A stretch of 64,000 nt of DNA. It comes from Sphingopyxis sp. DBS4 (GTDB lineage: Bacteria > Pseudomonadota > Alphaproteobacteria > Sphingomonadales > Sphingomonadaceae). The notes under the pieces are model-generated. The model had not been told where the DNA came from. It saw nothing but the letters and a program-made list of their open reading frames with translations, and searched no databases. Below are positions 1 to 64,000 of the stretch, one piece after another (the stretch's first letter is position 1; each line of letters opens with the position of its first letter). A program made the position numbers and the translations under genes. Location: the NCBI RefSeq assembly GCF_024628865.1, contig NZ_CP102384.1, positions 3,173,001 to 3,237,000 on the forward strand. The letters are read 5' to 3'.

Positions 1-721
1 CGACCGATCCCGTGAAAGCGACTTTGCGCACGTCGGGATGGGTTACGAGCGCCTCTCCGACGTCGGCCCCATAACCCGTGACGACATTCACCACACCCGG
101 CGGCAGAATATCGGCCATCTCCACGAAAAATTCGAGCACCGAGAGGCATACCGTTTCGGCCGGCTTCAATACCACCGTATTGCCCGCCGCCAGAGCCGGC
201 GCGATTTTGCACGCCATCATGAGCAGGGGAACATTCCACGGTATGATCTGGGCGCAGACGCCCAGCGGCTCGCGGTGCACGATGCCGATCGCATCGGGAA
301 AGTCCAGCGTCTGGCCATGCAGGCCGTAGGCGGCACCCGCGAAGAGTTCGAACTGGCCGATCGCGTTGGGCAGGTCGAAATACAGCGACTCGCGGATGGG
401 CTTACCGTTGTTCAGCGTTTCGAGGACGGCATATTCTTCAAGGCGCGCCTTGAGGCGGCGCGCAATTTCGTAAAGAAGGTCCTGCCGCTCCGCCGCGCTG
501 CTCTGGGACCATGCGGGAAAGGCCGCTTTTGCCGCCGCCACGGCCCGACCAACATCGGCGGCGTTCCCAGCTTGAATTCGGGCGAGCGTCTCACCCGTAG
601 CAGGGTTGAGCAGCGCGATTGTCTTGCCGCTGGCGCCCCCGACCCATTCTCCGCCAATCAGATGGCCATATTCGTCGCGAATGCCATAGTTGCTTTCAAT
701 CGCCTTCAGATTTGTCGACAT
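1..721 (-). CDS. NAD-dependent aldehyde dehydrogenase (N-terminal part, cut by window edge)
   Basis: About 240 N-terminal residues of an ALDH-superfamily enzyme are present; the gene runs off the left edge. Visible ALDH landmarks are the substrate/cofactor stretch IIPWNVPLLM, the NAD-binding KPAE, a G-x-G-A-D-x-G segment and AFTGSV. The catalytic Cys would lie outside the window. It starts at ATG 721, 14 bases after the ferredoxin gene stop, and is the last visible member of the meta-cleavage operon. By context it may oxidise acetaldehyde or an aromatic aldehyde such as salicylaldehyde; the sequence seen here does not distinguish these. Confidence 0.88.
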   Translation of the reverse strand, partial: MSTNLKAIESNYGIRDEYGHLIGGEWVGGASGKTIALLNPATGETLARIQAGNAADVGRAVAAAKAAFPAWSQSSAAERQDLLYEIARRLKARLEEYAVLETLNNGKPIRESLYFDLPNAIGQFELFAGAAYGLHGQTLDFPDAIGIVHREPLGVCAQIIPWNVPLLMMACKIAPALAAGNTVVLKPAETVCLSVLEFFVEMADILPPGVVNVVTGYGADVGEALVTHPDVRKVAFTGSV

Positions 722-735
722 GTCGCTTCTCCACC

Positions 736-1014
736 TTATTCCACAACTTCGATCGTCAGACGACCGAGAGGATAGAGCCGGCAAGCAAGGGCATAACCCG
801 CCTGGAGCTCCGCGTCCGATACATGCGCCTTGCTCATCTTGCCGAGCCGATGCGCGCCTTCGATAACCCGTACCCGGCAGATTCCGCAGCCGCCGCCCCG
901 GCATCCGACGCCGATGTCGCTCGCTCCGCTGCGCTCCATGGCAACGAGCACGCGCTCCCCGTCCGGGCATGGAAAGGCGCTGCCTCCCACGATTTCCACG
1001 AGATGCGGGCGCAT
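736..1014 (-). CDS. xylT: plant-type [2Fe-2S] ferredoxin of the meta-cleavage operon (XylT-like)
   Basis: A 92-residue ferredoxin with cluster ligands C38-x4-C43-x2-C46 and C78, the plant-type spacing. In xyl/dmp/nah operons, small ferredoxins of this kind (XylT, DmpQ, NahT) re-reduce the iron of catechol 2,3-dioxygenase after oxidative inactivation. The presence of an XylE-type dioxygenase in the same operon supports that role here. It follows the tautomerase gene by 5 bases and precedes the aldehyde dehydrogenase. In classical operons this gene sits just upstream of the dioxygenase gene; here it is at the far end. Confidence 0.85.
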   Translation of the reverse strand: MRPHLVEIVGGSAFPCPDGERVLVAMERSGASDIGVGCRGGGCGICRVRVIEGAHRLGKMSKAHVSDAELQAGYALACRLYPLGRLTIEVVE

Positions 1015-1019
1015 AGCGA

Positions 1020-1226
1020 CTATCCCCCGGACTCGCGCGCGCGCCGCGCGGCGAACGACTGGCCGCCAACTGCGAAATGTGCTGCGGGAACCTCACGCAG
1101 GATGACGCGAACCGACTCGATCGGCGCCCCGACGGCGGATACGGCGGCGTCGGTCAGCGCCGCGACGAGAGCTTCCTTCGCCTCCGGCGTTCGTCCCTCG
1201 AGCAAGGTGACCTCGATAATCGGCAT
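1020..1226 (-). CDS. xylH: 4-oxalocrotonate tautomerase family protein
   Basis: A 68-residue protein starting Met-Pro-Ile-Ile, so Pro1 would be the catalytic base after Met removal, as in the 4-oxalocrotonate tautomerase family. The central segment VRVILREVPAAHFAVGG contains the conserved Arg and the glycine turn. It converts the enol 2-hydroxymuconate to the keto form 4-oxalocrotonate in the oxidative branch of the catechol meta pathway. Its ATG overlaps the decarboxylase stop by one base (TGATG), indicating translational coupling. Slightly longer than the usual 62 residues because of an Arg-rich tail. Confidence 0.88.
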   Translation of the reverse strand: MPIIEVTLLEGRTPEAKEALVAALTDAAVSAVGAPIESVRVILREVPAAHFAVGGQSFAARRARESGG

Positions 1227-1996
1227 CAGGCATCAACCCTGATCGAAACTGATCCGAGATTCTGGACAGTCGTGCGGATCGACTGACCCTTGGCAAGGGT
1301 CGGAGCAGCTGTGATCCCGCCCGCCAGGACGATATCCCCGGCCTCGATGCGCTCGCCGCCCTCCGACACCATGCGCGCGGCCGCAACGAGCGATCGTAGC
1401 GGATGCCCCAATATGGCGGCGCTGGACCCCACTTCGACGACTTCGCCGTCGATTTCGAGAATGACCCCGAGATTCGAGATATCCTGGTGCGGGTCGTTCC
1501 AGCTTCCGACGACAAAGCCCGAGGAAGAACTGTTGTCAGCGATGACATCGGCGAGCGCGAACTTGAAATTCTCGTATCGGCTGTCGATCACCTCCATCGC
1601 AGGCGCCACCGCGGCAACCGCGGCGAGCGCCTGGGCCATCGTAACCCTACCGGCGAGGGGAGCCGACATCAGGAAGGCGATTTCCGGCTCGATGCGTGGG
1701 TGGACGAAGTTAGCGAGCGCAAGGCTGCCCCCTTCCTCGATCAGCATCTTGTCGGTGAGTCGGCCCCAAGCCATCTGGTCGACGCCCACTTGTTGCATCT
1801 TGGCCCGGCTCGTGAGACCCATTTTGACGCCGACACGCCGCTCGCCGCGCTGGAGGCGACGATCGATGGACAGTCGCTGGATTTCATAAGCGTCCTCAAC
1901 CGTCAGCTCGGGTCGGGCATGGGTCAACTGCGGCGTAGCCACGCGTTCGTGCGCGGCCCGGTCCAGGATTTCGGCCAGACTTGCCAAATCGCTCAT
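1226..1996 (-). CDS. xylI: 4-oxalocrotonate decarboxylase
   Basis: Fumarylacetoacetase/hydratase-fold protein of about 256 residues that decarboxylates 4-oxalocrotonate to 2-hydroxypenta-2,4-dienoate. It is told apart from the homologous hydratase at 3996-4805 by segments typical of XylI/DmpH: the motif [20 protein letters not shown] and the C-terminal GGITAAP. Start ATG 1996 gives [12 protein letters not shown] and overlaps the aldolase stop in an ATGA junction. The reading frame stays open further upstream, but that part is the aldolase gene read in another frame. Known XylI and XylJ work as a complex, and both are present here. Confidence 0.88.
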
Positions 1997-3036
1997 TGCG
2001 ACACCGCCAGTTCCTGGTCCCGAACGAGGTCGAGGGCGACATCGACGATCATATCTTCCTGGCCGCCGACCATCCGCCGCCTGCCGAGCTCGACCAGGAT
2101 CTGGCGGGTATCGAGACCATATTGTTCGGCCGCCTTTTCGGCATGGCGCAGGAAACTGGAATAAACGCCTGCATAGCCCAAGCTGAGAGTCTCGCGATCG
2201 ACGCGCACCGGGCGGTCCTGCAGTGGCCGCACAATATCTTCCGCGGCGTCCATCAAGCCCATCACGTCGCACCCGTGCTTCCAGCCCTTGCGATCGGCGG
2301 CGGCGATGAAAACCTCGAGGGGGGCATTGCCCGCCCCGGCACCCATGCCGGCGAGACTGGCGTCGATGCGCACCGCGCCGGCCTGCGCCGCGACGATCGA
2401 GTTTGCGACGCCGAGCGAGAGATTGTGATGCGCATGCATCCCGCGCTGCGTTTCGGGCTTGAGGACCCGATCGTAAGCTTCGAAGCGGGTCCGGACGCCG
2501 TCCATGTCGAGGGCTCCGCCGCTGTCGGTTACATAGATGCAATGGGCGCCATATCCCTCCATGAGCAAGGCTTGCTGCGCGAGCGCTTCGGGATCGATCA
2601 TATGGCTCATCATCAGGAAGCCAGAGACGTCCATGCCGAGGTCCCGCGCAATCCCGATATGCTGCTTTGCAACGTCGGCTTCGGTGCAATGGGTAGCGAC
2701 GCGCACCGAGCGGACGCCGAGACTGTGCGCGCGCCTCAGTTCCTCGACCGTTCCGATGCCCGGAACCAGAAGCGTCGTCAGCACCGCATGTTCGATGACA
2801 TCAGCCGCTGCCTCGATCCACTCCCAATCGGTGTGGGCCCCAAACCCGTAATTAAAGGATGTCCCGTTGAGGCCGTCGCCATGCGAGACTTCGATGGCAT
2901 CGACCCCGGCTGCGTCGAGCGCCTTTGCAATGGCTCGCACGCTGTCGGTGCCATACATGTGAAGGATGGCATGCATCCCGTCGCGGAGCGTTACATCCTG
3001 GATGTAAAGCGACTGGCTGGATGGATCGAAGGTCAT
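1993..3036 (-). CDS. xylK: 4-hydroxy-2-oxovalerate aldolase
   Basis: A 347-residue HMGL-like aldolase (DmpG/BphI family) that splits 4-hydroxy-2-oxovalerate into pyruvate and acetaldehyde. The N-terminal VTLRDGMHA contains the Arg-Asp that binds substrate and Mn2+, SHGDGLNG follows, and the metal-binding HAHHNLSLG is present near residue 205. It overlaps acetaldehyde dehydrogenase by four bases (ATGA, 3033-3036). In characterised systems the two proteins form a complex that channels acetaldehyde. Length and motifs are those expected of an active enzyme. Confidence 0.93.
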
Positions 3037-3968
3037 GCTGCGATTCTCCCCGTCTGACGCACGAGGACTTCGGCGGCAGCCTTTGCCGCAGCGGTCATGA
3101 TATCGAGGTTGCCGGCATATTTTGGCAAATAGTCGCCGGCGCCTTCGACCTCGAGGAAGACGCTGGTCTTCATTCCTTCGAATTCGCCATAGCCCGGGAT
3201 CTTTAGCGGCCGGTTCGATCCGAACCGTTCGAACTGAATGTCCTGCTTCAATCGATACCCTGGCACATAACGCTGGACCTCGGCGACCATCGCCTTGACG
3301 GCATCGCAGACCAAGCTCTCGTCAACCAAGTCGGTCAGGGTGAAGATCGTGTCGCGCATGATCATCGGCGGGTCGGCCGGATTGAGAATGATGATCGCGC
3401 GGCCTTTGGCCGCTCCCCCAACAACCTCGATGCCCTTGGCCGTGGTGCGCGTGAACTCGTCGATATTGGCCCTTGTACCGGGTCCGGCCGACCGGGACGA
3501 AACCGACGCGACGATTTCCGCATAATGGACCGGCGTGACGCTCGACACCGCAGCGACAATCGGGATCGTCGCCTGTCCGCCGCACGTGACCATATTGATA
3601 TTGCGAGCGCCCGAGGAGACCGCTGCGTTGACCGGCGGTACCACGAAAGGGCCGAGCGCGGCGGGCGTCAGATCGACGACAAGCTTTCCATCCGCTGCGA
3701 GGGCCTTGGCATGTTCGACATGCGCATAGGCTGAGGTCGCGTCGAAAACGAGCTCGATGTCAGGGTAATTCGTAAGCGCGCGCAGTCCATCGATACCTTC
3801 GTGGGTCGTGGTTACGCCGCGCGCGCGCGCCATCGCAAGGCCTTCGGAGGCGGGATCTATTCCTACCACAACGGCAAGTTCGAGTTCGCTCGAGCCCCGC
3901 AATATCTTGACCATGAGATCGGTGCCGATGTTGCCCGATCCGATGATCGCGCATTTCGTCTTCGCCAT
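3033..3968 (-). CDS. xylQ: acetaldehyde dehydrogenase (acylating)
   Basis: A 311-residue enzyme of the DmpF/BphJ family converting acetaldehyde, NAD+ and CoA to acetyl-CoA. The Rossmann motif [10 protein letters not shown] is at the N-terminus and the catalytic Cys is in [13 protein letters not shown], as in the family. An AAGGGA ribosome site lies about 7 bases before ATG 3968. It is coupled to the aldolase gene by an ATGA overlap, consistent with the known channelling complex. It completes the lower meta pathway to central metabolism. Confidence 0.93.
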
Positions 3969-3995
3969 CTCTTTATCCCTTTCCGGTTGATCGCC

Positions 3996-4805
3996 TCAGC
4001 TTGCAAACGCCGCTTTGACGGTCCCGACTCCATTGATTCTGGCCTCGACGACGTCGCCGGCCGCGACGGTTGCCATGGGTCCGAGAGCGCCCGACAGAAG
4101 AACATCTCCGGCAAGAAGCGGACGGCCTTCGCGTGCCATGACGCGCGCCAGCCACAAGGAGGCACTGATCGGGCTGCCAAGACAGGCGACGCCCGCGCCG
4201 ACAGAAACAGGCTCGCCGCGGCATTCCATCACCATCCCGCACGCGCGTAGGTCGAGCCCGTCGAGCTTGCGCGGAACGGCGCCAAGCACGAACAGACCGC
4301 TCGAAGCATTATCGGCGATGGTGTCCAAGATCCGGATGTCCCAATTGGCGATGCGGCTGTCCACGACCTCGATCGCGGGCACGACATATTCGACCGCCCG
4401 GATCAGTTCGGCGATCGTAAGGTCGGGCTGAAGGAGGTCGCGCCCGACCACGATCGCGATTTCCGCTTCGACCTTTGGCTGGATGACCCGCCCGAGCCCG
4501 ATCGGCTCGCCCTCGGGCACATCCATATCAGCGAAGAGCATGCCATAGTCGGGCTGGTCCACGCCGAGCTGCTTCTGGACCGCCCGCGAGGTAAGCCCGA
4601 TCTTGCGTCCGACGAGACGGCGCCCCGAGGAGAGTGCGTGGCGGGTGTTCAATTCCTGCACCGCATAGGCCGCCGCGACGCCACCGCCGCTGAGGCTTTC
4701 GCGAAGCGGGGGGATCGGCGAGCGCTTTTCGGCCGCCGTTCGCAGGGCGATCGCTGCTTCTTCAATGATGTCAGGGTCAAGTGTATTTTGTTCGGACATG
4801 ATCAT
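3996..4805 (-). CDS. xylJ: 2-oxopent-4-enoate (2-hydroxypenta-2,4-dienoate) hydratase
   Basis: Paralogue of the decarboxylase at 1226-1996, adding water to 2-hydroxypentadienoate to give 4-hydroxy-2-oxovalerate. The hydratase subtype is shown by GRKIGLTSRAVQKQLGV, VVDSRIANWDIRI, DNASSGLFVLG and LGSPISASLWLA, which match XylJ/DmpE rather than XylI. ATG 4805 overlaps the 2-hydroxymuconic semialdehyde dehydrogenase stop (ATGA); a second ATG at 4799 (MSEQNTLD) is an alternative start giving a protein two residues shorter. The open frame further upstream is the ALDH gene out of frame and is excluded. Confidence 0.9.
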   Translation of the reverse strand: MIMSEQNTLDPDIIEEAAIALRTAAEKRSPIPPLRESLSGGGVAAAYAVQELNTRHALSSGRRLVGRKIGLTSRAVQKQLGVDQPDYGMLFADMDVPEGEPIGLGRVIQPKVEAEIAIVVGRDLLQPDLTIAELIRAVEYVVPAIEVVDSRIANWDIRILDTIADNASSGLFVLGAVPRKLDGLDLRACGMVMECRGEPVSVGAGVACLGSPISASLWLARVMAREGRPLLAGDVLLSGALGPMATVAAGDVVEARINGVGTVKAAFAS

Positions 4806-6313
4806 ATCTTCACGCAGATGTTTTCGAGCTCGGTGTAGAATTCGAGGCTGTGCGCTCCGCCCTCGCGGCCTATTCCCGATTGCCCCGAACCGCCGAATGC
4901 CGTGCGCAGGTCGCGCAGGAACCAGCAGTTCACCCAGCACACGCCGACGGACATTGCCGCCGCGACGCGATGAGCTCGAGAGAGATTTTCTGTCCAGACG
5001 GTAGCGCACAGGCCATAATCCGTGTCGTTCGCCCAACTTATCGCGTCGTCTTCGGTGTCGAAGGGAATGATCCCGCAGCAAGGACCGAAAATCTCCTCCC
5101 GCATGACGGTCGAATCATGAGCGAGGCCGGTCCAGATTGTGGGTTCGACCCAGAACCCGCCCGCCGCCGCGGCATCGACGTTGGGTACCCCGCCGCCCGT
5201 AACGGCGATTGCCCCTTCGGCGATCGCCCGCTCATAATATCCGAGCACTTTCTGCCGATGTTCTTCGCTGATCATCGGCCCGAGGTAATGCGGATCACCC
5301 TTGTTCCCGGGTTTCAGTGCGCGAGCGGCAGCGGCAAGCTTGGCTACGAAAGGTTCGAAGACGGATTGCTCGACATAGACACGCTCGGTCCCCAGGCACA
5401 CTTGCCCGCTATTCAGAAAGGCGGCGCGCGAAATGCCTTCGGCTGCTTTCTCAAGATCGGCATCGGCGAAGACGATCGCTGGATTTTTGCCGCCGAGTTC
5501 GAAGCTGATGTCGCGAACGCCGACGGCAGCCTGCTTCATTATGGCCTGCCCGGTGCCGGTTTCGCCTGTGAAGGTGATGGCATCGACGTCCGGATGGGCG
5601 GTGAGGAACTCGCCTGCTGCGCCGGGGCCGAAGCCGTGGACGACGTTGTAGACCCCCGTGGGCATTCCGACCGCGTCCATCACTTCGCCGAGAAGGGCTG
5701 CCGTCCGCGGCGTCTCTTCGGACGGCTTGACGATCACGGTGTTCCCGCAGGCCAGCGCCGGGCCGACTTTCCAGGTCATCAGCAAGAGCGGGAAATTCCA
5801 CGGGCAGACGACCGCGATGACACCCTTCGGTTTACGCACAGCGTAATTGATCGCACCGCTCCCGTCAGGCGTCGGGGTACCGAACGATTCTGTCGGGAGG
5901 GTCGTGACGATGTCGGCGAACATCCGGAAGTTCGACGCGCCGCGCGGAACATCGATGTGCGCCGCGACCGCTCTCGGCTTGCCCGTATCGGCCACTTCTG
6001 CATCGAGAAAGTCTTCCGAGCGCCGTTCGATCTCATCCGCAACAGCAGCGATGAGCCGAATGCGCTCGGCTGTTGTCATTTTGCCCCAAGGTCCTGTGAG
6101 CGCACGCTTGGCCGCCGCTACAGCGCGATCCACATCCTCACGGGTCGCCTCATGAACGCGCCCCGTCTCCCGACCGGTGGCGGGGTCGATGTTGGGGAAC
6201 GTCGCCCCCGAGCCGCCCTTTACGAACCGTCCGTCGATAAAGTTCAAGATATCCGCAGCGACAGGTCGGTTTCTCTCTTCCGGTTCGACCGCAAGCTGTT
6301 GAACCTGTACCAT
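4802..6313 (-). CDS. xylG: 2-hydroxymuconic semialdehyde dehydrogenase
   Basis: A 503-residue ALDH with catalytic C306 in NSGQVCLGTERV, general-base E272 in FELGGKNP and the Asn motif PWNFPLLLMTWK. The sequence between these and the C-terminal FGGSGQSGIGREGG is typical of XylG/DmpC. It oxidises the yellow ring-fission product 2-hydroxymuconic semialdehyde to 2-hydroxymuconate, opening the oxidative branch (tautomerase, decarboxylase). ATG 6313 follows the stop of the HbpS-like gene directly. It carries an N-terminal extension of about 20 residues relative to typical members. Confidence 0.92.
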   Translation of the reverse strand: MVQVQQLAVEPEERNRPVAADILNFIDGRFVKGGSGATFPNIDPATGRETGRVHEATREDVDRAVAAAKRALTGPWGKMTTAERIRLIAAVADEIERRSEDFLDAEVADTGKPRAVAAHIDVPRGASNFRMFADIVTTLPTESFGTPTPDGSGAINYAVRKPKGVIAVVCPWNFPLLLMTWKVGPALACGNTVIVKPSEETPRTAALLGEVMDAVGMPTGVYNVVHGFGPGAAGEFLTAHPDVDAITFTGETGTGQAIMKQAAVGVRDISFELGGKNPAIVFADADLEKAAEGISRAAFLNSGQVCLGTERVYVEQSVFEPFVAKLAAAARALKPGNKGDPHYLGPMISEEHRQKVLGYYERAIAEGAIAVTGGGVPNVDAAAAGGFWVEPTIWTGLAHDSTVMREEIFGPCCGIIPFDTEDDAISWANDTDYGLCATVWTENLSRAHRVAAAMSVGVCWVNCWFLRDLRTAFGGSGQSGIGREGGAHSLEFYTELENICVKI

Positions 6314-6739
6314 TCAGAACTCCTTCGCACCAATCGAGGCGGCGGCTGCCCGGGCGCAGGCGATGTCGAACTCCTCGGAGCCGCCCGAGACTCCAATTCC
6401 CCCGATGCAATTCCCATCGACTATGATCGGGACACCGCCGCCGAACATCACGACCCGCGGCTGATGCGCGATGCCGTTGCATAAGGCTTCGGAGCCCGAG
6501 ACCAGTTCGTAGACCGCTGCCGTCGGCACTTTGAAACTTGCGGCCGTGAAGGCTTTGTCCTGAGCGATCTTTTCGGAGTGAAAGGGAGCCGCGCCGCCTT
6601 TCAGGAACGCGACCAGTTCCCCCGACGCGCCCACGACCGCAGCGACCACGGGCGTTCCGCCGGCGGTGCCATGCCCTACGGCAGCGGCGACCGCCTCCAA
6701 GGCGGACCCGTGTGCAATCGTGTGGTAGTTTTCGACCAT
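6314..6739 (-). CDS. HbpS/GlcG (DUF336) family protein
   Basis: A 141-residue protein with the family pattern: N-terminal helix, VVAAVVGASGELVAFLK, the helix containing KAFTAASFKVPTAAV, and the C-terminal VMFGGGVPIIVDG...GGIGVSGG. HbpS-type members bind haem; GlcG-type members occur in many metabolic operons with unknown roles. There is no signal peptide, so it is probably cytoplasmic. It sits between catechol 2,3-dioxygenase and semialdehyde dehydrogenase, a position known from other meta-cleavage operons. A role in protecting or re-activating the dioxygenase is only a guess. Confidence 0.82.
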   Translation of the reverse strand: MVENYHTIAHGSALEAVAAAVGHGTAGGTPVVAAVVGASGELVAFLKGGAAPFHSEKIAQDKAFTAASFKVPTAAVYELVSGSEALCNGIAHQPRVVMFGGGVPIIVDGNCIGGIGVSGGSEEFDIACARAAAASIGAKEF

Positions 6740-6748
6740 CGCAGGAAG

Positions 6749-7672
6749 TCAGGTATTGACGGTCATGAAGCGGTCGTTGAGCGCCTTTTCATAATAGAAA
6801 ATCGCCTTGCCCGCCTGTTCGACGCCCCACGACCGGCGAGGATTATCGGGGTAATAATCATAACCGCCGGCAAAGGTCTCGTTCCGATTTCCCGAAGGGT
6901 CGAAGAAATATATGGTCTGACCACGCGTGATACCGTGGCGCGTCGGGCCGATATCGAGTGAGATATCATAGCGACTGATGATATCGGCAGCATTTCCGAC
7001 GTCGTTCCAGGATTCCAGGCGGAACGATGTATGGTGGATTTTCGCATCCTCGGGGCCTGCAAGGAACGCGATATCGTGAGCCTTATTGCTACAGCTCAGG
7101 AAGATGCCGAGCCGAGTGCCGCTCGCTTCGTCGACGAGTTCCTCGGTAACGGAAAAATCGAGCGCTTCGACGAAGATTCGCGCCGATCCCGCGACATCGA
7201 TGCCGTTGAGCGCCGAGTGATCATATCGCATAGCGCGCATGCCGCGCGGCTCACTGTGCCAGACGTCCGGGTTCTTTGTGGGAGGACCGTCTGCCGATAA
7301 TTCCATGTCGGCGTAAAGGTCGAAGATATGCCCGGTAGGAACCGCGAAGCGCAGCTTGCGTCCGACGCCCTCTTCCTCGCCCGCGGTGATCCATTCGACG
7401 TCGACGCCGGTGGCTTGCAAACGGTCTGCGAATATTTCGAGGTCGCTGTCGCGGCAAACCTTGAAGCCGATCCGATCAAGACCGGGCATATCCGCCTCGC
7501 GCAGGATGACGCTGTGTCGATCGAATTCGTCGAACCCGCGGAAAAATGCCCGGTCACCCGAACGACCGACGAGTTCCAGCCCGATCCGGTCGCGATAATG
7601 GGGGATGGCCTCCTCGAGATCGAGGACGCGCATCTGGACAAAGCCTGGTCGCATCACGCCTGTAATTGCCAT
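6749..7672 (-). CDS. xylE: catechol 2,3-dioxygenase (XylE type)
   Basis: Type I extradiol dioxygenase of 307 residues, colinear with XylE of the TOL plasmid. Iron ligands are H152 (YDHSAL), H214 (IHHTSF) and E265 (NRNETF), and the signature IGPTRHGITRGQTIYFFDPSGN is intact apart from conservative changes. It cleaves catechol between C2 and C3 to 2-hydroxymuconic semialdehyde. The chosen ATG 7672 lies 7 bases after a GGAG site; a GTG precedes it directly. All downstream enzymes of the meta pathway are in the same operon. Confidence 0.95.
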   Translation of the reverse strand: MAITGVMRPGFVQMRVLDLEEAIPHYRDRIGLELVGRSGDRAFFRGFDEFDRHSVILREADMPGLDRIGFKVCRDSDLEIFADRLQATGVDVEWITAGEEEGVGRKLRFAVPTGHIFDLYADMELSADGPPTKNPDVWHSEPRGMRAMRYDHSALNGIDVAGSARIFVEALDFSVTEELVDEASGTRLGIFLSCSNKAHDIAFLAGPEDAKIHHTSFRLESWNDVGNAADIISRYDISLDIGPTRHGITRGQTIYFFDPSGNRNETFAGGYDYYPDNPRRSWGVEQAGKAIFYYEKALNDRFMTVNT

Positions 7673-7691
7673 CACCGCTCTCCCGGGAAAT

Positions 7692-8540
7692 TTAAAATTT
7701 TAGGCCGTGACTGAAAAATTCGATCACGGCGCGATTGAAACTGGCCATCCGCTCGATCTGTACCCAATGGCCACACTCTCCAAAGAAGCGGACGTCTGAG
7801 TGTGTGATCAGGTTTCCGAGGCGCAGCGACACCTCTTGCGGAATGACTTGGTCGGCCTTGCCGTGCAGGACGAGCACTTCATGGGGAAGCGCGGCGATAT
7901 CTTCCTCGCGGCTCGACAGCATAGCAATATTGGCCTGCCGGTCGGAACCGCCGAACGTCGCATGATAGGGCTCATGCGCTCCTGGGCGGATGCTCGCGTG
8001 ATAACGGGAGTCGATCAGATCGTCGGTCAGCCGGCTCTGGTCCCATGCGAGCATCTTCAGCGACTCATGCATCATTTCGCGGGATGGCTCATAACCCCAG
8101 ACGAAATCGAGCGCCGGCGTGAGCGGGAATTCAAGTCCAGCCGCTCCCATCAAAACGGCACGATCGACCCTGTCGGGATGGGCGATCATGAAGGCGAGCG
8201 TCACGCCGCCGCCGAAGGAATTTCCGACCATCGAGACCTGGTCGATTTCCAGGTCGTCGAGAAGACGGACCAGTTGATTGGTCCAGATGGCCTTGTCGGT
8301 GATCCGACCCACCGAGTCGCTGTAGCCGAAGCCAATCATGTCGGGAGCAATGACCCGGAATTCCTTAGCAATCTCGGGCATATTAAGCCGCCAGTTCGCC
8401 CATGCCGTGACCCCGGGGCCCGAACCGTGGACGAGGAGGACCGGCCTGCCCTCGCCGGTGTCATGATAGTTGGTTTTGATCCCGTCAGCGACGAATGTCT
8501 TGCCGATTTCGGGCCGGACCATGTCGGGCGCCGAACTCAT
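7692..8540 (-). CDS. xylF: 2-hydroxymuconic semialdehyde hydrolase (alpha/beta hydrolase, XylF-like)
   Basis: A 282-residue meta-cleavage product hydrolase. The triad is S108 in GNSFGGG, D230 in HGKADQVIP and H258 in GECGHWVQ; the oxyanion region HGSGPGVTAW is typical of XylF/DmpD/BphD. It hydrolyses ring-fission ketones or the semialdehyde to 2-hydroxypentadienoate and an acid, the hydrolytic branch of the pathway. It is the first gene of the catechol part of the operon. A possible operator lies about 100 bases upstream at 8640-8663, so this gene may have its own promoter. ATG 8522 is an alternative start. Confidence 0.9.
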   Translation of the reverse strand: MSSAPDMVRPEIGKTFVADGIKTNYHDTGEGRPVLLVHGSGPGVTAWANWRLNMPEIAKEFRVIAPDMIGFGYSDSVGRITDKAIWTNQLVRLLDDLEIDQVSMVGNSFGGGVTLAFMIAHPDRVDRAVLMGAAGLEFPLTPALDFVWGYEPSREMMHESLKMLAWDQSRLTDDLIDSRYHASIRPGAHEPYHATFGGSDRQANIAMLSSREEDIAALPHEVLVLHGKADQVIPQEVSLRLGNLITHSDVRFFGECGHWVQIERMASFNRAVIEFFSHGLKF

Positions 8541-8639
8541 TGGCCAGCAACCATGTAATCATCATGTCGGGCGACCTGCCCCCAAACGGCTTCAAGCATC
8601 ACTCAATCTCCGTTCCACGGGCCATCATGTCGCAGCCCT

Positions 8640-8663
8640 CTTGGGACAATGTTTTGCACCATG
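8640..8663. promoter_or_regulatory. candidate operator, CAA-N4-TTGCAC type
   Basis: Degenerate inverted repeat: left arm CTTGGGACAA, spacer TGTT, right arm TTGCACCATG. The right arm matches the perfect palindrome at 12415-12438 at nine of ten positions, with the same 4-base spacer. It lies in the 170-base gap before the hydrolase gene. Binding is inferred, not shown. Confidence 0.45.
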
Positions 8664-8710
8664 GGAAACGCGTTTGCAACCGGTAAATGAAACCGGCGCC
8701 TCTGATCCGG

Positions 8711-9316
8711 TCACTTCAGGCTCTCGGCTCGCACGGCTTCGAGGACACCGGGCTCCTCTTCCATCCGGGCGCGGTAGCGCGTCAAAGCGGGGAAGCCCGC
8801 GAGACCGATCTCCACTCGAGAGGGCCACCCGAGGATGCAATAGAGATAGGCGTCGGCCACGGTGAAGGCGTCCCCGAAGCAATAATTCTTGTCGGTCAAT
8901 TCCAGGTCGAGCGCTTGGAGATGGTGCATGACGTCCCGCTTTGCCTCAGCGCGGATCTCCGGCCCCGCGGTTTTGGAGAAGAGCGGCACGAAGCTCTTGT
9001 GCAGCTCGGAGGCGATGAAGCTCAGGCTGTCCGTCAGCGTGTAGCGAGCGATTGTTCCGGCCGGCGGGGCGAGCCCCGCGCGCGGTGCCAGGTCGGCAAC
9101 ATAGAGAAGGATCGCTATCGTCTCTGTGAGAAGCTCGCCCGAATCCAGAAGGAGAGCAGGGATTTTTCCCGAAGGCTTTATCGACCGGAAGTCGGCGCCA
9201 TGCTCGGTTCTGCGCGTGGGCATGTCGACTTTTTCAATATCGAACTCTGCCCCTATCCGGCGCAGCGCGATGTGCGGTGCCAGCGAGCAAAGGCCAGGCG
9301 CATAGTAAAGGAGCAT
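8711..9316 (-). CDS. beta-class glutathione S-transferase
   Basis: A 201-residue GST. C10 in MLLYYAPGLCSLAPH is at the position of the mixed-disulfide Cys of bacterial beta-class GSTs, and the cis-Pro/glutathione-binding segment GKIPALLLDSGELLTETIAI is intact. GSTs of this class (for example BphK) are frequent in biphenyl and PAH operons; the exact substrate is usually unknown. A glutathione-dependent partner, the 2-hydroxychromene-2-carboxylate isomerase, is encoded at 15590. An AGGA site lies 6 bases before ATG 9316. It is downstream of the PdxA-like gene in the same direction. Confidence 0.9.
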   Translation of the reverse strand: MLLYYAPGLCSLAPHIALRRIGAEFDIEKVDMPTRRTEHGADFRSIKPSGKIPALLLDSGELLTETIAILLYVADLAPRAGLAPPAGTIARYTLTDSLSFIASELHKSFVPLFSKTAGPEIRAEAKRDVMHHLQALDLELTDKNYCFGDAFTVADAYLYCILGWPSRVEIGLAGFPALTRYRARMEEEPGVLEAVRAESLK

Positions 9317-9388
9317 CTCATATCCTTGTGGACGACTTGAGCACAGCGCGCGAATGGCCGTGCTTCACGCCGGAGTTGGGCCGGCGCG

Positions 9389-10411
9389 TCAGCGATCCAC
9401 CTCGGAAAAGCCCTTTCCGGCGGTCAGCACCCCACAAGTCCGCATGGCACTCAGCATCATCGATGGATCGGCTTTGCCCGTTCCCACAATGTCATATGCC
9501 GTGCCGTGTGCGACCGACATATGGAGATAGGGTGGCCCCATCATGATCACGCAGTTTCCCGAGAATCCCCATGTCTTGACGGCTATGTGGCCTTGGTCGT
9601 GAAACATCGCTAGCACGAGATCGTATCGGCCTTCGATACATTGGCGAAAGACGGTATCGGGCGCGGATGGTCCATCGACATTGATGCCGCGCGCGCGCGC
9701 GCGCGCGACTCCAGGACCGATGGCACGATCTTCCTCATCGCCGATGGCATGAGGATTGAGACCCGCGACCACGATCCTGGGGTTGGCGACGCCCCAGCTT
9801 CGAAGCGCCGCGTCGATTTGCTGTAGGGCGGTATCGATCAACTCGGGCGTGATGAGGTCGCAGACCGCCCGAATCGACATATGATCGGTGAGGTGGGCGA
9901 CACGGAGCGGTCCGGTGAGGAGGAGCAGATAACTCTCGCCCGGCGTCGGGCTGATCACCATATCCAGCTTTCCCGCCAGTTTAAGCGATCCGGTGCTGAT
10001 CGGACCCATCACTGTGCCGGCGAAGACCCCGTCGCGCGCGAGCGCATCGAGTTCGGCTAGCCACTTGGCGGTCGCAATGCCCGATTCGAGCGTATCTTTC
10101 GCGAAGGGGAGCGCGCGGTCGTCCAGCGCACCTGTATCCAGGATATCGATGACTGCCGGGTCGTCGCTGAGCGGCTCGAGCGAACGCATGACACGCAGGC
10201 GGGCCGACACTTTAGTCAGGTCAAGCGCTCGTTCGACCGAGGCCGCCGACCCCACTAATAGGGGAACCGACACCTCATGCACGCGGCCTGACGCCCAGGC
10301 GCGAACGGTAACCTCGGGTCCGATGCCTGCCGGCTCGCCGACCATGGTACCGATGCAGGGCCGGAATCCGGCCTGCTGCGACGCTACGCCGACCTCAAAT
10401 GCTGTAGACAT
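9389..10411 (-). CDS. PdxA-family dehydrogenase, probable decarboxylating cis-dihydrodiol dehydrogenase
   Basis: A 340-residue PdxA-superfamily protein. The family's metal ligands are present as H177 (LTDHMS), H221 (NPHAIG) and H271 (MFHDQG); the N-terminal VGEPAGIGPEV and VAHGTAYDIVGTG are typical. True PdxA serves vitamin B6 synthesis, but homologues such as TphB oxidise and decarboxylate carboxylated cis-dihydrodiols in phthalate-isomer degradation. The start codon lies 17 bases inside the beta-subunit gene of a Rieske oxygenase. I therefore infer that it acts on that oxygenase's product rather than in B6 synthesis. A second, similarly placed homologue is at 22602-23612. Confidence 0.8.
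   Translation of the reverse strand: MSTAFEVGVASQQAGFRPCIGTMVGEPAGIGPEVTVRAWASGRVHEVSVPLLVGSAASVERALDLTKVSARLRVMRSLEPLSDDPAVIDILDTGALDDRALPFAKDTLESGIATAKWLAELDALARDGVFAGTVMGPISTGSLKLAGKLDMVISPTPGESYLLLLTGPLRVAHLTDHMSIRAVCDLITPELIDTALQQIDAALRSWGVANPRIVVAGLNPHAIGDEEDRAIGPGVARARARGINVDGPSAPDTVFRQCIEGRYDLVLAMFHDQGHIAVKTWGFSGNCVIMMGPPYLHMSVAHGTAYDIVGTGKADPSMMLSAMRTCGVLTAGKGFSEVDR
9688..9707. repeat. (CG)10 dinucleotide tract inside the PdxA-like gene
   Basis: Twenty bases of uninterrupted CG repeat within the coding sequence, read as alternating Ala-Arg near residues 237-241. Gain or loss of one unit would shift the reading frame. Confidence 0.9.
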
Positions 10412-10889
10412 CGAGCATCGTCTGCGCGAGGTCGTTGATGACGACGGTATATTTGCGTTTTATCACAAAGGCGTCGCCCATCGGTTCGAGATCGTAAATG
10501 GCCGACCCACTGTAGACCGTCGGCCGATCCTCCAAGACCGAGGTCACCGACCAATTCGTCCGCGCCCGAATGACGTCGTCCTCATGGTCGACCGCGAGCA
10601 GGCAAAAGATATGGGAAGTGCGCGGGGCCGGCGAACTGGCCGACGACCGGCCCGTCCGAATGCGATAGACGCGGTCCTCGAGCCCTGCCCGGGTCGGATA
10701 ATAGATCAGCGAAATCTCGCGCCTTGGGTCCTCGGTCAATCGGCCGCTGTCATCCCACGCGGGGACCCAATATTCGGCATCGGGATGATATAGATCGATC
10801 CAGCTATCCCAATCCTTGGCATCGAGAGCGGCCGCTTCGCGCCCGAGAAATCGCTGGATCGCGGTCCATTGCGCAACTTCGCTGCTCAT
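10395..10889 (-). CDS. aromatic-ring-hydroxylating dioxygenase, beta subunit
   Basis: A 164-residue NTF2/SnoaL-fold small subunit. The segment W-x-x-x-x-DLYHPDAEYWVPAW and the Arg-rich strand around EDRVYRIRTGR are typical of BenB/XylY-type subunits. ATG 10889 overlaps the alpha-subunit stop (ATGA). Longer upstream extensions of the frame run into the alpha gene and are excluded. It gives structural support to the alpha subunit in an alpha3beta3 hexamer. The PdxA-like gene starts within its last 17 bases. Confidence 0.9.
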   Translation of the reverse strand: MSSEVAQWTAIQRFLGREAAALDAKDWDSWIDLYHPDAEYWVPAWDDSGRLTEDPRREISLIYYPTRAGLEDRVYRIRTGRSSASSPAPRTSHIFCLLAVDHEDDVIRARTNWSVTSVLEDRPTVYSGSAIYDLEPMGDAFVIKRKYTVVINDLAQTMLDVYSI

Positions 10890-12298
10890 TTCGCCATCTC
10901 CGGCTTCGGGGGTAACGCGCGCTCGGCCTCTTCGCTCGCAATGGCTCCGCGCATGCGCAATATCCATTCGTCGTGGATCGCGACGTAAAGCCCCTCGTCG
11001 GCCACCGCCGTGCCGCTAAGGATGGCGTCGACGCCCAGGGCTTCGCCGTGGCTGCTGACGCCTTGCACCCACCGTGTCGATCCCCGCGACATGTCGTTCA
11101 TCCGGCCAGCCCCGCCACCGAAACCGACCTGGCAATTGTTGAACTCGGTCAGGTCGTCCGGCGTAGCCATGCCGCTTGCATTGAAGAAATCTTCATACTG
11201 GCGGATGCGCAAGGCGCGGGCGTCGTCACTCTCACCCACCGGAGCTATGCAGTAGGTTGTCACCTCGGTCTCATCCACCGAGATGGGCCGGATGATACGG
11301 ATCTGGGTGCTCGTCTGGTCCATGAGGAAGACGTTAGGGAACAGCTCCAGATTGCGTATCCGGCCGTTCATCCAGGTAGCGCGCTCTTCGCCGCGCTCGC
11401 GCTTCAACCAGTCCAGGATTTCGTAATTCGGCCGGTCCTGATAGTTTGCATAGTCATTCCAGAGCACGCAATGGCCGTTGTCGAAGGAGAAAGAGCCGCC
11501 CTCGAGCTGAGCCCAGCGACCGAAATCGAACGCCCTGGTATCGTTCTTCGATGTCCCGTCGACCCGGCGTGCGACCGTCATGAAGTAATTCGCGTGCACC
11601 GTGCCGATATGATAGCCGTCGAGGCCATTTTCGACCTGCAGCTTCCAGTTCCCTCGATAGCGGTAGCGCGTAGCGCCTGGAAGAACTTCGAGCTTCTCTT
11701 CGACCGACTGATCAACCATGAGATCGATGAATGTCTTCGCGCCCGCGAGATAGTCCTCAAGAGGAACGACCTCGGGGTTGAGACTGGCGAAAATGAAGCC
11801 CCGGTAAATCTCGATGCGCGCAACATGTTCTAGACCATAGTCTTCCCGCTTGAAGCCCGGCGCGTAGCCACCCCCAGCCTCATCTGTCACGTCGAGGAGT
11901 TGGCCCGCGGGATTATAGGTCCAACCGTGGAAGGGGCAGGTGAAGTTGCGGCGGTTTCCGCTCTTCTCGCGGCAAACGCGCGCGCCGCGGTGCGCGCAGG
12001 CATTGATCAGACAATGCAATTCCCCGGCCCGGTCGCGGGTCAGGATGACGGGCTGGCGGCCGATAAAAGTCGTGAGAAAGTCGTTCGGCTTTGCGACCTG
12101 GCTCTCGTGCGCAATGAAGACCCAGTTGCGCTCGAAGATATATTTCAGCTCGAGAGCGAACACGTCCGCGTCGGTAAAGGCCTCCCGGTCGATCTGAAAG
12201 CGGCCGCTTCCCTCGTCTTTTACGAGCCATGCATCGATACGCGAACGCAGTGATTCAAGCTCTGCCACGGCTGCGCCGTTTCCGTCAGGTTGCAACAT
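10886..12298 (-). CDS. Rieske non-haem iron oxygenase alpha subunit (BenA/AntA-like)
   Basis: A 470-residue catalytic subunit. The Rieske [2Fe-2S] ligands are C101/H103 (CAHRGARV) and C121/H124 (CPFHGW). The mononuclear iron site is H230 and H235 with bridging D227 in ENGLDGYHIGTVH, closely resembling benzoate and anthranilate 1,2-dioxygenases. ATG 12298 is preferred because GGAGG lies 5 bases before it; upstream candidates lack a site. Its neighbours are the beta subunit and a TphB-like dehydrogenase instead of the SDR-type BenD. The likely substrate is an aromatic carboxylate dihydroxylated at the carboxylated carbon; bicyclic substrates are my inference from the cluster. Confidence 0.9.
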   Translation of the reverse strand: MLQPDGNGAAVAELESLRSRIDAWLVKDEGSGRFQIDREAFTDADVFALELKYIFERNWVFIAHESQVAKPNDFLTTFIGRQPVILTRDRAGELHCLINACAHRGARVCREKSGNRRNFTCPFHGWTYNPAGQLLDVTDEAGGGYAPGFKREDYGLEHVARIEIYRGFIFASLNPEVVPLEDYLAGAKTFIDLMVDQSVEEKLEVLPGATRYRYRGNWKLQVENGLDGYHIGTVHANYFMTVARRVDGTSKNDTRAFDFGRWAQLEGGSFSFDNGHCVLWNDYANYQDRPNYEILDWLKRERGEERATWMNGRIRNLELFPNVFLMDQTSTQIRIIRPISVDETEVTTYCIAPVGESDDARALRIRQYEDFFNASGMATPDDLTEFNNCQVGFGGGAGRMNDMSRGSTRWVQGVSSHGEALGVDAILSGTAVADEGLYVAIHDEWILRMRGAIASEEAERALPPKPEMAK

Positions 12299-12414
12299 CC
12301 TCTCCTCCATTTCCGGCCACCGAGATTCGTAGGTCAACTATTTGGATCAACGATTCTCGGCTCAACTCTTTGGACTCTTCCGATCCCGAATGACCCAACA
12401 TAGCATGCGTGGCT

Positions 12415-12438
12415 CATTGTGCAATGGGTTGCACAATG
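12415..12438. promoter_or_regulatory. perfect palindromic operator candidate in divergent control region
   Basis: Arms CATTGTGCAA and TTGCACAATG are exact reverse complements separated by TGGG. It lies in the 247-base divergent gap between the Rieske alpha gene (minus) and the extradiol dioxygenase gene (plus), where it could control both operons. Related copies are at 8640-8663 and 34770-34793. Confidence 0.7.
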
Positions 12439-12485
12439 ATCTAAATTGCCCTATTCGAATCGCGTTGCATCATGTGCGACACGTC

Positions 12486-12510
12486 AACCAGGCTGGTTCA
12501 GGCGTATAAA
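12486..12510 (+). promoter_or_regulatory. second inverted repeat followed by a -10-like TATAAA
   Basis: AACCAG-G-CTGGTT is a perfect inverted repeat at 12486-12498, followed after six bases by TATAAA (12505-12510), 35 bases before the extradiol dioxygenase ATG. No good -35 box is seen at the normal distance, which fits an activator-dependent promoter. The repeat's sequence is unrelated to the palindrome at 12415. Confidence 0.4.
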
Positions 12511-12545
12511 AGCCAAAAATGGCTTGAGATTTGGGAGTGCGAAAT

Positions 12546-13445
12546 ATGGTGGGCGTGACCGAGCTGGGTTATCTAGGCTTGTCGGTATCTGATCTGGATG
12601 CATGGAAGAGCTTCGCGTGCGGCGTCGGCGGCATGGAATATGTCGATGAAGGCGAAGGCGACCGCGCGTATCTGCGAATGGACAAATGGCATCACCGCAT
12701 CACGCTGCATGCTGATGGCGGTGACGATCTTGCCTATCTTGGCTGGCGCGTTGCGGGTCCGGTAGAGTTCGACGAAATTGTCGAGAAGCTGACAGTCCAG
12801 AATATCGAAGTCGAAATAGCGAGCGACGAAGCGGCGCGCGAGCGCCGGGTCCTCGGCTTGGCCAAGCTCAAGGATCCGGGCGGTAATCCCACCGAAATCT
12901 TCTTCGGCCCCCAGGTCGACAATTACCGCCCTTTTCATCCCGGCCGCCCGATGTTCGGTCGTTTTGTTACCGGCGCCGAAGGGATCGGCCATTGCATCCT
13001 GCGTCAAGATGATGTGGCCGCAGCGGTTCGCTTTTATCAGCTGCTCGGGCTGCGGGGCTCGGTCGAGTACCACCTCGCTTTGCCGAACGGTGATGTCGCT
13101 GCCCCCTATTTCATGCATTGCAACGACCGGCAACATTCCGTGGCTTTCGGCCTCGGTCCGATGGACAAGCGGATCAACCATTTGATGCTCGAGTACAGCG
13201 AGCTCGACGATCTTGGCCTTGCCCACGACTCGGTGCGCGAACGAAAGATCGATGTCGCACTCCAGCTCGGAAAGCACGCGAACGACGAAGCGCTGACATT
13301 CTACTGCGCAAATCCGTCAGGGTGGCTGTGGGAATTTGGCTGGGGAGCGAAAAAGGCGGGCCCGCAGCAGGAACATTATCTGCGCGACCTCTTCGGCCAT
13401 GGAAATGAAGCCGAGGGCTACGGAATGGACATCCCCCTCGGCTGA
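12546..13445 (+). CDS. BphC/NahC-like extradiol dioxygenase (two-domain vicinal oxygen chelate)
   Basis: A 299-residue type I extradiol dioxygenase for bicyclic catechols. Iron ligands are H149 (GIGHCILR), H212 (RINHLMLEY) and E263 (WLWEFGWG); the second-sphere His of BphC is present at H197 (DRQHSVAFG). ATG 12546 is chosen because GGGAG ends about 8 bases before it. The first gene of a plus-strand operon that also encodes 2-hydroxychromene-2-carboxylate isomerase, it probably cleaves 1,2-dihydroxynaphthalene or a related diol. The assignment to NahC-like rather than BphC-like substrate preference is by context only. Confidence 0.9.
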   Translation: MVGVTELGYLGLSVSDLDAWKSFACGVGGMEYVDEGEGDRAYLRMDKWHHRITLHADGGDDLAYLGWRVAGPVEFDEIVEKLTVQNIEVEIASDEAARERRVLGLAKLKDPGGNPTEIFFGPQVDNYRPFHPGRPMFGRFVTGAEGIGHCILRQDDVAAAVRFYQLLGLRGSVEYHLALPNGDVAAPYFMHCNDRQHSVAFGLGPMDKRINHLMLEYSELDDLGLAHDSVRERKIDVALQLGKHANDEALTFYCANPSGWLWEFGWGAKKAGPQQEHYLRDLFGHGNEAEGYGMDIPLG

Positions 13446-13467
13446 CCACCTTAGGATATTTCAAGAG

Positions 13468-13809
13468 ATGGATGTGATTGAAATGGAGAGACTTCGCCTG
13501 TGCCCAATTGACGCCCCCCAGGACGGCGAGCCGGTTGCGATACCGGCAGGCGCCTTCCCGGCGCTCGCGGTCTATAACGTCGATGGCCAGATTTATGTCA
13601 CGGCCAACACATGTACGCACGGCAACGCGCAGCTTACCGATGGCTATCAGGACGGTGCGACGATCGAATGCCCCTATCATGGCGGCGCCTTCGACATTCC
13701 GAGCGGAGCCGCGACAACTTATCCCTGCCAGATCCCGCTTAAGACCTATGAAGTGACGATCGAGGACGGCTGGGTGACGATCGACGCTCCCGGTGCGCCG
13801 GAGAGCTGA
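13468..13809 (+). CDS. Rieske-type [2Fe-2S] ferredoxin of a ring-hydroxylating oxygenase
   Basis: A 113-residue Rieske ferredoxin with ligands C49/H51 (CTHGNAQL) and C68/H71 (CPYHGG). It would carry electrons from a reductase to oxygenase components. It is the only Rieske ferredoxin seen in the window, while four oxygenase alpha subunits are present, so it may serve several of them, as in other sphingomonads. ATG 13468 has a weak upstream AGGA; ATG 13483 is possible. It sits between the extradiol dioxygenase and beta-subunit genes. Confidence 0.9.
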   Translation: MDVIEMERLRLCPIDAPQDGEPVAIPAGAFPALAVYNVDGQIYVTANTCTHGNAQLTDGYQDGATIECPYHGGAFDIPSGAATTYPCQIPLKTYEVTIEDGWVTIDAPGAPES

Positions 13810-13813
13810 GGCT

Positions 13814-14302
13814 ATGGACCTTTCCACTCTGCCTCGCACCGAGCTCCTCCGGGAAGTGACGGACCTTATTGCCCTGCACGCCGAGCTGATTGACGACGAT
13901 CAGCTCGAAGCGTGGCCCGATCTGTTCGTCGAGGACTGCCACTATTCCGTATTGCCGCGAGAGAATGCCGACCGCGGATTGCCGGTTGCGACGATCTTCT
14001 GTGACAGCAGGGGCATGCTTGTAGACCGCATCGTCTCGCTCCGGCGCGCCAACATTTTTCCGGTCCATCACTATCGACACATCATCAGCACCAGCCGCAT
14101 TCACGAGGTTCGTTCAGATGCGGTTGTGGCACATACAAACTATCTAGTGCTCCAGACAAGAAACACCGGCCGATCATTTGTGTATAATGCTGGTAAATAT
14201 GTCGATGAAATAGTGTTTTCGTCCGGGAAATTTCTTTTTCGGTCAAAGAAGGCGATTTTCGACACGGACCTGATCGACACTTTGATGGTCCGCCCCATTT
14301 AG
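13814..14302 (+). CDS. ring-hydroxylating oxygenase beta subunit (salicylate/anthranilate type)
   Basis: A 162-residue NTF2-fold small subunit; LIDDDQLEAWPDLFVEDCHYSVLPREN and RRANIFPVHHYRHIISTSRI are the family-typical parts. ATG 13814 is preceded by TGAGG and lies four bases after the ferredoxin stop. It pairs with the alpha subunit 19 bases downstream. Base composition falls towards AT near its 3' end (about 14150-14260), unlike its neighbours. Confidence 0.88.
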   Translation: MDLSTLPRTELLREVTDLIALHAELIDDDQLEAWPDLFVEDCHYSVLPRENADRGLPVATIFCDSRGMLVDRIVSLRRANIFPVHHYRHIISTSRIHEVRSDAVVAHTNYLVLQTRNTGRSFVYNAGKYVDEIVFSSGKFLFRSKKAIFDTDLIDTLMVRPI

Positions 14303-14321
14303 CCCATTTCGAGGTTGCGAT

Positions 14322-15593
14322 ATGCTCAATGTTCAAGATACGGCCGTAGGTAAAGTGTCGACCGACACCGAGGAGCCCATTGGCTGCCGGATACCATATT
14401 CCGTGTTCACGGATGATGCCTTTTACAAGGCCGAACAGGAGCATCTCTTCCGCGGCCCCACCTGGAACTTCGTTGCGCTCGAGGCCGAAGTCCCGAACCC
14501 CGGTGATTTCAAATCGACCTTCATCGGCGACACGCCGGTCGTTGTGACGCGGGACAAGGACCAGAGCCTCCATGTCGTTGTGAACCGCTGCGCGCATCGC
14601 GGCGCGACGGTATGCCGCGCACGCCAAGGCAATGTGCCGCATCTCGAATGCGTTTATCATCAATGGGCTTATGAATTGAACGGAGACCTCATGGGCGTCC
14701 CGTTCCGCCGCGGGATCAAGGGCAAGGGGGGGATGCCGGCGGATTTCGATCTCAAGCAACATGGCTTGGTCAAGCTGCGCGTCGAAGCGTTGAATGGGCT
14801 GGTTTTCGCGACATTCTCGCAAGAAGTGGAGCCGCTGACGGACTATCTCGGTCCGCTCATCACCAAGCATGTCGAGCGGATCATGTGCCGCCCGATCAAG
14901 ATATTGGGCAATCAACGCCAGTTCATCCACGGCAACTGGAAGCTATACGCCGAAAATACGCGCGACCCCTATCACGCAAGCCTCCTCCATCTGTTTCACA
15001 ATACTTTCGGCCTCTATCGTTCGACGCAAACCGGCGAATGCCTGATGGACGAGAGCAAGCGGCATTCGTTCCTTTATTCGAAGGCGGGCAGCAACGACGC
15101 GGCGCGCGACAGCGAAGTCTATCAGGACTCGCGCAGCTTCGACACGAGCTTCTCGCTCCAGGATCCGTCGCTGCTCGCGGGCCGGAGCGAGTTTCCGGAC
15201 GGCATCACCCTCGTCATCCTGGCCCTTTATCCCAACCTGATTTTGCAGCAGATCTCGAACACGCTCGCGGTTCGCCAGATCGTCACCCACGGACCGGATT
15301 CGTTCGAGCTCGTGTGGACCCAATTTGGCTATGCGGACGATGATGCGGAGATGGACGCGATCCGCCTCAAGCAATCGAACCTCATCGGACCGGCGGGCAT
15401 GATCTCGATGGAGGATGGCGAGGCGGTCGAGATCGTGCAGCAGGCGGTCAGCTCGGACAGAAAGGCAAGATCCTATATCGCGATGGGCGGCGGCGGCGCC
15501 GATGATGCGGATCATCTTGTCACGGAAGGGGCCATCATCGGCTTCTGGCAAAATTACCGCGAGATGGTGGGAATCGAAGAGAGGGTCTCATGA
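14322..15593 (+). CDS. Rieske oxygenase alpha subunit, salicylate hydroxylase/anthranilate dioxygenase-like
   Basis: A 423-residue catalytic subunit. Rieske ligands are C90/H92 (CAHRGATV) and C110/H113 in the unusual CVYHQWAY, a form I associate with NagG, AndAc and sphingomonad AhdA1c-type enzymes, as is the downstream VPFRRG...KGGMP segment. The iron site is D215, H218 and H223. By family and context it probably converts salicylate to catechol, feeding the XylE operon; anthranilate is an alternative. Its stop overlaps the isomerase start (ATGA). Confidence 0.88.
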   Translation: MLNVQDTAVGKVSTDTEEPIGCRIPYSVFTDDAFYKAEQEHLFRGPTWNFVALEAEVPNPGDFKSTFIGDTPVVVTRDKDQSLHVVVNRCAHRGATVCRARQGNVPHLECVYHQWAYELNGDLMGVPFRRGIKGKGGMPADFDLKQHGLVKLRVEALNGLVFATFSQEVEPLTDYLGPLITKHVERIMCRPIKILGNQRQFIHGNWKLYAENTRDPYHASLLHLFHNTFGLYRSTQTGECLMDESKRHSFLYSKAGSNDAARDSEVYQDSRSFDTSFSLQDPSLLAGRSEFPDGITLVILALYPNLILQQISNTLAVRQIVTHGPDSFELVWTQFGYADDDAEMDAIRLKQSNLIGPAGMISMEDGEAVEIVQQAVSSDRKARSYIAMGGGGADDADHLVTEGAIIGFWQNYREMVGIEERVS

Positions 15594-16180
15594 CCGCCAC
15601 CATTGATTTCTACTTCGATTTCATCAGCCCGTTCAGCTATCTCGCACAGTTGCGTCTGCCGGAGATTGCGCGTCGGCACGGCCGGGCGCTCGCCTATCAT
15701 CCCATCGACATCCCCGAAGCAAAGATTGCGGCGGGCAATTACGGCCCGTCCAACCGCGAGGTGCCGGCGAAGATAAAGGTTCTGACCGCGGATCTGCAGC
15801 GTTGGGCTCGGCGGTACGACGTGCCGCTTACCTTTCCATCGAGCTTCGAGTGCGGAGGCTGGAACACAGCCGCAATCTTCGCGGCCCGTCACGGTGCCGC
15901 CGAAGGCTTCGTGCGGGATGCCTATCGGCGCATCTGGGGCCTCGGAATCGATCCGCGAGACCGGGACGAATTGCGCGCCTCGGCGGCAACGGCGGGTCTC
16001 GAAGCCGATGCCGTCATGGCCTTCGTGGATTCGAAAGAGGGCAAGCGCGCCTATCGCGAAGCGCGGTCGAAAGCTTACGCCCGCGGCGTATTCGGCGCGC
16101 CGCTTATGTTTGTCGACGACCAGATATTCTGGGGAAACGACCGGCTGGATTTTCTTGAAGAGCATGTGCGGACGAATTGA
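15590..16180 (+). CDS. nahD: 2-hydroxychromene-2-carboxylate isomerase (NahD-like)
   Basis: A 196-residue DsbA/kappa-GST-fold protein: FYFDFISPFSYLA at the N-terminus with the catalytic Ser at residue 13, KIKVLTADLQRWARRYDVPLTFP, and the C-terminal GVFGAPLMFVDDQIFWGNDRLDFLEE. The family uses glutathione to isomerise 2-hydroxychromene-2-carboxylate to trans-o-hydroxybenzylidenepyruvate in naphthalene-type degradation. This is the clearest sign that a bicyclic aromatic is processed here. The next enzyme of that route (NahE hydratase-aldolase) was not found in the window. Confidence 0.92.
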   Translation: MTATIDFYFDFISPFSYLAQLRLPEIARRHGRALAYHPIDIPEAKIAAGNYGPSNREVPAKIKVLTADLQRWARRYDVPLTFPSSFECGGWNTAAIFAARHGAAEGFVRDAYRRIWGLGIDPRDRDELRASAATAGLEADAVMAFVDSKEGKRAYREARSKAYARGVFGAPLMFVDDQIFWGNDRLDFLEEHVRTN

Positions 16181-16204
16181 AAAAAAGAATCAGGGAGAGG
16201 GAGA

Positions 16205-18394
16205 ATGGACATGAGGACCAACAGTTATAATAGCGGGCGCGCCCTCGCGAGCGGCATCGCACTTTTCGCACTGGCCTGGAGCGCGGCCGGCCAAGCCCAG
16301 GATACGGCCCCGGCTGCCGAACCCGAGCCCGAGGCGCAGTCGAGTTCGGGTATCTCCGACATCATCGTGACGGCCACGCGCCGCGAGGAGCGTCTGCAGG
16401 ACGTTGCTGTCGCCGTGACCGCGATCACCGGCGATTCGCTCTCGGCGGCAGATGTTTCGACGGTGCGCTCGTTGACCCAGGTGGTTCCCGGATTCATCGG
16501 GAGCCGCAACATGGGTGTCTTCCAGCCCGTCATTCGCGGCGTCGGGTCGACCGGCATCTCGATCGGCGACGAGCCAAACATCGCCACCTATGTCGATGGT
16601 GTCTACCAGCCAGAGTCGGCCGCCAACTGGATCGATCTCGTCGAAGTCGAGCGCGTGGAAGTGCTGCGCGGACCGCAAGGCACGACATTTGGCCGCAACG
16701 CCACCGGCGGCCTGATCAACGTGATTACCCCCGACCCCAGTTTTGACCTGCGCGGCAAGGCGTCGCTGCGTTACGGCCGCATGCGGAGGGACGCGGGCGA
16801 TTATGATGCCCGCTTCTATATCACCGGCGGCCTTAGCGATAAATTGGCTGCCGATTTTGCCGCCCTCTATCGCAAGAACGACGGCTATATCGACGATCTG
16901 GTGCGCGGCGGCACGCTCGGCGACCAGCAAGTGATCAACTTTCGCAGCAAGCTGCTGTGGCAGCCTTCCGACAATGCCAAGGTCATCCTGACCGGCGAAT
17001 TCTTCGACCAGAACAGCACGACCAATTCGCCCCAGCCGGTCAATGGGAATACGGCCGGCCGTCGCTTCCCGGGCGTTATACTTCCGACCGACGCTTGGCA
17101 GGCGTCACTGACCAGCATTCCTACGCTGGACTTACGGCGCTGGAGTGCGGCGCTGCATGTAAAACTCGAGTTCGACGGCTTCAACCTCGAGGCGACGAGC
17201 GGCTTCATGAATCTGCGCTGGTACCAGGAAACCGATTCGGACGCCTCGAACATCTTCCTCGGTAATTTCCCTGCAACATTTGCGACGGAATCGGGGAGCC
17301 AGGAAATCAAGTTCACGTCTGCCGACCCCGGCCGATTCCAGTGGCTCCTGGGCGGCTATTTCTACCAGTTCGGCGGTCATACTGAGTTGGATCTCGTCAC
17401 GTCGCCGGGGCCTGGAATCCCTCCGACCACCCTCAACCTTGATCCCGCACTATCGGGTCGCTCGTTCGCGGGCTTTGCCGAAGGAACCTACGAGATCGTC
17501 GACGACCTGTTCATCACTGTCGGCGCGCGGTACACCACCGAGCGGCGGACCTTCGAACAGGTCGTTAATGGAAATCTGGTCGTTCCGAAGACCGCCAAGT
17601 CGTTCAACAAGTTCAACTATCGCGGCGCAGTCCGGTACCAGTTCGCACCCGACGGAAGCATTTATGCAAGCTATGGCACCGCATTCAAAAGCGGCGTCTA
17701 CAATATGGCGGGCACATCGCCGAATCCGGTCAATCCCGAGAACATCAAGGCATGGGAGGCCGGCATCAAGGTCGACCCCTTCAATTGGCTCCGCACGAAC
17801 CTCGCCGTTTATCACTATACGTACGACGATCTGCAAGTTCAGGCCAAAGACGCGTCGGGTCCGAGCTACGTCCTGCAGAACGCAGCGAGCGCCAAAATCT
17901 ATGGCGGCGAGTTCGAGGCGATTATCCAACCGATTGACGATCTCAACATCCGCGGCTCGGCGGCCTACAGCCACGCGCGCTATCGTGATTTTCCGCTCGC
18001 GCAGAGCTTTTTCCCGCGCCCCGACGGAGGCAACACTGTTGCCCCGGCGGACGCGTCGGGTAACGTGATGACCCGCGCCCCGAAGTGGACGTTCAACCTG
18101 GGGGTCGATTGGGGCCATGAGTTCGATGCAGGGCGCCTTGGGGTCTCGGTCAACACCTTCTACTCGACCCGGCTCTATTATGACTTCCAGAATATTTTCT
18201 CCCAGCCGAGCTATACCCTTACCAATGCGTCGATATCCTTTGCCCCAACCGGTGATCGCTGGAAATTCAGCCTCTGGGCGACCAACCTCACCAACGAAAA
18301 GGTCTTCCAGACCATTCGTGTCGGGGCGCAGGCAACTGACGGCTTTTACGAACAGCCAAGAAAAGTGGGCGTCAGCGCCGAACTCCGGTTCTGA
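16205..18394 (+). CDS. TonB-dependent outer-membrane receptor
   Basis: A 729-residue receptor with signal peptide (cleavage probably after GQAQ), TonB box-like DIIVTATRRE, a plug domain containing EVLRGPQGTTFGRNATGG, and a beta-barrel ending in ELRF (terminal Phe). GGGAG precedes ATG 16205. It closely resembles the receptor at 28519-30723 throughout, so they are paralogues. Its place directly after the isomerase gene suggests it imports the aromatic substrate of this operon across the outer membrane; sphingomonad TonB receptors for lignin aromatics are precedents. Confidence 0.93.
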   Translation: MDMRTNSYNSGRALASGIALFALAWSAAGQAQDTAPAAEPEPEAQSSSGISDIIVTATRREERLQDVAVAVTAITGDSLSAADVSTVRSLTQVVPGFIGSRNMGVFQPVIRGVGSTGISIGDEPNIATYVDGVYQPESAANWIDLVEVERVEVLRGPQGTTFGRNATGGLINVITPDPSFDLRGKASLRYGRMRRDAGDYDARFYITGGLSDKLAADFAALYRKNDGYIDDLVRGGTLGDQQVINFRSKLLWQPSDNAKVILTGEFFDQNSTTNSPQPVNGNTAGRRFPGVILPTDAWQASLTSIPTLDLRRWSAALHVKLEFDGFNLEATSGFMNLRWYQETDSDASNIFLGNFPATFATESGSQEIKFTSADPGRFQWLLGGYFYQFGGHTELDLVTSPGPGIPPTTLNLDPALSGRSFAGFAEGTYEIVDDLFITVGARYTTERRTFEQVVNGNLVVPKTAKSFNKFNYRGAVRYQFAPDGSIYASYGTAFKSGVYNMAGTSPNPVNPENIKAWEAGIKVDPFNWLRTNLAVYHYTYDDLQVQAKDASGPSYVLQNAASAKIYGGEFEAIIQPIDDLNIRGSAAYSHARYRDFPLAQSFFPRPDGGNTVAPADASGNVMTRAPKWTFNLGVDWGHEFDAGRLGVSVNTFYSTRLYYDFQNIFSQPSYTLTNASISFAPTGDRWKFSLWATNLTNEKVFQTIRVGAQATDGFYEQPRKVGVSAELRF

Positions 18395-18456
18395 CGCGCC
18401 CAAACGCGGTCCAAGGGCTTGATCCCGCGGATCGCGTGCGGCCGGGCTGCCGCCGT

Positions 18457-18499
18457 GTCCGCCAGCATGAGCCTCGGTGGCTTGTGCTGGCGGACTTTG
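18457..18499 (+). terminator. rho-independent terminator-like hairpin
   Basis: Perfect 11-base arms GTCCGCCAGCA and TGCTGGCGGAC (18457-18467, 18485-18495) with an inner AGCC/GGCT pairing, followed by TTTGTTTG. It lies 60 bases after the TonB receptor stop and before the CoA ligase gene. Confidence 0.65.
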
Positions 18500-18554
18500 T
18501 TTGCTGTCGCGTAAAGACGGTCCGTTCAACTGCTACTTGTCGAAGGATGCATGC

Positions 18555-20180
18555 ATGACGATCACGGGACAAATGCAGCCTGCGCAACTGGCGATCGGCA
18601 CGATCCTGACATATGCCGCCGCCGCGCACGCAACCCGGGAAGTGGTGTCGCGCGAAATCGGCAGCGATCGGTTGTGGCGTTATGATTATGCAGCGCTCGC
18701 CCGCCGGGTAGCGCAGGCTGCCAACATGTTCACCCTTGCCGGGATCGGGAGCGGTGACCGGATATCGTCGCTCGCCTGGAACACGCACCGGCATTTGGAA
18801 CTCTTCTACGCGGTCCCGGGCCTTGGGGCAGTGCTTCACACCGCCAACCCCCGGCTCCCCGACGATCAGCTGATCTTTACCTTGAACCATGCCGAGAGTC
18901 GCATATTGGCGTTCGAGCCCAACCTCGCCGCGCTCGTCGAGCGGCTTGCGCCCAGCCTCCCGCATATCGAAAAATACATCGTACTGTCCGACGAAGGCGT
19001 CGGCATCGGCGAGGGGTTCGGGGCGCTGGCCTATGAGCCCTTGCTCGCGTCGGCACCGGTCTCGATCACCTGGCCCGAAATCGATGAAAATTCCGGGGCG
19101 TTTCTTTGTTACACCTCGGGGACCACAGGCGATCCCAAGGGGGTTCTCTACAGCCACCGGGCAGTCGTTCTGCATGCGATGGGAGCGGGCTTGGCGAGCG
19201 CGTTCGGCCTCACGTCGTTCGATTGCGTGATGCCTTGCTCCTCGCTCTATCACGCCACCGCCTGGGGCCTTCCGTTCGTGGCGCCGCTCTGCGGCGCCAA
19301 GCTCGTTCTTCCTGGCGACCGCATGGACGGTCCTAGCCTCCAGGCCCTAATCCGAGGGGAGGCGGTTTCTTTTACCGGTGGGGTGCCCACGATCTGGACC
19401 ATGTATCTCGCCCACCTCGAGGCAACCGGCGGCGACACGGGAACGCTCAAGCGGATTATGATCGGGGGCTCCGCCGTACCTCGCGCGATGGCAGAAAGCT
19501 TCAAGGCCGACCATGATGTCGATGTCCTTCAGCTCTGGGGAATGACCGAGACCTGCCCGCTCGGTGTGATCGCAACACCGACGCCGGCCGTCGCGGACCT
19601 CGGCGAGGCAGCGATGCAGGATATATTGTGGACGCGGCAGGGACGGCTCCAGTTCGGCGTCGAGATGCGCATCTTGGGCGAAGACGGGCACCCCTGCCCC
19701 CACGATGGGGCGACGGCAGGCGCGCTACAGGTGCGGGGTCCGTGGGTGGTTCAGCGCTATTTTCGTCAGCCGGCGGATTGCACCGATGTCGACGGGTGGT
19801 TCGATACCGGCGACGTTGCGACACTCGACGCCCAGGGGTTCATGCGAATCACAGACCGCACCAAAGATGTCATCAAGTCGGGAGGAGAGTGGATCAGCTC
19901 AATCGACCTTGAGAATGTTGCCGCTGGGTGCAGCGGGGTCAAGATCGCCGCGGTCGTCGGCATTCCGCACCCTAAATGGGAAGAGCGCCCGCTCTTGATC
20001 GTCGAGCCTCATGATGGAATCCTTCCCGACGAAAAGGAAATTCTATCAACCCTATCCGCGGAATTCGCGAAATGGCAGCTGCCCGATCGCATCCTCGTCG
20101 GCGCGGTGCCACTTACGGCAACAGGGAAAATCGACAAGAAGCAACTGCGCGAACGCTATGGTAATGTCTACGCGGCTTGA
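18555..20180 (+). CDS. acyl/aryl-CoA ligase (AMP-binding, ANL superfamily)
   Basis: A 541-residue ligase with the ATP loop [11 protein letters not shown], the A5 motif LQLWGMTET, the hinge region [16 protein letters not shown] and the catalytic Lys in [13 protein letters not shown]. It most resembles medium-chain fatty acyl/DmdB-type ligases; aromatic acids remain possible. ATG 18555 follows AAGGA by 7 bases. A terminator-like hairpin separates it from the TonB receptor, so it may have its own promoter. A frameshifted close homologue is at 45980-47595. Confidence 0.88.
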
Positions 20181-20223
20181 GGGAACGGGACCCGATGGTT
20201 CGGCAGCAATCACTGCGCGGCGA

Positions 20224-20245
20224 GAAGCTTGTCATCGCAAGCTTC
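20224..20245. terminator. hairpin between convergent genes
   Basis: Arms GAAGCTTG and CAAGCTTC are perfect, with loop TCATCG. It lies between the convergent CoA ligase and TetR genes and touches the TetR stop codon. There is no long T-run on either side. Confidence 0.45.
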
Positions 20246-20945
20246 AACCAATAGCGTCTGGGCCGCCCGTCCCGTCGTTCCGCTCCCGCAGCGACTGCGC
20301 ATAGCCGGACAGCAAGGCAATTGTCAGCTCGGTGACGCGCCTTGCCCGCTCGGGGTCCTTTCCGATCTGGGCTCGCACCGCCAATCCGCGGAGCACGCTC
20401 CACAGCAGCCACAATATGTCTTCGGCGTCAGACGGAGACAGGCCGGTCTTGGCAAAACGGCTGACCCAGACTTGCTCGGCCCCGACGCGTCGTTGCTGCG
20501 ACATACCGCGAACATCGTCGGCGAGGGCCCGAAGCTTGTTTCCCGAGATGACGAGGTCGAGCGCGATCAAAAAATCTTCACCGTAGAAGAATGCCTCTGC
20601 ATCGTCGCATGCAGCCTCGAGGAGGCCGTCATCTTCGATAGCCTTACCCGCGGCAACGGTCGCCTTCTCGAGGGCTGCCGAAAAAACCTGCTCCAGGCAG
20701 GCGGCGACTAGTTGGTCCTTTGTCGGAAAATGGTGAAGCTGCGCTCCGCGAGAGACGCCTGCGCTTTCGGCAACGTCTGCGACGCGAAACGCCGAATAAC
20801 CTTTCTCGCGCAACAGATTGATAGCGGCCGAAAGGATTCGAGCCCGCATCTTTCTACTGCGTTCGCCTTGTGGCTTGTGCGAATTGTCGTGAGCTGGGGA
20901 AATGTCCGCCACTGCGTCTGCTACACCTCTTGCCGAGACCCTCAT
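20244..20945 (-). CDS. TetR/AcrR-family transcriptional regulator
   Basis: A 233-residue regulator. The N-terminal helix-turn-helix is RILSAAINLLREKGYSAFRVADVAESAGVSRGAQLHHF, with the LxHHF motif typical of the family. A 30-residue leader precedes it, so the true start may be further in. It is the last gene of the long minus-strand run from 34.7 kb and is transcribed in the same direction, 121 bases after the SDR gene. It may respond to a CoA thioester or aromatic acid, but the ligand is not readable. It is a candidate to bind the TTGCAC palindromes. Confidence 0.88.
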   Translation of the reverse strand: MRVSARGVADAVADISPAHDNSHKPQGERSRKMRARILSAAINLLREKGYSAFRVADVAESAGVSRGAQLHHFPTKDQLVAACLEQVFSAALEKATVAAGKAIEDDGLLEAACDDAEAFFYGEDFLIALDLVISGNKLRALADDVRGMSQQRRVGAEQVWVSRFAKTGLSPSDAEDILWLLWSVLRGLAVRAQIGKDPERARRVTELTIALLSGYAQSLRERNDGTGGPDAIG

Positions 20946-21044
20946 GCGGCCGAACGTACAGATGGCATAGCTTTCCTATCGGGCTTGTCAAAGTCATAGC
21001 TGCGAGATGCAACAGGATGCCGTCCGCACCCGGCTGGCCATTCC

Positions 21045-21062
21045 GCCCGCCTCGTTGCGGGC
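21045..21062 (-). terminator. GC-rich hairpin after the SDR gene
   Basis: GCCCGC and GCGGGC arms with a 6-base loop, starting 4 bases past the SDR stop on the minus strand. There is no T-tract, so it may only attenuate read-through to TetR. Confidence 0.3.
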
Positions 21063-21066
21063 CTGT

Positions 21067-21849
21067 TCAGCGAAACGTCGTACCGCCATCGACGGCTATC
21101 GACTGGCCCGTCACAAATTCTGCGCCGTCGGACGCGAGGTAAAGCGCTGCGGCGAGCAAGTCGTCTGCGGTCTCGTGGCGCTTGATGCACTGCATGTTCA
21201 ATATCTGGGTCTTTTGCGCGGGCGTCACCGTCTCGCGCTCGATCTCCGTGAAGGTTGCGCCCGGAAGCAGCGCATTCACCGTGATCCCGTCGGCGCCGAG
21301 TTCACGCGCCATGGCGCGCGTCATACCGACCACCGCCGCTTTGGAAGCCACATAATGTAAATAGTGCGGTCGGCCCATAGTCACCACCCCGGACGAGATG
21401 TTGATGATGCGCCCATGACGATTACCTCGCATTACCGGCGCGCACGCCTTGGACACCAGCATTACGCCATCGACGTTCACGCGCATGACCTGTCTCCACT
21501 CGTCAAACGGGATTTCCTCGAAGGGCCGCATTTTCAGCGTCGAGAAGATCGCCGCATTGTTGATGGCGACGTCAATGCGGCCAAAGGCCTCCAATGTCTC
21601 CGCTATGGCGGCGTCGACGGCTGCCGGATCGGCCACATCGGCCCGAATGGCGATAACGGTGCCGGCGCCACATTCCGCTTCGACCTCGGCCGCTACCGAC
21701 CGTCCGCTGTCTTCGTTCAGTTCGACGATGGCGATTTTCGCACCGGCGCGCGCGAAGCCTTTGGCGAAAACCCGCCCGATTCCTTGTCCCGCGCCCGTGA
21801 TGAGCGCGACGCGCCCCGCGAAGGTGTCTGTCTTGGTCATGTCGGTCAT
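21067..21849 (-). CDS. short-chain dehydrogenase/reductase
   Basis: A 260-residue classical SDR: cofactor motif TGAGQGIG, D-V-A-D at the adenine site, NNAAI, the catalytic Ser in INISSG and YVASK. The C-terminus VTGQSIAVDGG is typical. GAGG lies 7 bases before ATG 21849. It could oxidise a cis-dihydrodiol or a hydroxyacyl intermediate. Because the same operon has a PdxA-like enzyme for the carboxylated diol, its exact substrate cannot be told from sequence. Confidence 0.9.
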   Translation of the reverse strand: MTDMTKTDTFAGRVALITGAGQGIGRVFAKGFARAGAKIAIVELNEDSGRSVAAEVEAECGAGTVIAIRADVADPAAVDAAIAETLEAFGRIDVAINNAAIFSTLKMRPFEEIPFDEWRQVMRVNVDGVMLVSKACAPVMRGNRHGRIINISSGVVTMGRPHYLHYVASKAAVVGMTRAMARELGADGITVNALLPGATFTEIERETVTPAQKTQILNMQCIKRHETADDLLAAALYLASDGAEFVTGQSIAVDGGTTFR

Positions 21850-21916
21850 ATCGTTTCCTCTTTCTTGCTGGTATTCGGGCGAGGCAACGGGGCATATGCG
21901 AGCACCGCGCCTGACG

Positions 21917-22618
21917 TCATCCGCCGCTTGCTCCTCGACCTTCGGTCACGTCCATCGCCGTCAGCCAACTCCACATCCGCTCAACGACGCCGCCGGCCAG
22001 GGTCTGGCGCGCGCGTATCTCGTCTTCATCGAGAAGCCCGTGTTGAGGGCCGAACCCCATCGAGCGCACGTCGCGCTCTACCCGCGCGGCGTCTTCGAGG
22101 AAGAAGGCAAAAGTCGCAGCTTCCTTCAGATCTTGCCCGACCGTAATCGCTCCGTTTCCTCGCATGACGATCGCACGAGCCTCGCCAAGGGCAATTGCAA
22201 GATTTCTCGCTGAAGCGTCGTCGCGCAGGAGCCTGGGATCGTCCCAAAGCGGCGGCCGGGGAGCGAAATAGGCGCCTAGGCCGTGCCGCGCCGCCGGTGT
22301 GATCCCGAGCGTCGACAACGACATGGTGGCGGCGGGCATGATGCGACAAATGCCGCCGACATCGGACCGCGCGGCATAAATCGCCTGGTGCGCGCGCACT
22401 TCGCCAAGCACTTTTTGGGGAAGGGCGCCATCGACCGAGACAATAGTACCGGGTTCGTCCTTGATAAGCCCCATGGGCATTGCGGCACAGACAAGAAAGT
22501 GCCGCGCATCGATGCGCGCACTGCAATGGCCGAACGCGTGCACGAGCCCGGCGTGCGCCAGGCCGCGCGCCGCCATGCGCACCTGCATCTGAAGTCCGGG
22601 GTCAATCGTCGCCGGCAT
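21917..22618 (-). CDS. class II aldolase/adducin-fold protein lacking the zinc ligands
   Basis: A 233-residue class II aldolase-fold protein. In fuculose aldolase, zinc is held by H92, H94 and H155, with E73 as acid/base. Here the matching places read R92, M94 (CRIMPAAT) and N155 (RGNGAITVG), while E73 is kept (GEVRAHQAIY). A zinc-dependent reaction therefore seems unlikely, or another metal site is used. Homologues act as decarboxylases of dihydroxyphthalates in some phthalate pathways (established for that family, not shown here). It starts inside the PdxA-like gene's end (17-base overlap) with a GAGAGG site, tying it to the Rieske-PdxA module. Confidence 0.75.
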   Translation of the reverse strand: MPATIDPGLQMQVRMAARGLAHAGLVHAFGHCSARIDARHFLVCAAMPMGLIKDEPGTIVSVDGALPQKVLGEVRAHQAIYAARSDVGGICRIMPAATMSLSTLGITPAARHGLGAYFAPRPPLWDDPRLLRDDASARNLAIALGEARAIVMRGNGAITVGQDLKEAATFAFFLEDAARVERDVRSMGFGPQHGLLDEDEIRARQTLAGGVVERMWSWLTAMDVTEGRGASGG

Positions 22619-23612
22619 AAAACCCTCTCCCGAAGCAGAGTGATTCGGCCATCTTCATCGCGGAGGCCATGCTGGCGTGCTGGGCGATGCCCTGTCCCGC
22701 AATTTCCATGGCAGATCCGTGCGGTACGGTCAGATGAACATAATCGAGGCCGATATAGATGGTGCACGCGCCTTCGAAGGCAGCCGTCTTGAGCGCAATC
22801 TGGCCCTGGTCATGATACATTGAGACAACGACGTCGTATCGCCCCTCCATGGCAAGACGAAATATCGAATCGGGCGACACCGGCCCCTCGACGCGGCGCC
22901 CCGCCGCGCGCTCCCGTTCGACCGCCGGCGCGATCTCGCGCACTTCTTCAGTTCCCATCGCGTGCGGATTCAGGCCGGCGACGCCGATCCTGGGGGCATT
23001 GACGCCCCAACGCCTGAAAGTCTCGTCAACGAGACCGATCAGCGACGACACCGCCGCGGCAGAGACAGTGCCCGGGACCTCGGCGATGCTGATATGCTCG
23101 GTGATTGGGACGATCCGCAACGAGGGGCTGACTCGCAATAGATAGGTTCCAGTCGGCTGAAGATCGTCGATCGACGATATTTCGCCAGACGCCTTGAGTG
23201 ATTGCGAGTCGACCGGGGCCATGATCCAGCCATCGATCTCTCCATTGCGAGCCAATTGCTCGGCCAAGCGGATCCATTCTATCACCGCCCGGCCCGAAGC
23301 GGCGCCCGACTGTCCGATATCCCATGCCCCCCTCGCCAGCGAGCCGTGGTCGAGAACGGCGATTTCGCCAACCGCACCGGACACCTCATCCGGCGTTTCC
23401 ACCTGGTAGATGGGAGGGCTAATCCCGCTCGCCGCGGCCGCGAACCGGACAGCGTCGATGCTTCCGATCAATAGGTGCCGCGCCGCGTGGTTGCCGGCGG
23501 CGAGTGCCTTGACACAGACCTCTGGACCGATACCCGCCGGATCGCCAATGACGGTAGCGATGAGTGGCTGCTCACGGCGCGGCTTGCCCGCTCCTTCGCC
23601 TGCACCTCTCAT
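22602..23612 (-). CDS. PdxA-family dehydrogenase, second copy
   Basis: A 336-residue paralogue of 9389-10411, clearly diverged from it. It keeps the metal ligands H173 (ITEHIS), H217 (NPHAMG) and H267 (MYHDQG) and the IGDPAGIGPEV motif. ATG 23612 overlaps the stop of the upstream beta-subunit gene (ATGA). As with the first copy, the link to a BenA-like oxygenase points to TphB-type oxidation and decarboxylation of a carboxylated cis-diol rather than vitamin B6 synthesis. It is followed by the class II aldolase-like gene, which the first module lacks. Confidence 0.8.
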   Translation of the reverse strand: MRGAGEGAGKPRREQPLIATVIGDPAGIGPEVCVKALAAGNHAARHLLIGSIDAVRFAAAASGISPPIYQVETPDEVSGAVGEIAVLDHGSLARGAWDIGQSGAASGRAVIEWIRLAEQLARNGEIDGWIMAPVDSQSLKASGEISSIDDLQPTGTYLLRVSPSLRIVPITEHISIAEVPGTVSAAAVSSLIGLVDETFRRWGVNAPRIGVAGLNPHAMGTEEVREIAPAVERERAAGRRVEGPVSPDSIFRLAMEGRYDVVVSMYHDQGQIALKTAAFEGACTIYIGLDYVHLTVPHGSAMEIAGQGIAQHASMASAMKMAESLCFGRGFYAGDD

Positions 23613-24157
23613 AGCAGGAAGGTCACATTGCGCATGGGCGCATCATTGTTGATCAGATAGACCTTCTTGCCCAAGATTTTGAAGCCATCGGCCCCCTGTT
23701 TCAGGAGGTGGGTCGCGCGCGCGAACAAGGATTGATGCTGACCGGAGCGCGCCTCGCCCAGGATGAAGTTTGAACTGACAAGGACATCGGATCCGCCGGA
23801 TGCGGCGACCGTAATGTTCGAGACGATGCGGATCAGACGCGACTTCGGACTTTGCGAATGCATCCGCTTATCCTTCAGGCGGAATATTCGATCCGAGATC
23901 TGGTCATAATGCTCGTAGATGATCGAGACGGACCGATCGGGGTCGAGGTCGGCCTGATTGGAGGGAACCCAGTAGAGGCCGCCCGGCTCCCAGAGCGCGA
24001 GCCAATCGTCATAGGCGTGGCTGTCCATCAATTCGGCCTCAAAATACAAAAATGCTTCGATTTTGCCGAAAATGTCGCTCCCGGGCAGGATTGCCCGGCT
24101 CTCCTTCAATTCCGAGAAGACGGTGAAATCGCAAAGATCTGCTGCTACCATGTTCAT
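23609..24157 (-). CDS. aromatic-ring-hydroxylating dioxygenase, beta subunit
   Basis: A 182-residue NTF2-fold small subunit. YDDWLALWEPGGLYWVPSN and RIFRLKDKRMHSQSPKSRLIRIVSN are family-typical. ATG 24157 is chosen because GGGAGG lies 7 bases upstream. It is directly behind the alpha-subunit gene and overlaps the PdxA-like gene by four bases. Confidence 0.88.
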   Translation of the reverse strand: MNMVAADLCDFTVFSELKESRAILPGSDIFGKIEAFLYFEAELMDSHAYDDWLALWEPGGLYWVPSNQADLDPDRSVSIIYEHYDQISDRIFRLKDKRMHSQSPKSRLIRIVSNITVAASGGSDVLVSSNFILGEARSGQHQSLFARATHLLKQGADGFKILGKKVYLINNDAPMRNVTFLL

Positions 24158-24158
24158 C

Positions 24159-25583
24159 CTAACGCCTCCCATCGGGCGATTCTTCGGCCATCATCGCCAG
24201 CCATTGCCGGATCTGAGCGCGCTGCGGAACCTCGTCGGAAACATGGCCGACGATCGTCCCATCTTCATCAACCCACTCGCGCTCCATCCCGCGCGATATA
24301 TTGATCCACGGATCGAGATTAGCCTCCAGGCCGAGTTGCACCCGCTCGAAAATCTCGGCGTCGTCTGTCGATCCGGATCCTGCGGGTCCATAAAAGGATT
24401 CATGCTGGCGAAGTCGCAGCGCATTGATTTCGGTGCTGACGTTGGAGAACAGCACAGGGAACATCACGACCTCGGTCTCGTCGACAGACAGGGGATTAAC
24501 GATCCGGATCTGGTTGTTGATCAGTTGCAGGTTTGGAAAAACGCCGACGTGAGGATCGCCCGCCATGGCAAGCAGCATGTCCGCCCAGGCAACATCATGC
24601 TCTGCATAGAGCGCGTCGATATAGTCTGCCCCTCCCGGCGTGTTTTCCAGAAGCGCGCGATATTTTCCCGAGTGCTTGAGCCGATGCTTACGGAAATCGA
24701 GCATCGTGTGGCCATGACCGAAGTCGCGCGTTTCCGAGATTCCGTCGAAGTCGAAGGGGTTCGCACTGTGCGTGGCACCGAGGCTGTGACCCGAATCGGT
24801 GTGTCGTTCCCATGTCGCCAGCACCGAGGCATGGACGAACAACGGATGATATCCATCCATCCCGACCTGCTTCCAATTTCCTTTATAGATCGTCCGGTTG
24901 GATCCGGCTCGCACGCTCAACTCTCCGCCCGGTGCCGCGTCGACCAGGATGTCGATCACCTTGGCTGCGTTGCCGAGATAGTCCTCGAGCGGAAGGACCT
25001 TTTCGCTCAAAGCCGCGAATATGAAGCCGCGATAATTTTCGACCCGCGGCACCGGCGTGAGACCGTTTTCGCTCGCGTCGAAACTCGGCCCATAGCCGTC
25101 GGGCCCGGAAACGCTGACCAGTTCGCCAGCATTGGAATAGGTCCAGCCGTGATACCAGCAGCGGAAAAAGCTGTCCCTGCCTTCGTCCACCTCGCAGACG
25201 ATTGCGCCCCTGTGTCGGCAGCGGTTCAGGAAAACGCGGATCTCGCCATCCTGGCCGCGAACAAAAATGACCGGTTGACGGCCCATCTGCCGACGCTTGA
25301 ACTCGCCCGTTTTTGCAATCTCGCTCTCATGGCCGATGAACAGCCAACCGGTGTGGAAAATCCGCTCGAGTTCAAGATCGAAAATCTTCGCGTCGGTATA
25401 CACCGCCGAATGAATCCAGCCCGGTGCCACAAGCGATCGCAGGCCTGCCGCGTCATAGTCGCGGCCGCGTATGTCGAGGCGGTCCGGCATGCGGTGCGGT
25501 CCTGACGGCGCGCGATCGCCCTTGCCGGCCGGCAAGGTGCCGCCGGCGCCCATTGCTAGATGATTTTCCGCTGACAATTTCAT
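24159..25583 (-). CDS. Rieske oxygenase alpha subunit (BenA-like), second module
   Basis: A catalytic subunit of about 474 residues. Rieske ligands are C122/H124 (CRHRGAIV) and C142/H145 (CWYHGW); the iron site is D243, H246 and H251 (GMDGYHPLFVH). It is homologous to the 10886-12298 subunit but clearly different in the substrate pocket region after the Rieske domain. Its start is unsure: ATG 25583 is the first ATG but its GGAG is too close, and ATG 25490 (MPDRLDIRG) is possible. The likely substrate is another aromatic acid. Confidence 0.88.
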   Translation of the reverse strand: MKLSAENHLAMGAGGTLPAGKGDRAPSGPHRMPDRLDIRGRDYDAAGLRSLVAPGWIHSAVYTDAKIFDLELERIFHTGWLFIGHESEIAKTGEFKRRQMGRQPVIFVRGQDGEIRVFLNRCRHRGAIVCEVDEGRDSFFRCWYHGWTYSNAGELVSVSGPDGYGPSFDASENGLTPVPRVENYRGFIFAALSEKVLPLEDYLGNAAKVIDILVDAAPGGELSVRAGSNRTIYKGNWKQVGMDGYHPLFVHASVLATWERHTDSGHSLGATHSANPFDFDGISETRDFGHGHTMLDFRKHRLKHSGKYRALLENTPGGADYIDALYAEHDVAWADMLLAMAGDPHVGVFPNLQLINNQIRIVNPLSVDETEVVMFPVLFSNVSTEINALRLRQHESFYGPAGSGSTDDAEIFERVQLGLEANLDPWINISRGMEREWVDEDGTIVGHVSDEVPQRAQIRQWLAMMAEESPDGRR

Positions 25584-25613
25584 TCTCCAGACAATGATGA
25601 TGAACAATTTGTG

Positions 25614-27014
25614 TCACACTGGATTGACGGCCTTCCACCTGGTCATGTCGCGCCCGATCGACGACCGCGCGCGCCAGAAAAGAAATGCGGAGAATGGTGC
25701 GACCAGGCTTGTAAGGATGAGGGCGGCACGCAAACTCCTGCCGGAATCTTGATCGAACTGCCACGAGATCGCGTCGCTGGCCGTCCCGACGAACAGCGGT
25801 CCCAAACCCACGCCGACCAGGTTCAAGACCAGAAGGAAGAGGGCGGTCGCGCCGCCACGGATCTCCGGCGGTGAGACGCTTTGCTGGGTACTGTGGACCG
25901 GGCCCATCCACATGGCCCCTAGCATGTTGGGAAGCGCAAGGCCCGCAAGCGCCAGCGCGCCACTGTCGATGCTGAAGATGACGGCATAACAGGGAAGGGC
26001 CGCCAGCGACGCAAACGCAGGGATGGTTACATAGGCTCGGACGTCGCTCCGGCCGAACCGATCGGCCAGCAACCCACCGAGCCACACGCCGGCGGCGCCT
26101 GCGAGACCTGTGGAAAGACCGAGCGTCAGGCCCAGGAACCCCGAAACCCCCATCCCGGCCTGGGTGGCCATGGCGACGATCTCCGGGCCATGATTGCGGA
26201 TAAAAAAAGATGCGATGAAAGGTCCGAAGCCATATCCTACCGCGGCTTGCAGCGCAGTCGCGATCACGATGAGCCGGTAGGTGCGAACCGCCCAAAGCGT
26301 CTTTACCGCCGCGAGAGCGCCCGGCGGCGCCGTTCGCAACAGAGCGGCGTGCGCCTTGCGCGGTTCGCGCAAAACCAGCAGCAAAAAGGGGGCAAGGACG
26401 ACACCTGGTATGCCGGCCACCAGAAAGGCGGTGCGCCAGCCATAGGCATCGGCAACCAGCCCTCCCAATGCCATCCCCGCCAACGTTCCCAACGGCACGC
26501 CAAGATAGTAGAGCGAAAGCGCCGACGCGCGCCGCTCGGGTGGGTAATAATCGACGATGAGCGAATTTGCGGCAGGTGTCAGGCCGGCCTCGCCAATCCC
26601 CACTCCGACACGCCCCACCAAAAGTTGGGGAAAGCTTCGCGCGAGGCTGCAGGCGATGGTGAACCCGCTCCAGACGAGAACGGAAAATGCCATGATCTTT
26701 GGCCGGTTGCCGCGATCCGCCCAGCGCGCGAGCGGGATTCCGGCGACGCTATAAAGCAAGGCAAAGGCAAGGCCCGACATCAGCCCGATTTGCCAGTCCG
26801 CCAGCTGCAACTCTTCCCGGATCGGTTCGGCTAGAATGTTGACGATCTGCCGGTCAACAAAGTTGAGTGTGAGAGCAAAGGTCAGGAAAAACATGGCGAT
26901 GCGGCGGCGGAAAGCCGCCCCCGCCACAGCCAGCGCGGCTTCGCCCTCGCCAGGCGGCGTGCGTGCTGTGCCGAGCGCCGGTTGCAGCACAGGAGGCGCG
27001 CCCCCGCCCGTCAC
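25614..27014 (-). CDS. MFS transporter
   Basis: A 466-residue, 12-helix major facilitator. Motif A-like GIPLARWADRGNRP lies between TM2 and TM3, and VGRVGVGIGEAGLTPAANSLI and LADRFGRSD are further family marks. GTG 27014 is preferred because it overlaps the ALDH stop (GTGA); the frame is open upstream into the ALDH gene but out of phase with it. Inner-membrane uptake of the aromatic acid handled by the adjacent Rieske module is likely, complementing the TonB receptor in the outer membrane. Export is not excluded. Confidence 0.85.
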   Translation of the reverse strand: MTGGGAPPVLQPALGTARTPPGEGEAALAVAGAAFRRRIAMFFLTFALTLNFVDRQIVNILAEPIREELQLADWQIGLMSGLAFALLYSVAGIPLARWADRGNRPKIMAFSVLVWSGFTIACSLARSFPQLLVGRVGVGIGEAGLTPAANSLIVDYYPPERRASALSLYYLGVPLGTLAGMALGGLVADAYGWRTAFLVAGIPGVVLAPFLLLVLREPRKAHAALLRTAPPGALAAVKTLWAVRTYRLIVIATALQAAVGYGFGPFIASFFIRNHGPEIVAMATQAGMGVSGFLGLTLGLSTGLAGAAGVWLGGLLADRFGRSDVRAYVTIPAFASLAALPCYAVIFSIDSGALALAGLALPNMLGAMWMGPVHSTQQSVSPPEIRGGATALFLLVLNLVGVGLGPLFVGTASDAISWQFDQDSGRSLRAALILTSLVAPFSAFLFWRARSSIGRDMTRWKAVNPV

Positions 27015-28468
27015 CGGTTGCCCGATCCCAACGAGATGAAGATATTTTTCTCCTGGGTGAACGCCAGCAGTTCGCCGAGGCATTCCTCACGGCCGATGCC
27101 CGACTGTTTCATTCCGCCGAAGGGGGCTCCAAGAATGTGGCGTGAGGTCTCGTTGATCCAGACATAGCCTACGTCGACGGCCATGGCGGTGCGGTGCGCG
27201 CGTTCGAGATCTCGTGTCCAGATTGAGCAGGTCAATCCATACTCCAGTTCGTTGACGACCTCGATCATCGTCGGCTCGTCGGACCATCGCAGGATTCCGA
27301 GCACCGGCCCGAAAACCTCTTCGCGGGCCAAGCGCATGTCAGGGGTAACGTCGGCAAACACTGTCGGCTCGATGTACAGGCCGCGCGCAAGAGCTTGGTC
27401 GGCCGGTGGCCCCCCGCCGCATATCAGTCGAGCGCCTTCCGCCTGGGCGCTATCGATGAATCCGACTATGCGCTCATGCTGTTTCGCGCTGATGATCGCG
27501 CCCATCGAAGTCGCCTCGTTGGACGGATCGCCCGGCTGAAACCGCTGGGCTTCCTCCTCGATACGAGCCAGAACCGCGTCGTAGATGTCCTCATGTATGA
27601 ACGCCCGGCTCGTCGACCCGCATGATTGGCCGCACCACGCAAAATTCATGCCCTGGATCAAGGCTTTTGCTACTTCGGCGGGATCGGCATCGCCATAGGC
27701 TATCAGGGCATTCTTGCCGCCAAGTTCGAGCAAGACTGGCTTGAGCGTTGGACTGGCCTCGCGCATCAGAGCGCGACCTGCAGCCGCGCTCCCCACCAAG
27801 CTGATCATCGCCACCTTGGGGTGGGCCGCTAACGCCGCCCCCGTTTCGGCTCCTCCCGTAAGGACGCTGAACGTACCCGACGGCAACAAGCCGTCGATCA
27901 GCTCGGCGAAGCGGAGTGCTGACAGGGGAGCCTGTTCGGATGGCTTGACGATTACCGCATTGCCGGCTGCAAGGGGAGCGGCAACCTTGCCGGCGCAGAA
28001 CAGAAACGGATGATTGAAGGCCAGAATGCGGGCGACGACGCCAAATGGCTGCCTGACGGAGAAGTTGACCGCATCTGGTCCGACGGGGACCGAAGCACCT
28101 TTCATCTCCGTCACCAGCCCGGAGAAATAGTCGATGAGCGCGGCTGCCACATGGGAGTCGGCCGCCAGTTCACGGACCGGGTTGCCGCAATCGAGAGCAT
28201 CGAGTTGCGCCAATTCCTTTGCATTCTGGCGAATGACTGCCGCTACTTCGCGCAGCAGCCGGGCACGTTCGAGGGGTGGCACATCGCGCCAGACCCTGGA
28301 TCCGACGGCGGCAGCGAGGACTGCCCGGTCGACATCCTCGCTTTCTGCCTGCGCGACATGTGCGATGAGCGAGCCGTTGGCCGGATTGTGCGAGGGACTG
28401 TACCCGCCCGCCGTCGGTGCATGCCACCCGCCATCATAGTAAAGGTCGTACTGATCTGGAATTGCCAT
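27011..28468 (-). CDS. NAD(P)-dependent aldehyde dehydrogenase
   Basis: A 485-residue ALDH with C283 (GQSCGSTS) and E248 (LELGGKNA), the stretch ILAFNHPFLFCAGK and the C-terminal FGGMKQSGIGREE. The His in FNHPF replaces the usual Trp-Asn pair (PWNFP), leaving Asn before His. Such ALDHs oxidise betaine-, aromatic or semialdehydes. In this operon, salicylaldehyde or a substituted benzaldehyde produced by side-chain cleavage is a reasonable substrate, but this is inference. Confidence 0.88.
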   Translation of the reverse strand: MAIPDQYDLYYDGGWHAPTAGGYSPSHNPANGSLIAHVAQAESEDVDRAVLAAAVGSRVWRDVPPLERARLLREVAAVIRQNAKELAQLDALDCGNPVRELAADSHVAAALIDYFSGLVTEMKGASVPVGPDAVNFSVRQPFGVVARILAFNHPFLFCAGKVAAPLAAGNAVIVKPSEQAPLSALRFAELIDGLLPSGTFSVLTGGAETGAALAAHPKVAMISLVGSAAAGRALMREASPTLKPVLLELGGKNALIAYGDADPAEVAKALIQGMNFAWCGQSCGSTSRAFIHEDIYDAVLARIEEEAQRFQPGDPSNEATSMGAIISAKQHERIVGFIDSAQAEGARLICGGGPPADQALARGLYIEPTVFADVTPDMRLAREEVFGPVLGILRWSDEPTMIEVVNELEYGLTCSIWTRDLERAHRTAMAVDVGYVWINETSRHILGAPFGGMKQSGIGREECLGELLAFTQEKNIFISLGSGNR

Positions 28469-28518
28469 CTATGCTCTCAATCCTTGAGGGGCGAGCCAGC
28501 CTATGACCGGCGATCGCA

Positions 28519-30723
28519 TCAGAATTTCACTTCGACGCCGGCGCCGATACGCCGGGGCAGCTCGTACCTGAGATCGGTGCCAAGCGCGCCGGGCCGAACT
28601 TCCTGGATGATCTTCTCATTGGTCAAATTCGTCGCCCAGATCGAGAACCGAAACTTTTCGTCATCCGTTCGCCACGAAATTTCGCTGTTGATCGCCGTAT
28701 AGGGATCCTGCTTCACGGAATTCAGGAAGTCGAAATAGACGACCGAACTGCGGAACAGGGTGCCGTTGATGTTCAACATTCCCGATGCGAGCGGTACGTC
28801 GAGACTTGGAGCGATGTTAAAGGTCCAGCGAGGTGCCCGCGGTAGGCGGTTGCCCGACACATCCGCTTGCGACACGATATTGCCTCCCGTTGGCCGGGGA
28901 ATGAAAACTTGCGCGAGCGGAAAATCGTCATATTCCGCATGGGCGTAGGCGACCGCCGCGTTGACCCGGAAATGATCGGTTGGCGCCAAAGTGGTTTCGA
29001 GTTCGCCGCCGTAAAGAGTGGCGTTCGCGGCGTTCTGCAGGACATAACCGGGACCCAACGGATCGCGGGCAGTGACCTGCAAATCCTTATAATCATAACG
29101 ATACAAGGCGAGATTGGCGCGCAGCCAGGGCGTGATGTCAGACTTGATACCGCCTTCGAGGGCTTTGAGCGTCTCGGGATCGACCGCGAGAGGCGACACG
29201 CCAGTCATGTTGAACACACCGCTTTTGAAGCCGGTGCTGTAGGTCGCGTAGATATTCGTGTCCGGTCCGATTTCGAACCGGACCGTGCCTTTATACGTGA
29301 CCCTGTTAAAGGATTTTTCCGCTGTCTGCGGAAAAAGGGCGACGCCGTTTACGATCTGATCGAAACTTCTTTTCTCATGGGTGTAGCGAATGCCGCCCGT
29401 CACGAACAGGCGCGGGACGACCTCAAGCGTCGCCTCGGCGAATCCGGCATAGGAGGTCGTCTTCAGGACGGGGTCGAATGTGCGCACGAGCAGTGGCTGG
29501 CTCGGATCAGCGCGACTGCTCAGAATGAAGTTGGCGTCGCCGGAGAGGTGGAAGGCATATAAACCAGCGATCCATTGAAGCGGCCCGGAGCCGGACGAGA
29601 GCAGGCGCACTTCCTGACTATAATATTCCGATGCGATTTTGGGGGCCACAAAAGTCGCGAGCAAGATATTCGACGAATCCGAATCCGTCGCCTGAGAGGT
29701 TCGGTTGGAGGCATATGCCCCGGTCGTCTCCAGATTGACCCCGCCTAGATCGAAGCGTGTCTGCAAGGCGACACTGTATCGCCGGGTGGCGAGCGAGGGG
29801 CGCAGATCGGCGGACAGCTGCCAGGGTTTCAACGGGAGGATCGCGCCGGGAAAGGCTCGACCTGCCGTGTTATTCTCATAGGGCTGGTAGACATTCTCCG
29901 AGCCCTTGCGATCGAAATATTCTCCCGTGAGGACGATCTTGTTTCCGTTCTCGCCGCGGTACATCAGCTTGCTGCGGACATCGACAACCTGATAGCCGCC
30001 AGCTTTCCCACCGCGCACGAGATCGTCGACAAAACTGTCCGTTTTGCGGTAAATTCCGGCGATATCGGCTGCAATCGTATCGGACAGGCCACCAGTCAGA
30101 TAGCCGCGCACATTATAGTCTCCGTCGCCCGTCTCGAGGGCGGCCGCGCGCGCCGAAACCATGCCGCTGAAGTCGAAACTGGGATCAGGCGTAATGACAT
30201 TGATCAACCCGCCCGTCGCGTTCCGACCGAATATTGTCCCCTGCGGCCCGCGCAGGACCTCGACGCGGTCGACCTTGACGAGATCGGTCCAGGTGGAAAA
30301 TGGGTCTCCCTGGTAGATTCCATCGACATAGGTTGCTACGTTTGACTCGTCCCCGACCGAAATACTGCTCGACCCCACCCCGCGGATAACGGGCAGGAAC
30401 ACGCCCGCAGCGCGGCCACCGAAGAAGCCGGGCACGACCTGAGTGAGATTCCGGATGTCGGCCGCACCCGAACGGCCAAGCGATTCCGAAGTCACGGCGG
30501 TCACCGCGACCGGCACATCCTGCAACTTCTGTTCCCGGCGCGTCGCGGTCACGACGATATCTACGAGGCCGCTCTGCGTCGAGGTTTGATCCTGATCCTC
30601 GGCTGGGGCCGACGGGCTGGGCGCGGACAAACCGCCAACGGGCGCCGTTTGCGCCATGGATGGCGCGGCGGTCACGGCTGCCGTCATCATCAGCAGCGCT
30701 TTGGATGCAAAAAGGCCTTTCAT
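28519..30723 (-). CDS. TonB-dependent outer-membrane receptor, second copy
   Basis: A 734-residue receptor with signal peptide (cleavage near SMAQ), TonB box DIVVTATRRE, plug motif EVLRGPQGTIFGRNATGG and a C-terminal Phe. It is a paralogue of 16205-18394, sharing many barrel segments such as FPLAQ and FIPRPTGGN/FFPRPDGGN. GGAGGGAG lies before ATG 30723, and a short AT-rich gap (30724-30780) separates it from the beta-subunit gene and may hold a promoter. It probably imports the substrate of this operon. Confidence 0.93.
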   Translation of the reverse strand: MKGLFASKALLMMTAAVTAAPSMAQTAPVGGLSAPSPSAPAEDQDQTSTQSGLVDIVVTATRREQKLQDVPVAVTAVTSESLGRSGAADIRNLTQVVPGFFGGRAAGVFLPVIRGVGSSSISVGDESNVATYVDGIYQGDPFSTWTDLVKVDRVEVLRGPQGTIFGRNATGGLINVITPDPSFDFSGMVSARAAALETGDGDYNVRGYLTGGLSDTIAADIAGIYRKTDSFVDDLVRGGKAGGYQVVDVRSKLMYRGENGNKIVLTGEYFDRKGSENVYQPYENNTAGRAFPGAILPLKPWQLSADLRPSLATRRYSVALQTRFDLGGVNLETTGAYASNRTSQATDSDSSNILLATFVAPKIASEYYSQEVRLLSSGSGPLQWIAGLYAFHLSGDANFILSSRADPSQPLLVRTFDPVLKTTSYAGFAEATLEVVPRLFVTGGIRYTHEKRSFDQIVNGVALFPQTAEKSFNRVTYKGTVRFEIGPDTNIYATYSTGFKSGVFNMTGVSPLAVDPETLKALEGGIKSDITPWLRANLALYRYDYKDLQVTARDPLGPGYVLQNAANATLYGGELETTLAPTDHFRVNAAVAYAHAEYDDFPLAQVFIPRPTGGNIVSQADVSGNRLPRAPRWTFNIAPSLDVPLASGMLNINGTLFRSSVVYFDFLNSVKQDPYTAINSEISWRTDDEKFRFSIWATNLTNEKIIQEVRPGALGTDLRYELPRRIGAGVEVKF

Positions 30724-30780
30724 TTTCGGTCTCCCTCCCGATTATTTAGTAATTGATTTATAAGGTTATTCTGTCACCGC

Positions 30781-31275
30781 TCACAAAGGAAACACCAGAT
30801 ACCGCGGCACGACCGCGTTGTCGGTCACCGCGTTCCGCGACAGAAAGCGACATTGATCGTCTTCCATTCGAATAATGTCCTCGTAGGTCCCGGCGGCCAG
30901 CTGCTGCGGCAGCCCGGTATCGTCGGGGGTAAAGATCACGGAGAAGTTCGAGACCATGTCGACGAGACCATCCGCGCGGCGGCTGGCGTGCACGCGCTGA
31001 ACGAAATGCCGGGTACGATAGTCCTGGAATGTACCCGCCCATATGTCTTCGATGAAGGTGCAGCGATCGATTAACCTGTCGCGGCAGTCGTCGAGCATCA
31101 TCGCCACGCGCAGGCCGCTCTCGACATCGTTGCGCGCGATGCAGATGTAACTCGCGCTCGGATCATCTTCGAACGTGTCGAGCCACGACCGCATTTTCTT
31201 CCCGTCCAGTGCCGACATATATGCCGACTGGAGTTCATCGAGCCGCGCGAGCTCGTCGAGCGTCAAGCGCGTCAT
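30781..31275 (-). CDS. aromatic-ring-hydroxylating oxygenase, beta subunit
   Basis: A 164-residue NTF2-fold small subunit (SYICIARNDVESGL, DRCTFIEDIWAGTFQDYRTRHFVQRV). ATG 31275 overlaps the alpha-subunit stop (ATGA). It is more distant from the other three beta subunits than they are from each other, judged by eye. Confidence 0.82.
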   Translation of the reverse strand: MTRLTLDELARLDELQSAYMSALDGKKMRSWLDTFEDDPSASYICIARNDVESGLRVAMMLDDCRDRLIDRCTFIEDIWAGTFQDYRTRHFVQRVHASRRADGLVDMVSNFSVIFTPDDTGLPQQLAAGTYEDIIRMEDDQCRFLSRNAVTDNAVVPRYLVFPL

Positions 31276-32462
31276 GCCTCCCTCCTCCGGAAGCCCATGG
31301 CGGCGCGATAATATTCCCAGTGCGGAAGATTGCCGCTCTCGTCGTTCTGACGGAATTCGAACCCGAGCCGGGATGGATCGGTGACGCCTTTTTGGAAGAT
31401 GGCCTTGCCGGGGGTGCGATTGCCGATCTGGACCCGGTGGAAAACCGAGGCGTCTTCCATACTGATCAGGCCGGACGGGCCGATCGCGTTGGAGCTTTGC
31501 CTTATTCGGTGCAAGACCATCGCGTCATCGTCGTCCTGATGCGCGAAATAGGCGTAGGTGACTTCCACCTCGTCGATTGCGACAGGCGTAGCGAAACGGA
31601 TGCTGATGACGTTCAGGTAATTTGAGGCGACGAGCATCGGAAAGAGAGCGAGCACGCTGGCGTTTTTCGGCCGCCCCTCGTCGCGAAACTCGATGACCGA
31701 AGCATCGCGGATTACGCTCGTGGGCTGGGGAACGGTCAACTCGGTTTCGATGCAATAATGGCCACGTCCGGTAGTCGCATACTGGCGGCCTGCGCCGCCC
31801 TGCCAGTTGAGCATCGTGAACGCCTGGTGCAGGAGCGGCGGATGATAGCCGTCGTTGTCGCTATAGGCTTTCCAGTTGGTCAGATACCGGACCCGATGAT
31901 AGCCAATCAGCTTGAGGCGTCCGTCACCGGCCATGATGTCCAGCAACGACCCTTTCGCTTCCTGCAGGAAGTCGTCGAGGCTTTCGGTGTCCGGCGACAG
32001 CGTCACGAACAGGAGGCCGCCGACCGATTCCTGCCGCGGCTGGGTCAGCGGATAGTCTTTCTTGTCGAAACCGGGGATGAATTCGCGCTGATTGGGGCAG
32101 CCGACCAACTCGCCCTCTTTGTTGAACAGCCACCGATGATAGGGGCATTCGAATTCGGCTCGATTGCCCGAAGGCTTTACCTCGATCTGGGTGCTGCGAT
32201 GTGAGCAGGCGTTGAAGAATGCCCTGACCCGTCCGTCGTCGCCGCGGATGATGAGCAGGGGGACGTCCGCAAGATTGCAGGTTTTGAAGTCCCCCGGGTG
32301 CGGCACTTCGCTTTCGTGCGCAACGGGATGCCACTCGGCTCCACGGAAAATCCGGTCGATCTCGGCTTGGTAGAGGTCTTGCCGGACGAAAATCTCCTTG
32401 GGGATTTCGTTAAAATTTGCCGGCCAGACAATGTCTTGAAGATAAGCCTCCGGAACCGTCAT
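31272..32462 (-). CDS. Rieske oxygenase alpha subunit, short type
   Basis: A 396-residue catalytic subunit. Rieske ligands are C86/H88 (CSHRSTQI) and C106/H109 (CPYHRW, Arg instead of the usual Gly/Gln). The iron site is D204, H207 and H212 (NDGYHPPLLH). It is the shortest and most divergent of the four alpha subunits in the window. It is preceded by two extradiol dioxygenase-like genes, so it may produce the diol they bind. An AAAGGA site lies before ATG 32462. Confidence 0.87.
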   Translation of the reverse strand: MTVPEAYLQDIVWPANFNEIPKEIFVRQDLYQAEIDRIFRGAEWHPVAHESEVPHPGDFKTCNLADVPLLIIRGDDGRVRAFFNACSHRSTQIEVKPSGNRAEFECPYHRWLFNKEGELVGCPNQREFIPGFDKKDYPLTQPRQESVGGLLFVTLSPDTESLDDFLQEAKGSLLDIMAGDGRLKLIGYHRVRYLTNWKAYSDNDGYHPPLLHQAFTMLNWQGGAGRQYATTGRGHYCIETELTVPQPTSVIRDASVIEFRDEGRPKNASVLALFPMLVASNYLNVISIRFATPVAIDEVEVTYAYFAHQDDDDAMVLHRIRQSSNAIGPSGLISMEDASVFHRVQIGNRTPGKAIFQKGVTDPSRLGFEFRQNDESGNLPHWEYYRAAMGFRRREA

Positions 32463-32554
32463 CTCCCATCCTTTCTCTTTGCTATTTCGCCGCCCGCGTC
32501 ACCTCGCGATGCGGTCACATTCATCCCATGCCCGCTGCCCACCGGGGCCCAAGT

Positions 32555-33412
32555 CTATGTGGACAACTCCTTGATTTTCGGGGTTGCGCCCCACATGCAG
32601 AAGCTCTTCGGTTCAAAGCCGAACTGGCGTTCCCTGTAGGTCTCTTCGTCGACCTCGCGCACGCCGACGGAATATTCAAAGACCATCCCGTCGGGACCCT
32701 CGAAATATACGAACCGCGCGCCCGAAGTCGGATGCCGGCCGGGTCCGAAGACGATGGGAACCTTATGCTGGCTAAGCAGCGCGTAGCTGCGCTGCACATC
32801 GTCGATCGACTGAACCTGGTGGTTGATGTGCTGGATACCGCACCGGTCTGCGGGGACGAGCGCGATGCTGTGGTGAATCTGGCTCAGACGGAGCAGCGGG
32901 AGCTCGCCTACCCGGTCACTGACGCGTGCATTGCATATTTGGGTCCAGAAATGCTCATCGCGACCGGGATCCCGGCTGAACAGACCGACGTGACTGAAAC
33001 CCGTAATTCCCGCGTCGCGAGACAGCTGCGCGCCATTGCCACCGATCTGCGGCGAAACCGCGAATTCGATGCGTCCCCCGCTGGGGTCACGAAAGGCTAT
33101 GAATTCGGAAACGTGCCGCTGCTCGCGTTCCTCATGCGAACCGTAGCACACCTCATACCCTAATGCTTCGAGCGTTTTCGCCGCATTGAGGAGATCCTCC
33201 CCATTCGCCAATTCGAAGCCGACAATCGTTTCGGATGGGTCGCCGATCTCGTAGCTCATCGTGCTCATGCGACTATCGGAGCGAAACGACAGGCGATCAA
33301 CCGCGCGATCGACAGGCTCCAGGCCAAGTATTCGCGTGGCGAAATCGGTAGCGGCCGCGACATCCGGTGTCTTGAGACGAGTATAAGCGATGTCAATGAT
33401 GTTGATGGTCAT
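32555..33412 (-). CDS. type I extradiol dioxygenase (two-domain)
   Basis: A 285-residue VOC-fold enzyme with a complete iron site: H141 (FSHVGLFSRD), H198 (HINHQVQSID) and E246 (MVFEYSVG); H180-H181 (QIHHSIAL) fits the catalytic second-sphere His. ATG 33412 overlaps the stop of the upstream homologue and has GGGAGGA 8 bases before it. It probably cleaves a bicyclic or substituted catechol. It differs considerably from the BphC-like enzyme at 12546. Confidence 0.85.
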   Translation of the reverse strand: MTINIIDIAYTRLKTPDVAAATDFATRILGLEPVDRAVDRLSFRSDSRMSTMSYEIGDPSETIVGFELANGEDLLNAAKTLEALGYEVCYGSHEEREQRHVSEFIAFRDPSGGRIEFAVSPQIGGNGAQLSRDAGITGFSHVGLFSRDPGRDEHFWTQICNARVSDRVGELPLLRLSQIHHSIALVPADRCGIQHINHQVQSIDDVQRSYALLSQHKVPIVFGPGRHPTSGARFVYFEGPDGMVFEYSVGVREVDEETYRERQFGFEPKSFCMWGATPKIKELST

Positions 33413-34269
33413 GGCAACGTTCCTCCCAATTCTTCGAGGTTGGAGGTCGAACCCCAACTGCATAGCGAGGCGGGAGAATCGGCAAACTGCCGTGGCCGGC
33501 GTCCGACGGGCGACGGATCCGATCGGGTCGAATAGGTGAAATAGCTGTCGGGCGAGGGCCCGCTGAAGGTCAGAAACACTTCACCGCTCGCGGGTTCCTT
33601 GCCTGGGCCGCGGACAATGCCGACCTGCCGGTCAAGGAGAAAATATTTCGACTGCATCACGGCGTCGATGCTCTCGACCTCAAACCCCACGACGAGGAAG
33701 CTCTCGCGCTTGCTCGGCACAATCATGATCCTGTGATGCTGATCGTCCCAGCCGAGGTAGATTGCGTCGCCCACCCGATCGGTGATCCGCGCTCCGAGGA
33801 TGTCCACCCACACAGCGGCGTCAGACGCCGGGTCCCGGCTGCCGAGGATCACGTGTGACAGGCCGACAATTCCCGCATCGCGCGATGGAAAATATCGCTC
33901 GCCGCTCTCCTCGGCCCGAACGACCAGCTCGATGAGATTGCCGCTTAGGTCGCGACAGGCGAGCCCCGCGTGATAGCGGCGGCTTCGACACAGATCGTGA
34001 GGGATCGCCTCGACATCCCAATTTCGCTCCCTGAGTTTCCCGGAGACTTCCTGCAGCTGCTCGACGGTTCTCAGCGACACCGCCACGCTGGGCCGGAGGC
34101 TGCTCCCGGAACCGTCGAACTCCAGGCAATAGGACCGAGAGTCAGAACGGAACCGTTCGGCTTCCGGCAACCGTTCGCTGTGCTGCAGGCCGACGGTATC
34201 AACGGCGAGCCGCGTGGCTTCGCTAAGCGACTGAACCGGGATCCGTACGAACCGTAGCTGCTCCAGCAT
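33409..34269 (-). CDS. extradiol dioxygenase homologue with degenerate iron site
   Basis: A 286-residue, two-domain VOC protein aligned along its length with its neighbour at 32555. Of the three iron ligands only H139 (LSHVILGSRD) remains; the second is F196 (VGFEVESID) and the third is T245 (YFTYS). It is therefore unlikely to be an ordinary extradiol dioxygenase. Tight coupling (ATGA) to the intact enzyme suggests a structural or regulatory partner, or a substrate-binding protein. ATG 34269 is preferred over an upstream TTG since GAGG lies 6 bases before it. Confidence 0.82.
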   Translation of the reverse strand: MLEQLRFVRIPVQSLSEATRLAVDTVGLQHSERLPEAERFRSDSRSYCLEFDGSGSSLRPSVAVSLRTVEQLQEVSGKLRERNWDVEAIPHDLCRSRRYHAGLACRDLSGNLIELVVRAEESGERYFPSRDAGIVGLSHVILGSRDPASDAAVWVDILGARITDRVGDAIYLGWDDQHHRIMIVPSKRESFLVVGFEVESIDAVMQSKYFLLDRQVGIVRGPGKEPASGEVFLTFSGPSPDSYFTYSTRSDPSPVGRRPRQFADSPASLCSWGSTSNLEELGGTLP

Positions 34270-34519
34270 TTGCCACCTCAAATCCAATGATCAGTCAGTC
34301 TGTACTGTTTGTTTTGATTCGGGGCAAGCCTTATCGCGAGTCCCGAGAGGGGTGTCGTCATGACCGGGGCGATGTGCTGAGCGGCACCTGGCAGCATAGG
34401 GTTGTTATCGCCCGCTCGTCGCGAACGTTCGATCCTTCAACGCGCAGGGCCCGAGGCAAAGAGCGGCCGGCTTCGGCGAGCCCGTCGAGAGCGATCTGGT
34501 AGTCCCCGCTGCCCCGATA

Positions 34520-34741
34520 TCAGACGTGTCGTGTCGGGCGATCCGCCGAAAGGGGAAGCACTAGCTTGTTCGGTACCCGACCGCGTGCGAGCCTCTTCAG
34601 GATTGGAAGCGCGTTGGGATAGGCGTCGGCGAATGCCAGAGGCTGACCGTCGGCGCCCAGCCTCACTTCAAAGACCGGCCCGTCGCCACAAGCGCAGCCA
34701 CCGGCACTCTGTCCTCGCATGAAGCGCTCGGGTTGAGCCAT
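34520..34741 (-). CDS. small Cys-containing orphan protein, first gene of the operon
   Basis: I do not recognise this 73-residue protein. It has a Gly-Cys-Ala-Cys-Gly-Asp motif (GGCACGDGPVFEV), a strand-like middle (RLGADGQPLAFADAYP) and a basic C-terminus (LARGRVPNKLVLPL). No signal peptide or membrane segment is seen. A good GGAG site lies 6 bases before ATG 34741, and the candidate operator at 34770 lies just upstream, which supports a real gene. The 250-base gap to the next gene holds nothing I can name. A metal- or cofactor-binding accessory role is conceivable but unsupported. Confidence 0.55.
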   Translation of the reverse strand: MAQPERFMRGQSAGGCACGDGPVFEVRLGADGQPLAFADAYPNALPILKRLARGRVPNKLVLPLSADRPTRHV

Positions 34742-34769
34742 GTCGGTCTCCAAGCAGAGATTCGTTTCC

Positions 34770-34793
34770 TAGTAGACAACACGTTGCACAAAA
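34770..34793. promoter_or_regulatory. candidate operator, CAA-N4-TTGCAC type
   Basis: Left arm TAGTAGACAA, spacer CACG, right arm TTGCACAAAA. The right arm matches the perfect palindrome at 12415-12438 at eight of ten positions with the same spacer length. It lies 28 bases upstream of the small orphan gene that heads the minus-strand operon. Confidence 0.45.
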
Positions 34794-35087
34794 TGGCTCG
34801 TCGGTCAATTGGCGTTGGCATGCGAAGCCAAGAGCGGTCTGCCTCGAGGAAGAGCCCTCACCGCCGAAAGATCGCCGGCTCGGTCGGACGATTTTGCTGA
34901 CACGACAAGAGGTTAGGTAGGGCTCCCTGCCGCCATATTCGCAATTCGTTAGTCGTCAGTGCTGGCGATTTGGTGCAGAGGGGGCAGAACGGCGGCGGTG
35001 CGCCGCCGCAAACGCGAGCGGCGCCAATTGGGGAAATCGGCTTGCTGACGATGAATGGCGTCGGCCATTTCAAATCTTTCAATGCTT
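34794..35087. other. non-coding stretch between operons
   Basis: Together with the operator just before it, about 346 bases carry no gene I can support. A GC-rich inverted repeat (GGCGGCGGTGCGCCGCCGC) lies around 34991-35009 and could be a terminator-like structure. Short frames here on either strand have no recognisable domain or ribosome site. Confidence 0.5.
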
Positions 35088-35611
35088 CTATCGAGGAGGC
35101 ATGTCTTCCGATCCGCTTTCGAGATTGCCTGACATTTTCGTCAGCAATGCGCGGACCGCGCGTATTTCAGTCGGTGAAATCATATGGAGCAGCCGCGCGT
35201 AGATCATGTCGGCTTCGGCGCGCAGCTGGGGCAGGATTTCGATCGCTCGGGGTAAGAGATGAAGCTCCCAGACGCGCCGGTCGCCCTTGGCAGCGCGCCG
35301 TTCCGCGAGCGTCATTCTTTCCAGCTGGTCGACAACATGGCCAACGCTGGCACGCTCCAGTTCGAGCATTTGGCGAGATCGGTCTGGGTAATGCCCGGGG
35401 TCCGATAAATATAGACGAGCGCGCGCCACTGGGTTCGGGTCAATCCGAAGCGCGCCATTGAGGCGTCGAACAAGCGGCGAAGTTTGCGTGGCACTTCTTC
35501 GATGACAAAGACAAACTCGTCTGAGTCCGTCAGAAGACTTTTCCCGAGAGAAGCATCGCTGGTGCTGCGAAAGTCGACCATCGGCTGAAACTGTAAAGCC
35601 ACTATCGGCAT
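35088..35611 (-). pseudogene. MarR-family regulator with a frameshift
   Basis: Two overlapping frames together make one MarR protein. The N-terminal part is read from 35611 (EEVPRKLRRLFDASMARFGLTRTQWRAL...ITQTDLAK). The rest (MLELERASVGHVVDQLERM...ERRAAKGDRRVWELHL...LPQLRAEAD) needs a different frame from 35369 on. One A is missing in the GCCAAATG run at 35369-35371. The reconstructed protein is homologous to the intact MarR at 56534. Either the gene is broken or this is a sequencing error. It is divergent from the hydrolase-thioesterase pair it would control. Confidence 0.8.
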
Positions 35612-35624
35612 ATGAACATGCTTT

Positions 35625-35644
35625 ACTGTAAGATATGATACAGT
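35625..35644. promoter_or_regulatory. inverted repeat, probable MarR operator
   Basis: ACTGTA-N8-TACAGT is a perfect inverted repeat in the 44-base gap between the MarR gene start and the divergent hydrolase ATG. Size, symmetry and position are typical of a MarR dimer site controlling both genes. Confidence 0.6.
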
Positions 35645-35655
35645 ATGATGCCTGA

Positions 35656-36531
35656 ATGTATGATCGGACGATCACGCTTGCGGGAAAAGCGGGCCATGCA
35701 ATCGCGGCGTCGATCGATGGACCGGAACTGGGCTTTCCGGTGATTTTGGCGCACGGCGGCGGCCAGACCCGCCGGGCGTGGAAGTCGGTGACCCGTCAAC
35801 TCGCGAGCCACGGTTTTCGGACGATCGCCGTCGATATGCGCGGGCACGGCGAGAGCGCTTGGGCCAGTGATGGGGCTTATGACATTTCCGATTTCGCGGC
35901 CGATCTCGTTGAGATCGCTGCGGCGATGCGAAGAAAGCCGGCGATGATCGGCGCATCGCTTGGGGGGCTGGCTGGGATCATTGCGGAGGGAAACCGCGCA
36001 CCGGGGAGTTTTGGATCGCTTACCTTGGTCGACGTCACGCCGCAGATGGAACCGAGCGGCGTTGCCCGCGTGGTCGGTTTCATGGCGGCCCATGCGCGCG
36101 AAGGGTTTGCGTCGGTGGAGGAGGCCGCTGAGGTCATTTCCGACTATCTGCCCCATCGGCCTAGCCGGAAGGCCTCGCCTGGGCTCGCCCACTATCTGCG
36201 CCGCAAGGACGATGGGCGCTTCTATTGGCATTGGGACCCGACCTTCATCGAAGGAGTTACGCGGCAAGGCGGTGTCTCAAGCGACAATGGCCGCAGCGAA
36301 CTGAGCGCCGCCGCTGCCAGTTTAGCCTTGCCTGTGCATCTGATCCGCGGTGGGTCGAGCGACCTAGTTTCGCTGGAAGCCGTCAAGCATTTCCGAAGAT
36401 TGGTCCCGCATATGGCATATAGCGACATCGCGAATGCGACCCATATGGTGGTGGGCGACGAGAATGACGCGTTTGGCAAGTCAATTGTGGAGTTTTTGCT
36501 CAGCACCCATGAAATGGAGATGAAGTCATGA
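35656..36531 (+). CDS. alpha/beta hydrolase
   Basis: A 291-residue hydrolase: LAHGGGQTRRAW (oxyanion), VDMRGHGESAW, nucleophile Ser in GASLGG, acid Asp probably in RGGSSDLVS and catalytic His in NATHMVVGDEND. It resembles the epoxide hydrolase/esterase/C-C hydrolase branch without a clear substrate call. The start has only a weak ribosome site. It is coupled by ATGA to the thioesterase gene and divergent from the MarR gene, so the pair may act on an ester or thioester that MarR senses. Confidence 0.85.
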   Translation: MYDRTITLAGKAGHAIAASIDGPELGFPVILAHGGGQTRRAWKSVTRQLASHGFRTIAVDMRGHGESAWASDGAYDISDFAADLVEIAAAMRRKPAMIGASLGGLAGIIAEGNRAPGSFGSLTLVDVTPQMEPSGVARVVGFMAAHAREGFASVEEAAEVISDYLPHRPSRKASPGLAHYLRRKDDGRFYWHWDPTFIEGVTRQGGVSSDNGRSELSAAAASLALPVHLIRGGSSDLVSLEAVKHFRRLVPHMAYSDIANATHMVVGDENDAFGKSIVEFLLSTHEMEMKS

Positions 36532-36941
36532 ACGCCCCACGGGTCGCCCCTGGGCTTGAGGAACTGGGGGAGCTGCTGTTGCTTGCGCCTTTCCACCGCT
36601 GGCTCGGGCTCAGGATCGCCGAGGTCGGCACCGACGAGTTGGTGATCTCAATGCCCTGGCGAGACGAAATAATCTCAAATCCGACGGTCGGCGCAGCGCA
36701 TGGTGGCATTTTATCGGCGCTGATCGATCTTACCGGCCTTTACACGGTCATTGCCATGGGAGGGTCTGCGCGGGCTACGGCAAACTTGCACGTCGATTTT
36801 CACCGACCGGCCTTGCCAGGGCTGATGCGGGCGATCGGCAGGCCGGTCAAACTGGGTCGGCAGATAAGCATAGCCGGGACGCGGATTGTGTCTGCAGACG
36901 GAACCTTGATAGCGAGTGGTAGAGGTGCTTACGTCGCCTGA
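36528..36941 (+). CDS. PaaI-type hotdog thioesterase
   Basis: A 137-residue single-hotdog protein: NPTVGAAHGGILSALIDLTGLYTV carries the HGG motif and acidic residue of the PaaI/YigI group, followed by NLHVDFHRPALPG. It hydrolyses acyl- or aryl-CoA thioesters in the cytoplasm, for instance to release CoA from a dead-end intermediate. Overlaps the hydrolase stop by four bases. Confidence 0.88.
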   Translation: MNAPRVAPGLEELGELLLLAPFHRWLGLRIAEVGTDELVISMPWRDEIISNPTVGAAHGGILSALIDLTGLYTVIAMGGSARATANLHVDFHRPALPGLMRAIGRPVKLGRQISIAGTRIVSADGTLIASGRGAYVA

Positions 36942-37330
36942 CCATCGCGCAAGAGTCGTGGCACTTCTCGCAGCCATCGTGCTGGTGCGGTCCTGCCTCG
37001 GCGACCTTTTGATCATCGCTGATCGGCTGCGGCGAGTTATCGAGCGGAACTAAGTCTTAGGGCATAGTTGCGGCACCGCGTTTGGCGCTGTCATGCGTCG
37101 CGCCGAACGCTCGAGCAAGATGCGCAGGGCGAGATGGTCCGCCTTCGGTTCTACTTGCTCTACTCGCGTTCGTATTGAACCGCTCCATGATCGAGAAAGC
37201 GGTCCTTCATGCCCTTCGAAAGCCGGCTGTCAGCACAACCACGCGGTGTCCAGCCCCCTCCGTTGAGCCAGACCGCTACCTCACGGCGCGGCCTGGCCCA
37301 GGCACCATAGGCGAAGTTTTGCCGATCGGG
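36942..37330. other. non-coding stretch between convergent genes
   Basis: About 390 bases between the thioesterase stop and the serine hydrolase stop. GATCA-TCGC-TGATC at about 37010-37024 is a small hairpin without a T-run. Frames that enter the region are antisense to the hydrolase gene. I see nothing else in it. Confidence 0.5.
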
Positions 37331-38569
37331 TCAGGGCGCCGGAGTGCGGTTCGCAATCGCATCCTCGATCAGATCCTGCATGACCTGCTCGAGCTCGACG
37401 CCCTTGCGGTCGCCTCCGCTCGATATTTCGGTCGCGATCAGGGCATAATAGCCGGTCTCGCGATCGATCCAGCCGGTCCAGCCATAGGCGCCGGGCGAAG
37501 AGTTGATCTTCGACGTCGCGCACGCCGAGGGCGTGTCGCATTCGACGAAGGAGCCGAGCGCATATTCCCAGTTCACTGTGCTCGCCGGAACGAAAACACG
37601 CGGCAGTCCGATCGTGCGCGGCTGCGTGAAGGCCGTCATGTTGGTGATGAAGCTGCCGCCGAGGAACGCGCGCAGCAGTTTCGCATAGTCGCGCGGCGTG
37701 GAGAAGGCGCCGCCGGCCACCCACGGATTGGTTGGGACGGTCGCGGGGGGGTGGGGATCGTACCACGTGGTGCTTGACATCCCGAGCGGGATGGTGACGT
37801 GCTGCGCAAACAGTTCGTGGAAGTTCCGCTCGCGTGCTGGCGACGTTCCTGGTTCTATGCTTGTATCCTTGGCCTCCAAATACGCCCCTGCGACCTGAAT
37901 GCCGTGAGGACCGTAGCTATATTGAGCACCAGGCGCATTGCCCGGGCGCAGGATGTCGTAGCGCAGGTCGTGGATGCTCTTGGCGCAGTTATAGAGACCA
38001 AAAGTCGGGAGAAGCTGGCAGCCGCCGACGAGCGGGCTCGCATTAAAGCCCGATGTCATCGACAGCGTATGCTTGAGTTTGACATCCTTCTTCGTTCCGC
38101 TCGTCGTCCAGAAGGCGAGTGGTGGCCGCATCGGATCGTCGAGCGTGGCAATGCCCGCCTGCACCATGCGCATGCCGAGCGCGCCAGCAAACCATTTGGA
38201 AGCCGAGGCGAGCGGTGTCACCCGGTCGATGCCAAAACTGCCCTTGTCGAATTCGAAAAGATAAGTGGGATCGGACGCGTTCCCGACAATGAAATAGCCA
38301 CTAGCGACTTCGGTGTCAGCGACGATCGCGGCCTTCAGCGCTGTCCAGTCATAGGTGTAACCGCCGACGGTCGTTGTGAGGCTTGCGGTCGCGAGCGCCG
38401 ACGCAGCGGATGCCGTCGCCTTGGCGGCGGACGGCGCGGGTGGCAGTTGGACCATCGGACGCGTTTCGCCGCCGTCGCTGCTCCCGAAGCCACTTTGCGC
38501 CGCAAAAACCGCTACGCCGACCAATGCGGCGCCGGCGGCAAGCCATATCGATTTCCGTCGTCCAGACAT
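37331..38569 (-). CDS. exported serine hydrolase (beta-lactamase/esterase class C fold)
   Basis: A 412-residue protein with an N-terminal hydrophobic segment (SIWLAAGAALVGVAVFAA) acting as signal or anchor, then an Ala-rich linker. Nucleophile motif S-x-x-K is SASKW, the second motif is probably YSYGPHG, and there is a late G-W-T-G. Such proteins are esterases or peptidases more often than true beta-lactamases. GGGAG lies 7 bases before ATG 38569. It is the last gene of the GntR-linked run of exported hydrolases. Confidence 0.85.
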   Translation of the reverse strand: MSGRRKSIWLAAGAALVGVAVFAAQSGFGSSDGGETRPMVQLPPAPSAAKATASAASALATASLTTTVGGYTYDWTALKAAIVADTEVASGYFIVGNASDPTYLFEFDKGSFGIDRVTPLASASKWFAGALGMRMVQAGIATLDDPMRPPLAFWTTSGTKKDVKLKHTLSMTSGFNASPLVGGCQLLPTFGLYNCAKSIHDLRYDILRPGNAPGAQYSYGPHGIQVAGAYLEAKDTSIEPGTSPARERNFHELFAQHVTIPLGMSSTTWYDPHPPATVPTNPWVAGGAFSTPRDYAKLLRAFLGGSFITNMTAFTQPRTIGLPRVFVPASTVNWEYALGSFVECDTPSACATSKINSSPGAYGWTGWIDRETGYYALIATEISSGGDRKGVELEQVMQDLIEDAIANRTPAP

Positions 38570-38628
38570 TTTATCTCTCCCAGCTTCGTTGCACGTTTCG
38601 AAACGGTGGGCCTGTTTGGCCGAGCGGG

Positions 38629-40176
38629 CTAAGGCCTGGGTTGGCCTGCCGCGAAATGGATTTTCAGCAGGTGGTCGAGTTGCGCCTTGCGAAAACCGGC
38701 GACGACGGCTGACCGGGGCGCGAGATGTGCGAGACGGTCGTCAGTCGGCTGGTACCGGGGCCAGTCAGGCACCAGCGCGCAGTCGGGTACGCCATTCTTC
38801 GCGAAAGCGACCCAGCAGGCGGACACGCCTTCGCCGAAGCGGCGATCCTCGTCGTCGACGGGGCCGGCGAGCGAAGCGAAATAGCCCAGCGTCCCGAAAA
38901 TATAGGGAATTTCGGAGCCATGCCCGGCGCCCTTCGCCCGATCGCGGCGCGCTGCTGCAACATAGTCGAAATGATAGAGGTAGGACGGCGCGCCGGCGGA
39001 CGTCCGCGCCGCGAGCCATCGCGACGGTGCGACGAACCAGGCGTCGCCCAGAATTTGGCGGGCCAGTTCGTCATCGGCGAGCCCGGTGCCATAGGCGGCG
39101 CGGCCCGCCGCCTGGTCGGGCCCGAGATAGGTGAGCGCGGCCGCCGGCGGCACGCCCATGGCGAGGATTACGCTGGCTTCGTTGCTGTTAGCGCCGACGA
39201 GGAGCGGCACGTCGATCGGCTCACTGCGCGCAAAAACGCGCCATGGCGCTTCGCGCACCAGCTCGCCGTCGAGAATGGGGCCGACCATCGCGCCCGGCGT
39301 CCGGACATCGCCGGCCGCGACGAGCGCGTCGGCCGAAAGCGCCCGGAGCGCGTCGATCGTCGCCGAAGGCGGCGCGCCGGCGCGAGCCGCCAATGCCGTG
39401 CCTAGCGCTTCCTGCTCGATAAGCGGGCGCGGGTCGAGTAGGCCGACGCCCGACTGTACGATGGCGCGCGCGAACAGGCCCTTGGCTTCGGAGTGGGCGA
39501 GGATCGTCGTCACGCCGATTGCCCCCGCGGACTCGCCGAACAAAGTGACCTTCCCCGGATCGCCACCAAAGGCTGCGATATTTTTCTGGACCCAGCGAAG
39601 GGCGGCCATCTGGTCCATGAGGCCATAATTGGCGAGCGCCTCGCGACGCGGCTTGGCTGCGCTCAGAGCCGGGTGGGCAAAATAGCCGAGTGCGCCGAGC
39701 CGGTAGTTGATCGTGACAAGAATGACCCCTTGCCTTGCGAAGGCTGTACCGTCGAAAGCCGGGAACGTACCCGACCCGATGACATGCGCACCGCCATGGA
39801 TCCAGACCATGACGGGAAGTTTCCGCGCGCCGGCCGGGCGCCAGATATTGAGCTGTAGGCAGTCTTCGGATTGATCATCCGCTACTCCACCGGCGACGAG
39901 CGCAGGCCGCACCATCTGCGGGCAAGCGGGTCCGAACTTCGCGGCATTGCGAATACCCGCCCAGCGCGGCGGAGCCTGCGGCGCGCGCCAGCGGAGCGCG
40001 CCTACGGGAGGCGCAGCGAAGGGAATATCGAAAAAACGCTCGACTCCTGCCTCTGCAGCGCCCGTTAGTCGCCCCTGCGCCAGCGTCGCTTGCGGAGGGG
40101 CAACCGCCGCCGCGGCGGATGCTGAAGCGAGCAGCGTCGCGGCTCCAGCACATGCTGCCATGACCCATTGCCGCAT
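38629..40176 (-). CDS. type B carboxylesterase, exported
   Basis: A 515-residue esterase with signal peptide (cleavage near ASAAAA). The nucleophile is S216 in GESAG, the oxyanion motif is HGGA (127-130), EDCLQLN is family-specific and the His is in GAGHGSEIPYIFG. It hydrolyses carboxylic esters in the periplasm or outside the cell. Placed behind a TonB receptor and before another serine hydrolase, it may release an acid or alcohol from an imported ester; phthalate-like esters are conceivable but unproven. Confidence 0.92.
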   Translation of the reverse strand: MRQWVMAACAGAATLLASASAAAAVAPPQATLAQGRLTGAAEAGVERFFDIPFAAPPVGALRWRAPQAPPRWAGIRNAAKFGPACPQMVRPALVAGGVADDQSEDCLQLNIWRPAGARKLPVMVWIHGGAHVIGSGTFPAFDGTAFARQGVILVTINYRLGALGYFAHPALSAAKPRREALANYGLMDQMAALRWVQKNIAAFGGDPGKVTLFGESAGAIGVTTILAHSEAKGLFARAIVQSGVGLLDPRPLIEQEALGTALAARAGAPPSATIDALRALSADALVAAGDVRTPGAMVGPILDGELVREAPWRVFARSEPIDVPLLVGANSNEASVILAMGVPPAAALTYLGPDQAAGRAAYGTGLADDELARQILGDAWFVAPSRWLAARTSAGAPSYLYHFDYVAAARRDRAKGAGHGSEIPYIFGTLGYFASLAGPVDDEDRRFGEGVSACWVAFAKNGVPDCALVPDWPRYQPTDDRLAHLAPRSAVVAGFRKAQLDHLLKIHFAAGQPRP

Positions 40177-40231
40177 TTCGCCGTCCCTTTCGTCTCGGCT
40201 GGCGGCCGCAGGCCGCGGGCAAGCATATCCC

Positions 40232-42469
40232 CTAGAAAGAAATGCGGCCCTCGACGCCTATCACCCGGGGTTGGCTGTAACGGTTGATCGTCGGCGCCTG
40301 GGCAACATAGTAGAGCTTGTCGAAGAGGTTGTTCGCGAAGGCGCTCACATTGACCTTTCCGAAGTCGACGCCGATGCGAAGATTGACGAGGACATAATTG
40401 TCGAGGTCGACCGACGTTGCGGTCAGCTCCTGCTTGCCACCCCATTGTCCGCTGACAAGCACATTGCTCGTCAAGGCAACGTCGCCGGTGACCGGATAGC
40501 GAAGATTGAGGTTCGCCGAGGCGAGCCAGTCGGGAACCTGCGCGAGATCGAGACCGTCGTATCGGCCCGTCTTGACCTTGCCGCCCTGCCGCGAGCCGCT
40601 GAGCGCGAGGCGGCCGTCGCCTTCTCCAAGGTCGAATCCGTGGCTATATTCTGCCTCGATACCCCAGCTCTTCGCATTACCGGCATTAGTGAGATAGGCG
40701 ACCGCGGCGACCGGGCAGGCCGCGTTGGTCAGCGCGCATCCATCGTCGACCTGCGCGATCAGATCCTTGAGCTCGGTATAATATCCCGCGATTGCGAAAT
40801 AGCCGCGCCGCACCGGGCTGCCCTTGATGCCGACCTCATAGGAGGTGCTGCTTTCGTTGCCGAACAGTACCTGTACCGGGCTCGGAGCGCGGGGATCGGA
40901 CAGGCGCGTGTTGAAACCGCCGGCGCGGTAGCTGCTGCCGACCTTGCCATAGGCGAGAATATTTGGAGTAAGTTTGTACGAAAGCGTCGCATTGTAGGAG
41001 AGATTGTCGGCGCTGATGTTGTCGTCGATAATCCGCGATGACCCGCCTGTTGGCAGGCCTGTCGCGAGATCATAGAGCCGCGCGCTGATGCTCCGGCTGT
41101 CGCGTGTATAGCGGAGCTCGCCGGTCAAGTTGAGGCTGTCGGTGATATCGAAACCGAGCGAACCATAAGCCGCATAGCTTTCGAAATGGAGCCGGGCGGG
41201 GGCGATGTTGCCCGGAGAAGGATTGGCAAGCGTCGGCGTGCGCGTCGTCGTCACGGAGAAATCGCTGTCGAGCAGCAGCATCTCGGCGCCCACGAGCCAG
41301 GTCAGACGGTCGCTCGCGCCCGTCACATGGATGTCCTGCGAGAAATTGTCGGTGGTGTCGACGACATAGGAGGCGCCGCTCGGGTCGAGCGGGGTTAGCG
41401 CCCCGATCTGACCTGCAGCGCGCGCGCGCGCAAGTTCGGCCGGGCTCACCGCGTCATTGTCAAGGTCATATTCCGAGTGGCGCTTGCGAAAGGATGTTGT
41501 CGAGGTGAGGTCGGCGCCGCCCAAGTCCACGCGGATAATCGCCTGCAGTCCATCGACATCCTGGCTGGCACGGGGCGCCGTGTTCCAGGGATAGCGGAAG
41601 CGATCCTGGGTATATCCCCCCGGGAAGCCTGGCGTGCCGGCGGGGATGGAAATCTGATAATGAACCGCCGGGGTCGTCAGCCGCTGGGTCTCGGCCATGA
41701 TGATCGCGTCGACGGGTCCGCGTTTGAGACGGATCTGGCCGCGCAGACCATGACCCTTCTGTTGGTCGAAATAGACGTCGTTGTCCGGATTGTAGAAGAA
41801 GCCCTTGTCCTGCTCGACGAGATCGCCGCTGAGACGGATCGCAAGACCTTCGGCAAGCGGAACATTGATCGCGCCTTGCGTCTGGAAGCTGTTATTCTCG
41901 AAGCCGTAGCGCGCACTCGCCCAGCCTGAGAGATCGAATTCGGGCTCGGCCGAAATGATATTGATCGCGCCGCCGACCGCGTTGCGGCCATAGAGTGCGC
42001 CCTGTGTCCCCCGCAGCACCTCGACCCGGCCGATATCGAGGAGATCGAGGCGGGTGAAGTTTCGCCCGCCCACGGGACCACCGGCGATATAGGCACCGTT
42101 GCGATACAGGCCGACGCTGGGATCGCCATTGGTCGCGCGCGCGGTCGACGAGGCGCGGATCGAAATCTCGGAAGTGATCGATGAGCTGAGATTGTTGAAC
42201 CTGACGCTCGGCTGGTCTGCTAGCAATTCGCCGCTGCCGCTTGCGCCGCCGCGATCGGTGAGTGAGGTGATATCGATGACAGAAGCGGCTGTAGGAACGT
42301 CGGCGAGCCGCTCCTCGCGGCGCCGCGCCGTCACGACGATCGCGCCGTCATCGTTCGCTTCCGCCGCGTCCGGAAGAGCTTCGGGCGGTCTGTCTTGCGC
42401 GAAAGCAGGCGGAGCGACGGCTACCCAAATTGCGGCCGTGCAGAAAAGAAGGTTCGCCCTGCGTCCCAT
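40232..42469 (-). CDS. TonB-dependent receptor of the GntR-linked locus
   Basis: A 745-residue receptor with signal peptide (cleavage near PAFAQ), TonB box AIVVTARRREER, plug motif EVLRGTQGALYGRNAVGGAINI and a C-terminal Phe. It is a different subtype from the two aromatic-operon receptors. ATG 42469 is preferred because GGGGAG lies about 8 bases before it; the palindrome ATTATCGATAAT is 31 bases upstream. Probably imports the compound attacked by the neighbouring esterase and hydrolases. Confidence 0.92.
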   Translation of the reverse strand: MGRRANLLFCTAAIWVAVAPPAFAQDRPPEALPDAAEANDDGAIVVTARRREERLADVPTAASVIDITSLTDRGGASGSGELLADQPSVRFNNLSSSITSEISIRASSTARATNGDPSVGLYRNGAYIAGGPVGGRNFTRLDLLDIGRVEVLRGTQGALYGRNAVGGAINIISAEPEFDLSGWASARYGFENNSFQTQGAINVPLAEGLAIRLSGDLVEQDKGFFYNPDNDVYFDQQKGHGLRGQIRLKRGPVDAIIMAETQRLTTPAVHYQISIPAGTPGFPGGYTQDRFRYPWNTAPRASQDVDGLQAIIRVDLGGADLTSTTSFRKRHSEYDLDNDAVSPAELARARAAGQIGALTPLDPSGASYVVDTTDNFSQDIHVTGASDRLTWLVGAEMLLLDSDFSVTTTRTPTLANPSPGNIAPARLHFESYAAYGSLGFDITDSLNLTGELRYTRDSRSISARLYDLATGLPTGGSSRIIDDNISADNLSYNATLSYKLTPNILAYGKVGSSYRAGGFNTRLSDPRAPSPVQVLFGNESSTSYEVGIKGSPVRRGYFAIAGYYTELKDLIAQVDDGCALTNAACPVAAVAYLTNAGNAKSWGIEAEYSHGFDLGEGDGRLALSGSRQGGKVKTGRYDGLDLAQVPDWLASANLNLRYPVTGDVALTSNVLVSGQWGGKQELTATSVDLDNYVLVNLRIGVDFGKVNVSAFANNLFDKLYYVAQAPTINRYSQPRVIGVEGRISF

Positions 42470-42499
42470 GGTCACTCTCCCCATTTTGTTATCGCAATT

Positions 42500-42511
42500 A
42501 TTATCGATAAT
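42500..42511. promoter_or_regulatory. palindrome ATTATCGATAAT, probable GntR operator
   Basis: A perfect 12-base palindrome in an AT-rich promoter region just upstream of the TonB receptor. The identical palindrome, within a 15-base identical stretch, recurs at 44702-44713 next to the GntR gene. Its size and symmetry suit a GntR/VanR-type site. Confidence 0.65.
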
Positions 42512-42548
42512 TTTGTGCAGAAAACGCGAGCGAGTCAAGCCGGAAAGC

Positions 42549-42561
42549 GCAATGTCATTGC
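42549..42561. promoter_or_regulatory. inverted repeat GCAATG-T-CATTGC
   Basis: A 13-base inverted repeat between the M28-like gene stop and the TonB receptor promoter. Its arms resemble those of the repeat at 44677-44691 (GCAATC-GAT-GATTGC), so the two promoters share a second element. Confidence 0.4.
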
Positions 42562-42576
42562 ACGTGGGTCACGGGT

Positions 42577-43881
42577 TTAGGAGACGACGGCGCTCAGCAG
42601 GTCGCGGACGCCCCGCGCCGTAGCGGCAAGCGGGTCAGGTGTGACGGTAGATAAATCGTCGGTCACAGCGTGGTGATGACGGTGTGCGCCAAAGATGCCA
42701 GCATGACGTGTGTAGCCGGCCTTTATCACTTCCGAGAGTTCGCCCGCTGTGCCTTCCGCCGAAGGATAGGCCATTTCCAACCCTGGCTGGCCTTTGAATA
42801 TCTCGCGCGCACGCGCAACGAATTCGGGCGATGTCATGAGAAAACGATAGGGATCGGCACTCGGCAGCGGCAGCAAGCGCCCCGGCATTTCCTGATAGTC
42901 ACGTGCTGCGGCATTGGCGCCGAGATGCAACCAGAAAGCCGTCTCGCTGGGGGCTGGACCAAACTTGTCGGCGATATGGCTCGCACCGAGATTCTCATAT
43001 TCATGCCCGCTGTTGCACAGAAAGAGCAGGCTGTGCTGGGGAAACGCTCGGGGCATCCAGTCGGCGAGCGCGAGCCACATCGCGATGCCCGGCCCCCGCT
43101 CGCCGGCGCAATCGGTCCAGCCTGAACGCGGCGTCGAGACGACGAGCCAAGGGCGGCCGGAGCGAACGAGTCGCCCGATTATATTCTGAGCTGCCCGAGC
43201 CCCACCGCGCCCGCGCAGCGCTAATTTCGCCGCGGCACCGTGGCGCGCGGCTTCAATCACCGGGGCGGCGAGTCGCGGCGCGAGCAAGGCAAGTGGCTTT
43301 TCCGATACGGGATGACCGGCCGGGACATTGAGGAGCAAGGCCTCGCCCGTCGGCCCGGTCGTAATGAGAATGACCCCGCTCGCACCGCGCGCAAGCGCAT
43401 CGGCGAGCGGCTCGCGCGCTGCACGATCTACGAGGCTCGACCAGCGGCGGAAAGGCAGGCGCACTACGGCGATCGCGCCGTCGAGGCGTTCAGGAATTTC
43501 TGCGAGGCGCAGCGGCGCAGCGAGTCCAGCCTCGCCGGTTTCGATGGCGAGCGGTTGTGCGACGAGCGGTATCGTGATGTCGCCGAGCCTGAGGTCGCAG
43601 CGCGAGGCCTCGAACCAAGGCACGTCAAACGTCTGGCGTTCGACTTCGAATCCGGCACTGGACAGCCGCTTCGCTGTCCAGTCGGCGGTCCAACGATCGC
43701 CCTCGCCGCCCGACTGCTTGTTGCCGGCCTCGGTATAGCTTTGGACGTCGGTGAAGAGGCGTTCGGAGCCGAACATGGTCAAATCCCGAGATACAGCGGC
43801 AGCGGAGTTAACCTGCAATGCGATCGGCGCCGCGAGGCCCGCCTTAAGCAACGTGCGGCGGTCGGTCGGGAGGCGGCTCAT
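42577..43881 (-). CDS. M28 peptidase-like protein with altered metal site, Tat-type signal
   Basis: A 434-residue protein starting with a twin-Arg-like leader (DRRTLLKAGLAAPIALQ). It has a PA-like middle domain and a C-terminal M28 fold. Expected zinc ligands are changed: the His-x-Asp stretch reads STPRSGWTD (about 249-257), the bridging-Asp region reads AGERGPGIA, and the Glu-Glu pair reads SGHEYENLG. The last His region is kept (HRHHHAVTDDLST). Two-zinc aminopeptidase activity is therefore doubtful. ATG 43881 overlaps the GntR stop (ATGA). Confidence 0.8.
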   Translation of the reverse strand: MSRLPTDRRTLLKAGLAAPIALQVNSAAAVSRDLTMFGSERLFTDVQSYTEAGNKQSGGEGDRWTADWTAKRLSSAGFEVERQTFDVPWFEASRCDLRLGDITIPLVAQPLAIETGEAGLAAPLRLAEIPERLDGAIAVVRLPFRRWSSLVDRAAREPLADALARGASGVILITTGPTGEALLLNVPAGHPVSEKPLALLAPRLAAPVIEAARHGAAAKLALRGRGGARAAQNIIGRLVRSGRPWLVVSTPRSGWTDCAGERGPGIAMWLALADWMPRAFPQHSLLFLCNSGHEYENLGASHIADKFGPAPSETAFWLHLGANAAARDYQEMPGRLLPLPSADPYRFLMTSPEFVARAREIFKGQPGLEMAYPSAEGTAGELSEVIKAGYTRHAGIFGAHRHHHAVTDDLSTVTPDPLAATARGVRDLLSAVVS

Positions 43882-44618
43882 GTCACTTTTGCGCGGCGGC
43901 GGCTGGGCTTAGTCTTTGCGTGCCGGGCCTTATATTCCTCGAGTGCGCGCCCGAAACTATTCTGAGTAACGCCGATCAGATCGCGCGCCACCGCATCGGC
44001 GGCATCGCCATCGCGCGTGACGATATGGCGGCAAAGCGCGTCGTAGAGGATGGCCGATCGCTTCGCGGCGTCATTGCCATGCGTCTCGATATAGCTGTCG
44101 GTATAGACATTGTGCTGCCAGCGCGCGAGCAGCGCGACCCGGTCGAGGAGCTCCAGCGCGAGCGGCGCATTGCTCCGCTTGGCGATGAAGCGGCCGATGC
44201 GGTTCGAGACTTTGATATGCTCGAACGTATTTTCGGTGCGCTGGGTGACATCCTTATATTCGACCAGACGGTGCATCAGTTCGCGCCCGTCGCGATCCGT
44301 CATCTCGACCGCAGCCAGGCGGCAAACTACACCGAACAGGGATTTCCACAGCTCATAGACCTCGTTCGCGGCATGCTCGTCGATATCGATCACATAGGTT
44401 CCGCGCCACGGGACCACCTTCACGAGACCGATCCGCGCAAGATGACGGAATGCTTCGCGCACGGGCGCATGGCTCACCCCGAAGCGCGCGGCGATTTCGC
44501 GCTCGCGCAGCCACGATCCCGGCTGGATGCGCCATTCGACGATGTCGTCAGTCAAGAGACGCGCAATGACGCGGTCTTGAGTCGGTGCACTGTCGTCTTC
44601 GGTCTTCGTCGCGCCCAT
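43878..44618 (-). CDS. GntR-family regulator (FadR/FCD type)
   Basis: A 246-residue regulator. The winged helix is ...WLREREIAARFGVSHAPVREAFRHLARIGLVKVVPWRGTYV, and the FCD-like C-terminal ligand domain carries His residues typical of metal-aided acid binding (RWQHNVYTDSY, LCRHIV). ATG 44618 is preferred for its GGAG. It heads the run M28-like, TonB receptor, esterase, serine hydrolase and is divergent from another serine hydrolase. The palindromes at 44702 and 42500 are its likely sites. Confidence 0.88.
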   Translation of the reverse strand: MGATKTEDDSAPTQDRVIARLLTDDIVEWRIQPGSWLREREIAARFGVSHAPVREAFRHLARIGLVKVVPWRGTYVIDIDEHAANEVYELWKSLFGVVCRLAAVEMTDRDGRELMHRLVEYKDVTQRTENTFEHIKVSNRIGRFIAKRSNAPLALELLDRVALLARWQHNVYTDSYIETHGNDAAKRSAILYDALCRHIVTRDGDAADAVARDLIGVTQNSFGRALEEYKARHAKTKPSRRRAKVT

Positions 44619-44676
44619 TTCTCTCCGTTCGGCTTTCCCTGCTACCGGCACCATCCTAATCGGACAGTGCACGCGA

Positions 44677-44713
44677 GCAATCGATGATTGCGAATGAAAT
44701 TATTATCGATAAT
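44677..44713. promoter_or_regulatory. divergent control region: GCAATC-GAT-GATTGC and ATTATCGATAAT
   Basis: Two perfect inverted repeats 10 bases apart (44677-44691 and 44702-44713) between the GntR gene and the plus-strand serine hydrolase. The second is identical to the palindrome before the TonB receptor gene at 42500. Confidence 0.6.
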
Positions 44714-44751
44714 ATCGAGAATGACAAGCACCAGAAAATGGGAGTCGGAAC

Positions 44752-45765
44752 TTGAAGCGCACCATCCTCTTTTTCGCAGCAGCCGTTGCGGCACAGCCGG
44801 CCACGGCAGGCGAACCCGCTCCTCTTCCCGGCTGTGCCGCGGCGATCGCCTATTCCGAGGCAAACTCTGGCGTGGCGCTGCTGATCCTTGAGGATGGCGA
44901 GGTTCGATGCCGTTCTGCAGATATTGCGACACCGCAGGAACTCTGGTCGGGCACCAAGAGTCTTGTCGGGCTGATGGCGGCGGCGGCCGTACAGGACGGG
45001 CTTTTGACGCTCGACGAGCGGGCATCAGAGACGCTCGCTGAGTGGAAGGGCGACGCCGAAAAGGAACAGATCACGCTTCGCCAACTGCTGTCGATGACAG
45101 GTGGTCAGGCCTCAACCGTCGGGAGACCCCAAGGGTATTTGGACTCGGTCAAGGCACCGCTCGCGGCGGCACCGGGCGGGAAATTCCAGTATGGCCCTGC
45201 TCCGATGCAAGTCGTCGGCGAAATCATGCGCCGAAAGCTCGTCGCCAAAGGCGAGGACGGCAACCCTCGCCATTATATCGAGCGTCGCATTCTAATGCCG
45301 CTAGGCGTAACGGTCGGCGATTGGCGCAGCGGCCCCGATGGCGCACCGCTCATGCCGCAGGGCCTAGTGCTGGCCGCATCCGAGTGGGCGAAGATCGGCG
45401 AGTTCGTCCGCGGGGGCGGAAAGCTCGAAGGCAGGCCACTTGTCGACGAAGCGACATTCGGCGAGATGTTCCAGGGTAGCCAGGTCAATCCTGCCTACGG
45501 TCTCACTTGGTGGCTACCCCGTAGCACGCCGGCTGTCGATATTGTTACTCGGTCCACCGATATCACCAGTCATGCCGCCGAACTACCGGCGGATATGGTC
45601 GTCGCCGCCGGCGCGGGCGATCAACGCCTCTATATCATTCCGTCGCTTCGGCTTACGATCGTGAGGCAGGCGAAACTCGACATTGCCGCCTTAGCGGCGG
45701 GGAAAAAAGGTGATTGGTCCGATTGGCGGTTCCTGTCGCTGTTGCTGAAACCAGCGAGTGAATAA
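44752..45765 (+). CDS. exported serine hydrolase (beta-lactamase-like)
   Basis: A 337-residue protein with signal peptide (cleavage after PATA). The S66-G-T-K69 motif (ELWSGTKSL), YGPAPMQVVG as the probable second motif, and a long C-terminal half match the class C/esterase group. It starts with TTG at 44752, 7 bases after GGGAG; no in-frame ATG fits the signal peptide. Divergent from the GntR gene and probably controlled by it. Paired in function with the hydrolase at 37331. Confidence 0.82.
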   Translation: MKRTILFFAAAVAAQPATAGEPAPLPGCAAAIAYSEANSGVALLILEDGEVRCRSADIATPQELWSGTKSLVGLMAAAAVQDGLLTLDERASETLAEWKGDAEKEQITLRQLLSMTGGQASTVGRPQGYLDSVKAPLAAAPGGKFQYGPAPMQVVGEIMRRKLVAKGEDGNPRHYIERRILMPLGVTVGDWRSGPDGAPLMPQGLVLAASEWAKIGEFVRGGGKLEGRPLVDEATFGEMFQGSQVNPAYGLTWWLPRSTPAVDIVTRSTDITSHAAELPADMVVAAGAGDQRLYIIPSLRLTIVRQAKLDIAALAAGKKGDWSDWRFLSLLLKPASE

Positions 45766-45979
45766 TTTGAAACGCGGGCGAGAACATCTCGGGGGCGATC
45801 GAACCTAAGCCGTGCCGCTGCAATATGATCATTGAGAATTGCTGGCTGAATGCAATCGCGGCCCGTGGAGTTTGCCCATGGGCCAGCATGATGACGGTCA
45901 TTGACAGCCAGCGCGGCGATCGGAACCGAGAGGCGGAACCGTGCGCGCGACGGCGCAGTGGGGCGAAGAAGGATGCAGC

Positions 45980-47595
45980 ATGTTGCGGGGATTGATGCAG
46001 GACGCGCCGCTGCTGATCAGCGGAATATTGGAATATGCAGCGCGCGCGCACGGCAAGAGGGAGATCGTCTCGAAGGCTGTCGTGGAGCCGGTTTGGCGGT
46101 ATGACTGGCACCGCTGCGATCAGCGTGCGCGTCAGGCTGCGCAGGCCCTTGGCGTCCTCGGGATTGCGACGGGCGACGGCGTCTCCTCGCTCGCCTGGAA
46201 CACTCCCACCGCCACCTCGAACTCTTCTATGCGGCGCCGGGCATGGGCGCCGTATTGCACACCGCCAACCCGCGTCTCAGCGACAAGCAGATCGCCTTCA
46301 CTATCGCTCATGCAGGGAGCCGCATTCTCTTCTTCGAGCCCAATCTAGCCGAGCTCGTCGCACGGCTGCGTCCTCTCCTTCCGGGTATCGAGCGCTATGT
46401 CCTTCTCGCGGAGCGCGGAACGATCGCGCCAGATGTTGCCGACACGTTGAACTACGAAGCGTTGCTGGCAAGCGAGGACGGAGCCCTCACCTGGATGAGC
46501 TTCGATGAAAAGGCAGCCGCATTTCTTTGCTACACTTCGGGGACGACGGGCGACCCCAAGGGCGTCCTATACAGCCACCGCTCAATCGTTCTTCACGGGA
46601 TGGCGGCCGGTCTAAGCAGTGCCTTCGGGTTCAGCGCTTTTGATGTCATCATGCCCTGCTCGTCCATGTATCATGCAACGGCATGGGGACTTCCCTTCAC
46701 GGCAGCGATCAACGGCTGCAAGCTAGTGCTTCCTTGTGACAGGATGGACGGTGCCAGTCTTGCCGACCTGATCAACGAAGAGGGCGTCACCTTTTCGGGT
46801 GGTGTGCCGACGATCTGGACCTTGTACCTCGCTCATCTCGACACTACGGGGACGGGGGTCGGCAATCTCAAGCGCCTCGTGATTGGGGGCTCGGCCGTCC
46901 CCCGGGCGATGGCCGAGACATTCCGAGCCAAATATGGTGTCACTGTGCTGCAGCTCTGGGGCATGACCGAAACCAATCCGCTCGGCGTGATTTCGACGCC
47001 CTCCCCGCTCCTGATGGCCGAAGGCGAGGATTTCGCGAACGACCTCCCGCTGACGAAGCAGGGTCGCATGCAATTTGGCATCGAACTGCGCATTATCGAC
47101 GGCGATGGCACGCCGCTCCCCTGGGACGGTGAGCAGGCGGGTGCGCTCCAGGTCCGCGGACCGTGGGTCGTCGATCGCTATTTCCCCGATATTGAGGGCG
47201 CCGGGAGCGATGGCTGGTACGACACCGGGGACATCGGTACGATCGATCGCTTCGGCTTTCTCCGGCTGACCGACCGCGAGAAAGATGTGATCAAGTCCGG
47301 GGGCGAATGGATCAGCTCGATTGATATCGAGAATGCGGCGGTTGGGTACCCCGGCGTCCGGGTCCCGGCGGTCGTTGGCGTATATCATCCAAAATGGGAA
47401 GAGCGCCCCCTTCTCGTGATCGAAACGCATGAAGGTCAAGCCGTCACAGCCGACGCAATTCGCGCGCATCTGGAGACGAAGGTTGTTCGTTGGTGGCTGC
47501 CGGACGACATCCTGTTCGCGACAGTACCGCTCACTGCAACGGGAAAGATCGACAAAAAGGCCTTACGCGAAGCGTATCGTAACCAACTCGCCTAG
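45980..47595 (+). pseudogene. acyl-CoA ligase homologue with frameshift
   Basis: Closely similar to the ligase at 18555. The N-terminal 75 residues are read from ATG 45980 (LRGLMQDAPLLISGILEY to SLAWNT); then two extra C bases at 46205-46206 shift the frame. The remainder, starting [22 protein letters not shown], is open to 47595 with intact [20 protein letters not shown] and TGKIDKKAL. Removing CC restores exact alignment to the intact paralogue. The C-terminal frame could be translated separately from ATG 46243 but would lack the start of the N-domain. Confidence 0.85.
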
Positions 47596-47762
47596 ATGAG
47601 ATCACACTGCGTCCATTCCGTGCGAATGGCAGCGATCCTTTCAGGCGGGATAATTTCAGCGGGCCTCGTGAGTCTTGCATAAGCCCGGGCAATCTCGGTC
47701 GGGCTGTCCAAGGCAAAGCGCTCTACGCTTGCAGCGCGGTCAAGGTATGGCCAAGATGAGGC

Positions 47763-48440
47763 ATGGCGTCGACCCAAAAAACCAAAGAACCAGCTTCCGG
47801 ACGAACAGGGAGGCCCACTCGACAAGCCTCGCAAGCACTTTCGAGGAAAATTCTCCGTGTCGCCCGCGATGTCTTCTTTGCCGACGGATTCGGTCGTTCA
47901 ACGGCTGAACGGATTGCTGCAAAAGCAGGCATCTCCAAGCGCACGTTGTACGCCCGTTACGGGGACAAAAAGCTGCTTTTCGAAGCGGCAATACTCATGG
48001 AAATCGAGGATCGGCTCTCCTTCCTTGAACAGCACGTTCCCGAACATGGCGACGTTCGGCTCGAGCTTGAAGAGCTGTCCGATGAACTGCTATCCTGGAT
48101 GCTTACCGACATTCACGTCGCGTTGGAACGCGTTGTAATGGCTGAGGCTGCACGTTTTCCCGCTTTAGCGCGAAACCTTTACGAATTCGGCGTAGGACGC
48201 ACGACGAGATTGGTGGCAGAGGTCTTGCGCAAAGCCGAGGAGAGGGGAGAAATCAGGGTGTCAGACGCGAATTTTGCTGCGGAGCAGTTTATCTCCAGCG
48301 TCATTTTGTCACCTTTTCGTCGGGCCGCTCTTGGAGTGGGAGTGACCAGTCACAATGAAACCTCTTCAGCCCGAATGAGGCAAGCTGTCGATCTATTTGT
48401 GTACGGCTGCCGCCCCTCCCTGAAGGGGAGCCACCCATAA
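47763..48440 (+). CDS. TetR/AcrR-family regulator
   Basis: A 225-residue regulator. The HTH is RKILRVARDVFFADGFGRSTAERIAAKAGISKRTLYARYGDKKLLFEAAI, with the C-terminal domain of the AefR-like group (LERVVMAEAARFPALARNLYEFG). It follows the broken ligase gene by 167 bases in the same direction. Those bases contain only a weak antisense frame with no recognisable product. Target genes are unknown. Confidence 0.88.
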   Translation: MASTQKTKEPASGRTGRPTRQASQALSRKILRVARDVFFADGFGRSTAERIAAKAGISKRTLYARYGDKKLLFEAAILMEIEDRLSFLEQHVPEHGDVRLELEELSDELLSWMLTDIHVALERVVMAEAARFPALARNLYEFGVGRTTRLVAEVLRKAEERGEIRVSDANFAAEQFISSVILSPFRRAALGVGVTSHNETSSARMRQAVDLFVYGCRPSLKGSHP

Positions 48441-48499
48441 CATTCCCGCTTCATCTTGGGCTGGGCCGTTGTCCCGACTAAGTTTCCATTGGCTTCACG

Positions 48500-49111
48500 C
48501 TAGTTGATCGCCGCAGCCGTCCAACTCGCGATTTCGTCGGCCATTTCAAGGCTCGCGCGATCAAAGGCTTCGACGATACTCGAAACGCTATTTGCACTTG
48601 CTGACCTATCAAGGACGATGCGCGTGACTGCCAGTGGTTCCGATTCTTTGGATCGGCTTAGTTCCACTTGCGCGGCGATGCGAATGATCGGGGCCGCGTC
48701 GGGCCCCTGGTCGTAATAGGCTGCAAAAGAAGAAAGCCGTGCGGATAGGACGTAATGATCGGAAGCAACGCTCTGGACAGGGATATATGCGTGATCGATT
48801 TTGCGCGCTACGCTTCCGGCAATAGCCTCGCGGATCATCTCGGGCGCAGGCCTCATCCACCGTGCTTTGGCCAGATACGTGACTTCGCGATTCTCGATCG
48901 TGAGGATCCTGTCTCCATCGGCCCCAGGCGGAAGCGTCGGTCGCGTAATATACACCGGAATCCACTGTCGTGCAATTTCACGCTCCGGTACGGGCGTGCT
49001 ACTGATCCGGTACAACGTCGATTTGCCGCCAGTTCCCAGAATATTCCCGCAACCAGAAAGGCAAATTAGCGCGCCCATCAGCAAAAACATTCTTGCAGAG
49101 ATCGTTTTCAT
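48500..49111 (-). CDS. ABC-type transport auxiliary lipoprotein (LinN/PqiC-like)
   Basis: A 203-residue lipoprotein with lipobox LSGC at residues 18-21. It has the family pattern YRISS...WIPVYITRPTLPPGADGDRILT...REVTYLAKARWM. In LinKLMN and Pqi/Mla-type systems such a protein sits in the outer membrane facing the periplasm. ATG 49111 overlaps the MCE gene stop by four bases. Last gene of a four-gene operon. Confidence 0.88.
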   Translation of the reverse strand: MKTISARMFLLMGALICLSGCGNILGTGGKSTLYRISSTPVPEREIARQWIPVYITRPTLPPGADGDRILTIENREVTYLAKARWMRPAPEMIREAIAGSVARKIDHAYIPVQSVASDHYVLSARLSSFAAYYDQGPDAAPIIRIAAQVELSRSKESEPLAVTRIVLDRSASANSVSSIVEAFDRASLEMADEIASWTAAAIN

Positions 49112-50016
49112 TGGGGGAGCTTCCTTTCACGAGGGGTCCGTCGTAGCTGGCCGGCGAGCTGCTCGATTTCCTGCGCCGCGCTATCGAGCGATTTCAAAGT
49201 TGCAGCAATCCCGGAGCCGTCGGGCGCCGCCAATCCACTCGCGGCGTCATCAAGCCTGTGAATGACCACCCTCGCCTCGGCGATCCCCTCTCGAAGATCT
49301 CGAGCGGCTGCCGAGACATCGGCAAACGTCTTGCGACCGTCGCCATCGATCGCCGTGCGCGCCGATGCGGCCGCGGCCTCGATATCGGCCGCCGCCCGGT
49401 CCAGGCGTGCAAACGCTTGTTCAGCCTTGCTGAACATTCCGCGACTAGATCGCAATTCCGCCGTGGTAGCTGTTACATTCGCAATAGCAGCCGAAACATT
49501 TTCGATATTCTCGTCGGACAAGGTCCGGTTGACCCTTTCCAGGGCCTGCGAAGCATCCGCCAACAATGCGCCACCTCCATCCATCAGGGATTGTAGCGAA
49601 CTTTTTTCCGCCTTAATCACTGGGAGCGCTTCCTTGGAAACCTCCTTCAACAACGGCTTAGAGGGCGTCCCCGCACTGATCTGGATGTAGCTTCCGCCGG
49701 TTATGCCTTGCGACTCCGTCGCGGCGGTAGAATCGACGCGCACAGGCGTATCCTCGCGCAGGCGCACTCCTGCAAGCACCCTGTTTGGATTTCTGGGATC
49801 AAGACTAATACGCGTGATTTCTCCCACCGGAATTCCGTTGAACTGCACCTCGCCTCCCTCGCTCAGCCCGCGGACAGGACCATCGAAAATGATCCGATAC
49901 TCGTCGAAATCACGCGCGAATTGGGATTGACCGAGCCAGAGGATGAAGCCGAAAGCCGCCGCTAGCAGAGCCAGCGTCAGGCCCCCAATCAGACCGTAGT
50001 TCGCGTCGCGTTCCAT
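49108..50016 (-). CDS. mlaD: MlaD/MCE-domain periplasmic protein (LinM-like)
   Basis: A 302-residue protein with one N-terminal TM helix (LIGGLTLALLAAAFGFILWLG), then an MCE domain (YRIIFDGPVRGLSEGGEVQFNGIPVGEI) and a long helical tail rich in Ala/Arg. MCE proteins form hexameric rings that carry lipids between membranes. ATG 50016 overlaps the ATPase gene stop by one base. The frame's upstream extension is the ATPase gene. Confidence 0.9.
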   Translation of the reverse strand: MERDANYGLIGGLTLALLAAAFGFILWLGQSQFARDFDEYRIIFDGPVRGLSEGGEVQFNGIPVGEITRISLDPRNPNRVLAGVRLREDTPVRVDSTAATESQGITGGSYIQISAGTPSKPLLKEVSKEALPVIKAEKSSLQSLMDGGGALLADASQALERVNRTLSDENIENVSAAIANVTATTAELRSSRGMFSKAEQAFARLDRAAADIEAAAASARTAIDGDGRKTFADVSAAARDLREGIAEARVVIHRLDDAASGLAAPDGSGIAATLKSLDSAAQEIEQLAGQLRRTPRERKLPQ

Positions 50017-50783
50017 TAGCGGTTCCTTTCCTTGGCGCGCTCCGCCCGCCCTCCCAAAAACGCCCTGATCCAAGGATGGTCAGACCTCTCAAGTTCCGCG
50101 ATTGGCGAAACCTCGACAATTTTCTGATCCGCAACCACGGCCACGCGGTCGCTGATGGAATACAGGCTGTCGAGATCATGGGTCACCATCACGACAGTAA
50201 GCCCCAGCGTGTCGCTCAGCGTCCGTATCAGCTGGTCAAATTCCGCGGCTGCGATCGGGTCGAGGCCCGAAGTGGGTTCGTCAAGGAACAGCAATTCTGG
50301 ATCGAGCGCCAAGGCCCTCGCTACGCTTACACGTTTTCGCATTCCGCCTGAAAGTTCAGCGGGCATTTGCCGGCCCACCTCGGCATCGAGTCCGACAAGG
50401 CCGATTTTCATCAGAGCCACGGCCTCGAGCCACGGCTCTCTAAGACGGGTATGTTCGATGAGAGGAGCCTCGACATTTTCTTGCACACTAAGAGAAGAAA
50501 AAAGCGCGCCATTTTGAAACATGACGCCAATTCGGTGATTAATTTCCGTACGATCAAAGCGACTCCCAATTTTTTTCTGAAAGATTTCGATTGTCCCATG
50601 GCTAGGCGCAATCAGGCCCAAAATGGTGTTCATCAGGACGGATTTTCCACTACCGGACCCTCCGACGACACCAAGAATCTCGCCACGATGGACTTCTAGG
50701 TTCAAATCCTGGTGGATAATGTGATCGCCAAATCGGGTTTTAAGATTCTCCACCCGAATAACGACGTCCGGATCGCAAATCAT
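50016..50783 (-). CDS. mlaF: ABC transporter ATP-binding protein (MlaF/LinL-like)
   Basis: A 255-residue ATPase: Walker A GGSGSGKSVL, signature LSGGMRKRVSVARAL (the MlaF-type GMRKR form), Walker B LLFLDEPTSGLDP and switch His in VTHDLDS. It energises the MCE-type lipid transporter with the permease at 50780 and the MCE protein at 49108. ATG 50783 overlaps the permease stop (ATGA). Confidence 0.93.
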   Translation of the reverse strand: MICDPDVVIRVENLKTRFGDHIIHQDLNLEVHRGEILGVVGGSGSGKSVLMNTILGLIAPSHGTIEIFQKKIGSRFDRTEINHRIGVMFQNGALFSSLSVQENVEAPLIEHTRLREPWLEAVALMKIGLVGLDAEVGRQMPAELSGGMRKRVSVARALALDPELLFLDEPTSGLDPIAAAEFDQLIRTLSDTLGLTVVMVTHDLDSLYSISDRVAVVADQKIVEVSPIAELERSDHPWIRAFLGGRAERAKERNR

Positions 50784-51880
50784 ATTTCGAGCACGTTGAA
50801 GAGAATTGCAAAGGCGGCATCCAGAAGGATGATTGCGAATAGCGCTTGGACAACGGCGACGGTCACCCGCCCGCCCAGATCCTCAACATCTCCGCGTACC
50901 GAAAGGCCGTGGCGACATCCGGCAAGCGCAATCACAATGGCCAGCACCGGTACTTTTGCCATTCCAACCCAGAAGTGTCGGATATCGACCGCAGCCGAGA
51001 GTCGTTCGGCGAAATATGTCGGGCTCACGTCGAGTATGCCCCAGCTGACGACAAGCCCGCCGGCCAACCCAGCCAGCATGGCAACAATCGCCAGGAGGGG
51101 CATAATTACAAGCAATGCCAATACGCGTGGCACAACCAGCGCGTCGAACAGGTCGATGCCCATCACCTTCATTGCCTGCGTCTCTTGATTCATTCGCATT
51201 GCGCCGATCTGGGCCGCGAAAGTGGAAGCGGACCGACCGGCAAGTAGTATCGCGGGAATGAGGACGCCGAACTCGCGGAGGACGGATATGCCAACCAGTT
51301 CGACGACCAGTTCCGATGCACCCAATGTCTTGAGCAGATCGCTTCCTATGAGAGCCACTACTGCGCCGATAAAGAATGTCATGATCGCTATGAGTGGCAG
51401 CGCATCGAAGCCGGCCTTCTGAATTGACGACGCCAGTGCGATCAGTCGCATCCTTTTGGGATGTGCAAGAGATTTCATGAGCGCCACCTCAAGTTGCCCG
51501 AGAAATCGAGCGCTTGCGCCGATTTCCTGGACAGCTCGATAAACTTTTTGGCCAAGACGCACGTGAAATGGGGGAGTTTTGATAGACGGGACATCGCGGT
51601 CGGCCATGGCCGAGCCCACCAGCGCGAACAGATCAGCAAGATTGGCGGGCAGGTCTGCGGTAAATGCCGCATTGGGTGCGAGAGTCAGGATGGCGAGCGC
51701 GCCTGCGCTGTCTATCCTTCCCAGGTTTCCGAAGTCGCTTGAGAAGGAGAGGTTCGAGGGACTCAGAACATGCCCGGAAAGGCCTGCGATCGAAATCGCT
51801 GTCCAGTCACCTTCAACGACCAACGTTGAAATGCCATCTCCTTCGCGAACGAAGATGTTCGGTGCTGTGCGCGCATTCAT
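50780..51880 (-). CDS. mlaE: MlaE-family permease with N-terminal STAS-like domain (LinK-like)
   Basis: A 366-residue permease. An N-terminal STAS-like domain of about 110 residues (LVVEGDWTAISIAGL, GRIDSAGALAIL) is followed by the MlaE domain with its hallmark AAQIGAMRMNQETQAMKVMGID. ATG 51880 is chosen; the frame is open 38 codons further up without a good start. Gene order permease-ATPase-MCE-lipoprotein matches LinKLMN of Sphingobium, needed for growth on gamma-HCH, so membrane integrity in the presence of hydrophobic compounds is a likely role. Confidence 0.9.
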   Translation of the reverse strand: MNARTAPNIFVREGDGISTLVVEGDWTAISIAGLSGHVLSPSNLSFSSDFGNLGRIDSAGALAILTLAPNAAFTADLPANLADLFALVGSAMADRDVPSIKTPPFHVRLGQKVYRAVQEIGASARFLGQLEVALMKSLAHPKRMRLIALASSIQKAGFDALPLIAIMTFFIGAVVALIGSDLLKTLGASELVVELVGISVLREFGVLIPAILLAGRSASTFAAQIGAMRMNQETQAMKVMGIDLFDALVVPRVLALLVIMPLLAIVAMLAGLAGGLVVSWGILDVSPTYFAERLSAAVDIRHFWVGMAKVPVLAIVIALAGCRHGLSVRGDVEDLGGRVTVAVVQALFAIILLDAAFAILFNVLEI

Positions 51881-52235
51881 CGCAGCAAGTCTCCAACCGG
51901 TGTCGGGAGAGCGGATCGCCCGTGGCAACTTCCTCTCCCATAGCCCGTCGTCGAGCGGATCATGCCAGCAAGCGGGACCACTGACCCCACACATTTAACC
52001 ATGCCGATCCACACATCGCGCCTTGCCTCAATGACATTATGTAGACGTCAGCGTAGCGTTATATCAGGTCGCTTGCAAGGAGTATGCTGCGCACAAATCG
52101 GCCGACAGATCGTTTGAATAAGCACAGGATACTCTTGCTAAGGTTAGATAAAATTGTCAGGTGAAATCCCTATGAGATTCTTTCTGAACCGATATCGCAC
52201 CTTGGAGTTTATATTAACAACACTCGTAGGTGACA
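51881..52235. other. non-coding stretch upstream of the Mla-type operon
   Basis: About 355 bases. It becomes AT-rich from about 52020 to 52235 and should hold the promoter of the minus-strand Mla-type operon; TACATAAT (minus strand, near 52035) is a possible -10. No gene or clear terminator for the efflux operon ending at 52236 is seen. Confidence 0.4.
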
Positions 52236-53699
52236 TTAAATCTTTGCTTGCATTTGCCATCCCAGGCCGAGTGATTTTTGCAGGGCGATCCATGACAGCG
52301 TGAGCGCCGCCTTTCCCCGGACGAGGTCGGTTGCCGCCTGCTCCTGTTTGCGAAGCGTGCGATTTAGGTCAGCGCGCGAGATCACTCCGCCGGCAAATCG
52401 TTGTCGATCAAGATCGGCTGCGCCATCTGCCTGGGACTTGATCTGCGCGAACGCCACCAGGGCAGAGCGCTGCTGGCCAAAGCGCGACAACGCGCGCTCG
52501 GCGTCCTGAAGTGCAGAAAGCACTGTCTGTCGATAGTTGGCAACCGCCTCGGCACGGGCGGCGCTCGCCTGATCGACCGAGGCATCGACCCTTCCGAAAT
52601 CGAGGAAGTTCCACTGCAGCTGCGGAATAGCGAGAATTGACGGGTTGCTCACATCAAAGAGATCGTCTGGCGACGTTCCGCCAAGTCCCAAGATTCCCAT
52701 GAATGACAGCTTCGGAAATCGTGCGGCCTCCGCAACACCGATCCGAGCCGTTGCTGCCGCCAGGCTGCGTTCGGCCGCGCGGATGTCGGGCCGACGTGCG
52801 ACAAGGTTTGAGGGGTCGCCCACCGCGACCTGTTCCGGCGGGAGGGGAACATCGAAGATCTGTTTCAGCGCTTCGTCCGTTGTCCCTGGGATCTGCCCAG
52901 CTAAAATGGCAAGCGCATCGAGCAATACCGCCGTGTCAGCTTCGGCCTCGGCGAGCTGAGACTTGAGCAACTCGAGCTCGGCATTTGCATTGCCGAGAGG
53001 GAACAGGGGCAAAACGCCTTGCTGATACCGTTGATAGGTTAGCGAGAGGATTTGATGCTGCAACTCGCACTCGGTTCGGTACGCTTTGGCTCGAAACTGG
53101 GCCTCGCGCAGGTTGACATAGGCATTGGCGACTTCGGCGGTCAGCTGGACCTTGGCATCCTCCACATTGGCAACCGCTGCCGCTGCCTGAGCGTTGCCGG
53201 CCTCGATCCGTCGCTGCGTTCCTCCTGCGAAATCCAGCTCCCAGTTAGCGTTGAGCCCGAGATTGTAGACACTGAGGCTATCATCCGCCTGTCCCTGCGG
53301 ACTAACAGGCGCGCTCGCCGAAGGCGGGGCACTGTTCTGAATATCAAGGCCCGGCAAGCGGCCCTGAATAGCCGTCGCCTGGGTTCCAAGCGTCGGAAAT
53401 CTTCCGGCCTTCTCCTGTCTCACGGATGCCCGCGCCTGCGCGATCCGCGCTTGCGCAGCCTGAAGCGAAGGATTGTCCGATAACGCGGCCTCGATAAGCC
53501 TGTTCAATTCCGGATCGTTCAAAAGGAGCCACCAATCTGCCAGCTCGGGCTCGGCATCGCTGACGTTACCGCCGGCACGGACAAAGCCGTCATTTCGGTT
53601 CGCCGAGAATACTTCTGGAGGCCCGGCGTAGTCTGGGCCCGCGACACAACCGGCCAGCAGAAACGAGGCGAGAAGCGATATTACAGATTTTTTTATCAT
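52236..53699 (-). CDS. outer-membrane efflux lipoprotein (NodT/OprM family)
   Basis: A 487-residue TolC-type channel with lipobox LAGC and two OEP repeats (NPSLQAAQARIAQARASVRQ near residue 85; RRPDIRAAERSLAAATARIGVAEA near 305). It forms the outer-membrane exit duct for the EmrAB-type pump encoded upstream, whose stop is 7 bases away. ATG 53699 (MIKKSVIS) fits the lipoprotein signal better than an upstream extension. Confidence 0.92.
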   Translation of the reverse strand: MIKKSVISLLASFLLAGCVAGPDYAGPPEVFSANRNDGFVRAGGNVSDAEPELADWWLLLNDPELNRLIEAALSDNPSLQAAQARIAQARASVRQEKAGRFPTLGTQATAIQGRLPGLDIQNSAPPSASAPVSPQGQADDSLSVYNLGLNANWELDFAGGTQRRIEAGNAQAAAAVANVEDAKVQLTAEVANAYVNLREAQFRAKAYRTECELQHQILSLTYQRYQQGVLPLFPLGNANAELELLKSQLAEAEADTAVLLDALAILAGQIPGTTDEALKQIFDVPLPPEQVAVGDPSNLVARRPDIRAAERSLAAATARIGVAEAARFPKLSFMGILGLGGTSPDDLFDVSNPSILAIPQLQWNFLDFGRVDASVDQASAARAEAVANYRQTVLSALQDAERALSRFGQQRSALVAFAQIKSQADGAADLDRQRFAGGVISRADLNRTLRKQEQAATDLVRGKAALTLSWIALQKSLGLGWQMQAKI

Positions 53700-53706
53700 A
53701 TCAGGC

Positions 53707-55278
53707 TCAGTGCATCGAAAGGGAAACATTCCTGGGAAGCGGCTTCAAAAAGATGACCAAAGGAACGGTCATCAAGGTTAGGACGCCCATCGCCAAGAAC
53801 ACATCATTGTAGGTCATTACGAACGCGTCCCGCTGGATGGTCCGGCCTAGCATCGACATGGCACCCTCCATCCCGCCGAAGCTTTTCGCGAGTTCATCAA
53901 GATAAATCTGGAGCGAAACACTGTTGGCATTCAGCGTTTCTTCCATGCGCCGGCTATGGTGCCAGATCCGCTGGTCCTGAAACGAAGCCAGTCCGGCCAA
54001 AGCGAAAGATCCTCCGAGATTTCGAGCGGCGTTAAAAATACCGGAGGCATCGCCAGCATCTGTATTTGCCACTGAGGCTACGGTAGCCTGGTTCAGGAAC
54101 ATCATGGACAGAATCATGCCAACACCCCGAATAAGCTGGCTTTCGATGAATACGGCGCCCCCGGATTCCGCGGTGAGGCTTATGCTGACGAAACAGCTGG
54201 CCGCCATCAGAAGCATTGCGACTCCGACGGCAATGCGGATGTGGAGCCTACGGATCATTAAGGGCAGGATCGGCATAAGCACAAAGGCCGGAATACCCAT
54301 CCAAAATATAACGAGCCCGGTTTGAAAAGCGTTATAATCCGATATGATCGCAAGAAATTGGGGAATGACGTAGGTCGAACCATACATCACCATTCCCAAG
54401 GCGAGAGCCATCACCGCAACGCTTCCGAATTGGCGATTGAGAAGGAGGCGGAGTTTCAGGACGGGCTTGGACGCATTCAGCTGCCCGTAGATCAGTGAAG
54501 CGAAACCGATGACGGCAATGAGGGCCAGCCAGCGAATAAGAGCGGATTCAAACCATTCCTCGCGATGCCCCTCCTCAAGCAACACAGTCAAAGCGCCCAA
54601 CCCCAGAATCAGGCCGGCAATGCCCGCCCAATCAGCATCGGTCAGATACTCCCACTTCGGCTCTTCGTGAGGAAGCCCGACGAATAGCAGCAGCAGCAGC
54701 ACAGCGCAGATTGGAACATTGACAAAGAAGGCATAGTGCCAGCTCAAATTTTCGGTCAGCCAGCCACCGATCAGCGGCCCCATGACCGGACCCAGAATCA
54801 CTGTCATGCCGAACAGCGCCATGCCGATCGGCTGTTGATGGGGCGGCAATCTTTTCGCCACGATGGTCATCGCAGTCGGTATCAGCGCACCACCCATGAA
54901 ACCCTGACCCGTGCGACCGATGATCATGGTCGTGAGGTCGGTCGCCATACCGCAAAGAATTGAAAAGCCGGTGAACGCGGAAACCGCAATGATGAGCAGA
55001 TTTCGCAGTCCAAAAAGGCGTTCAAGCCAGGCGCTAAGCGGAATTACCACGATTTCGGCTACGAGAAATGCGGTGGCAATCCAGGTTCCCTCGGTGCCGC
55101 TGGCTCCGATTTCGCCCTGGATCACCGGAAGCGCGGAATTGACGATAGAGATATCGAGTGTTGCGAGCATGGCGCCAAGTGCGCCCGCTGCGACCGCTAT
55201 CCACGCGGTGATATCGGCATTCCGCCTGTCTGCAGTCGGAGTACCAGAGGCGCTGTTCGATGCCAACTCGGCGGTCAT
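53707..55278 (-). CDS. emrB: DHA2-family drug:H+ antiporter (EmrB-like)
   Basis: A 523-residue, 14-helix major facilitator. TLDISIVNSALPVIQGEIGAS in TM1, GRTGQGFMGGALIPTAM, and the motif C region LGPVMGPLIGGWLTENLSW mark it as EmrB/QacA type. It exports hydrophobic toxins together with the membrane fusion protein and the NodT channel of the same operon. ATG 55278 overlaps the fusion-protein stop (ATGA). Confidence 0.93.
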   Translation of the reverse strand: MTAELASNSASGTPTADRRNADITAWIAVAAGALGAMLATLDISIVNSALPVIQGEIGASGTEGTWIATAFLVAEIVVIPLSAWLERLFGLRNLLIIAVSAFTGFSILCGMATDLTTMIIGRTGQGFMGGALIPTAMTIVAKRLPPHQQPIGMALFGMTVILGPVMGPLIGGWLTENLSWHYAFFVNVPICAVLLLLLFVGLPHEEPKWEYLTDADWAGIAGLILGLGALTVLLEEGHREEWFESALIRWLALIAVIGFASLIYGQLNASKPVLKLRLLLNRQFGSVAVMALALGMVMYGSTYVIPQFLAIISDYNAFQTGLVIFWMGIPAFVLMPILPLMIRRLHIRIAVGVAMLLMAASCFVSISLTAESGGAVFIESQLIRGVGMILSMMFLNQATVASVANTDAGDASGIFNAARNLGGSFALAGLASFQDQRIWHHSRRMEETLNANSVSLQIYLDELAKSFGGMEGAMSMLGRTIQRDAFVMTYNDVFLAMGVLTLMTVPLVIFLKPLPRNVSLSMH

Positions 55279-56402
55279 TTGTCGGTACTCGAGATCTCTT
55301 TCAGCTCTCCGGCAGCATTTCGCGTGTCGACAACTGCCACAACCGACATGCCCGGGACGAGCAGACGACGCACTTTGGGCGAGGCTATTATCGCGATACG
55401 AACCGTTATCCGCTGAACAATCTTGGTGAAATTCCCTGTGGCGTTTTCGGGCGGCAGGATTGAAAATTCTGCTCCGGTTCCGGGGGAGATGCTCTCAACG
55501 CGTCCGGCAATCTCAAAGTCGGGAAGTGCGTCGACCTCGAGCTTGACCGGTTGCCCCGCCCGCAAAAGGCCGACCTGCGTCTCCTTGAAATTAGCGATGA
55601 CGTAGATTTCGTTTACCGGAACCACCGTCATCAATCGCTGGCCGGGCTGAACGAATTGGCCGACCCTTACTGTTAGATCGCCAACGCGACCTCCCTTGCT
55701 GGCTCGCAGCAGGGTCGATGTGACATCTAGGTCGGCCGCTTCCAGCTGCGCGCGGGCCGCGTCAGCTTGGGCTTCGGTCTGGTCGATCTGTTTGAACAAG
55801 GTGGCCCTCCGACCGTTGGCGGCAGAGACTGCTGCCTGGGCAGCAACAAAGTCGGCGTGCGCTTGCTGCGCCTGTGTCTCATATTGTTGAAGCTTTTCTC
55901 GCGGCTCCGCACCGGTCGCGGCGAGGGGGCGATACCTCGCTACCTGCTCATTGGCGAGGTCGAGCGCCGCGCGCTTGGCGGCGAGTTGGGCCCGCGCCTG
56001 TCGAATCGCTGAGTCCTGTTCGGTTACTTGCGAGCGGATTGTGTCGGCGCCGGCCAGCGTCGCCGCAATCTGCGCACGCGCCTGTTGCGCCTGGGCTCTA
56101 TAATCTCGCACATCCAGTTGCACGAGCGCCTCGCCGGGACTGACCCACCCGTTCTCAGAGACGAGCACCGCGTCCACGTATCCGGCCACTTTTGATGAAA
56201 CCACAACGCTGTCGGCCGCGACATAGGCGTTGTCGGTCGACTGCATGTACTGCCCATAGGTGACATGCCTGTAATACCACCAACCACCTGCAATCAGCGC
56301 AGCAGTGATGGCTATGATGAGGATGAGGCGAAATTTGGGTTGCGATTTCAGGCTGGATGCGGGCGCGCGATCCTGTTCCCGCTCATTTGGTTCGTCGGTC
56401 AT
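55275..56402 (-). CDS. emrA: HlyD/EmrA-family membrane fusion protein
   Basis: About 375 residues: cytoplasmic N-tail, one TM helix (FRLILIIAITAALIAGGWWYY), lipoyl halves (NAYVAADSVVVSSKVAGYVDAVLV; RASKGGRVGDLTVRVGQFVQPG) separated by a long coiled-coil hairpin, and a beta-barrel domain. It links EmrB to the outer-membrane channel. ATG 56402 has GAGG close by; ATG 56429 without a site is the alternative. It is divergent from a MarR gene, which is the usual control of emr operons. Confidence 0.9.
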   Translation of the reverse strand: MTDEPNEREQDRAPASSLKSQPKFRLILIIAITAALIAGGWWYYRHVTYGQYMQSTDNAYVAADSVVVSSKVAGYVDAVLVSENGWVSPGEALVQLDVRDYRAQAQQARAQIAATLAGADTIRSQVTEQDSAIRQARAQLAAKRAALDLANEQVARYRPLAATGAEPREKLQQYETQAQQAHADFVAAQAAVSAANGRRATLFKQIDQTEAQADAARAQLEAADLDVTSTLLRASKGGRVGDLTVRVGQFVQPGQRLMTVVPVNEIYVIANFKETQVGLLRAGQPVKLEVDALPDFEIAGRVESISPGTGAEFSILPPENATGNFTKIVQRITVRIAIIASPKVRRLLVPGMSVVAVVDTRNAAGELKEISSTDK

Positions 56403-56472
56403 CTGCCTCTTTCGAAGGATTTTGGACATGTGCTAAGTCGCTTCATGGCGTGGCGTAGACCGTTCCATCCAG

Positions 56473-56492
56473 TTAGTAAAATCGTTTAGTAA
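56473..56492. promoter_or_regulatory. direct repeat TTAGTAA in the emr/MarR divergent region
   Basis: TTAGTAA occurs at 56473-56479 and 56486-56492, in an AT-rich gap between the divergent emrA and MarR genes. It may be a MarR binding area or part of overlapping promoters. Confidence 0.4.
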
Positions 56493-56533
56493 TTTGCGTT
56501 TTGGCATTCCCACGAAACGGACTAGGCAGCGGT

Positions 56534-57022
56534 ATGAACGCAAATCTCGACACAATGCCGCCACGGCTTCGCGAAGGCGCCCTCACCGACGACGACCGTA
56601 TGCTATATTTGATGGACGAGATTAGTCGGGGGGCGAGGCGCGCTTATGACGCACGGATTGCCAAGAGCGGCCTCAATCAGACGCAGTGGCGCATCATCGG
56701 ACAACTTCTCCGCGAACCATCGTTGACGCAGGCCGGAATTGCCAAGCGACTAGAGTTGGAATCCGCCACGATCGGTCAAGCCGTCGCTGGCCTTTGTGAG
56801 AAAGGATTGATGGAAAGGCGACGAGCCAAAACGGACGGCCGGGCATGGCAGCTCATCCTGACCCAGGAGCTCGACAGGTTGTTGCCCCAACTGAGAGAAT
56901 CCGCGGACGGGCTGCATAGGGTCTTATGGCGGAACGCCACGCGCGACGAAAAACGGACGTTGCTGGACATTCTTGTGCGGATTGCGTCGAATCTCGATCA
57001 GAGCCGGACCGATGCGGAATAG
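56534..57022 (+). CDS. MarR-family regulator
   Basis: A 162-residue regulator with winged helix: SGLNQTQWRIIGQLLREPSLTQAGIAKRLELESATIGQAVAGLCEKGLMERRRAKTDGRAWQLILT. ATG 56534 has AGG upstream; an earlier TTG is less likely. Divergent from emrAB and followed after 5 bases by a UbiB-like kinase gene. It probably represses the efflux operon until a hydrophobic acid binds. Homologous to the frameshifted MarR at 35088. Confidence 0.9.
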   Translation: MNANLDTMPPRLREGALTDDDRMLYLMDEISRGARRAYDARIAKSGLNQTQWRIIGQLLREPSLTQAGIAKRLELESATIGQAVAGLCEKGLMERRRAKTDGRAWQLILTQELDRLLPQLRESADGLHRVLWRNATRDEKRTLLDILVRIASNLDQSRTDAE

Positions 57023-57027
57023 GACAT

Positions 57028-58617
57028 ATGCCTGGGTTCCGAGATAAACCGATAGGAGACATCGCACGCGCCGCCGAGATAGGACAGATTCTTGTCCGGC
57101 ACGGCGCCAAAAGCCTGGCGGGCGCGCTCGGCGTCATTCCGCATCCTGCCAATTCAATCGATCCAGGTGAATTGCGGCCGGCGGCGGTCGTCGCACTCCT
57201 GCGCGACATTGGTCCGGTCGGAATAAAGCTTGGACAGCTGCTGGCGACGCGCAGCGATCTGTTTTCCAGGTCCTGGATTGCTGCCTTCGCGACGCTCCAC
57301 GATCAGGTTTCTCCGGTGCCATTCGAAGAAATCGAGCCCATCCTTGCCGCAAGCTGGGGAGCTGACTGGCGAGGGGAATTCACCCAATTCGATGAACAAC
57401 CACTGGCTTCGGCTTCGGTAGCGCAGACCTACTCTGCTTCGCTGCTCGACGGCGCCGGCGTTATCATAAAGGTGCGGCGTCCGGGCACTGCTGCGCGAAT
57501 GGAGGCCGATGTGCGGCTGCTGTCGCGCCTCGCCGCCGTTGCCGAGGATCGATCCCCTGAAATCGCCCGCTATCGCCCCGTAGAGTTCCTGCGAACCTTT
57601 GGCAGAAATCTTGCCTGGGAAATGGATCTGGCAGCCGAAGCTCGTGCATGCGAGCGTATCGGTGGCTATCTTGACACGCTTGGGATCAAGACTCCAACAA
57701 TTCATTGGGAACTGACGGGGATACGGGTCAACGTCCAGGAGCGGCTGTATGGAACGCCCGCGTCTGCGCTCGAGGCCGGCTCGACCGACCCACGCGTGGC
57801 GGCGTTCGCGAGACAATATGCGAATGCAGTCCTGCGCATGATCATTCTGAATGGCGAATTCCATGGCGATCCGCATCCGGGCAATGTTTTCCTTATCGGG
57901 GAACAGGATGTGGGCTTTATCGACTTTGGATCGGTCGGCACTCTCACGAAGGCGAGACGCGAGGAGCTGGTGCGACTTGTCATGGCTATAGCCGACGAGG
58001 ACACAGCCGACGTCGCGAACGTGTTGCTCGAATGGGCCGGAAATCCAAAAGTTGACCGTGATGGGCTCACCCAGAATTTGGACCAGCTGATAGGTGAATT
58101 CAGAGGAACCGTCCTTTCGGGGATTGAGTTCTCGCATATTTTCAGCCGCGTGTTCGATCTCCTGCGAGACTATCAGCTCGCACTTCCGCCTGATCTGGCG
58201 ATCCTTCTTCGAACATTGCTCACGGCGGAGGGGTTTGCGCGTTCCTTTGCGCCTGGTTATAATATTGGGGAGGAAACACGCCCCATCATGTTGGAGCTGT
58301 TCGCGGAAAGATTCTCTCTCGGCCGAAATCAGCCCAATCTAAAAAAAGTTCGCCGAAAACTCCTCGCCTTGGCGGCGGTCATGCCCGACCTTCTCGATAA
58401 CGCCGCCGTGATCGCCAAGTCCGGGTACGTGCCTGTCCAGATCGATCCGGCCAGTTTTGAACGGCTTGCAGCCATTCGCCGCGCGAGCCAGCCTGTCAAA
58501 GGTCCTGTGGCGGCCGCACTTATCGTCTCCGCGGCGCTGCTTGCGAATCAGTCCTGGGTGCTTGCAAGTGTTGCACTGGCTCTTGCCGGGTTGGTTCTTC
58601 TGCGCAAATGGCGATAA
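57028..58617 (+). CDS. UbiB/ABC1-family atypical protein kinase-like ATPase
   Basis: A 529-residue protein. The ABC1 motifs are KLGQ (67-70, GPVGIKLGQLLATRSDL), the ATP-site Lys in VIIKVRRPG, the catalytic loop HGDPHPGNVF and metal-binding DFGS. The C-terminal TM stretch (AALIVSAALLANQSWVLASVALALAGLVLL) anchors it in the membrane. Members assist ubiquinone synthesis or lipid handling. Its start is 5 bases behind the MarR stop, so the two are co-transcribed, an unusual pairing; this copy may serve membrane stress rather than housekeeping ubiquinone synthesis. Confidence 0.9.
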   Translation: MPGFRDKPIGDIARAAEIGQILVRHGAKSLAGALGVIPHPANSIDPGELRPAAVVALLRDIGPVGIKLGQLLATRSDLFSRSWIAAFATLHDQVSPVPFEEIEPILAASWGADWRGEFTQFDEQPLASASVAQTYSASLLDGAGVIIKVRRPGTAARMEADVRLLSRLAAVAEDRSPEIARYRPVEFLRTFGRNLAWEMDLAAEARACERIGGYLDTLGIKTPTIHWELTGIRVNVQERLYGTPASALEAGSTDPRVAAFARQYANAVLRMIILNGEFHGDPHPGNVFLIGEQDVGFIDFGSVGTLTKARREELVRLVMAIADEDTADVANVLLEWAGNPKVDRDGLTQNLDQLIGEFRGTVLSGIEFSHIFSRVFDLLRDYQLALPPDLAILLRTLLTAEGFARSFAPGYNIGEETRPIMLELFAERFSLGRNQPNLKKVRRKLLALAAVMPDLLDNAAVIAKSGYVPVQIDPASFERLAAIRRASQPVKGPVAAALIVSAALLANQSWVLASVALALAGLVLLRKWR

Positions 58618-58677
58618 GATCGTTGCTCAGCCTGAACGGGCCAGCGTCCAATATCAGGCCAATTCAAACTGGAGTTT

Positions 58678-59451
58678 ATGATGACCCTGCAGAAGCCAGT
58701 CAATCCGGTCCCCGCAGCCACCATGCTGTTGCTTCGCGACGAGCCGGAGTTCCAGGTGCTGATGGTCAAGCGGCATCACCAGATCGATTTTGCATCCGGC
58801 GCGCTGGTCTTTCCGGGTGGAAAGCCTTCTGCTGCCGATGAAGCGCCTGAATGGGCCGATTATTGCAGGGGTTGGAAAACGCTAGATCCTACGCAGCGCA
58901 CCCTCCGGATTGCCGCGATTCGTGAAGCCTTTGAGGAAGCAGGCATCCTGCTGGCCGATCATCGCGACGGTAGCGAGTTCGAGGATATTTGCGATCTTGA
59001 AAGCCGCAAAGCCGTCGAGCGAGGCGAGCGCGAATTTTTCGACATTGTGCGTGAGGCCGATGTGCAACTGCGCCTTGATCGCCTGAGCGAGTTCGCGCGG
59101 TGGATCACGCCCAGCTTTATGCAAAAGCGCTTCGACACTCATTTCTTCGTCGTTCGCGCCCCAGAGCGCCAGATCGCAGCATGTGATGGATATGAAACCG
59201 TTGATGCGGAATGGCTTTCGCCAAGCAAAGCCCTGAAACTGGGTGTCAGCGGTGAACGAACGATCATCTTTCCTACGAGATTGAACCTGCAACTGCTAGC
59301 CGAAGCTGCGAGCGCAGACGATTGCGTCGCGCGGGCCAAGGCTCGCGAAATCGTGCCGGTCCTTCCAGAAGTCATCCAGCGAGACGGCACGAACATCCTC
59401 ACTATTCCCGCCAACGCGGGATACGGCGCAGCGTATGAAATTTTAAGTTGA
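58678..59451 (+). CDS. Nudix hydrolase (NUDT19-like long form)
   Basis: A 257-residue Nudix protein. The box is split by an insertion: VFPGGKPSAADE begins it and IAAIREAFEEAGILL completes it, the arrangement of the NUDT19/RDP1 group, some of which cleave CoA or acyl-CoA pyrophosphates. The central helix REAFEEAG keeps the metal-binding Glu residues. GGAG lies 3 bases before ATG 58678 and 6 before ATG 58681, so either start is possible. The 170 bases after it carry no gene. Confidence 0.87.
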   Translation: MMTLQKPVNPVPAATMLLLRDEPEFQVLMVKRHHQIDFASGALVFPGGKPSAADEAPEWADYCRGWKTLDPTQRTLRIAAIREAFEEAGILLADHRDGSEFEDICDLESRKAVERGEREFFDIVREADVQLRLDRLSEFARWITPSFMQKRFDTHFFVVRAPERQIAACDGYETVDAEWLSPSKALKLGVSGERTIIFPTRLNLQLLAEAASADDCVARAKAREIVPVLPEVIQRDGTNILTIPANAGYGAAYEILS

Positions 59452-59622
59452 AAGGCACTGTTGGCACGCCCCCCTCGACTCGCGGGCGCACGAGAGCTAG
59501 GTCAGCACAGATCCGCCATTTGATGCTGGGACCTCTGAAAGGTAGCGAGTACCTCCTGGTTGAGCTCTACTCGCGATTTCAGACAGTCGAGCGTCGTGTG
59601 AAACACGCGTCACGCAGGCATG

Positions 59623-59949
59623 TCAGTATTGCTGCTCGGGAACATGCAGAATCAGACCTTCCACCAAGGGCTCGATGGGAATCTGGCAAGCGAGGCGACT
59701 ATATTCGTTCGCCCCTTCCGCAAACTGCAGGAGGTCTGCCTCCGCACCGCCTTCGGCCAAGCGGCCGACCTTGTCGATCCAGGCCGGATCCACAAACACA
59801 TGGCAGGTTGCACAAGCGCACACCCCGCCGCAATCACCGTCGATGCCCGGCACATCGTTGAACAGCGCCGCTTCGCGCGCTGTCTCACCTTCGGCTATGT
59901 CGACTGCCCTCCGCGTTCCATCGCTGGAAACGAACGTCACTTTGACCAT
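59623..59949 (-). CDS. adrenodoxin-type [2Fe-2S] ferredoxin
   Basis: A 108-residue ferredoxin with C40-x5-C46-x2-C49 and C88, the adrenodoxin/putidaredoxin pattern. ATG 59949 (MVKVTFVSS) has GGAG 6 bases upstream. It lies 30 bases behind the P450 gene and is most likely its electron donor. No ferredoxin reductase gene is adjacent. A different class from the ferredoxin at 736. Confidence 0.92.
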   Translation of the reverse strand: MVKVTFVSSDGTRRAVDIAEGETAREAALFNDVPGIDGDCGGVCACATCHVFVDPAWIDKVGRLAEGGAEADLLQFAEGANEYSRLACQIPIEPLVEGLILHVPEQQY

Positions 59950-59979
59950 ATCAAGCTCCGCTTTTTTTGAATCAGCCAA

Positions 59980-61242
59980 TCAGCGGGCGTGGAGCCTCAC
60001 CGGCAGTTTCGTAATCCCTCGCACTAGGTTCGAGAACAGGCGCTCGGGTTCACCGGTCACTTCGATCTTCGCGAACCGCTTGTGGATCTCTTCCCAGATG
60101 ATCCGTAGTTGCAGTTCTGCGAGCCGGTTGCCCATACAGCGATGAATGCCATAGCCGAAAGACAGATGATGCCGTGGGTTCTTACGGTCTATGATGAACT
60201 CGTCCGCCCTGTCGATGACCGTCTCGTCGCGGTTACCCGACAGGTACCACATCACAACCTTGTCGCCTTTTCTGATCTTCTTGCCGCCGATCTCCCAATC
60301 TTGCAGCGCCGTGCGGCGCATATGGGTCAGCGGTGTCTGCCAGCGGATGATCTCTGGCACCATGCTAGTGATGAGCCCAGGATCGTTATTCAATTTCAAA
60401 TACGCGTCCGGGTTCTGGTTCAGTGCCAGGACACCACCGCTGATCGAGTTGCGCGTGGTGTCATTGCCGCCCACGATAAGCAGCAAGAGGTTGCCCAGAA
60501 ACTCCAGGAAGGGCATGTCCCGTGTCGCCGGAGAATGCGCCATCATGGAGATCAGGTCATTCTTCGGCTCCGCATTGATGCGCTGCTCCCACAGACCCTT
60601 GAAATACATTGCGCATTCGATCAGCTCTGCGCGCCGCGCCTCATAGGATGCGACGATCCCAGTTTCAGGGGCGGCCGTTGTGACGTCGGACCAGCGCGTG
60701 AGCTTGCGGCGTTCCTCCCACGGGAAGTCGAACAGGGTCGCAAGGGTCATTGTGGTCAATTCGACCGCCACCTTATCAACCCAATCAATATCTTCGCCGA
60801 CCGGCAAGTCGTCGAGGATTTGGCATGCTCGTTCGCGGATAGTTGGCTCAAGCAGCAGCAAGTTGGACGGCGCGACCGCACCAGTAACGGCCTTTCGTTG
60901 CTGGTTGTGCTTTGGTGGGTCCATCGCGATGAACATTTCAAGTTCAAGCGCGCTTTTCGCCGAGTGCATGTCCTCGATGGCGATACCGCCGAGCTTCGCC
61001 TCTGACGAAAATACCTTATGGTTGGTGTCCACGGCCATGATGTCGTCGAACTTTGTAATCGACCAATATGGTCCGACATAGCTTTCGCGGCAGTAGTGGA
61101 CCGGCTCCTCTCGGCGAAGCCGCTCGAAGAACAGGCCGACCGTGTCTTTCTGGAAAAGGCTCGGACGCGCAACATCAATCTCGTCGATCGGGATGAAAGC
61201 GACCTTTTCGCGGATATTCGGCTCCACCATGTCGGTATCCAT
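59980..61242 (-). CDS. cytochrome P450, CYP153-like
   Basis: A 420-residue bacterial P450. I-helix GGNDTTRN (258-265), ExxR as EIIR (297-300), and haem loop SFGYGIHRCMGNRLAELQ with C369. The haem loop and AELQLRIIWEEI are typical of CYP153 alkane terminal hydroxylases. It would hydroxylate alkanes, alkyl chains or related hydrocarbons, using the ferredoxin encoded just downstream. AAGG precedes ATG 61242. Divergent from a FadR-type GntR gene. Confidence 0.9.
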   Translation of the reverse strand: MDTDMVEPNIREKVAFIPIDEIDVARPSLFQKDTVGLFFERLRREEPVHYCRESYVGPYWSITKFDDIMAVDTNHKVFSSEAKLGGIAIEDMHSAKSALELEMFIAMDPPKHNQQRKAVTGAVAPSNLLLLEPTIRERACQILDDLPVGEDIDWVDKVAVELTTMTLATLFDFPWEERRKLTRWSDVTTAAPETGIVASYEARRAELIECAMYFKGLWEQRINAEPKNDLISMMAHSPATRDMPFLEFLGNLLLLIVGGNDTTRNSISGGVLALNQNPDAYLKLNNDPGLITSMVPEIIRWQTPLTHMRRTALQDWEIGGKKIRKGDKVVMWYLSGNRDETVIDRADEFIIDRKNPRHHLSFGYGIHRCMGNRLAELQLRIIWEEIHKRFAKIEVTGEPERLFSNLVRGITKLPVRLHAR

Positions 61243-61318
61243 GTCGCGCCCTTCGTCGATAACAGCACAATTGCCCTACTTGAAATCGTAAATCCCTTCT
61301 GAGGCTCAGTCAATAATG

Positions 61319-61402
61319 CTTATAAGGTTTTATCATTTTTTTGCATCTGAAACATTTTTATCTCACGACCATGGACATAAACGGAACTTAAATCTTATAA
61401 GG
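61319..61402. promoter_or_regulatory. two copies of CTTATAAGG between P450 and GntR genes
   Basis: CTTATAAGG occurs at 61319-61327 and 61394-61402 in the AT-rich divergent gap. The core CTTATAAG is palindromic. They may be GntR sites or part of back-to-back promoters. Confidence 0.45.
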
Positions 61403-61428
61403 CTTCGTGACAGGGGTGAGGCAGAGTG

Positions 61429-62169
61429 ATGTTGCTGAAAGTCGAAAACGCGAAGAAAGCTAAGCGCGCACTCTCGCTTGCCCAGCACATCGTTCGCGAT
61501 ATCGAGGCAGGTGCACACGCCCCGGGCGACAGGTTGCCGCGTGAGGAAGAAATGCTTGCGCGATATGATGTCGCGCGAGCGACCTTGCGCGAAGCGCTCC
61601 GCTTCCTTGAGCTCCAGGGCGTTATCCATCTTCAGCTGGGCCGTAGCGGCGGTCCGGTGGTTGCGCGTCCGCAGACCGGCGACTTTGCAAACAGTCTCTC
61701 GCTAATTCTGCATTTCATGGACGCCGACCTCAGAGGCCTGCTCGAACTACGTGAAGCGATCGCCGCGGATGTTGCCGCCTACGCCGCCCAGCGCGCGACT
61801 ACCGGCGACCTGAGCGCACTCGCCGATTGCCTCAAAGAGCTGGAACGAAATGAAGCCGGAGGCCAGTTCGAGGAACTGAACCGTCGTTTTCATGACCTTC
61901 TCGGCTGGGCCAGCGGCAATCCATTGTTCGGGCTATTAACGTCGACGCTGCATTTAATTACGCGCGAATTCTCTCACTCACTTGGCTATTCGGCGCAGGA
62001 GCGAGCGGTCCAATTGCGATTCCTCCGCCGTGTCCTCGAAGCAGTACGCACCGGGGATTCCGAAGCGGCGCGTCAGGCCATGGCCCGGCTCGTCTCGGGA
62101 TCCGCGTCCTATCTGGCAGAGCGAAGCCCCGAGCTTGTATCCCAGCGTGTCAGGTGGGGGCAGATTTAG
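61429..62169 (+). CDS. GntR-family regulator (FadR type)
   Basis: A 246-residue regulator. The HTH region is ...PGDRLPREEEMLARYDVARATLREALRFLELQGVIHLQLGRSGGPVV, followed by an FCD domain (LLELREAIAADVAAYAA, LNRRFHDLLGWASGNPLF). ATG 61429 follows GAGG by 7 bases. Divergent from the P450 gene and upstream of the flavoprotein and thiolase genes, it probably senses an acyl or acid intermediate and controls both sides. Confidence 0.9.
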   Translation: MLLKVENAKKAKRALSLAQHIVRDIEAGAHAPGDRLPREEEMLARYDVARATLREALRFLELQGVIHLQLGRSGGPVVARPQTGDFANSLSLILHFMDADLRGLLELREAIAADVAAYAAQRATTGDLSALADCLKELERNEAGGQFEELNRRFHDLLGWASGNPLFGLLTSTLHLITREFSHSLGYSAQERAVQLRFLRRVLEAVRTGDSEAARQAMARLVSGSASYLAERSPELVSQRVRWGQI

Positions 62170-62211
62170 AAAATTGCGTCTGATCGGGCGCGGAACGGAG
62201 AGGGTAGGATA

Positions 62212-63354
62212 ATGGCGCTGAAGAGCCCTGTTTGCAAAATTCTCGGGATCGAATATCCGATTCTTCTGGCTGGAATGGGCGGGGCGAGCGTGCCTGCACT
62301 CGCTGCCGCGGTGTCGAACGCAGGCGGACTTGGTGTTCTCGGCGCTGCCGCATGCTCGCCCGACCAGTTACGTAGCTGGATCAGGCAAACCCGCGAGATG
62401 ACCGACATGCCTTTTGGGGTCGATACCTTGCTGCCGGCGTCTGTCAGGCGCGGTTCGGCGCCGGAGAGCGGAGGTGTAGCAGAAAACCCCCTGGCTTTGC
62501 TCGGCGAATATCAGGAGTTCACCCGCGAATTCATGGAGCGCGAGCATTTGCCCGCAGTGGACGCCGCCACGGCGATGCGCGCGGCGGGCGCCCCGGACAT
62601 GGGCAAGGGCGGACTGCAGCTGTTCTCGCGGGAGTTCTTCGAAGCGCAGATGGAAGTAATCATCGAAGAAAAAGTGCCGGTCTATGCCGCAGGCCTTGGC
62701 AATCCCGAACCGTGGATGGAACGCCTTCATGCCAATGGCACCAAGGTCATGGCGGTGATCGGAAAGGTCAAGCACGCCCTGCAGGTAGTGGAATCGGGTA
62801 TCGACCTGATCGTCGCGCAGGGTCACGACGGCGGCGGCCACAACTCTCCTGTCGGAACCTTCTCGCTGATTCCGCAAGTGGTTGATGCAGTCGGCGATCG
62901 TGTTCCCGTAATCGGTGCGGGAGGAATAGCCGATGGTCGCGGAGTCGCCGCAGCGATGATGCTCGGCGCCCAGGGGGCGTGGATCGGATCGGCGTTCCTC
63001 GCAACCGACGAAGCAGGTATCGAACAATTTCAGAAAGAAGCCATCACCGAAAGCGGCGATGCCGATACGGTGGTCAGCCGATCGCTAACGGGCAAGCCTG
63101 CCCGGATGATTCGGAACAAATGGGCCGATGCTTGGGTGGCGGCCGGCAAAGAGCCGCTTCCGATGCCTTATCAGTCGATGGTTTCGGGGCCTGTCATGGC
63201 TTCTGGCATCAAGGCCGCACGCAAGGACATCATGCCCGGCTTCGCAGGCCAGGGGATTGGTCTGATCGATGCGATCCGCCCAGCGGCAGTCGTGATGCGC
63301 GACCTTATAGAGGGCGCGGAGAGAGCATTGGCCGGCGCCGGAACTCATTTCTGA
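62212..63354 (+). CDS. nitronate monooxygenase/enoyl reductase-like flavoprotein
   Basis: A 380-residue TIM-barrel FMN protein: N-terminal YPILLAGMGGAS, VAQGHDGGGHNSPVGTFSLIPQVVDAV, the phosphate-binding IGAGGIADGRG and MLGAQGAWIGSAFLAT. Homologues oxidise nitronates; many in lipid or hydrocarbon clusters have unknown substrates. AGG sites precede ATG 62212. It lies 42 bases behind GntR and 25 before the thiolase gene. Confidence 0.85.
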   Translation: MALKSPVCKILGIEYPILLAGMGGASVPALAAAVSNAGGLGVLGAAACSPDQLRSWIRQTREMTDMPFGVDTLLPASVRRGSAPESGGVAENPLALLGEYQEFTREFMEREHLPAVDAATAMRAAGAPDMGKGGLQLFSREFFEAQMEVIIEEKVPVYAAGLGNPEPWMERLHANGTKVMAVIGKVKHALQVVESGIDLIVAQGHDGGGHNSPVGTFSLIPQVVDAVGDRVPVIGAGGIADGRGVAAAMMLGAQGAWIGSAFLATDEAGIEQFQKEAITESGDADTVVSRSLTGKPARMIRNKWADAWVAAGKEPLPMPYQSMVSGPVMASGIKAARKDIMPGFAGQGIGLIDAIRPAAVVMRDLIEGAERALAGAGTHF

Positions 63355-63379
63355 CCGGCGAGCGAGACAGGGACGCGGC

Positions 63380-64000
63380 ATGAATCTTTCATCCACCCTT
63401 TCCTTTGCCGACAAGGCAGCAATCACCGGGGTCGGCCAGACCGATTTCGTCAAGGGCACCGAGCGGACTGCAGTGGAAATGATGCTCACCGCCTCGCGCC
63501 GGGCCATCGCGGATGCTGGACTGAAACCCTCCGATATCGACGGCATGGTGCCGCCGCCAATCTATACGACGTCGGAGGAGATGGCCGCCAATCTGGGCAT
63601 TGATGTGCTGCGCTATGCGGCAACCGTGCACATGGGCGGCGCCAGCCCGACAACGGCACTACAGAATGCCGCCATGGCGATCGCCTGTGGTCTATGCGAT
63701 CATGTGCTCGTGACACTGGGCTGGAACGGCTATTCCGCTCTCAGACCTAAGCCGGGCGCCCCGCCCACCCGGCCGATGAACATGAACACCCTGACCAATA
63801 CGATCCAAGGCTACTACAGCCCCTACGGCGTATTGTTGCCGGTGCAGATGTACGCCTGGCTGGCGACCCGTCACTCGAAGCTCTACGGCGTTGGCGAAGA
63901 TGCGATGGCGGCCGTGGCGCTCGCCTGCCGCCGTCATGCGCAATTGAATCCACGCGCCTTTACCTATGGCCGCGAACTCGACGCGGAAACCTATTATTCG
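63380..64000 (+). CDS. thiolase family protein (N-terminal part, cut by window edge)
   Basis: The first 207 residues of a thiolase-fold protein of the SCP2/lipid-transfer-associated type: AAITGVGQTDFVKGTERTA, AIADAGLKPSDIDGMV, and a region MGGASPTTALQNAAMAIACGLCDHVLV where typical thiolases carry the active Cys. Here the stretch before it reads ATVHMGGAS, without a Cys at the usual place, so it may be of the non-classical type. The gene runs off the right edge. AGGGA precedes ATG 63380. Confidence 0.85.
   Translation, partial: MNLSSTLSFADKAAITGVGQTDFVKGTERTAVEMMLTASRRAIADAGLKPSDIDGMVPPPIYTTSEEMAANLGIDVLRYAATVHMGGASPTTALQNAAMAIACGLCDHVLVTLGWNGYSALRPKPGAPPTRPMNMNTLTNTIQGYYSPYGVLLPVQMYAWLATRHSKLYGVGEDAMAAVALACRRHAQLNPRAFTYGRELDAETYYS

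Follow-up and report, generated by a model that had tools for sequence, protein, structure and literature searches.

The xylX-xylY-pdxA arrangement is known from the sphingomonad PAH/xylene cluster. The same three genes are carried in the same order by pNL1 of N. aromaticivorans, pLA1 of N. pentaromativorans US6-1, KK22 p1 and SJTF8 pF2, and the stretch is likewise present in Sphingobium PNB (PMC4048848). According to the 2014 paper on strain PNB, which noted the gene overlap and assigned the PdxA gene no role there, XylXY converts benzoate and p-toluate to catechols, and E. coli supplied with XylXY, ferredoxin and reductase formed catechol, with no dehydrogenase in the constructs listed (PMC4048848). 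The same paper reports that most genes were not overexpressed in PNB cells grown on benzoate or p-toluate, which disfavours benzoate as the natural inducer. Our search of the mainly open-access literature returned no experiment that gives a function to an XylXY-linked PdxA, and on the well-known sphingomonad PAH plasmids this gene carries a vitamin B6 label. Here, we compared with these systems a 64,000-nucleotide stretch of Sphingopyxis sp. DBS4 DNA (the window), for which a first-pass annotation had proposed a new type of module. This proposal did not hold, since the same genes stand in the same order on pNL1 and pLA1, and assays of a homologous XylXY with benzoate and p-toluate have been published (PMC4048848).

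Gene organization of the module

The three genes lie on the minus strand, and all their frames are open. The alpha subunit (10886..12298) is a XylX/BenA-like class B Rieske oxygenase (PF00355, PF00848), the beta subunit (10395..10889) is XylY/BenB-like (PF00866), and the third gene (9389..10411) encodes a PdxA-family dehydrogenase (PF04166, 227 bits), so that Pfam and NCBIfam concurred with the family assignments first proposed. BenA and BenB were the top NCBIfam matches of alpha and beta, at scores below the cut-offs of the BenA equivalog TIGR03229 (589 bits against 781) and of TIGR03232 (165 bits against 226). The alpha subunit carries the Rieske CxHx17CxxH and NxxDxxHx4H motifs and is 66-72% identical to XylX of pNL1, pLA1 and KK22, and 49.5% identical to TOL XylX. 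Its longest open reading frame starts at 12337.

The results showed that the TGA stop of alpha and the ATG of beta have 4 bases in common, while the beta stop and the PdxA ATG have 17 in common, the latter figure being conditional on the PdxA start chosen. The annotation of S. fuliginis KK22 has the identical 17-base overlap; in the pNL1 and pLA1 annotations PdxA starts later, without overlapping beta. Residues 1-13 of the PdxA model have pLDDT below 50. The coordinates, strand and successive overlaps first described were thus confirmed, but the term "translationally fused" has to be replaced: these are separate overlapping genes, which may be translationally coupled.

Beyond PdxA, the minus strand continues with a BphK-like glutathione S-transferase (8711..9316; NF007831, 203 bits, cut-off 198; synteny with pNL1), a XylF-like meta-cleavage product hydrolase (7692..8540; HsaD/BphD-type matches below cut-off, assigned by synteny and 73% identity to pNL1), a XylE-type catechol 2,3-dioxygenase (6749..7675; TIGR03211, 403 bits, cut-off 320), a heme-binding-protein-like gene of the meta operon (6314..6739; synteny, 55-56% to pNL1/pLA1), the 2-hydroxymuconic semialdehyde dehydrogenase XylG (4802..6313; synteny, 75-77% to pNL1/pLA1), and acetaldehyde dehydrogenase (3033-3968) and 4-hydroxy-2-oxovalerate aldolase (1993-3036), both assigned by synteny at a joint range of 79-90% to pNL1. 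On the plus strand, an extradiol dioxygenase of the BphC/DHN dioxygenase type (12531..13445; TIGR03213, 371 bits, cut-off 366), with structure matches to 2wl3 (523 bits) and the 1,2-dihydroxynaphthalene dioxygenase 2ehz (403 bits), is followed by a Rieske ferredoxin that is the likely electron donor (13483..13809; PF00355, synteny), the salicylate-hydroxylase-type beta A2c (13793-14302; NF041685, 180 bits, below cut-off; 59% to pNL1/pLA1) and alpha A1c (14322-15593; NF041684, 530 bits, below cut-off; 70-73% to pNL1/pLA1), and a gene at 15590..16180 (PF01323; 2imd, 154 bits). The genes are under purifying selection by dN/dS, at dS of 0.8-2.2 and with some values (NahD, HOA) inflated by the use of stop-to-stop frames. 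No Rfam match reached gathering scores in the window.

Comparison with the sphingomonad plasmids showed common neighbours, namely a divergent bphC-ferredoxin-A2c-A1c-nahD-TonB series and then the glutathione S-transferase, xylF, xylE and xylG. The gene order around xylXY is therefore that of the sphingomonad bph/nah/xyl cluster, whereas the class A PAH dioxygenase that goes with this cluster was not found in the genome with a single KK22 query. Unlike those plasmids, the window cluster has no A1d-A2d after PdxA, and it has a second alpha-beta-PdxA set (22602-25607) about 12 kb from the first. This module 2, also on the minus strand, comprises a distant BenA relative as alpha (24159-25607), a distant BenA-type relative as beta (23609-24172) and a PdxA of the same two-deletion subfamily (22602..23612), followed by a class II aldolase-like protein (21917..22618) with a weak PhtC-type decarboxylase match (NF053537, 41.7 bits, far below the cut-off of 200). 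Because the Pfam-based list of alpha subunits in the genome missed the module 2 alpha, we did not count alphas from it.

The PdxA-family protein forms a separate Rieske-associated clade

The window PdxA scored 207 bits against TIGR00557, below the curated cut-off of 290 for housekeeping PdxA. Another pdxA is present on contig C12 of the genome (C12:140387), with a PF04166 score of 312 bits against 227 and 220 for the two PdxA proteins of the window. Phylogenetic trees were built after near-copies at 86% identity or more had been left out, which reduced 81 distinct sequences to 43; for the final tree, six further Chloroflexota rows were left out and eight sugar-acid-type rows added. The results showed a Rieske-linked PdxA clade of 25 rows with 100/100 support, in which the metal site is retained and the phosphate loop shortened. 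Judged by its sequence, the window protein is not a housekeeping PdxA but belongs to this clade. The outcome named in the first-pass annotation as contrary to its reading, grouping with housekeeping PdxA in a genome without another pdxA, was not observed, because the C12 pdxA exists and the window protein falls in the separate clade.

The three metal histidines (H177, H221, H271) are retained, as first described. We took the phosphate-site residues of E. coli PdxA to be H136, T137, N283 and R292; at these columns the window protein has I, S, V and H, the first two assignments being uncertain owing to a deletion in the shortened loop. R292 is retained in 2 of the 25 clade rows (L086, L093), and N283 is also absent from several rows outside the clade. 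Two 5-residue deletions, which shorten the active-site loops, occur in all 25 clade rows and in 0 of 20 other rows, including 0 of 3 TphB-type rows, a signature that lets annotators tell the subfamily from both PdxA and TphB. The TphB label applies to L095, which matches TphB structures (404 and 276 bits), and to L091 and L092, which branch with it. The window protein (H/H/H, then V and H) and the TphB-type rows (H/H/H, then A and either L or F) alike keep the metal triad but have neither N283 nor R292.

The model of the window PdxA (pLDDT 88) has the PdxA/TphB fold, and its best solved-structure matches, PdxA and D-threonate 4-phosphate dehydrogenase, outrank TphB by both sequence and fold. 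The best tree placed the window protein outside the TphB branch, but a single clade with TphB was not rejected (p-AU 0.272), and long branches were flagged. Orthology with TphB is supported by neither the tree nor the loops.

Conservation of the trio and a coexisting SDR

Among the best 80 of 227 relatives, 61 loci (L004-L064) were compared. In 45 of these 61, PdxA is preceded by XylX as well as XylY, and one contig (L028) ends inside the trio; the co-occurrence is more than chance. A Rieske motif expression linked PdxA to a Rieske protein in at least 56 of the 61 loci, a lower count because it skips A1d-type alphas and the XylX frame of L008. In Rugosibacter-type contigs and the short clusters of Sphingopyxis the trio has no A1d with it, and in 7 of the 61 loci, of Cycloclasticus type, PdxA adjoins an A1d-type alpha and not XylX.

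The class A alpha of KK22 found nothing above 38% identity in the DBS4 genome (best match 31%). With this one query, which other PAH dioxygenase types could escape, 0 of 8 other short-cluster genomes gave a match at E<=1e-70, against 29 of 29 other genomes, of which 22 matched at 89% or more and four (G011, G015, G038, G048) rest on 42-54% matches. The eight represent two cluster lineages (five match the window DNA at 99-100% identity, three at 77%) and retain DHN-dioxygenase-, HCCA-isomerase- and hydratase-aldolase-type genes; L012 and L023, of the same genus with a longer cluster, carry a class A enzyme. A search of the DBS4 genome for a XylM-type monooxygenase, run without a positive control, gave no match.

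The same cluster encodes a BenD/XylL-type SDR (NF009463, 339 bits, cut-off 322), located some 2 kb outside the window on the side of position 1. The first-pass contrast of a PdxA-type partner instead of BenD therefore fails as stated, and the idea of PdxA as a plain BenD replacement was given up. XylL-type matches (E<=1e-50) were present in 45 of 48 PdxA-bearing genomes, so a second candidate for the diol step is nearly always there; the three trio genomes that gave none are all MAGs or uncultured assemblies.

Discussion

We consider it probable, at roughly 60%, that within a known aromatic-acid module the PdxA-type protein dehydrogenates and decarboxylates the carboxylated diol that XylXY forms. 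With electrons from a reductase and the Rieske ferredoxin of the cluster, XylXY would introduce O2 at the ring carbon that bears the carboxyl group and at the carbon next to it. The cis-1,2-diol-1-carboxylate so formed would be held by the PdxA-type protein at the three-His metal site and its secondary alcohol oxidised with NAD, CO2 leaving to give a catechol-type product. This product would be the substrate of XylE, the operon's own extradiol dioxygenase, or, in the bicyclic case, of the divergently encoded BphC-type enzyme; the labour would presumably be split with the XylL-type SDR. Against this reading stand the SDR in the cluster and in 45 of 48 genomes, the A1d-linked PdxA loci and the higher rank of PdxA and D-threonate phosphate dehydrogenase structures over TphB, and the catechol formed from the listed E. 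coli constructs puts a need for PdxA in doubt (PMC4048848). The earlier proposal of a BenA-like enzyme working with a PdxA partner on a carboxylated aromatic thus survives as a TphB-like decarboxylating role, and its bicyclic substrate gains some indirect support because the short-cluster genomes keep naphthalene mid-pathway-type genes without a close match to the class A query.

The near-constant presence of the SDR could mean that a XylL-type enzyme is the true XylXY partner for benzoate and toluate and that PdxA acts on another carboxylated diol, such as one formed from a PAH-derived acid by an A1d/A1c-type oxygenase. The 7 of 61 loci (among the best 80 of 227 relatives) with PdxA beside A1d and no XylX agree with this, as do the rise of PdxA on phenanthrene, with XylL seen in marine broth only, and the PNB cluster genes, most of which benzoate did not induce (PMC4048848). 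However, phenanthrene raises XylX together with PdxA, the intact unit accounts for 45 of the same 61 loci and lacks A1d in the short clusters and Rugosibacter-type contigs, and three trio genomes have no XylL-type match, which leaves this explanation rather doubtful. That the protein is a misplaced enzyme of vitamin B6 or sugar-acid-phosphate metabolism, uninvolved in aromatic breakdown, would suit its fold, family and best solved-structure matches, but is highly improbable given the separate housekeeping pdxA, the Rieske linkage, the shortened phosphate loop and annotated neighbours in L084, L085 and L096 that include no sugar-acid kinase.

Short-cluster Sphingopyxis might instead be fed with bicyclic acids, XylXY-PdxA turning naphthoate into 1,2-dihydroxynaphthalene, which BphC, NahD and NahE would degrade as far as salicylaldehyde, with A1c and XylE acting last. 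The retained mid-pathway-type genes, the purifying selection and the missing class A and XylM-type matches fit this route. It is decidedly unlikely, however, as the literature examined held no XylXY naphthoate assay, dihydroxynaphthalene could have other sources (hydroxynaphthoates via A1c, either of modules 2 and 3, or an alpha at C67:104468), only two cluster lineages are represented, and L012 and L023 carry a class A enzyme. It is also unlikely that the two-deletion PdxA is an independently recruited, TphB-unlike decarboxylating class and that in these strains it channels acids of the naphthoate type into the middle steps of the naphthalene pathway with no naphthalene-type dioxygenase involved.

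Returning to the decarboxylating role favoured here, TphB, described in PDB titles as a PdxA-fold decarboxylating diol dehydrogenase, is its precedent. If this role is right, PAH degraders would have two unrelated dehydrogenases acting on carboxylated diols, and models for the processing of PAH-derived acids would need to change. The TphA2A3-TphB terephthalate operon also runs from alpha through beta to PdxA, the genes overlapping by 4 bases in the two Rhodococcus loci, whereas TphB is about 27-33% identical to the window PdxA, branches separately in the best tree and lacks both deletions, and the alpha beside TphB-type genes is closest to A1c (45-47%) among the references and not to XylX. BenABCD and TOL XylXYZL resemble the window in their class B benzoate/toluate dioxygenase subunits (alpha 49.5%, beta 44% identity) and a meta pathway downstream, but a reductase and an SDR of the BenD type belong to the TOL operon, where the stretch examined shows no PdxA. 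The Cycloclasticus PAH cluster (CYCPU_RS0111480) contains a PdxA from this clade together with genes resembling BphC, ferredoxin and NahD; there, PdxA adjoins an A1d-type alpha without an adjacent XylX and is labelled as the second step of naphthalene degradation.

Gene order and distribution of module 1

The alpha subunit gene (10886-12298), the beta subunit gene (10395-10889) and the PdxA-family gene (9389-10411) of module 1 all lie on the minus strand. Family scans bore out their first-pass assignment as BenA-like, BenB-like and PdxA-family genes, all scoring below the equivalog cut-offs. The described overlaps, 4 bases (ATGA) between alpha and beta and 17 bases between beta and PdxA, are present in the sequence; the second is contingent on the PdxA start chosen, with the annotated KK22 start in agreement and the pNL1 and pLA1 starts lying later. 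The word "fused" was overstated, as the genes merely overlap.

The named relatives came from Sphingopyxis, Sphingobium, Novosphingobium and others, with Cycloclasticus more distant, and included the plasmids pNL1, pLA1 and KK22 p1. Among 61 loci (L004-L064, among the best 80 of 227 relatives), XylX and XylY both preceded PdxA in 45; PdxA was followed by an A1d-type alpha in 7 (Cycloclasticus and similar), 8 had neighbours of other kinds, and in L028 the contig stops within the trio. A Rieske alpha motif lay within 6 kb in 56 of these 61 clade loci and in 0 of 19 Chloroflexota and 0 of 8 sugar-acid-type loci; flanks were ~3 kb and several contigs end early. In the window's genus, PdxA was matched at E<=1e-90 in 13 of 79 genomes, at 100% identity in 8 (own included), 85% in 3 and 73% in 2.

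The short cluster

The window's cluster lacks A1d-A2d downstream of PdxA. With the KK22 class A alpha as query, the window's genome gave no match above 38% identity, and none was found at E<=1e-70 in the 8 other short-cluster genomes (L004-L010 and L043; seven named Sphingopyxis and one Sphingomonadales MAG). The same query matched all 29 other genomes tested, 22 at >=89% and the rest at 42-76%. S. bauzanensis (L023) and the genome of L012 have the class A enzyme, with PdxA 73-74% identical and followed by A1d, so its absence tracks cluster type, not genus.

DNA comparison over ~16 kb placed the 8 other short-cluster genomes in only two cluster lineages, five loci being 99.0-99.99% identical to the window and three 77%. 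For window 1991-18400 against L004-L008, identity was 99.99% in three other species-level genomes and 99.0-99.9% in two. This near-identity, together with the 100% identical PdxA protein in eight genomes of the genus, suggests that the whole cluster was transferred recently.

The BphC gene is nearest to 2wl3, at 523 bits, and to 1,2-dihydroxynaphthalene dioxygenase, at 403 bits. The isomerase gave a match to HCCA isomerase, and a NahE gene is also present. Ten cluster genes tested gave dN/dS of 0.05-0.19. A search run without a positive control gave no match to a XylM-type gene in the own genome. Together with the lack of a close class A alpha, these results suggest that the short cluster runs the pathway from an acid. 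That acid could be naphthoate; other possible routes are hydroxynaphthoate via the A1c enzyme, or the remaining Rieske modules.

Further modules

Module 2, a second alpha-beta-PdxA set (22602-25607), has its PdxA at 73-100% identity in all 8 other short-cluster genomes (L004-L010, L043), and at best 38-43% in five other genomes compared (L012, L019, L020, L029, L054). Its region (21917-25607) encodes a distant BenA-like alpha with beta, a PdxA of module 1's subfamily and a protein that resembles class II aldolases and weakly matches PhtC; sets related to module 2 occur on Caballeronia zhejiangensis p3 and Sphingobium AntQ-1 pANTQ-1. A third Rieske alpha-beta pair (30781-34287) resembles AndAc/AndAd at low scores; upstream of it are two extradiol-dioxygenase-like proteins, one scoring weakly. 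The TonB-dependent receptors at 16205-18394 and 28519-30723 are ~52% identical and lie close to different Rieske modules. On the contig stretch beyond window position 1 (L101, 4013-5188 and 8408-15918), another AndAc-like alpha adjoins NahE, and UbiX-like, UbiD-like and two FAD oxidoreductase-like genes were judged solely from translations.

Role of the PdxA-type protein

The PdxA-type protein is most likely a decarboxylating diol dehydrogenase acting on the XylXY product, a predicted role to which we give a probability of roughly 60%. A second candidate for this step is nearly always present, since the BenD/XylL-type SDR encoded next to the window was matched at E<=1e-50 in 45 of 48 PdxA-bearing genomes (>=57% identity in 41, 42-50% in 4); the three without a match at this threshold are MAGs or uncultured assemblies. 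Of 15 selected genomes searched with the SDR family model, 11 matched at E<=1e-50 and 6 exceeded the cut-off. This SDR lies on the window's contig, just outside window position 1 (NF009463, 339 bits, cut-off 322; NF040811 BenD, 302 bits, below 380), as do an A4-type reductase and a hydratase-aldolase of the NahE type, which scores 435 bits against 9frt.

In the papers searched, no experiment assigned a function to the PdxA-type dehydrogenase. The diol of naphthalene carries no carboxyl group, so a label placing the Cycloclasticus pugetii PdxA homologue CYCPU_RS0111480 at the second step of naphthalene degradation looks doubtful. The gene bears that label, as a dihydrodiol dehydrogenase, and is very highly expressed (PMC11099662). 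XylXY of Sphingobium PNB, with AhdA3/A4, converted benzoate to catechol and p-toluate to 4-methylcatechol; catechol was made in E. coli although the constructs listed include no dehydrogenase (PMC4048848). The same source points out the xylX-xylY-orf183_9 overlap, lists a 4-hydroxythreonine-4-phosphate dehydrogenase among genes to which its authors could assign no role, and describes most genes as not overexpressed in cells grown on salicylate or benzoate/p-toluate (PMC4048848). By synteny, orf183_9 would be the PdxA gene. In US6-1, changes against marine broth were small for PdxA (log2 ratios of -0.27 on benzo(a)pyrene, 0.72 on phenanthrene and 0.25 on pyrene) and XylX (0.49 on phenanthrene), and detection of XylL was limited to marine broth (PMC3946609). 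On a consortium scaffold, the PdxA gene is listed beside those for the beta and alpha subunits of benzoate 1,2-dioxygenase (PMC5591006).

Comparison with known systems

Among the new findings three are strongest: the clade signature, the SDR that coexists with PdxA, and the lack of close class A dioxygenases in short-cluster genomes. The alpha-beta-PdxA arrangement is already known, and the proposal of a new type of module is not supported: by annotation, sphingomonad plasmids, pNL1, pLA1 and KK22 p1 among them, carry the same cluster as the window. The divergent side of the shared cluster has bphC, ferredoxin, A2c, A1c, nahD and a TonB receptor; the opposite side has xylX, xylY, pdxA, GST, xylF, xylE and xylG, together with the lower meta pathway. 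The window's XylX is 66-72% identical to sphingomonad XylX, compared with 49.5% to TOL XylX, and TphB-type loci share the alpha-beta-PdxA order of the window.
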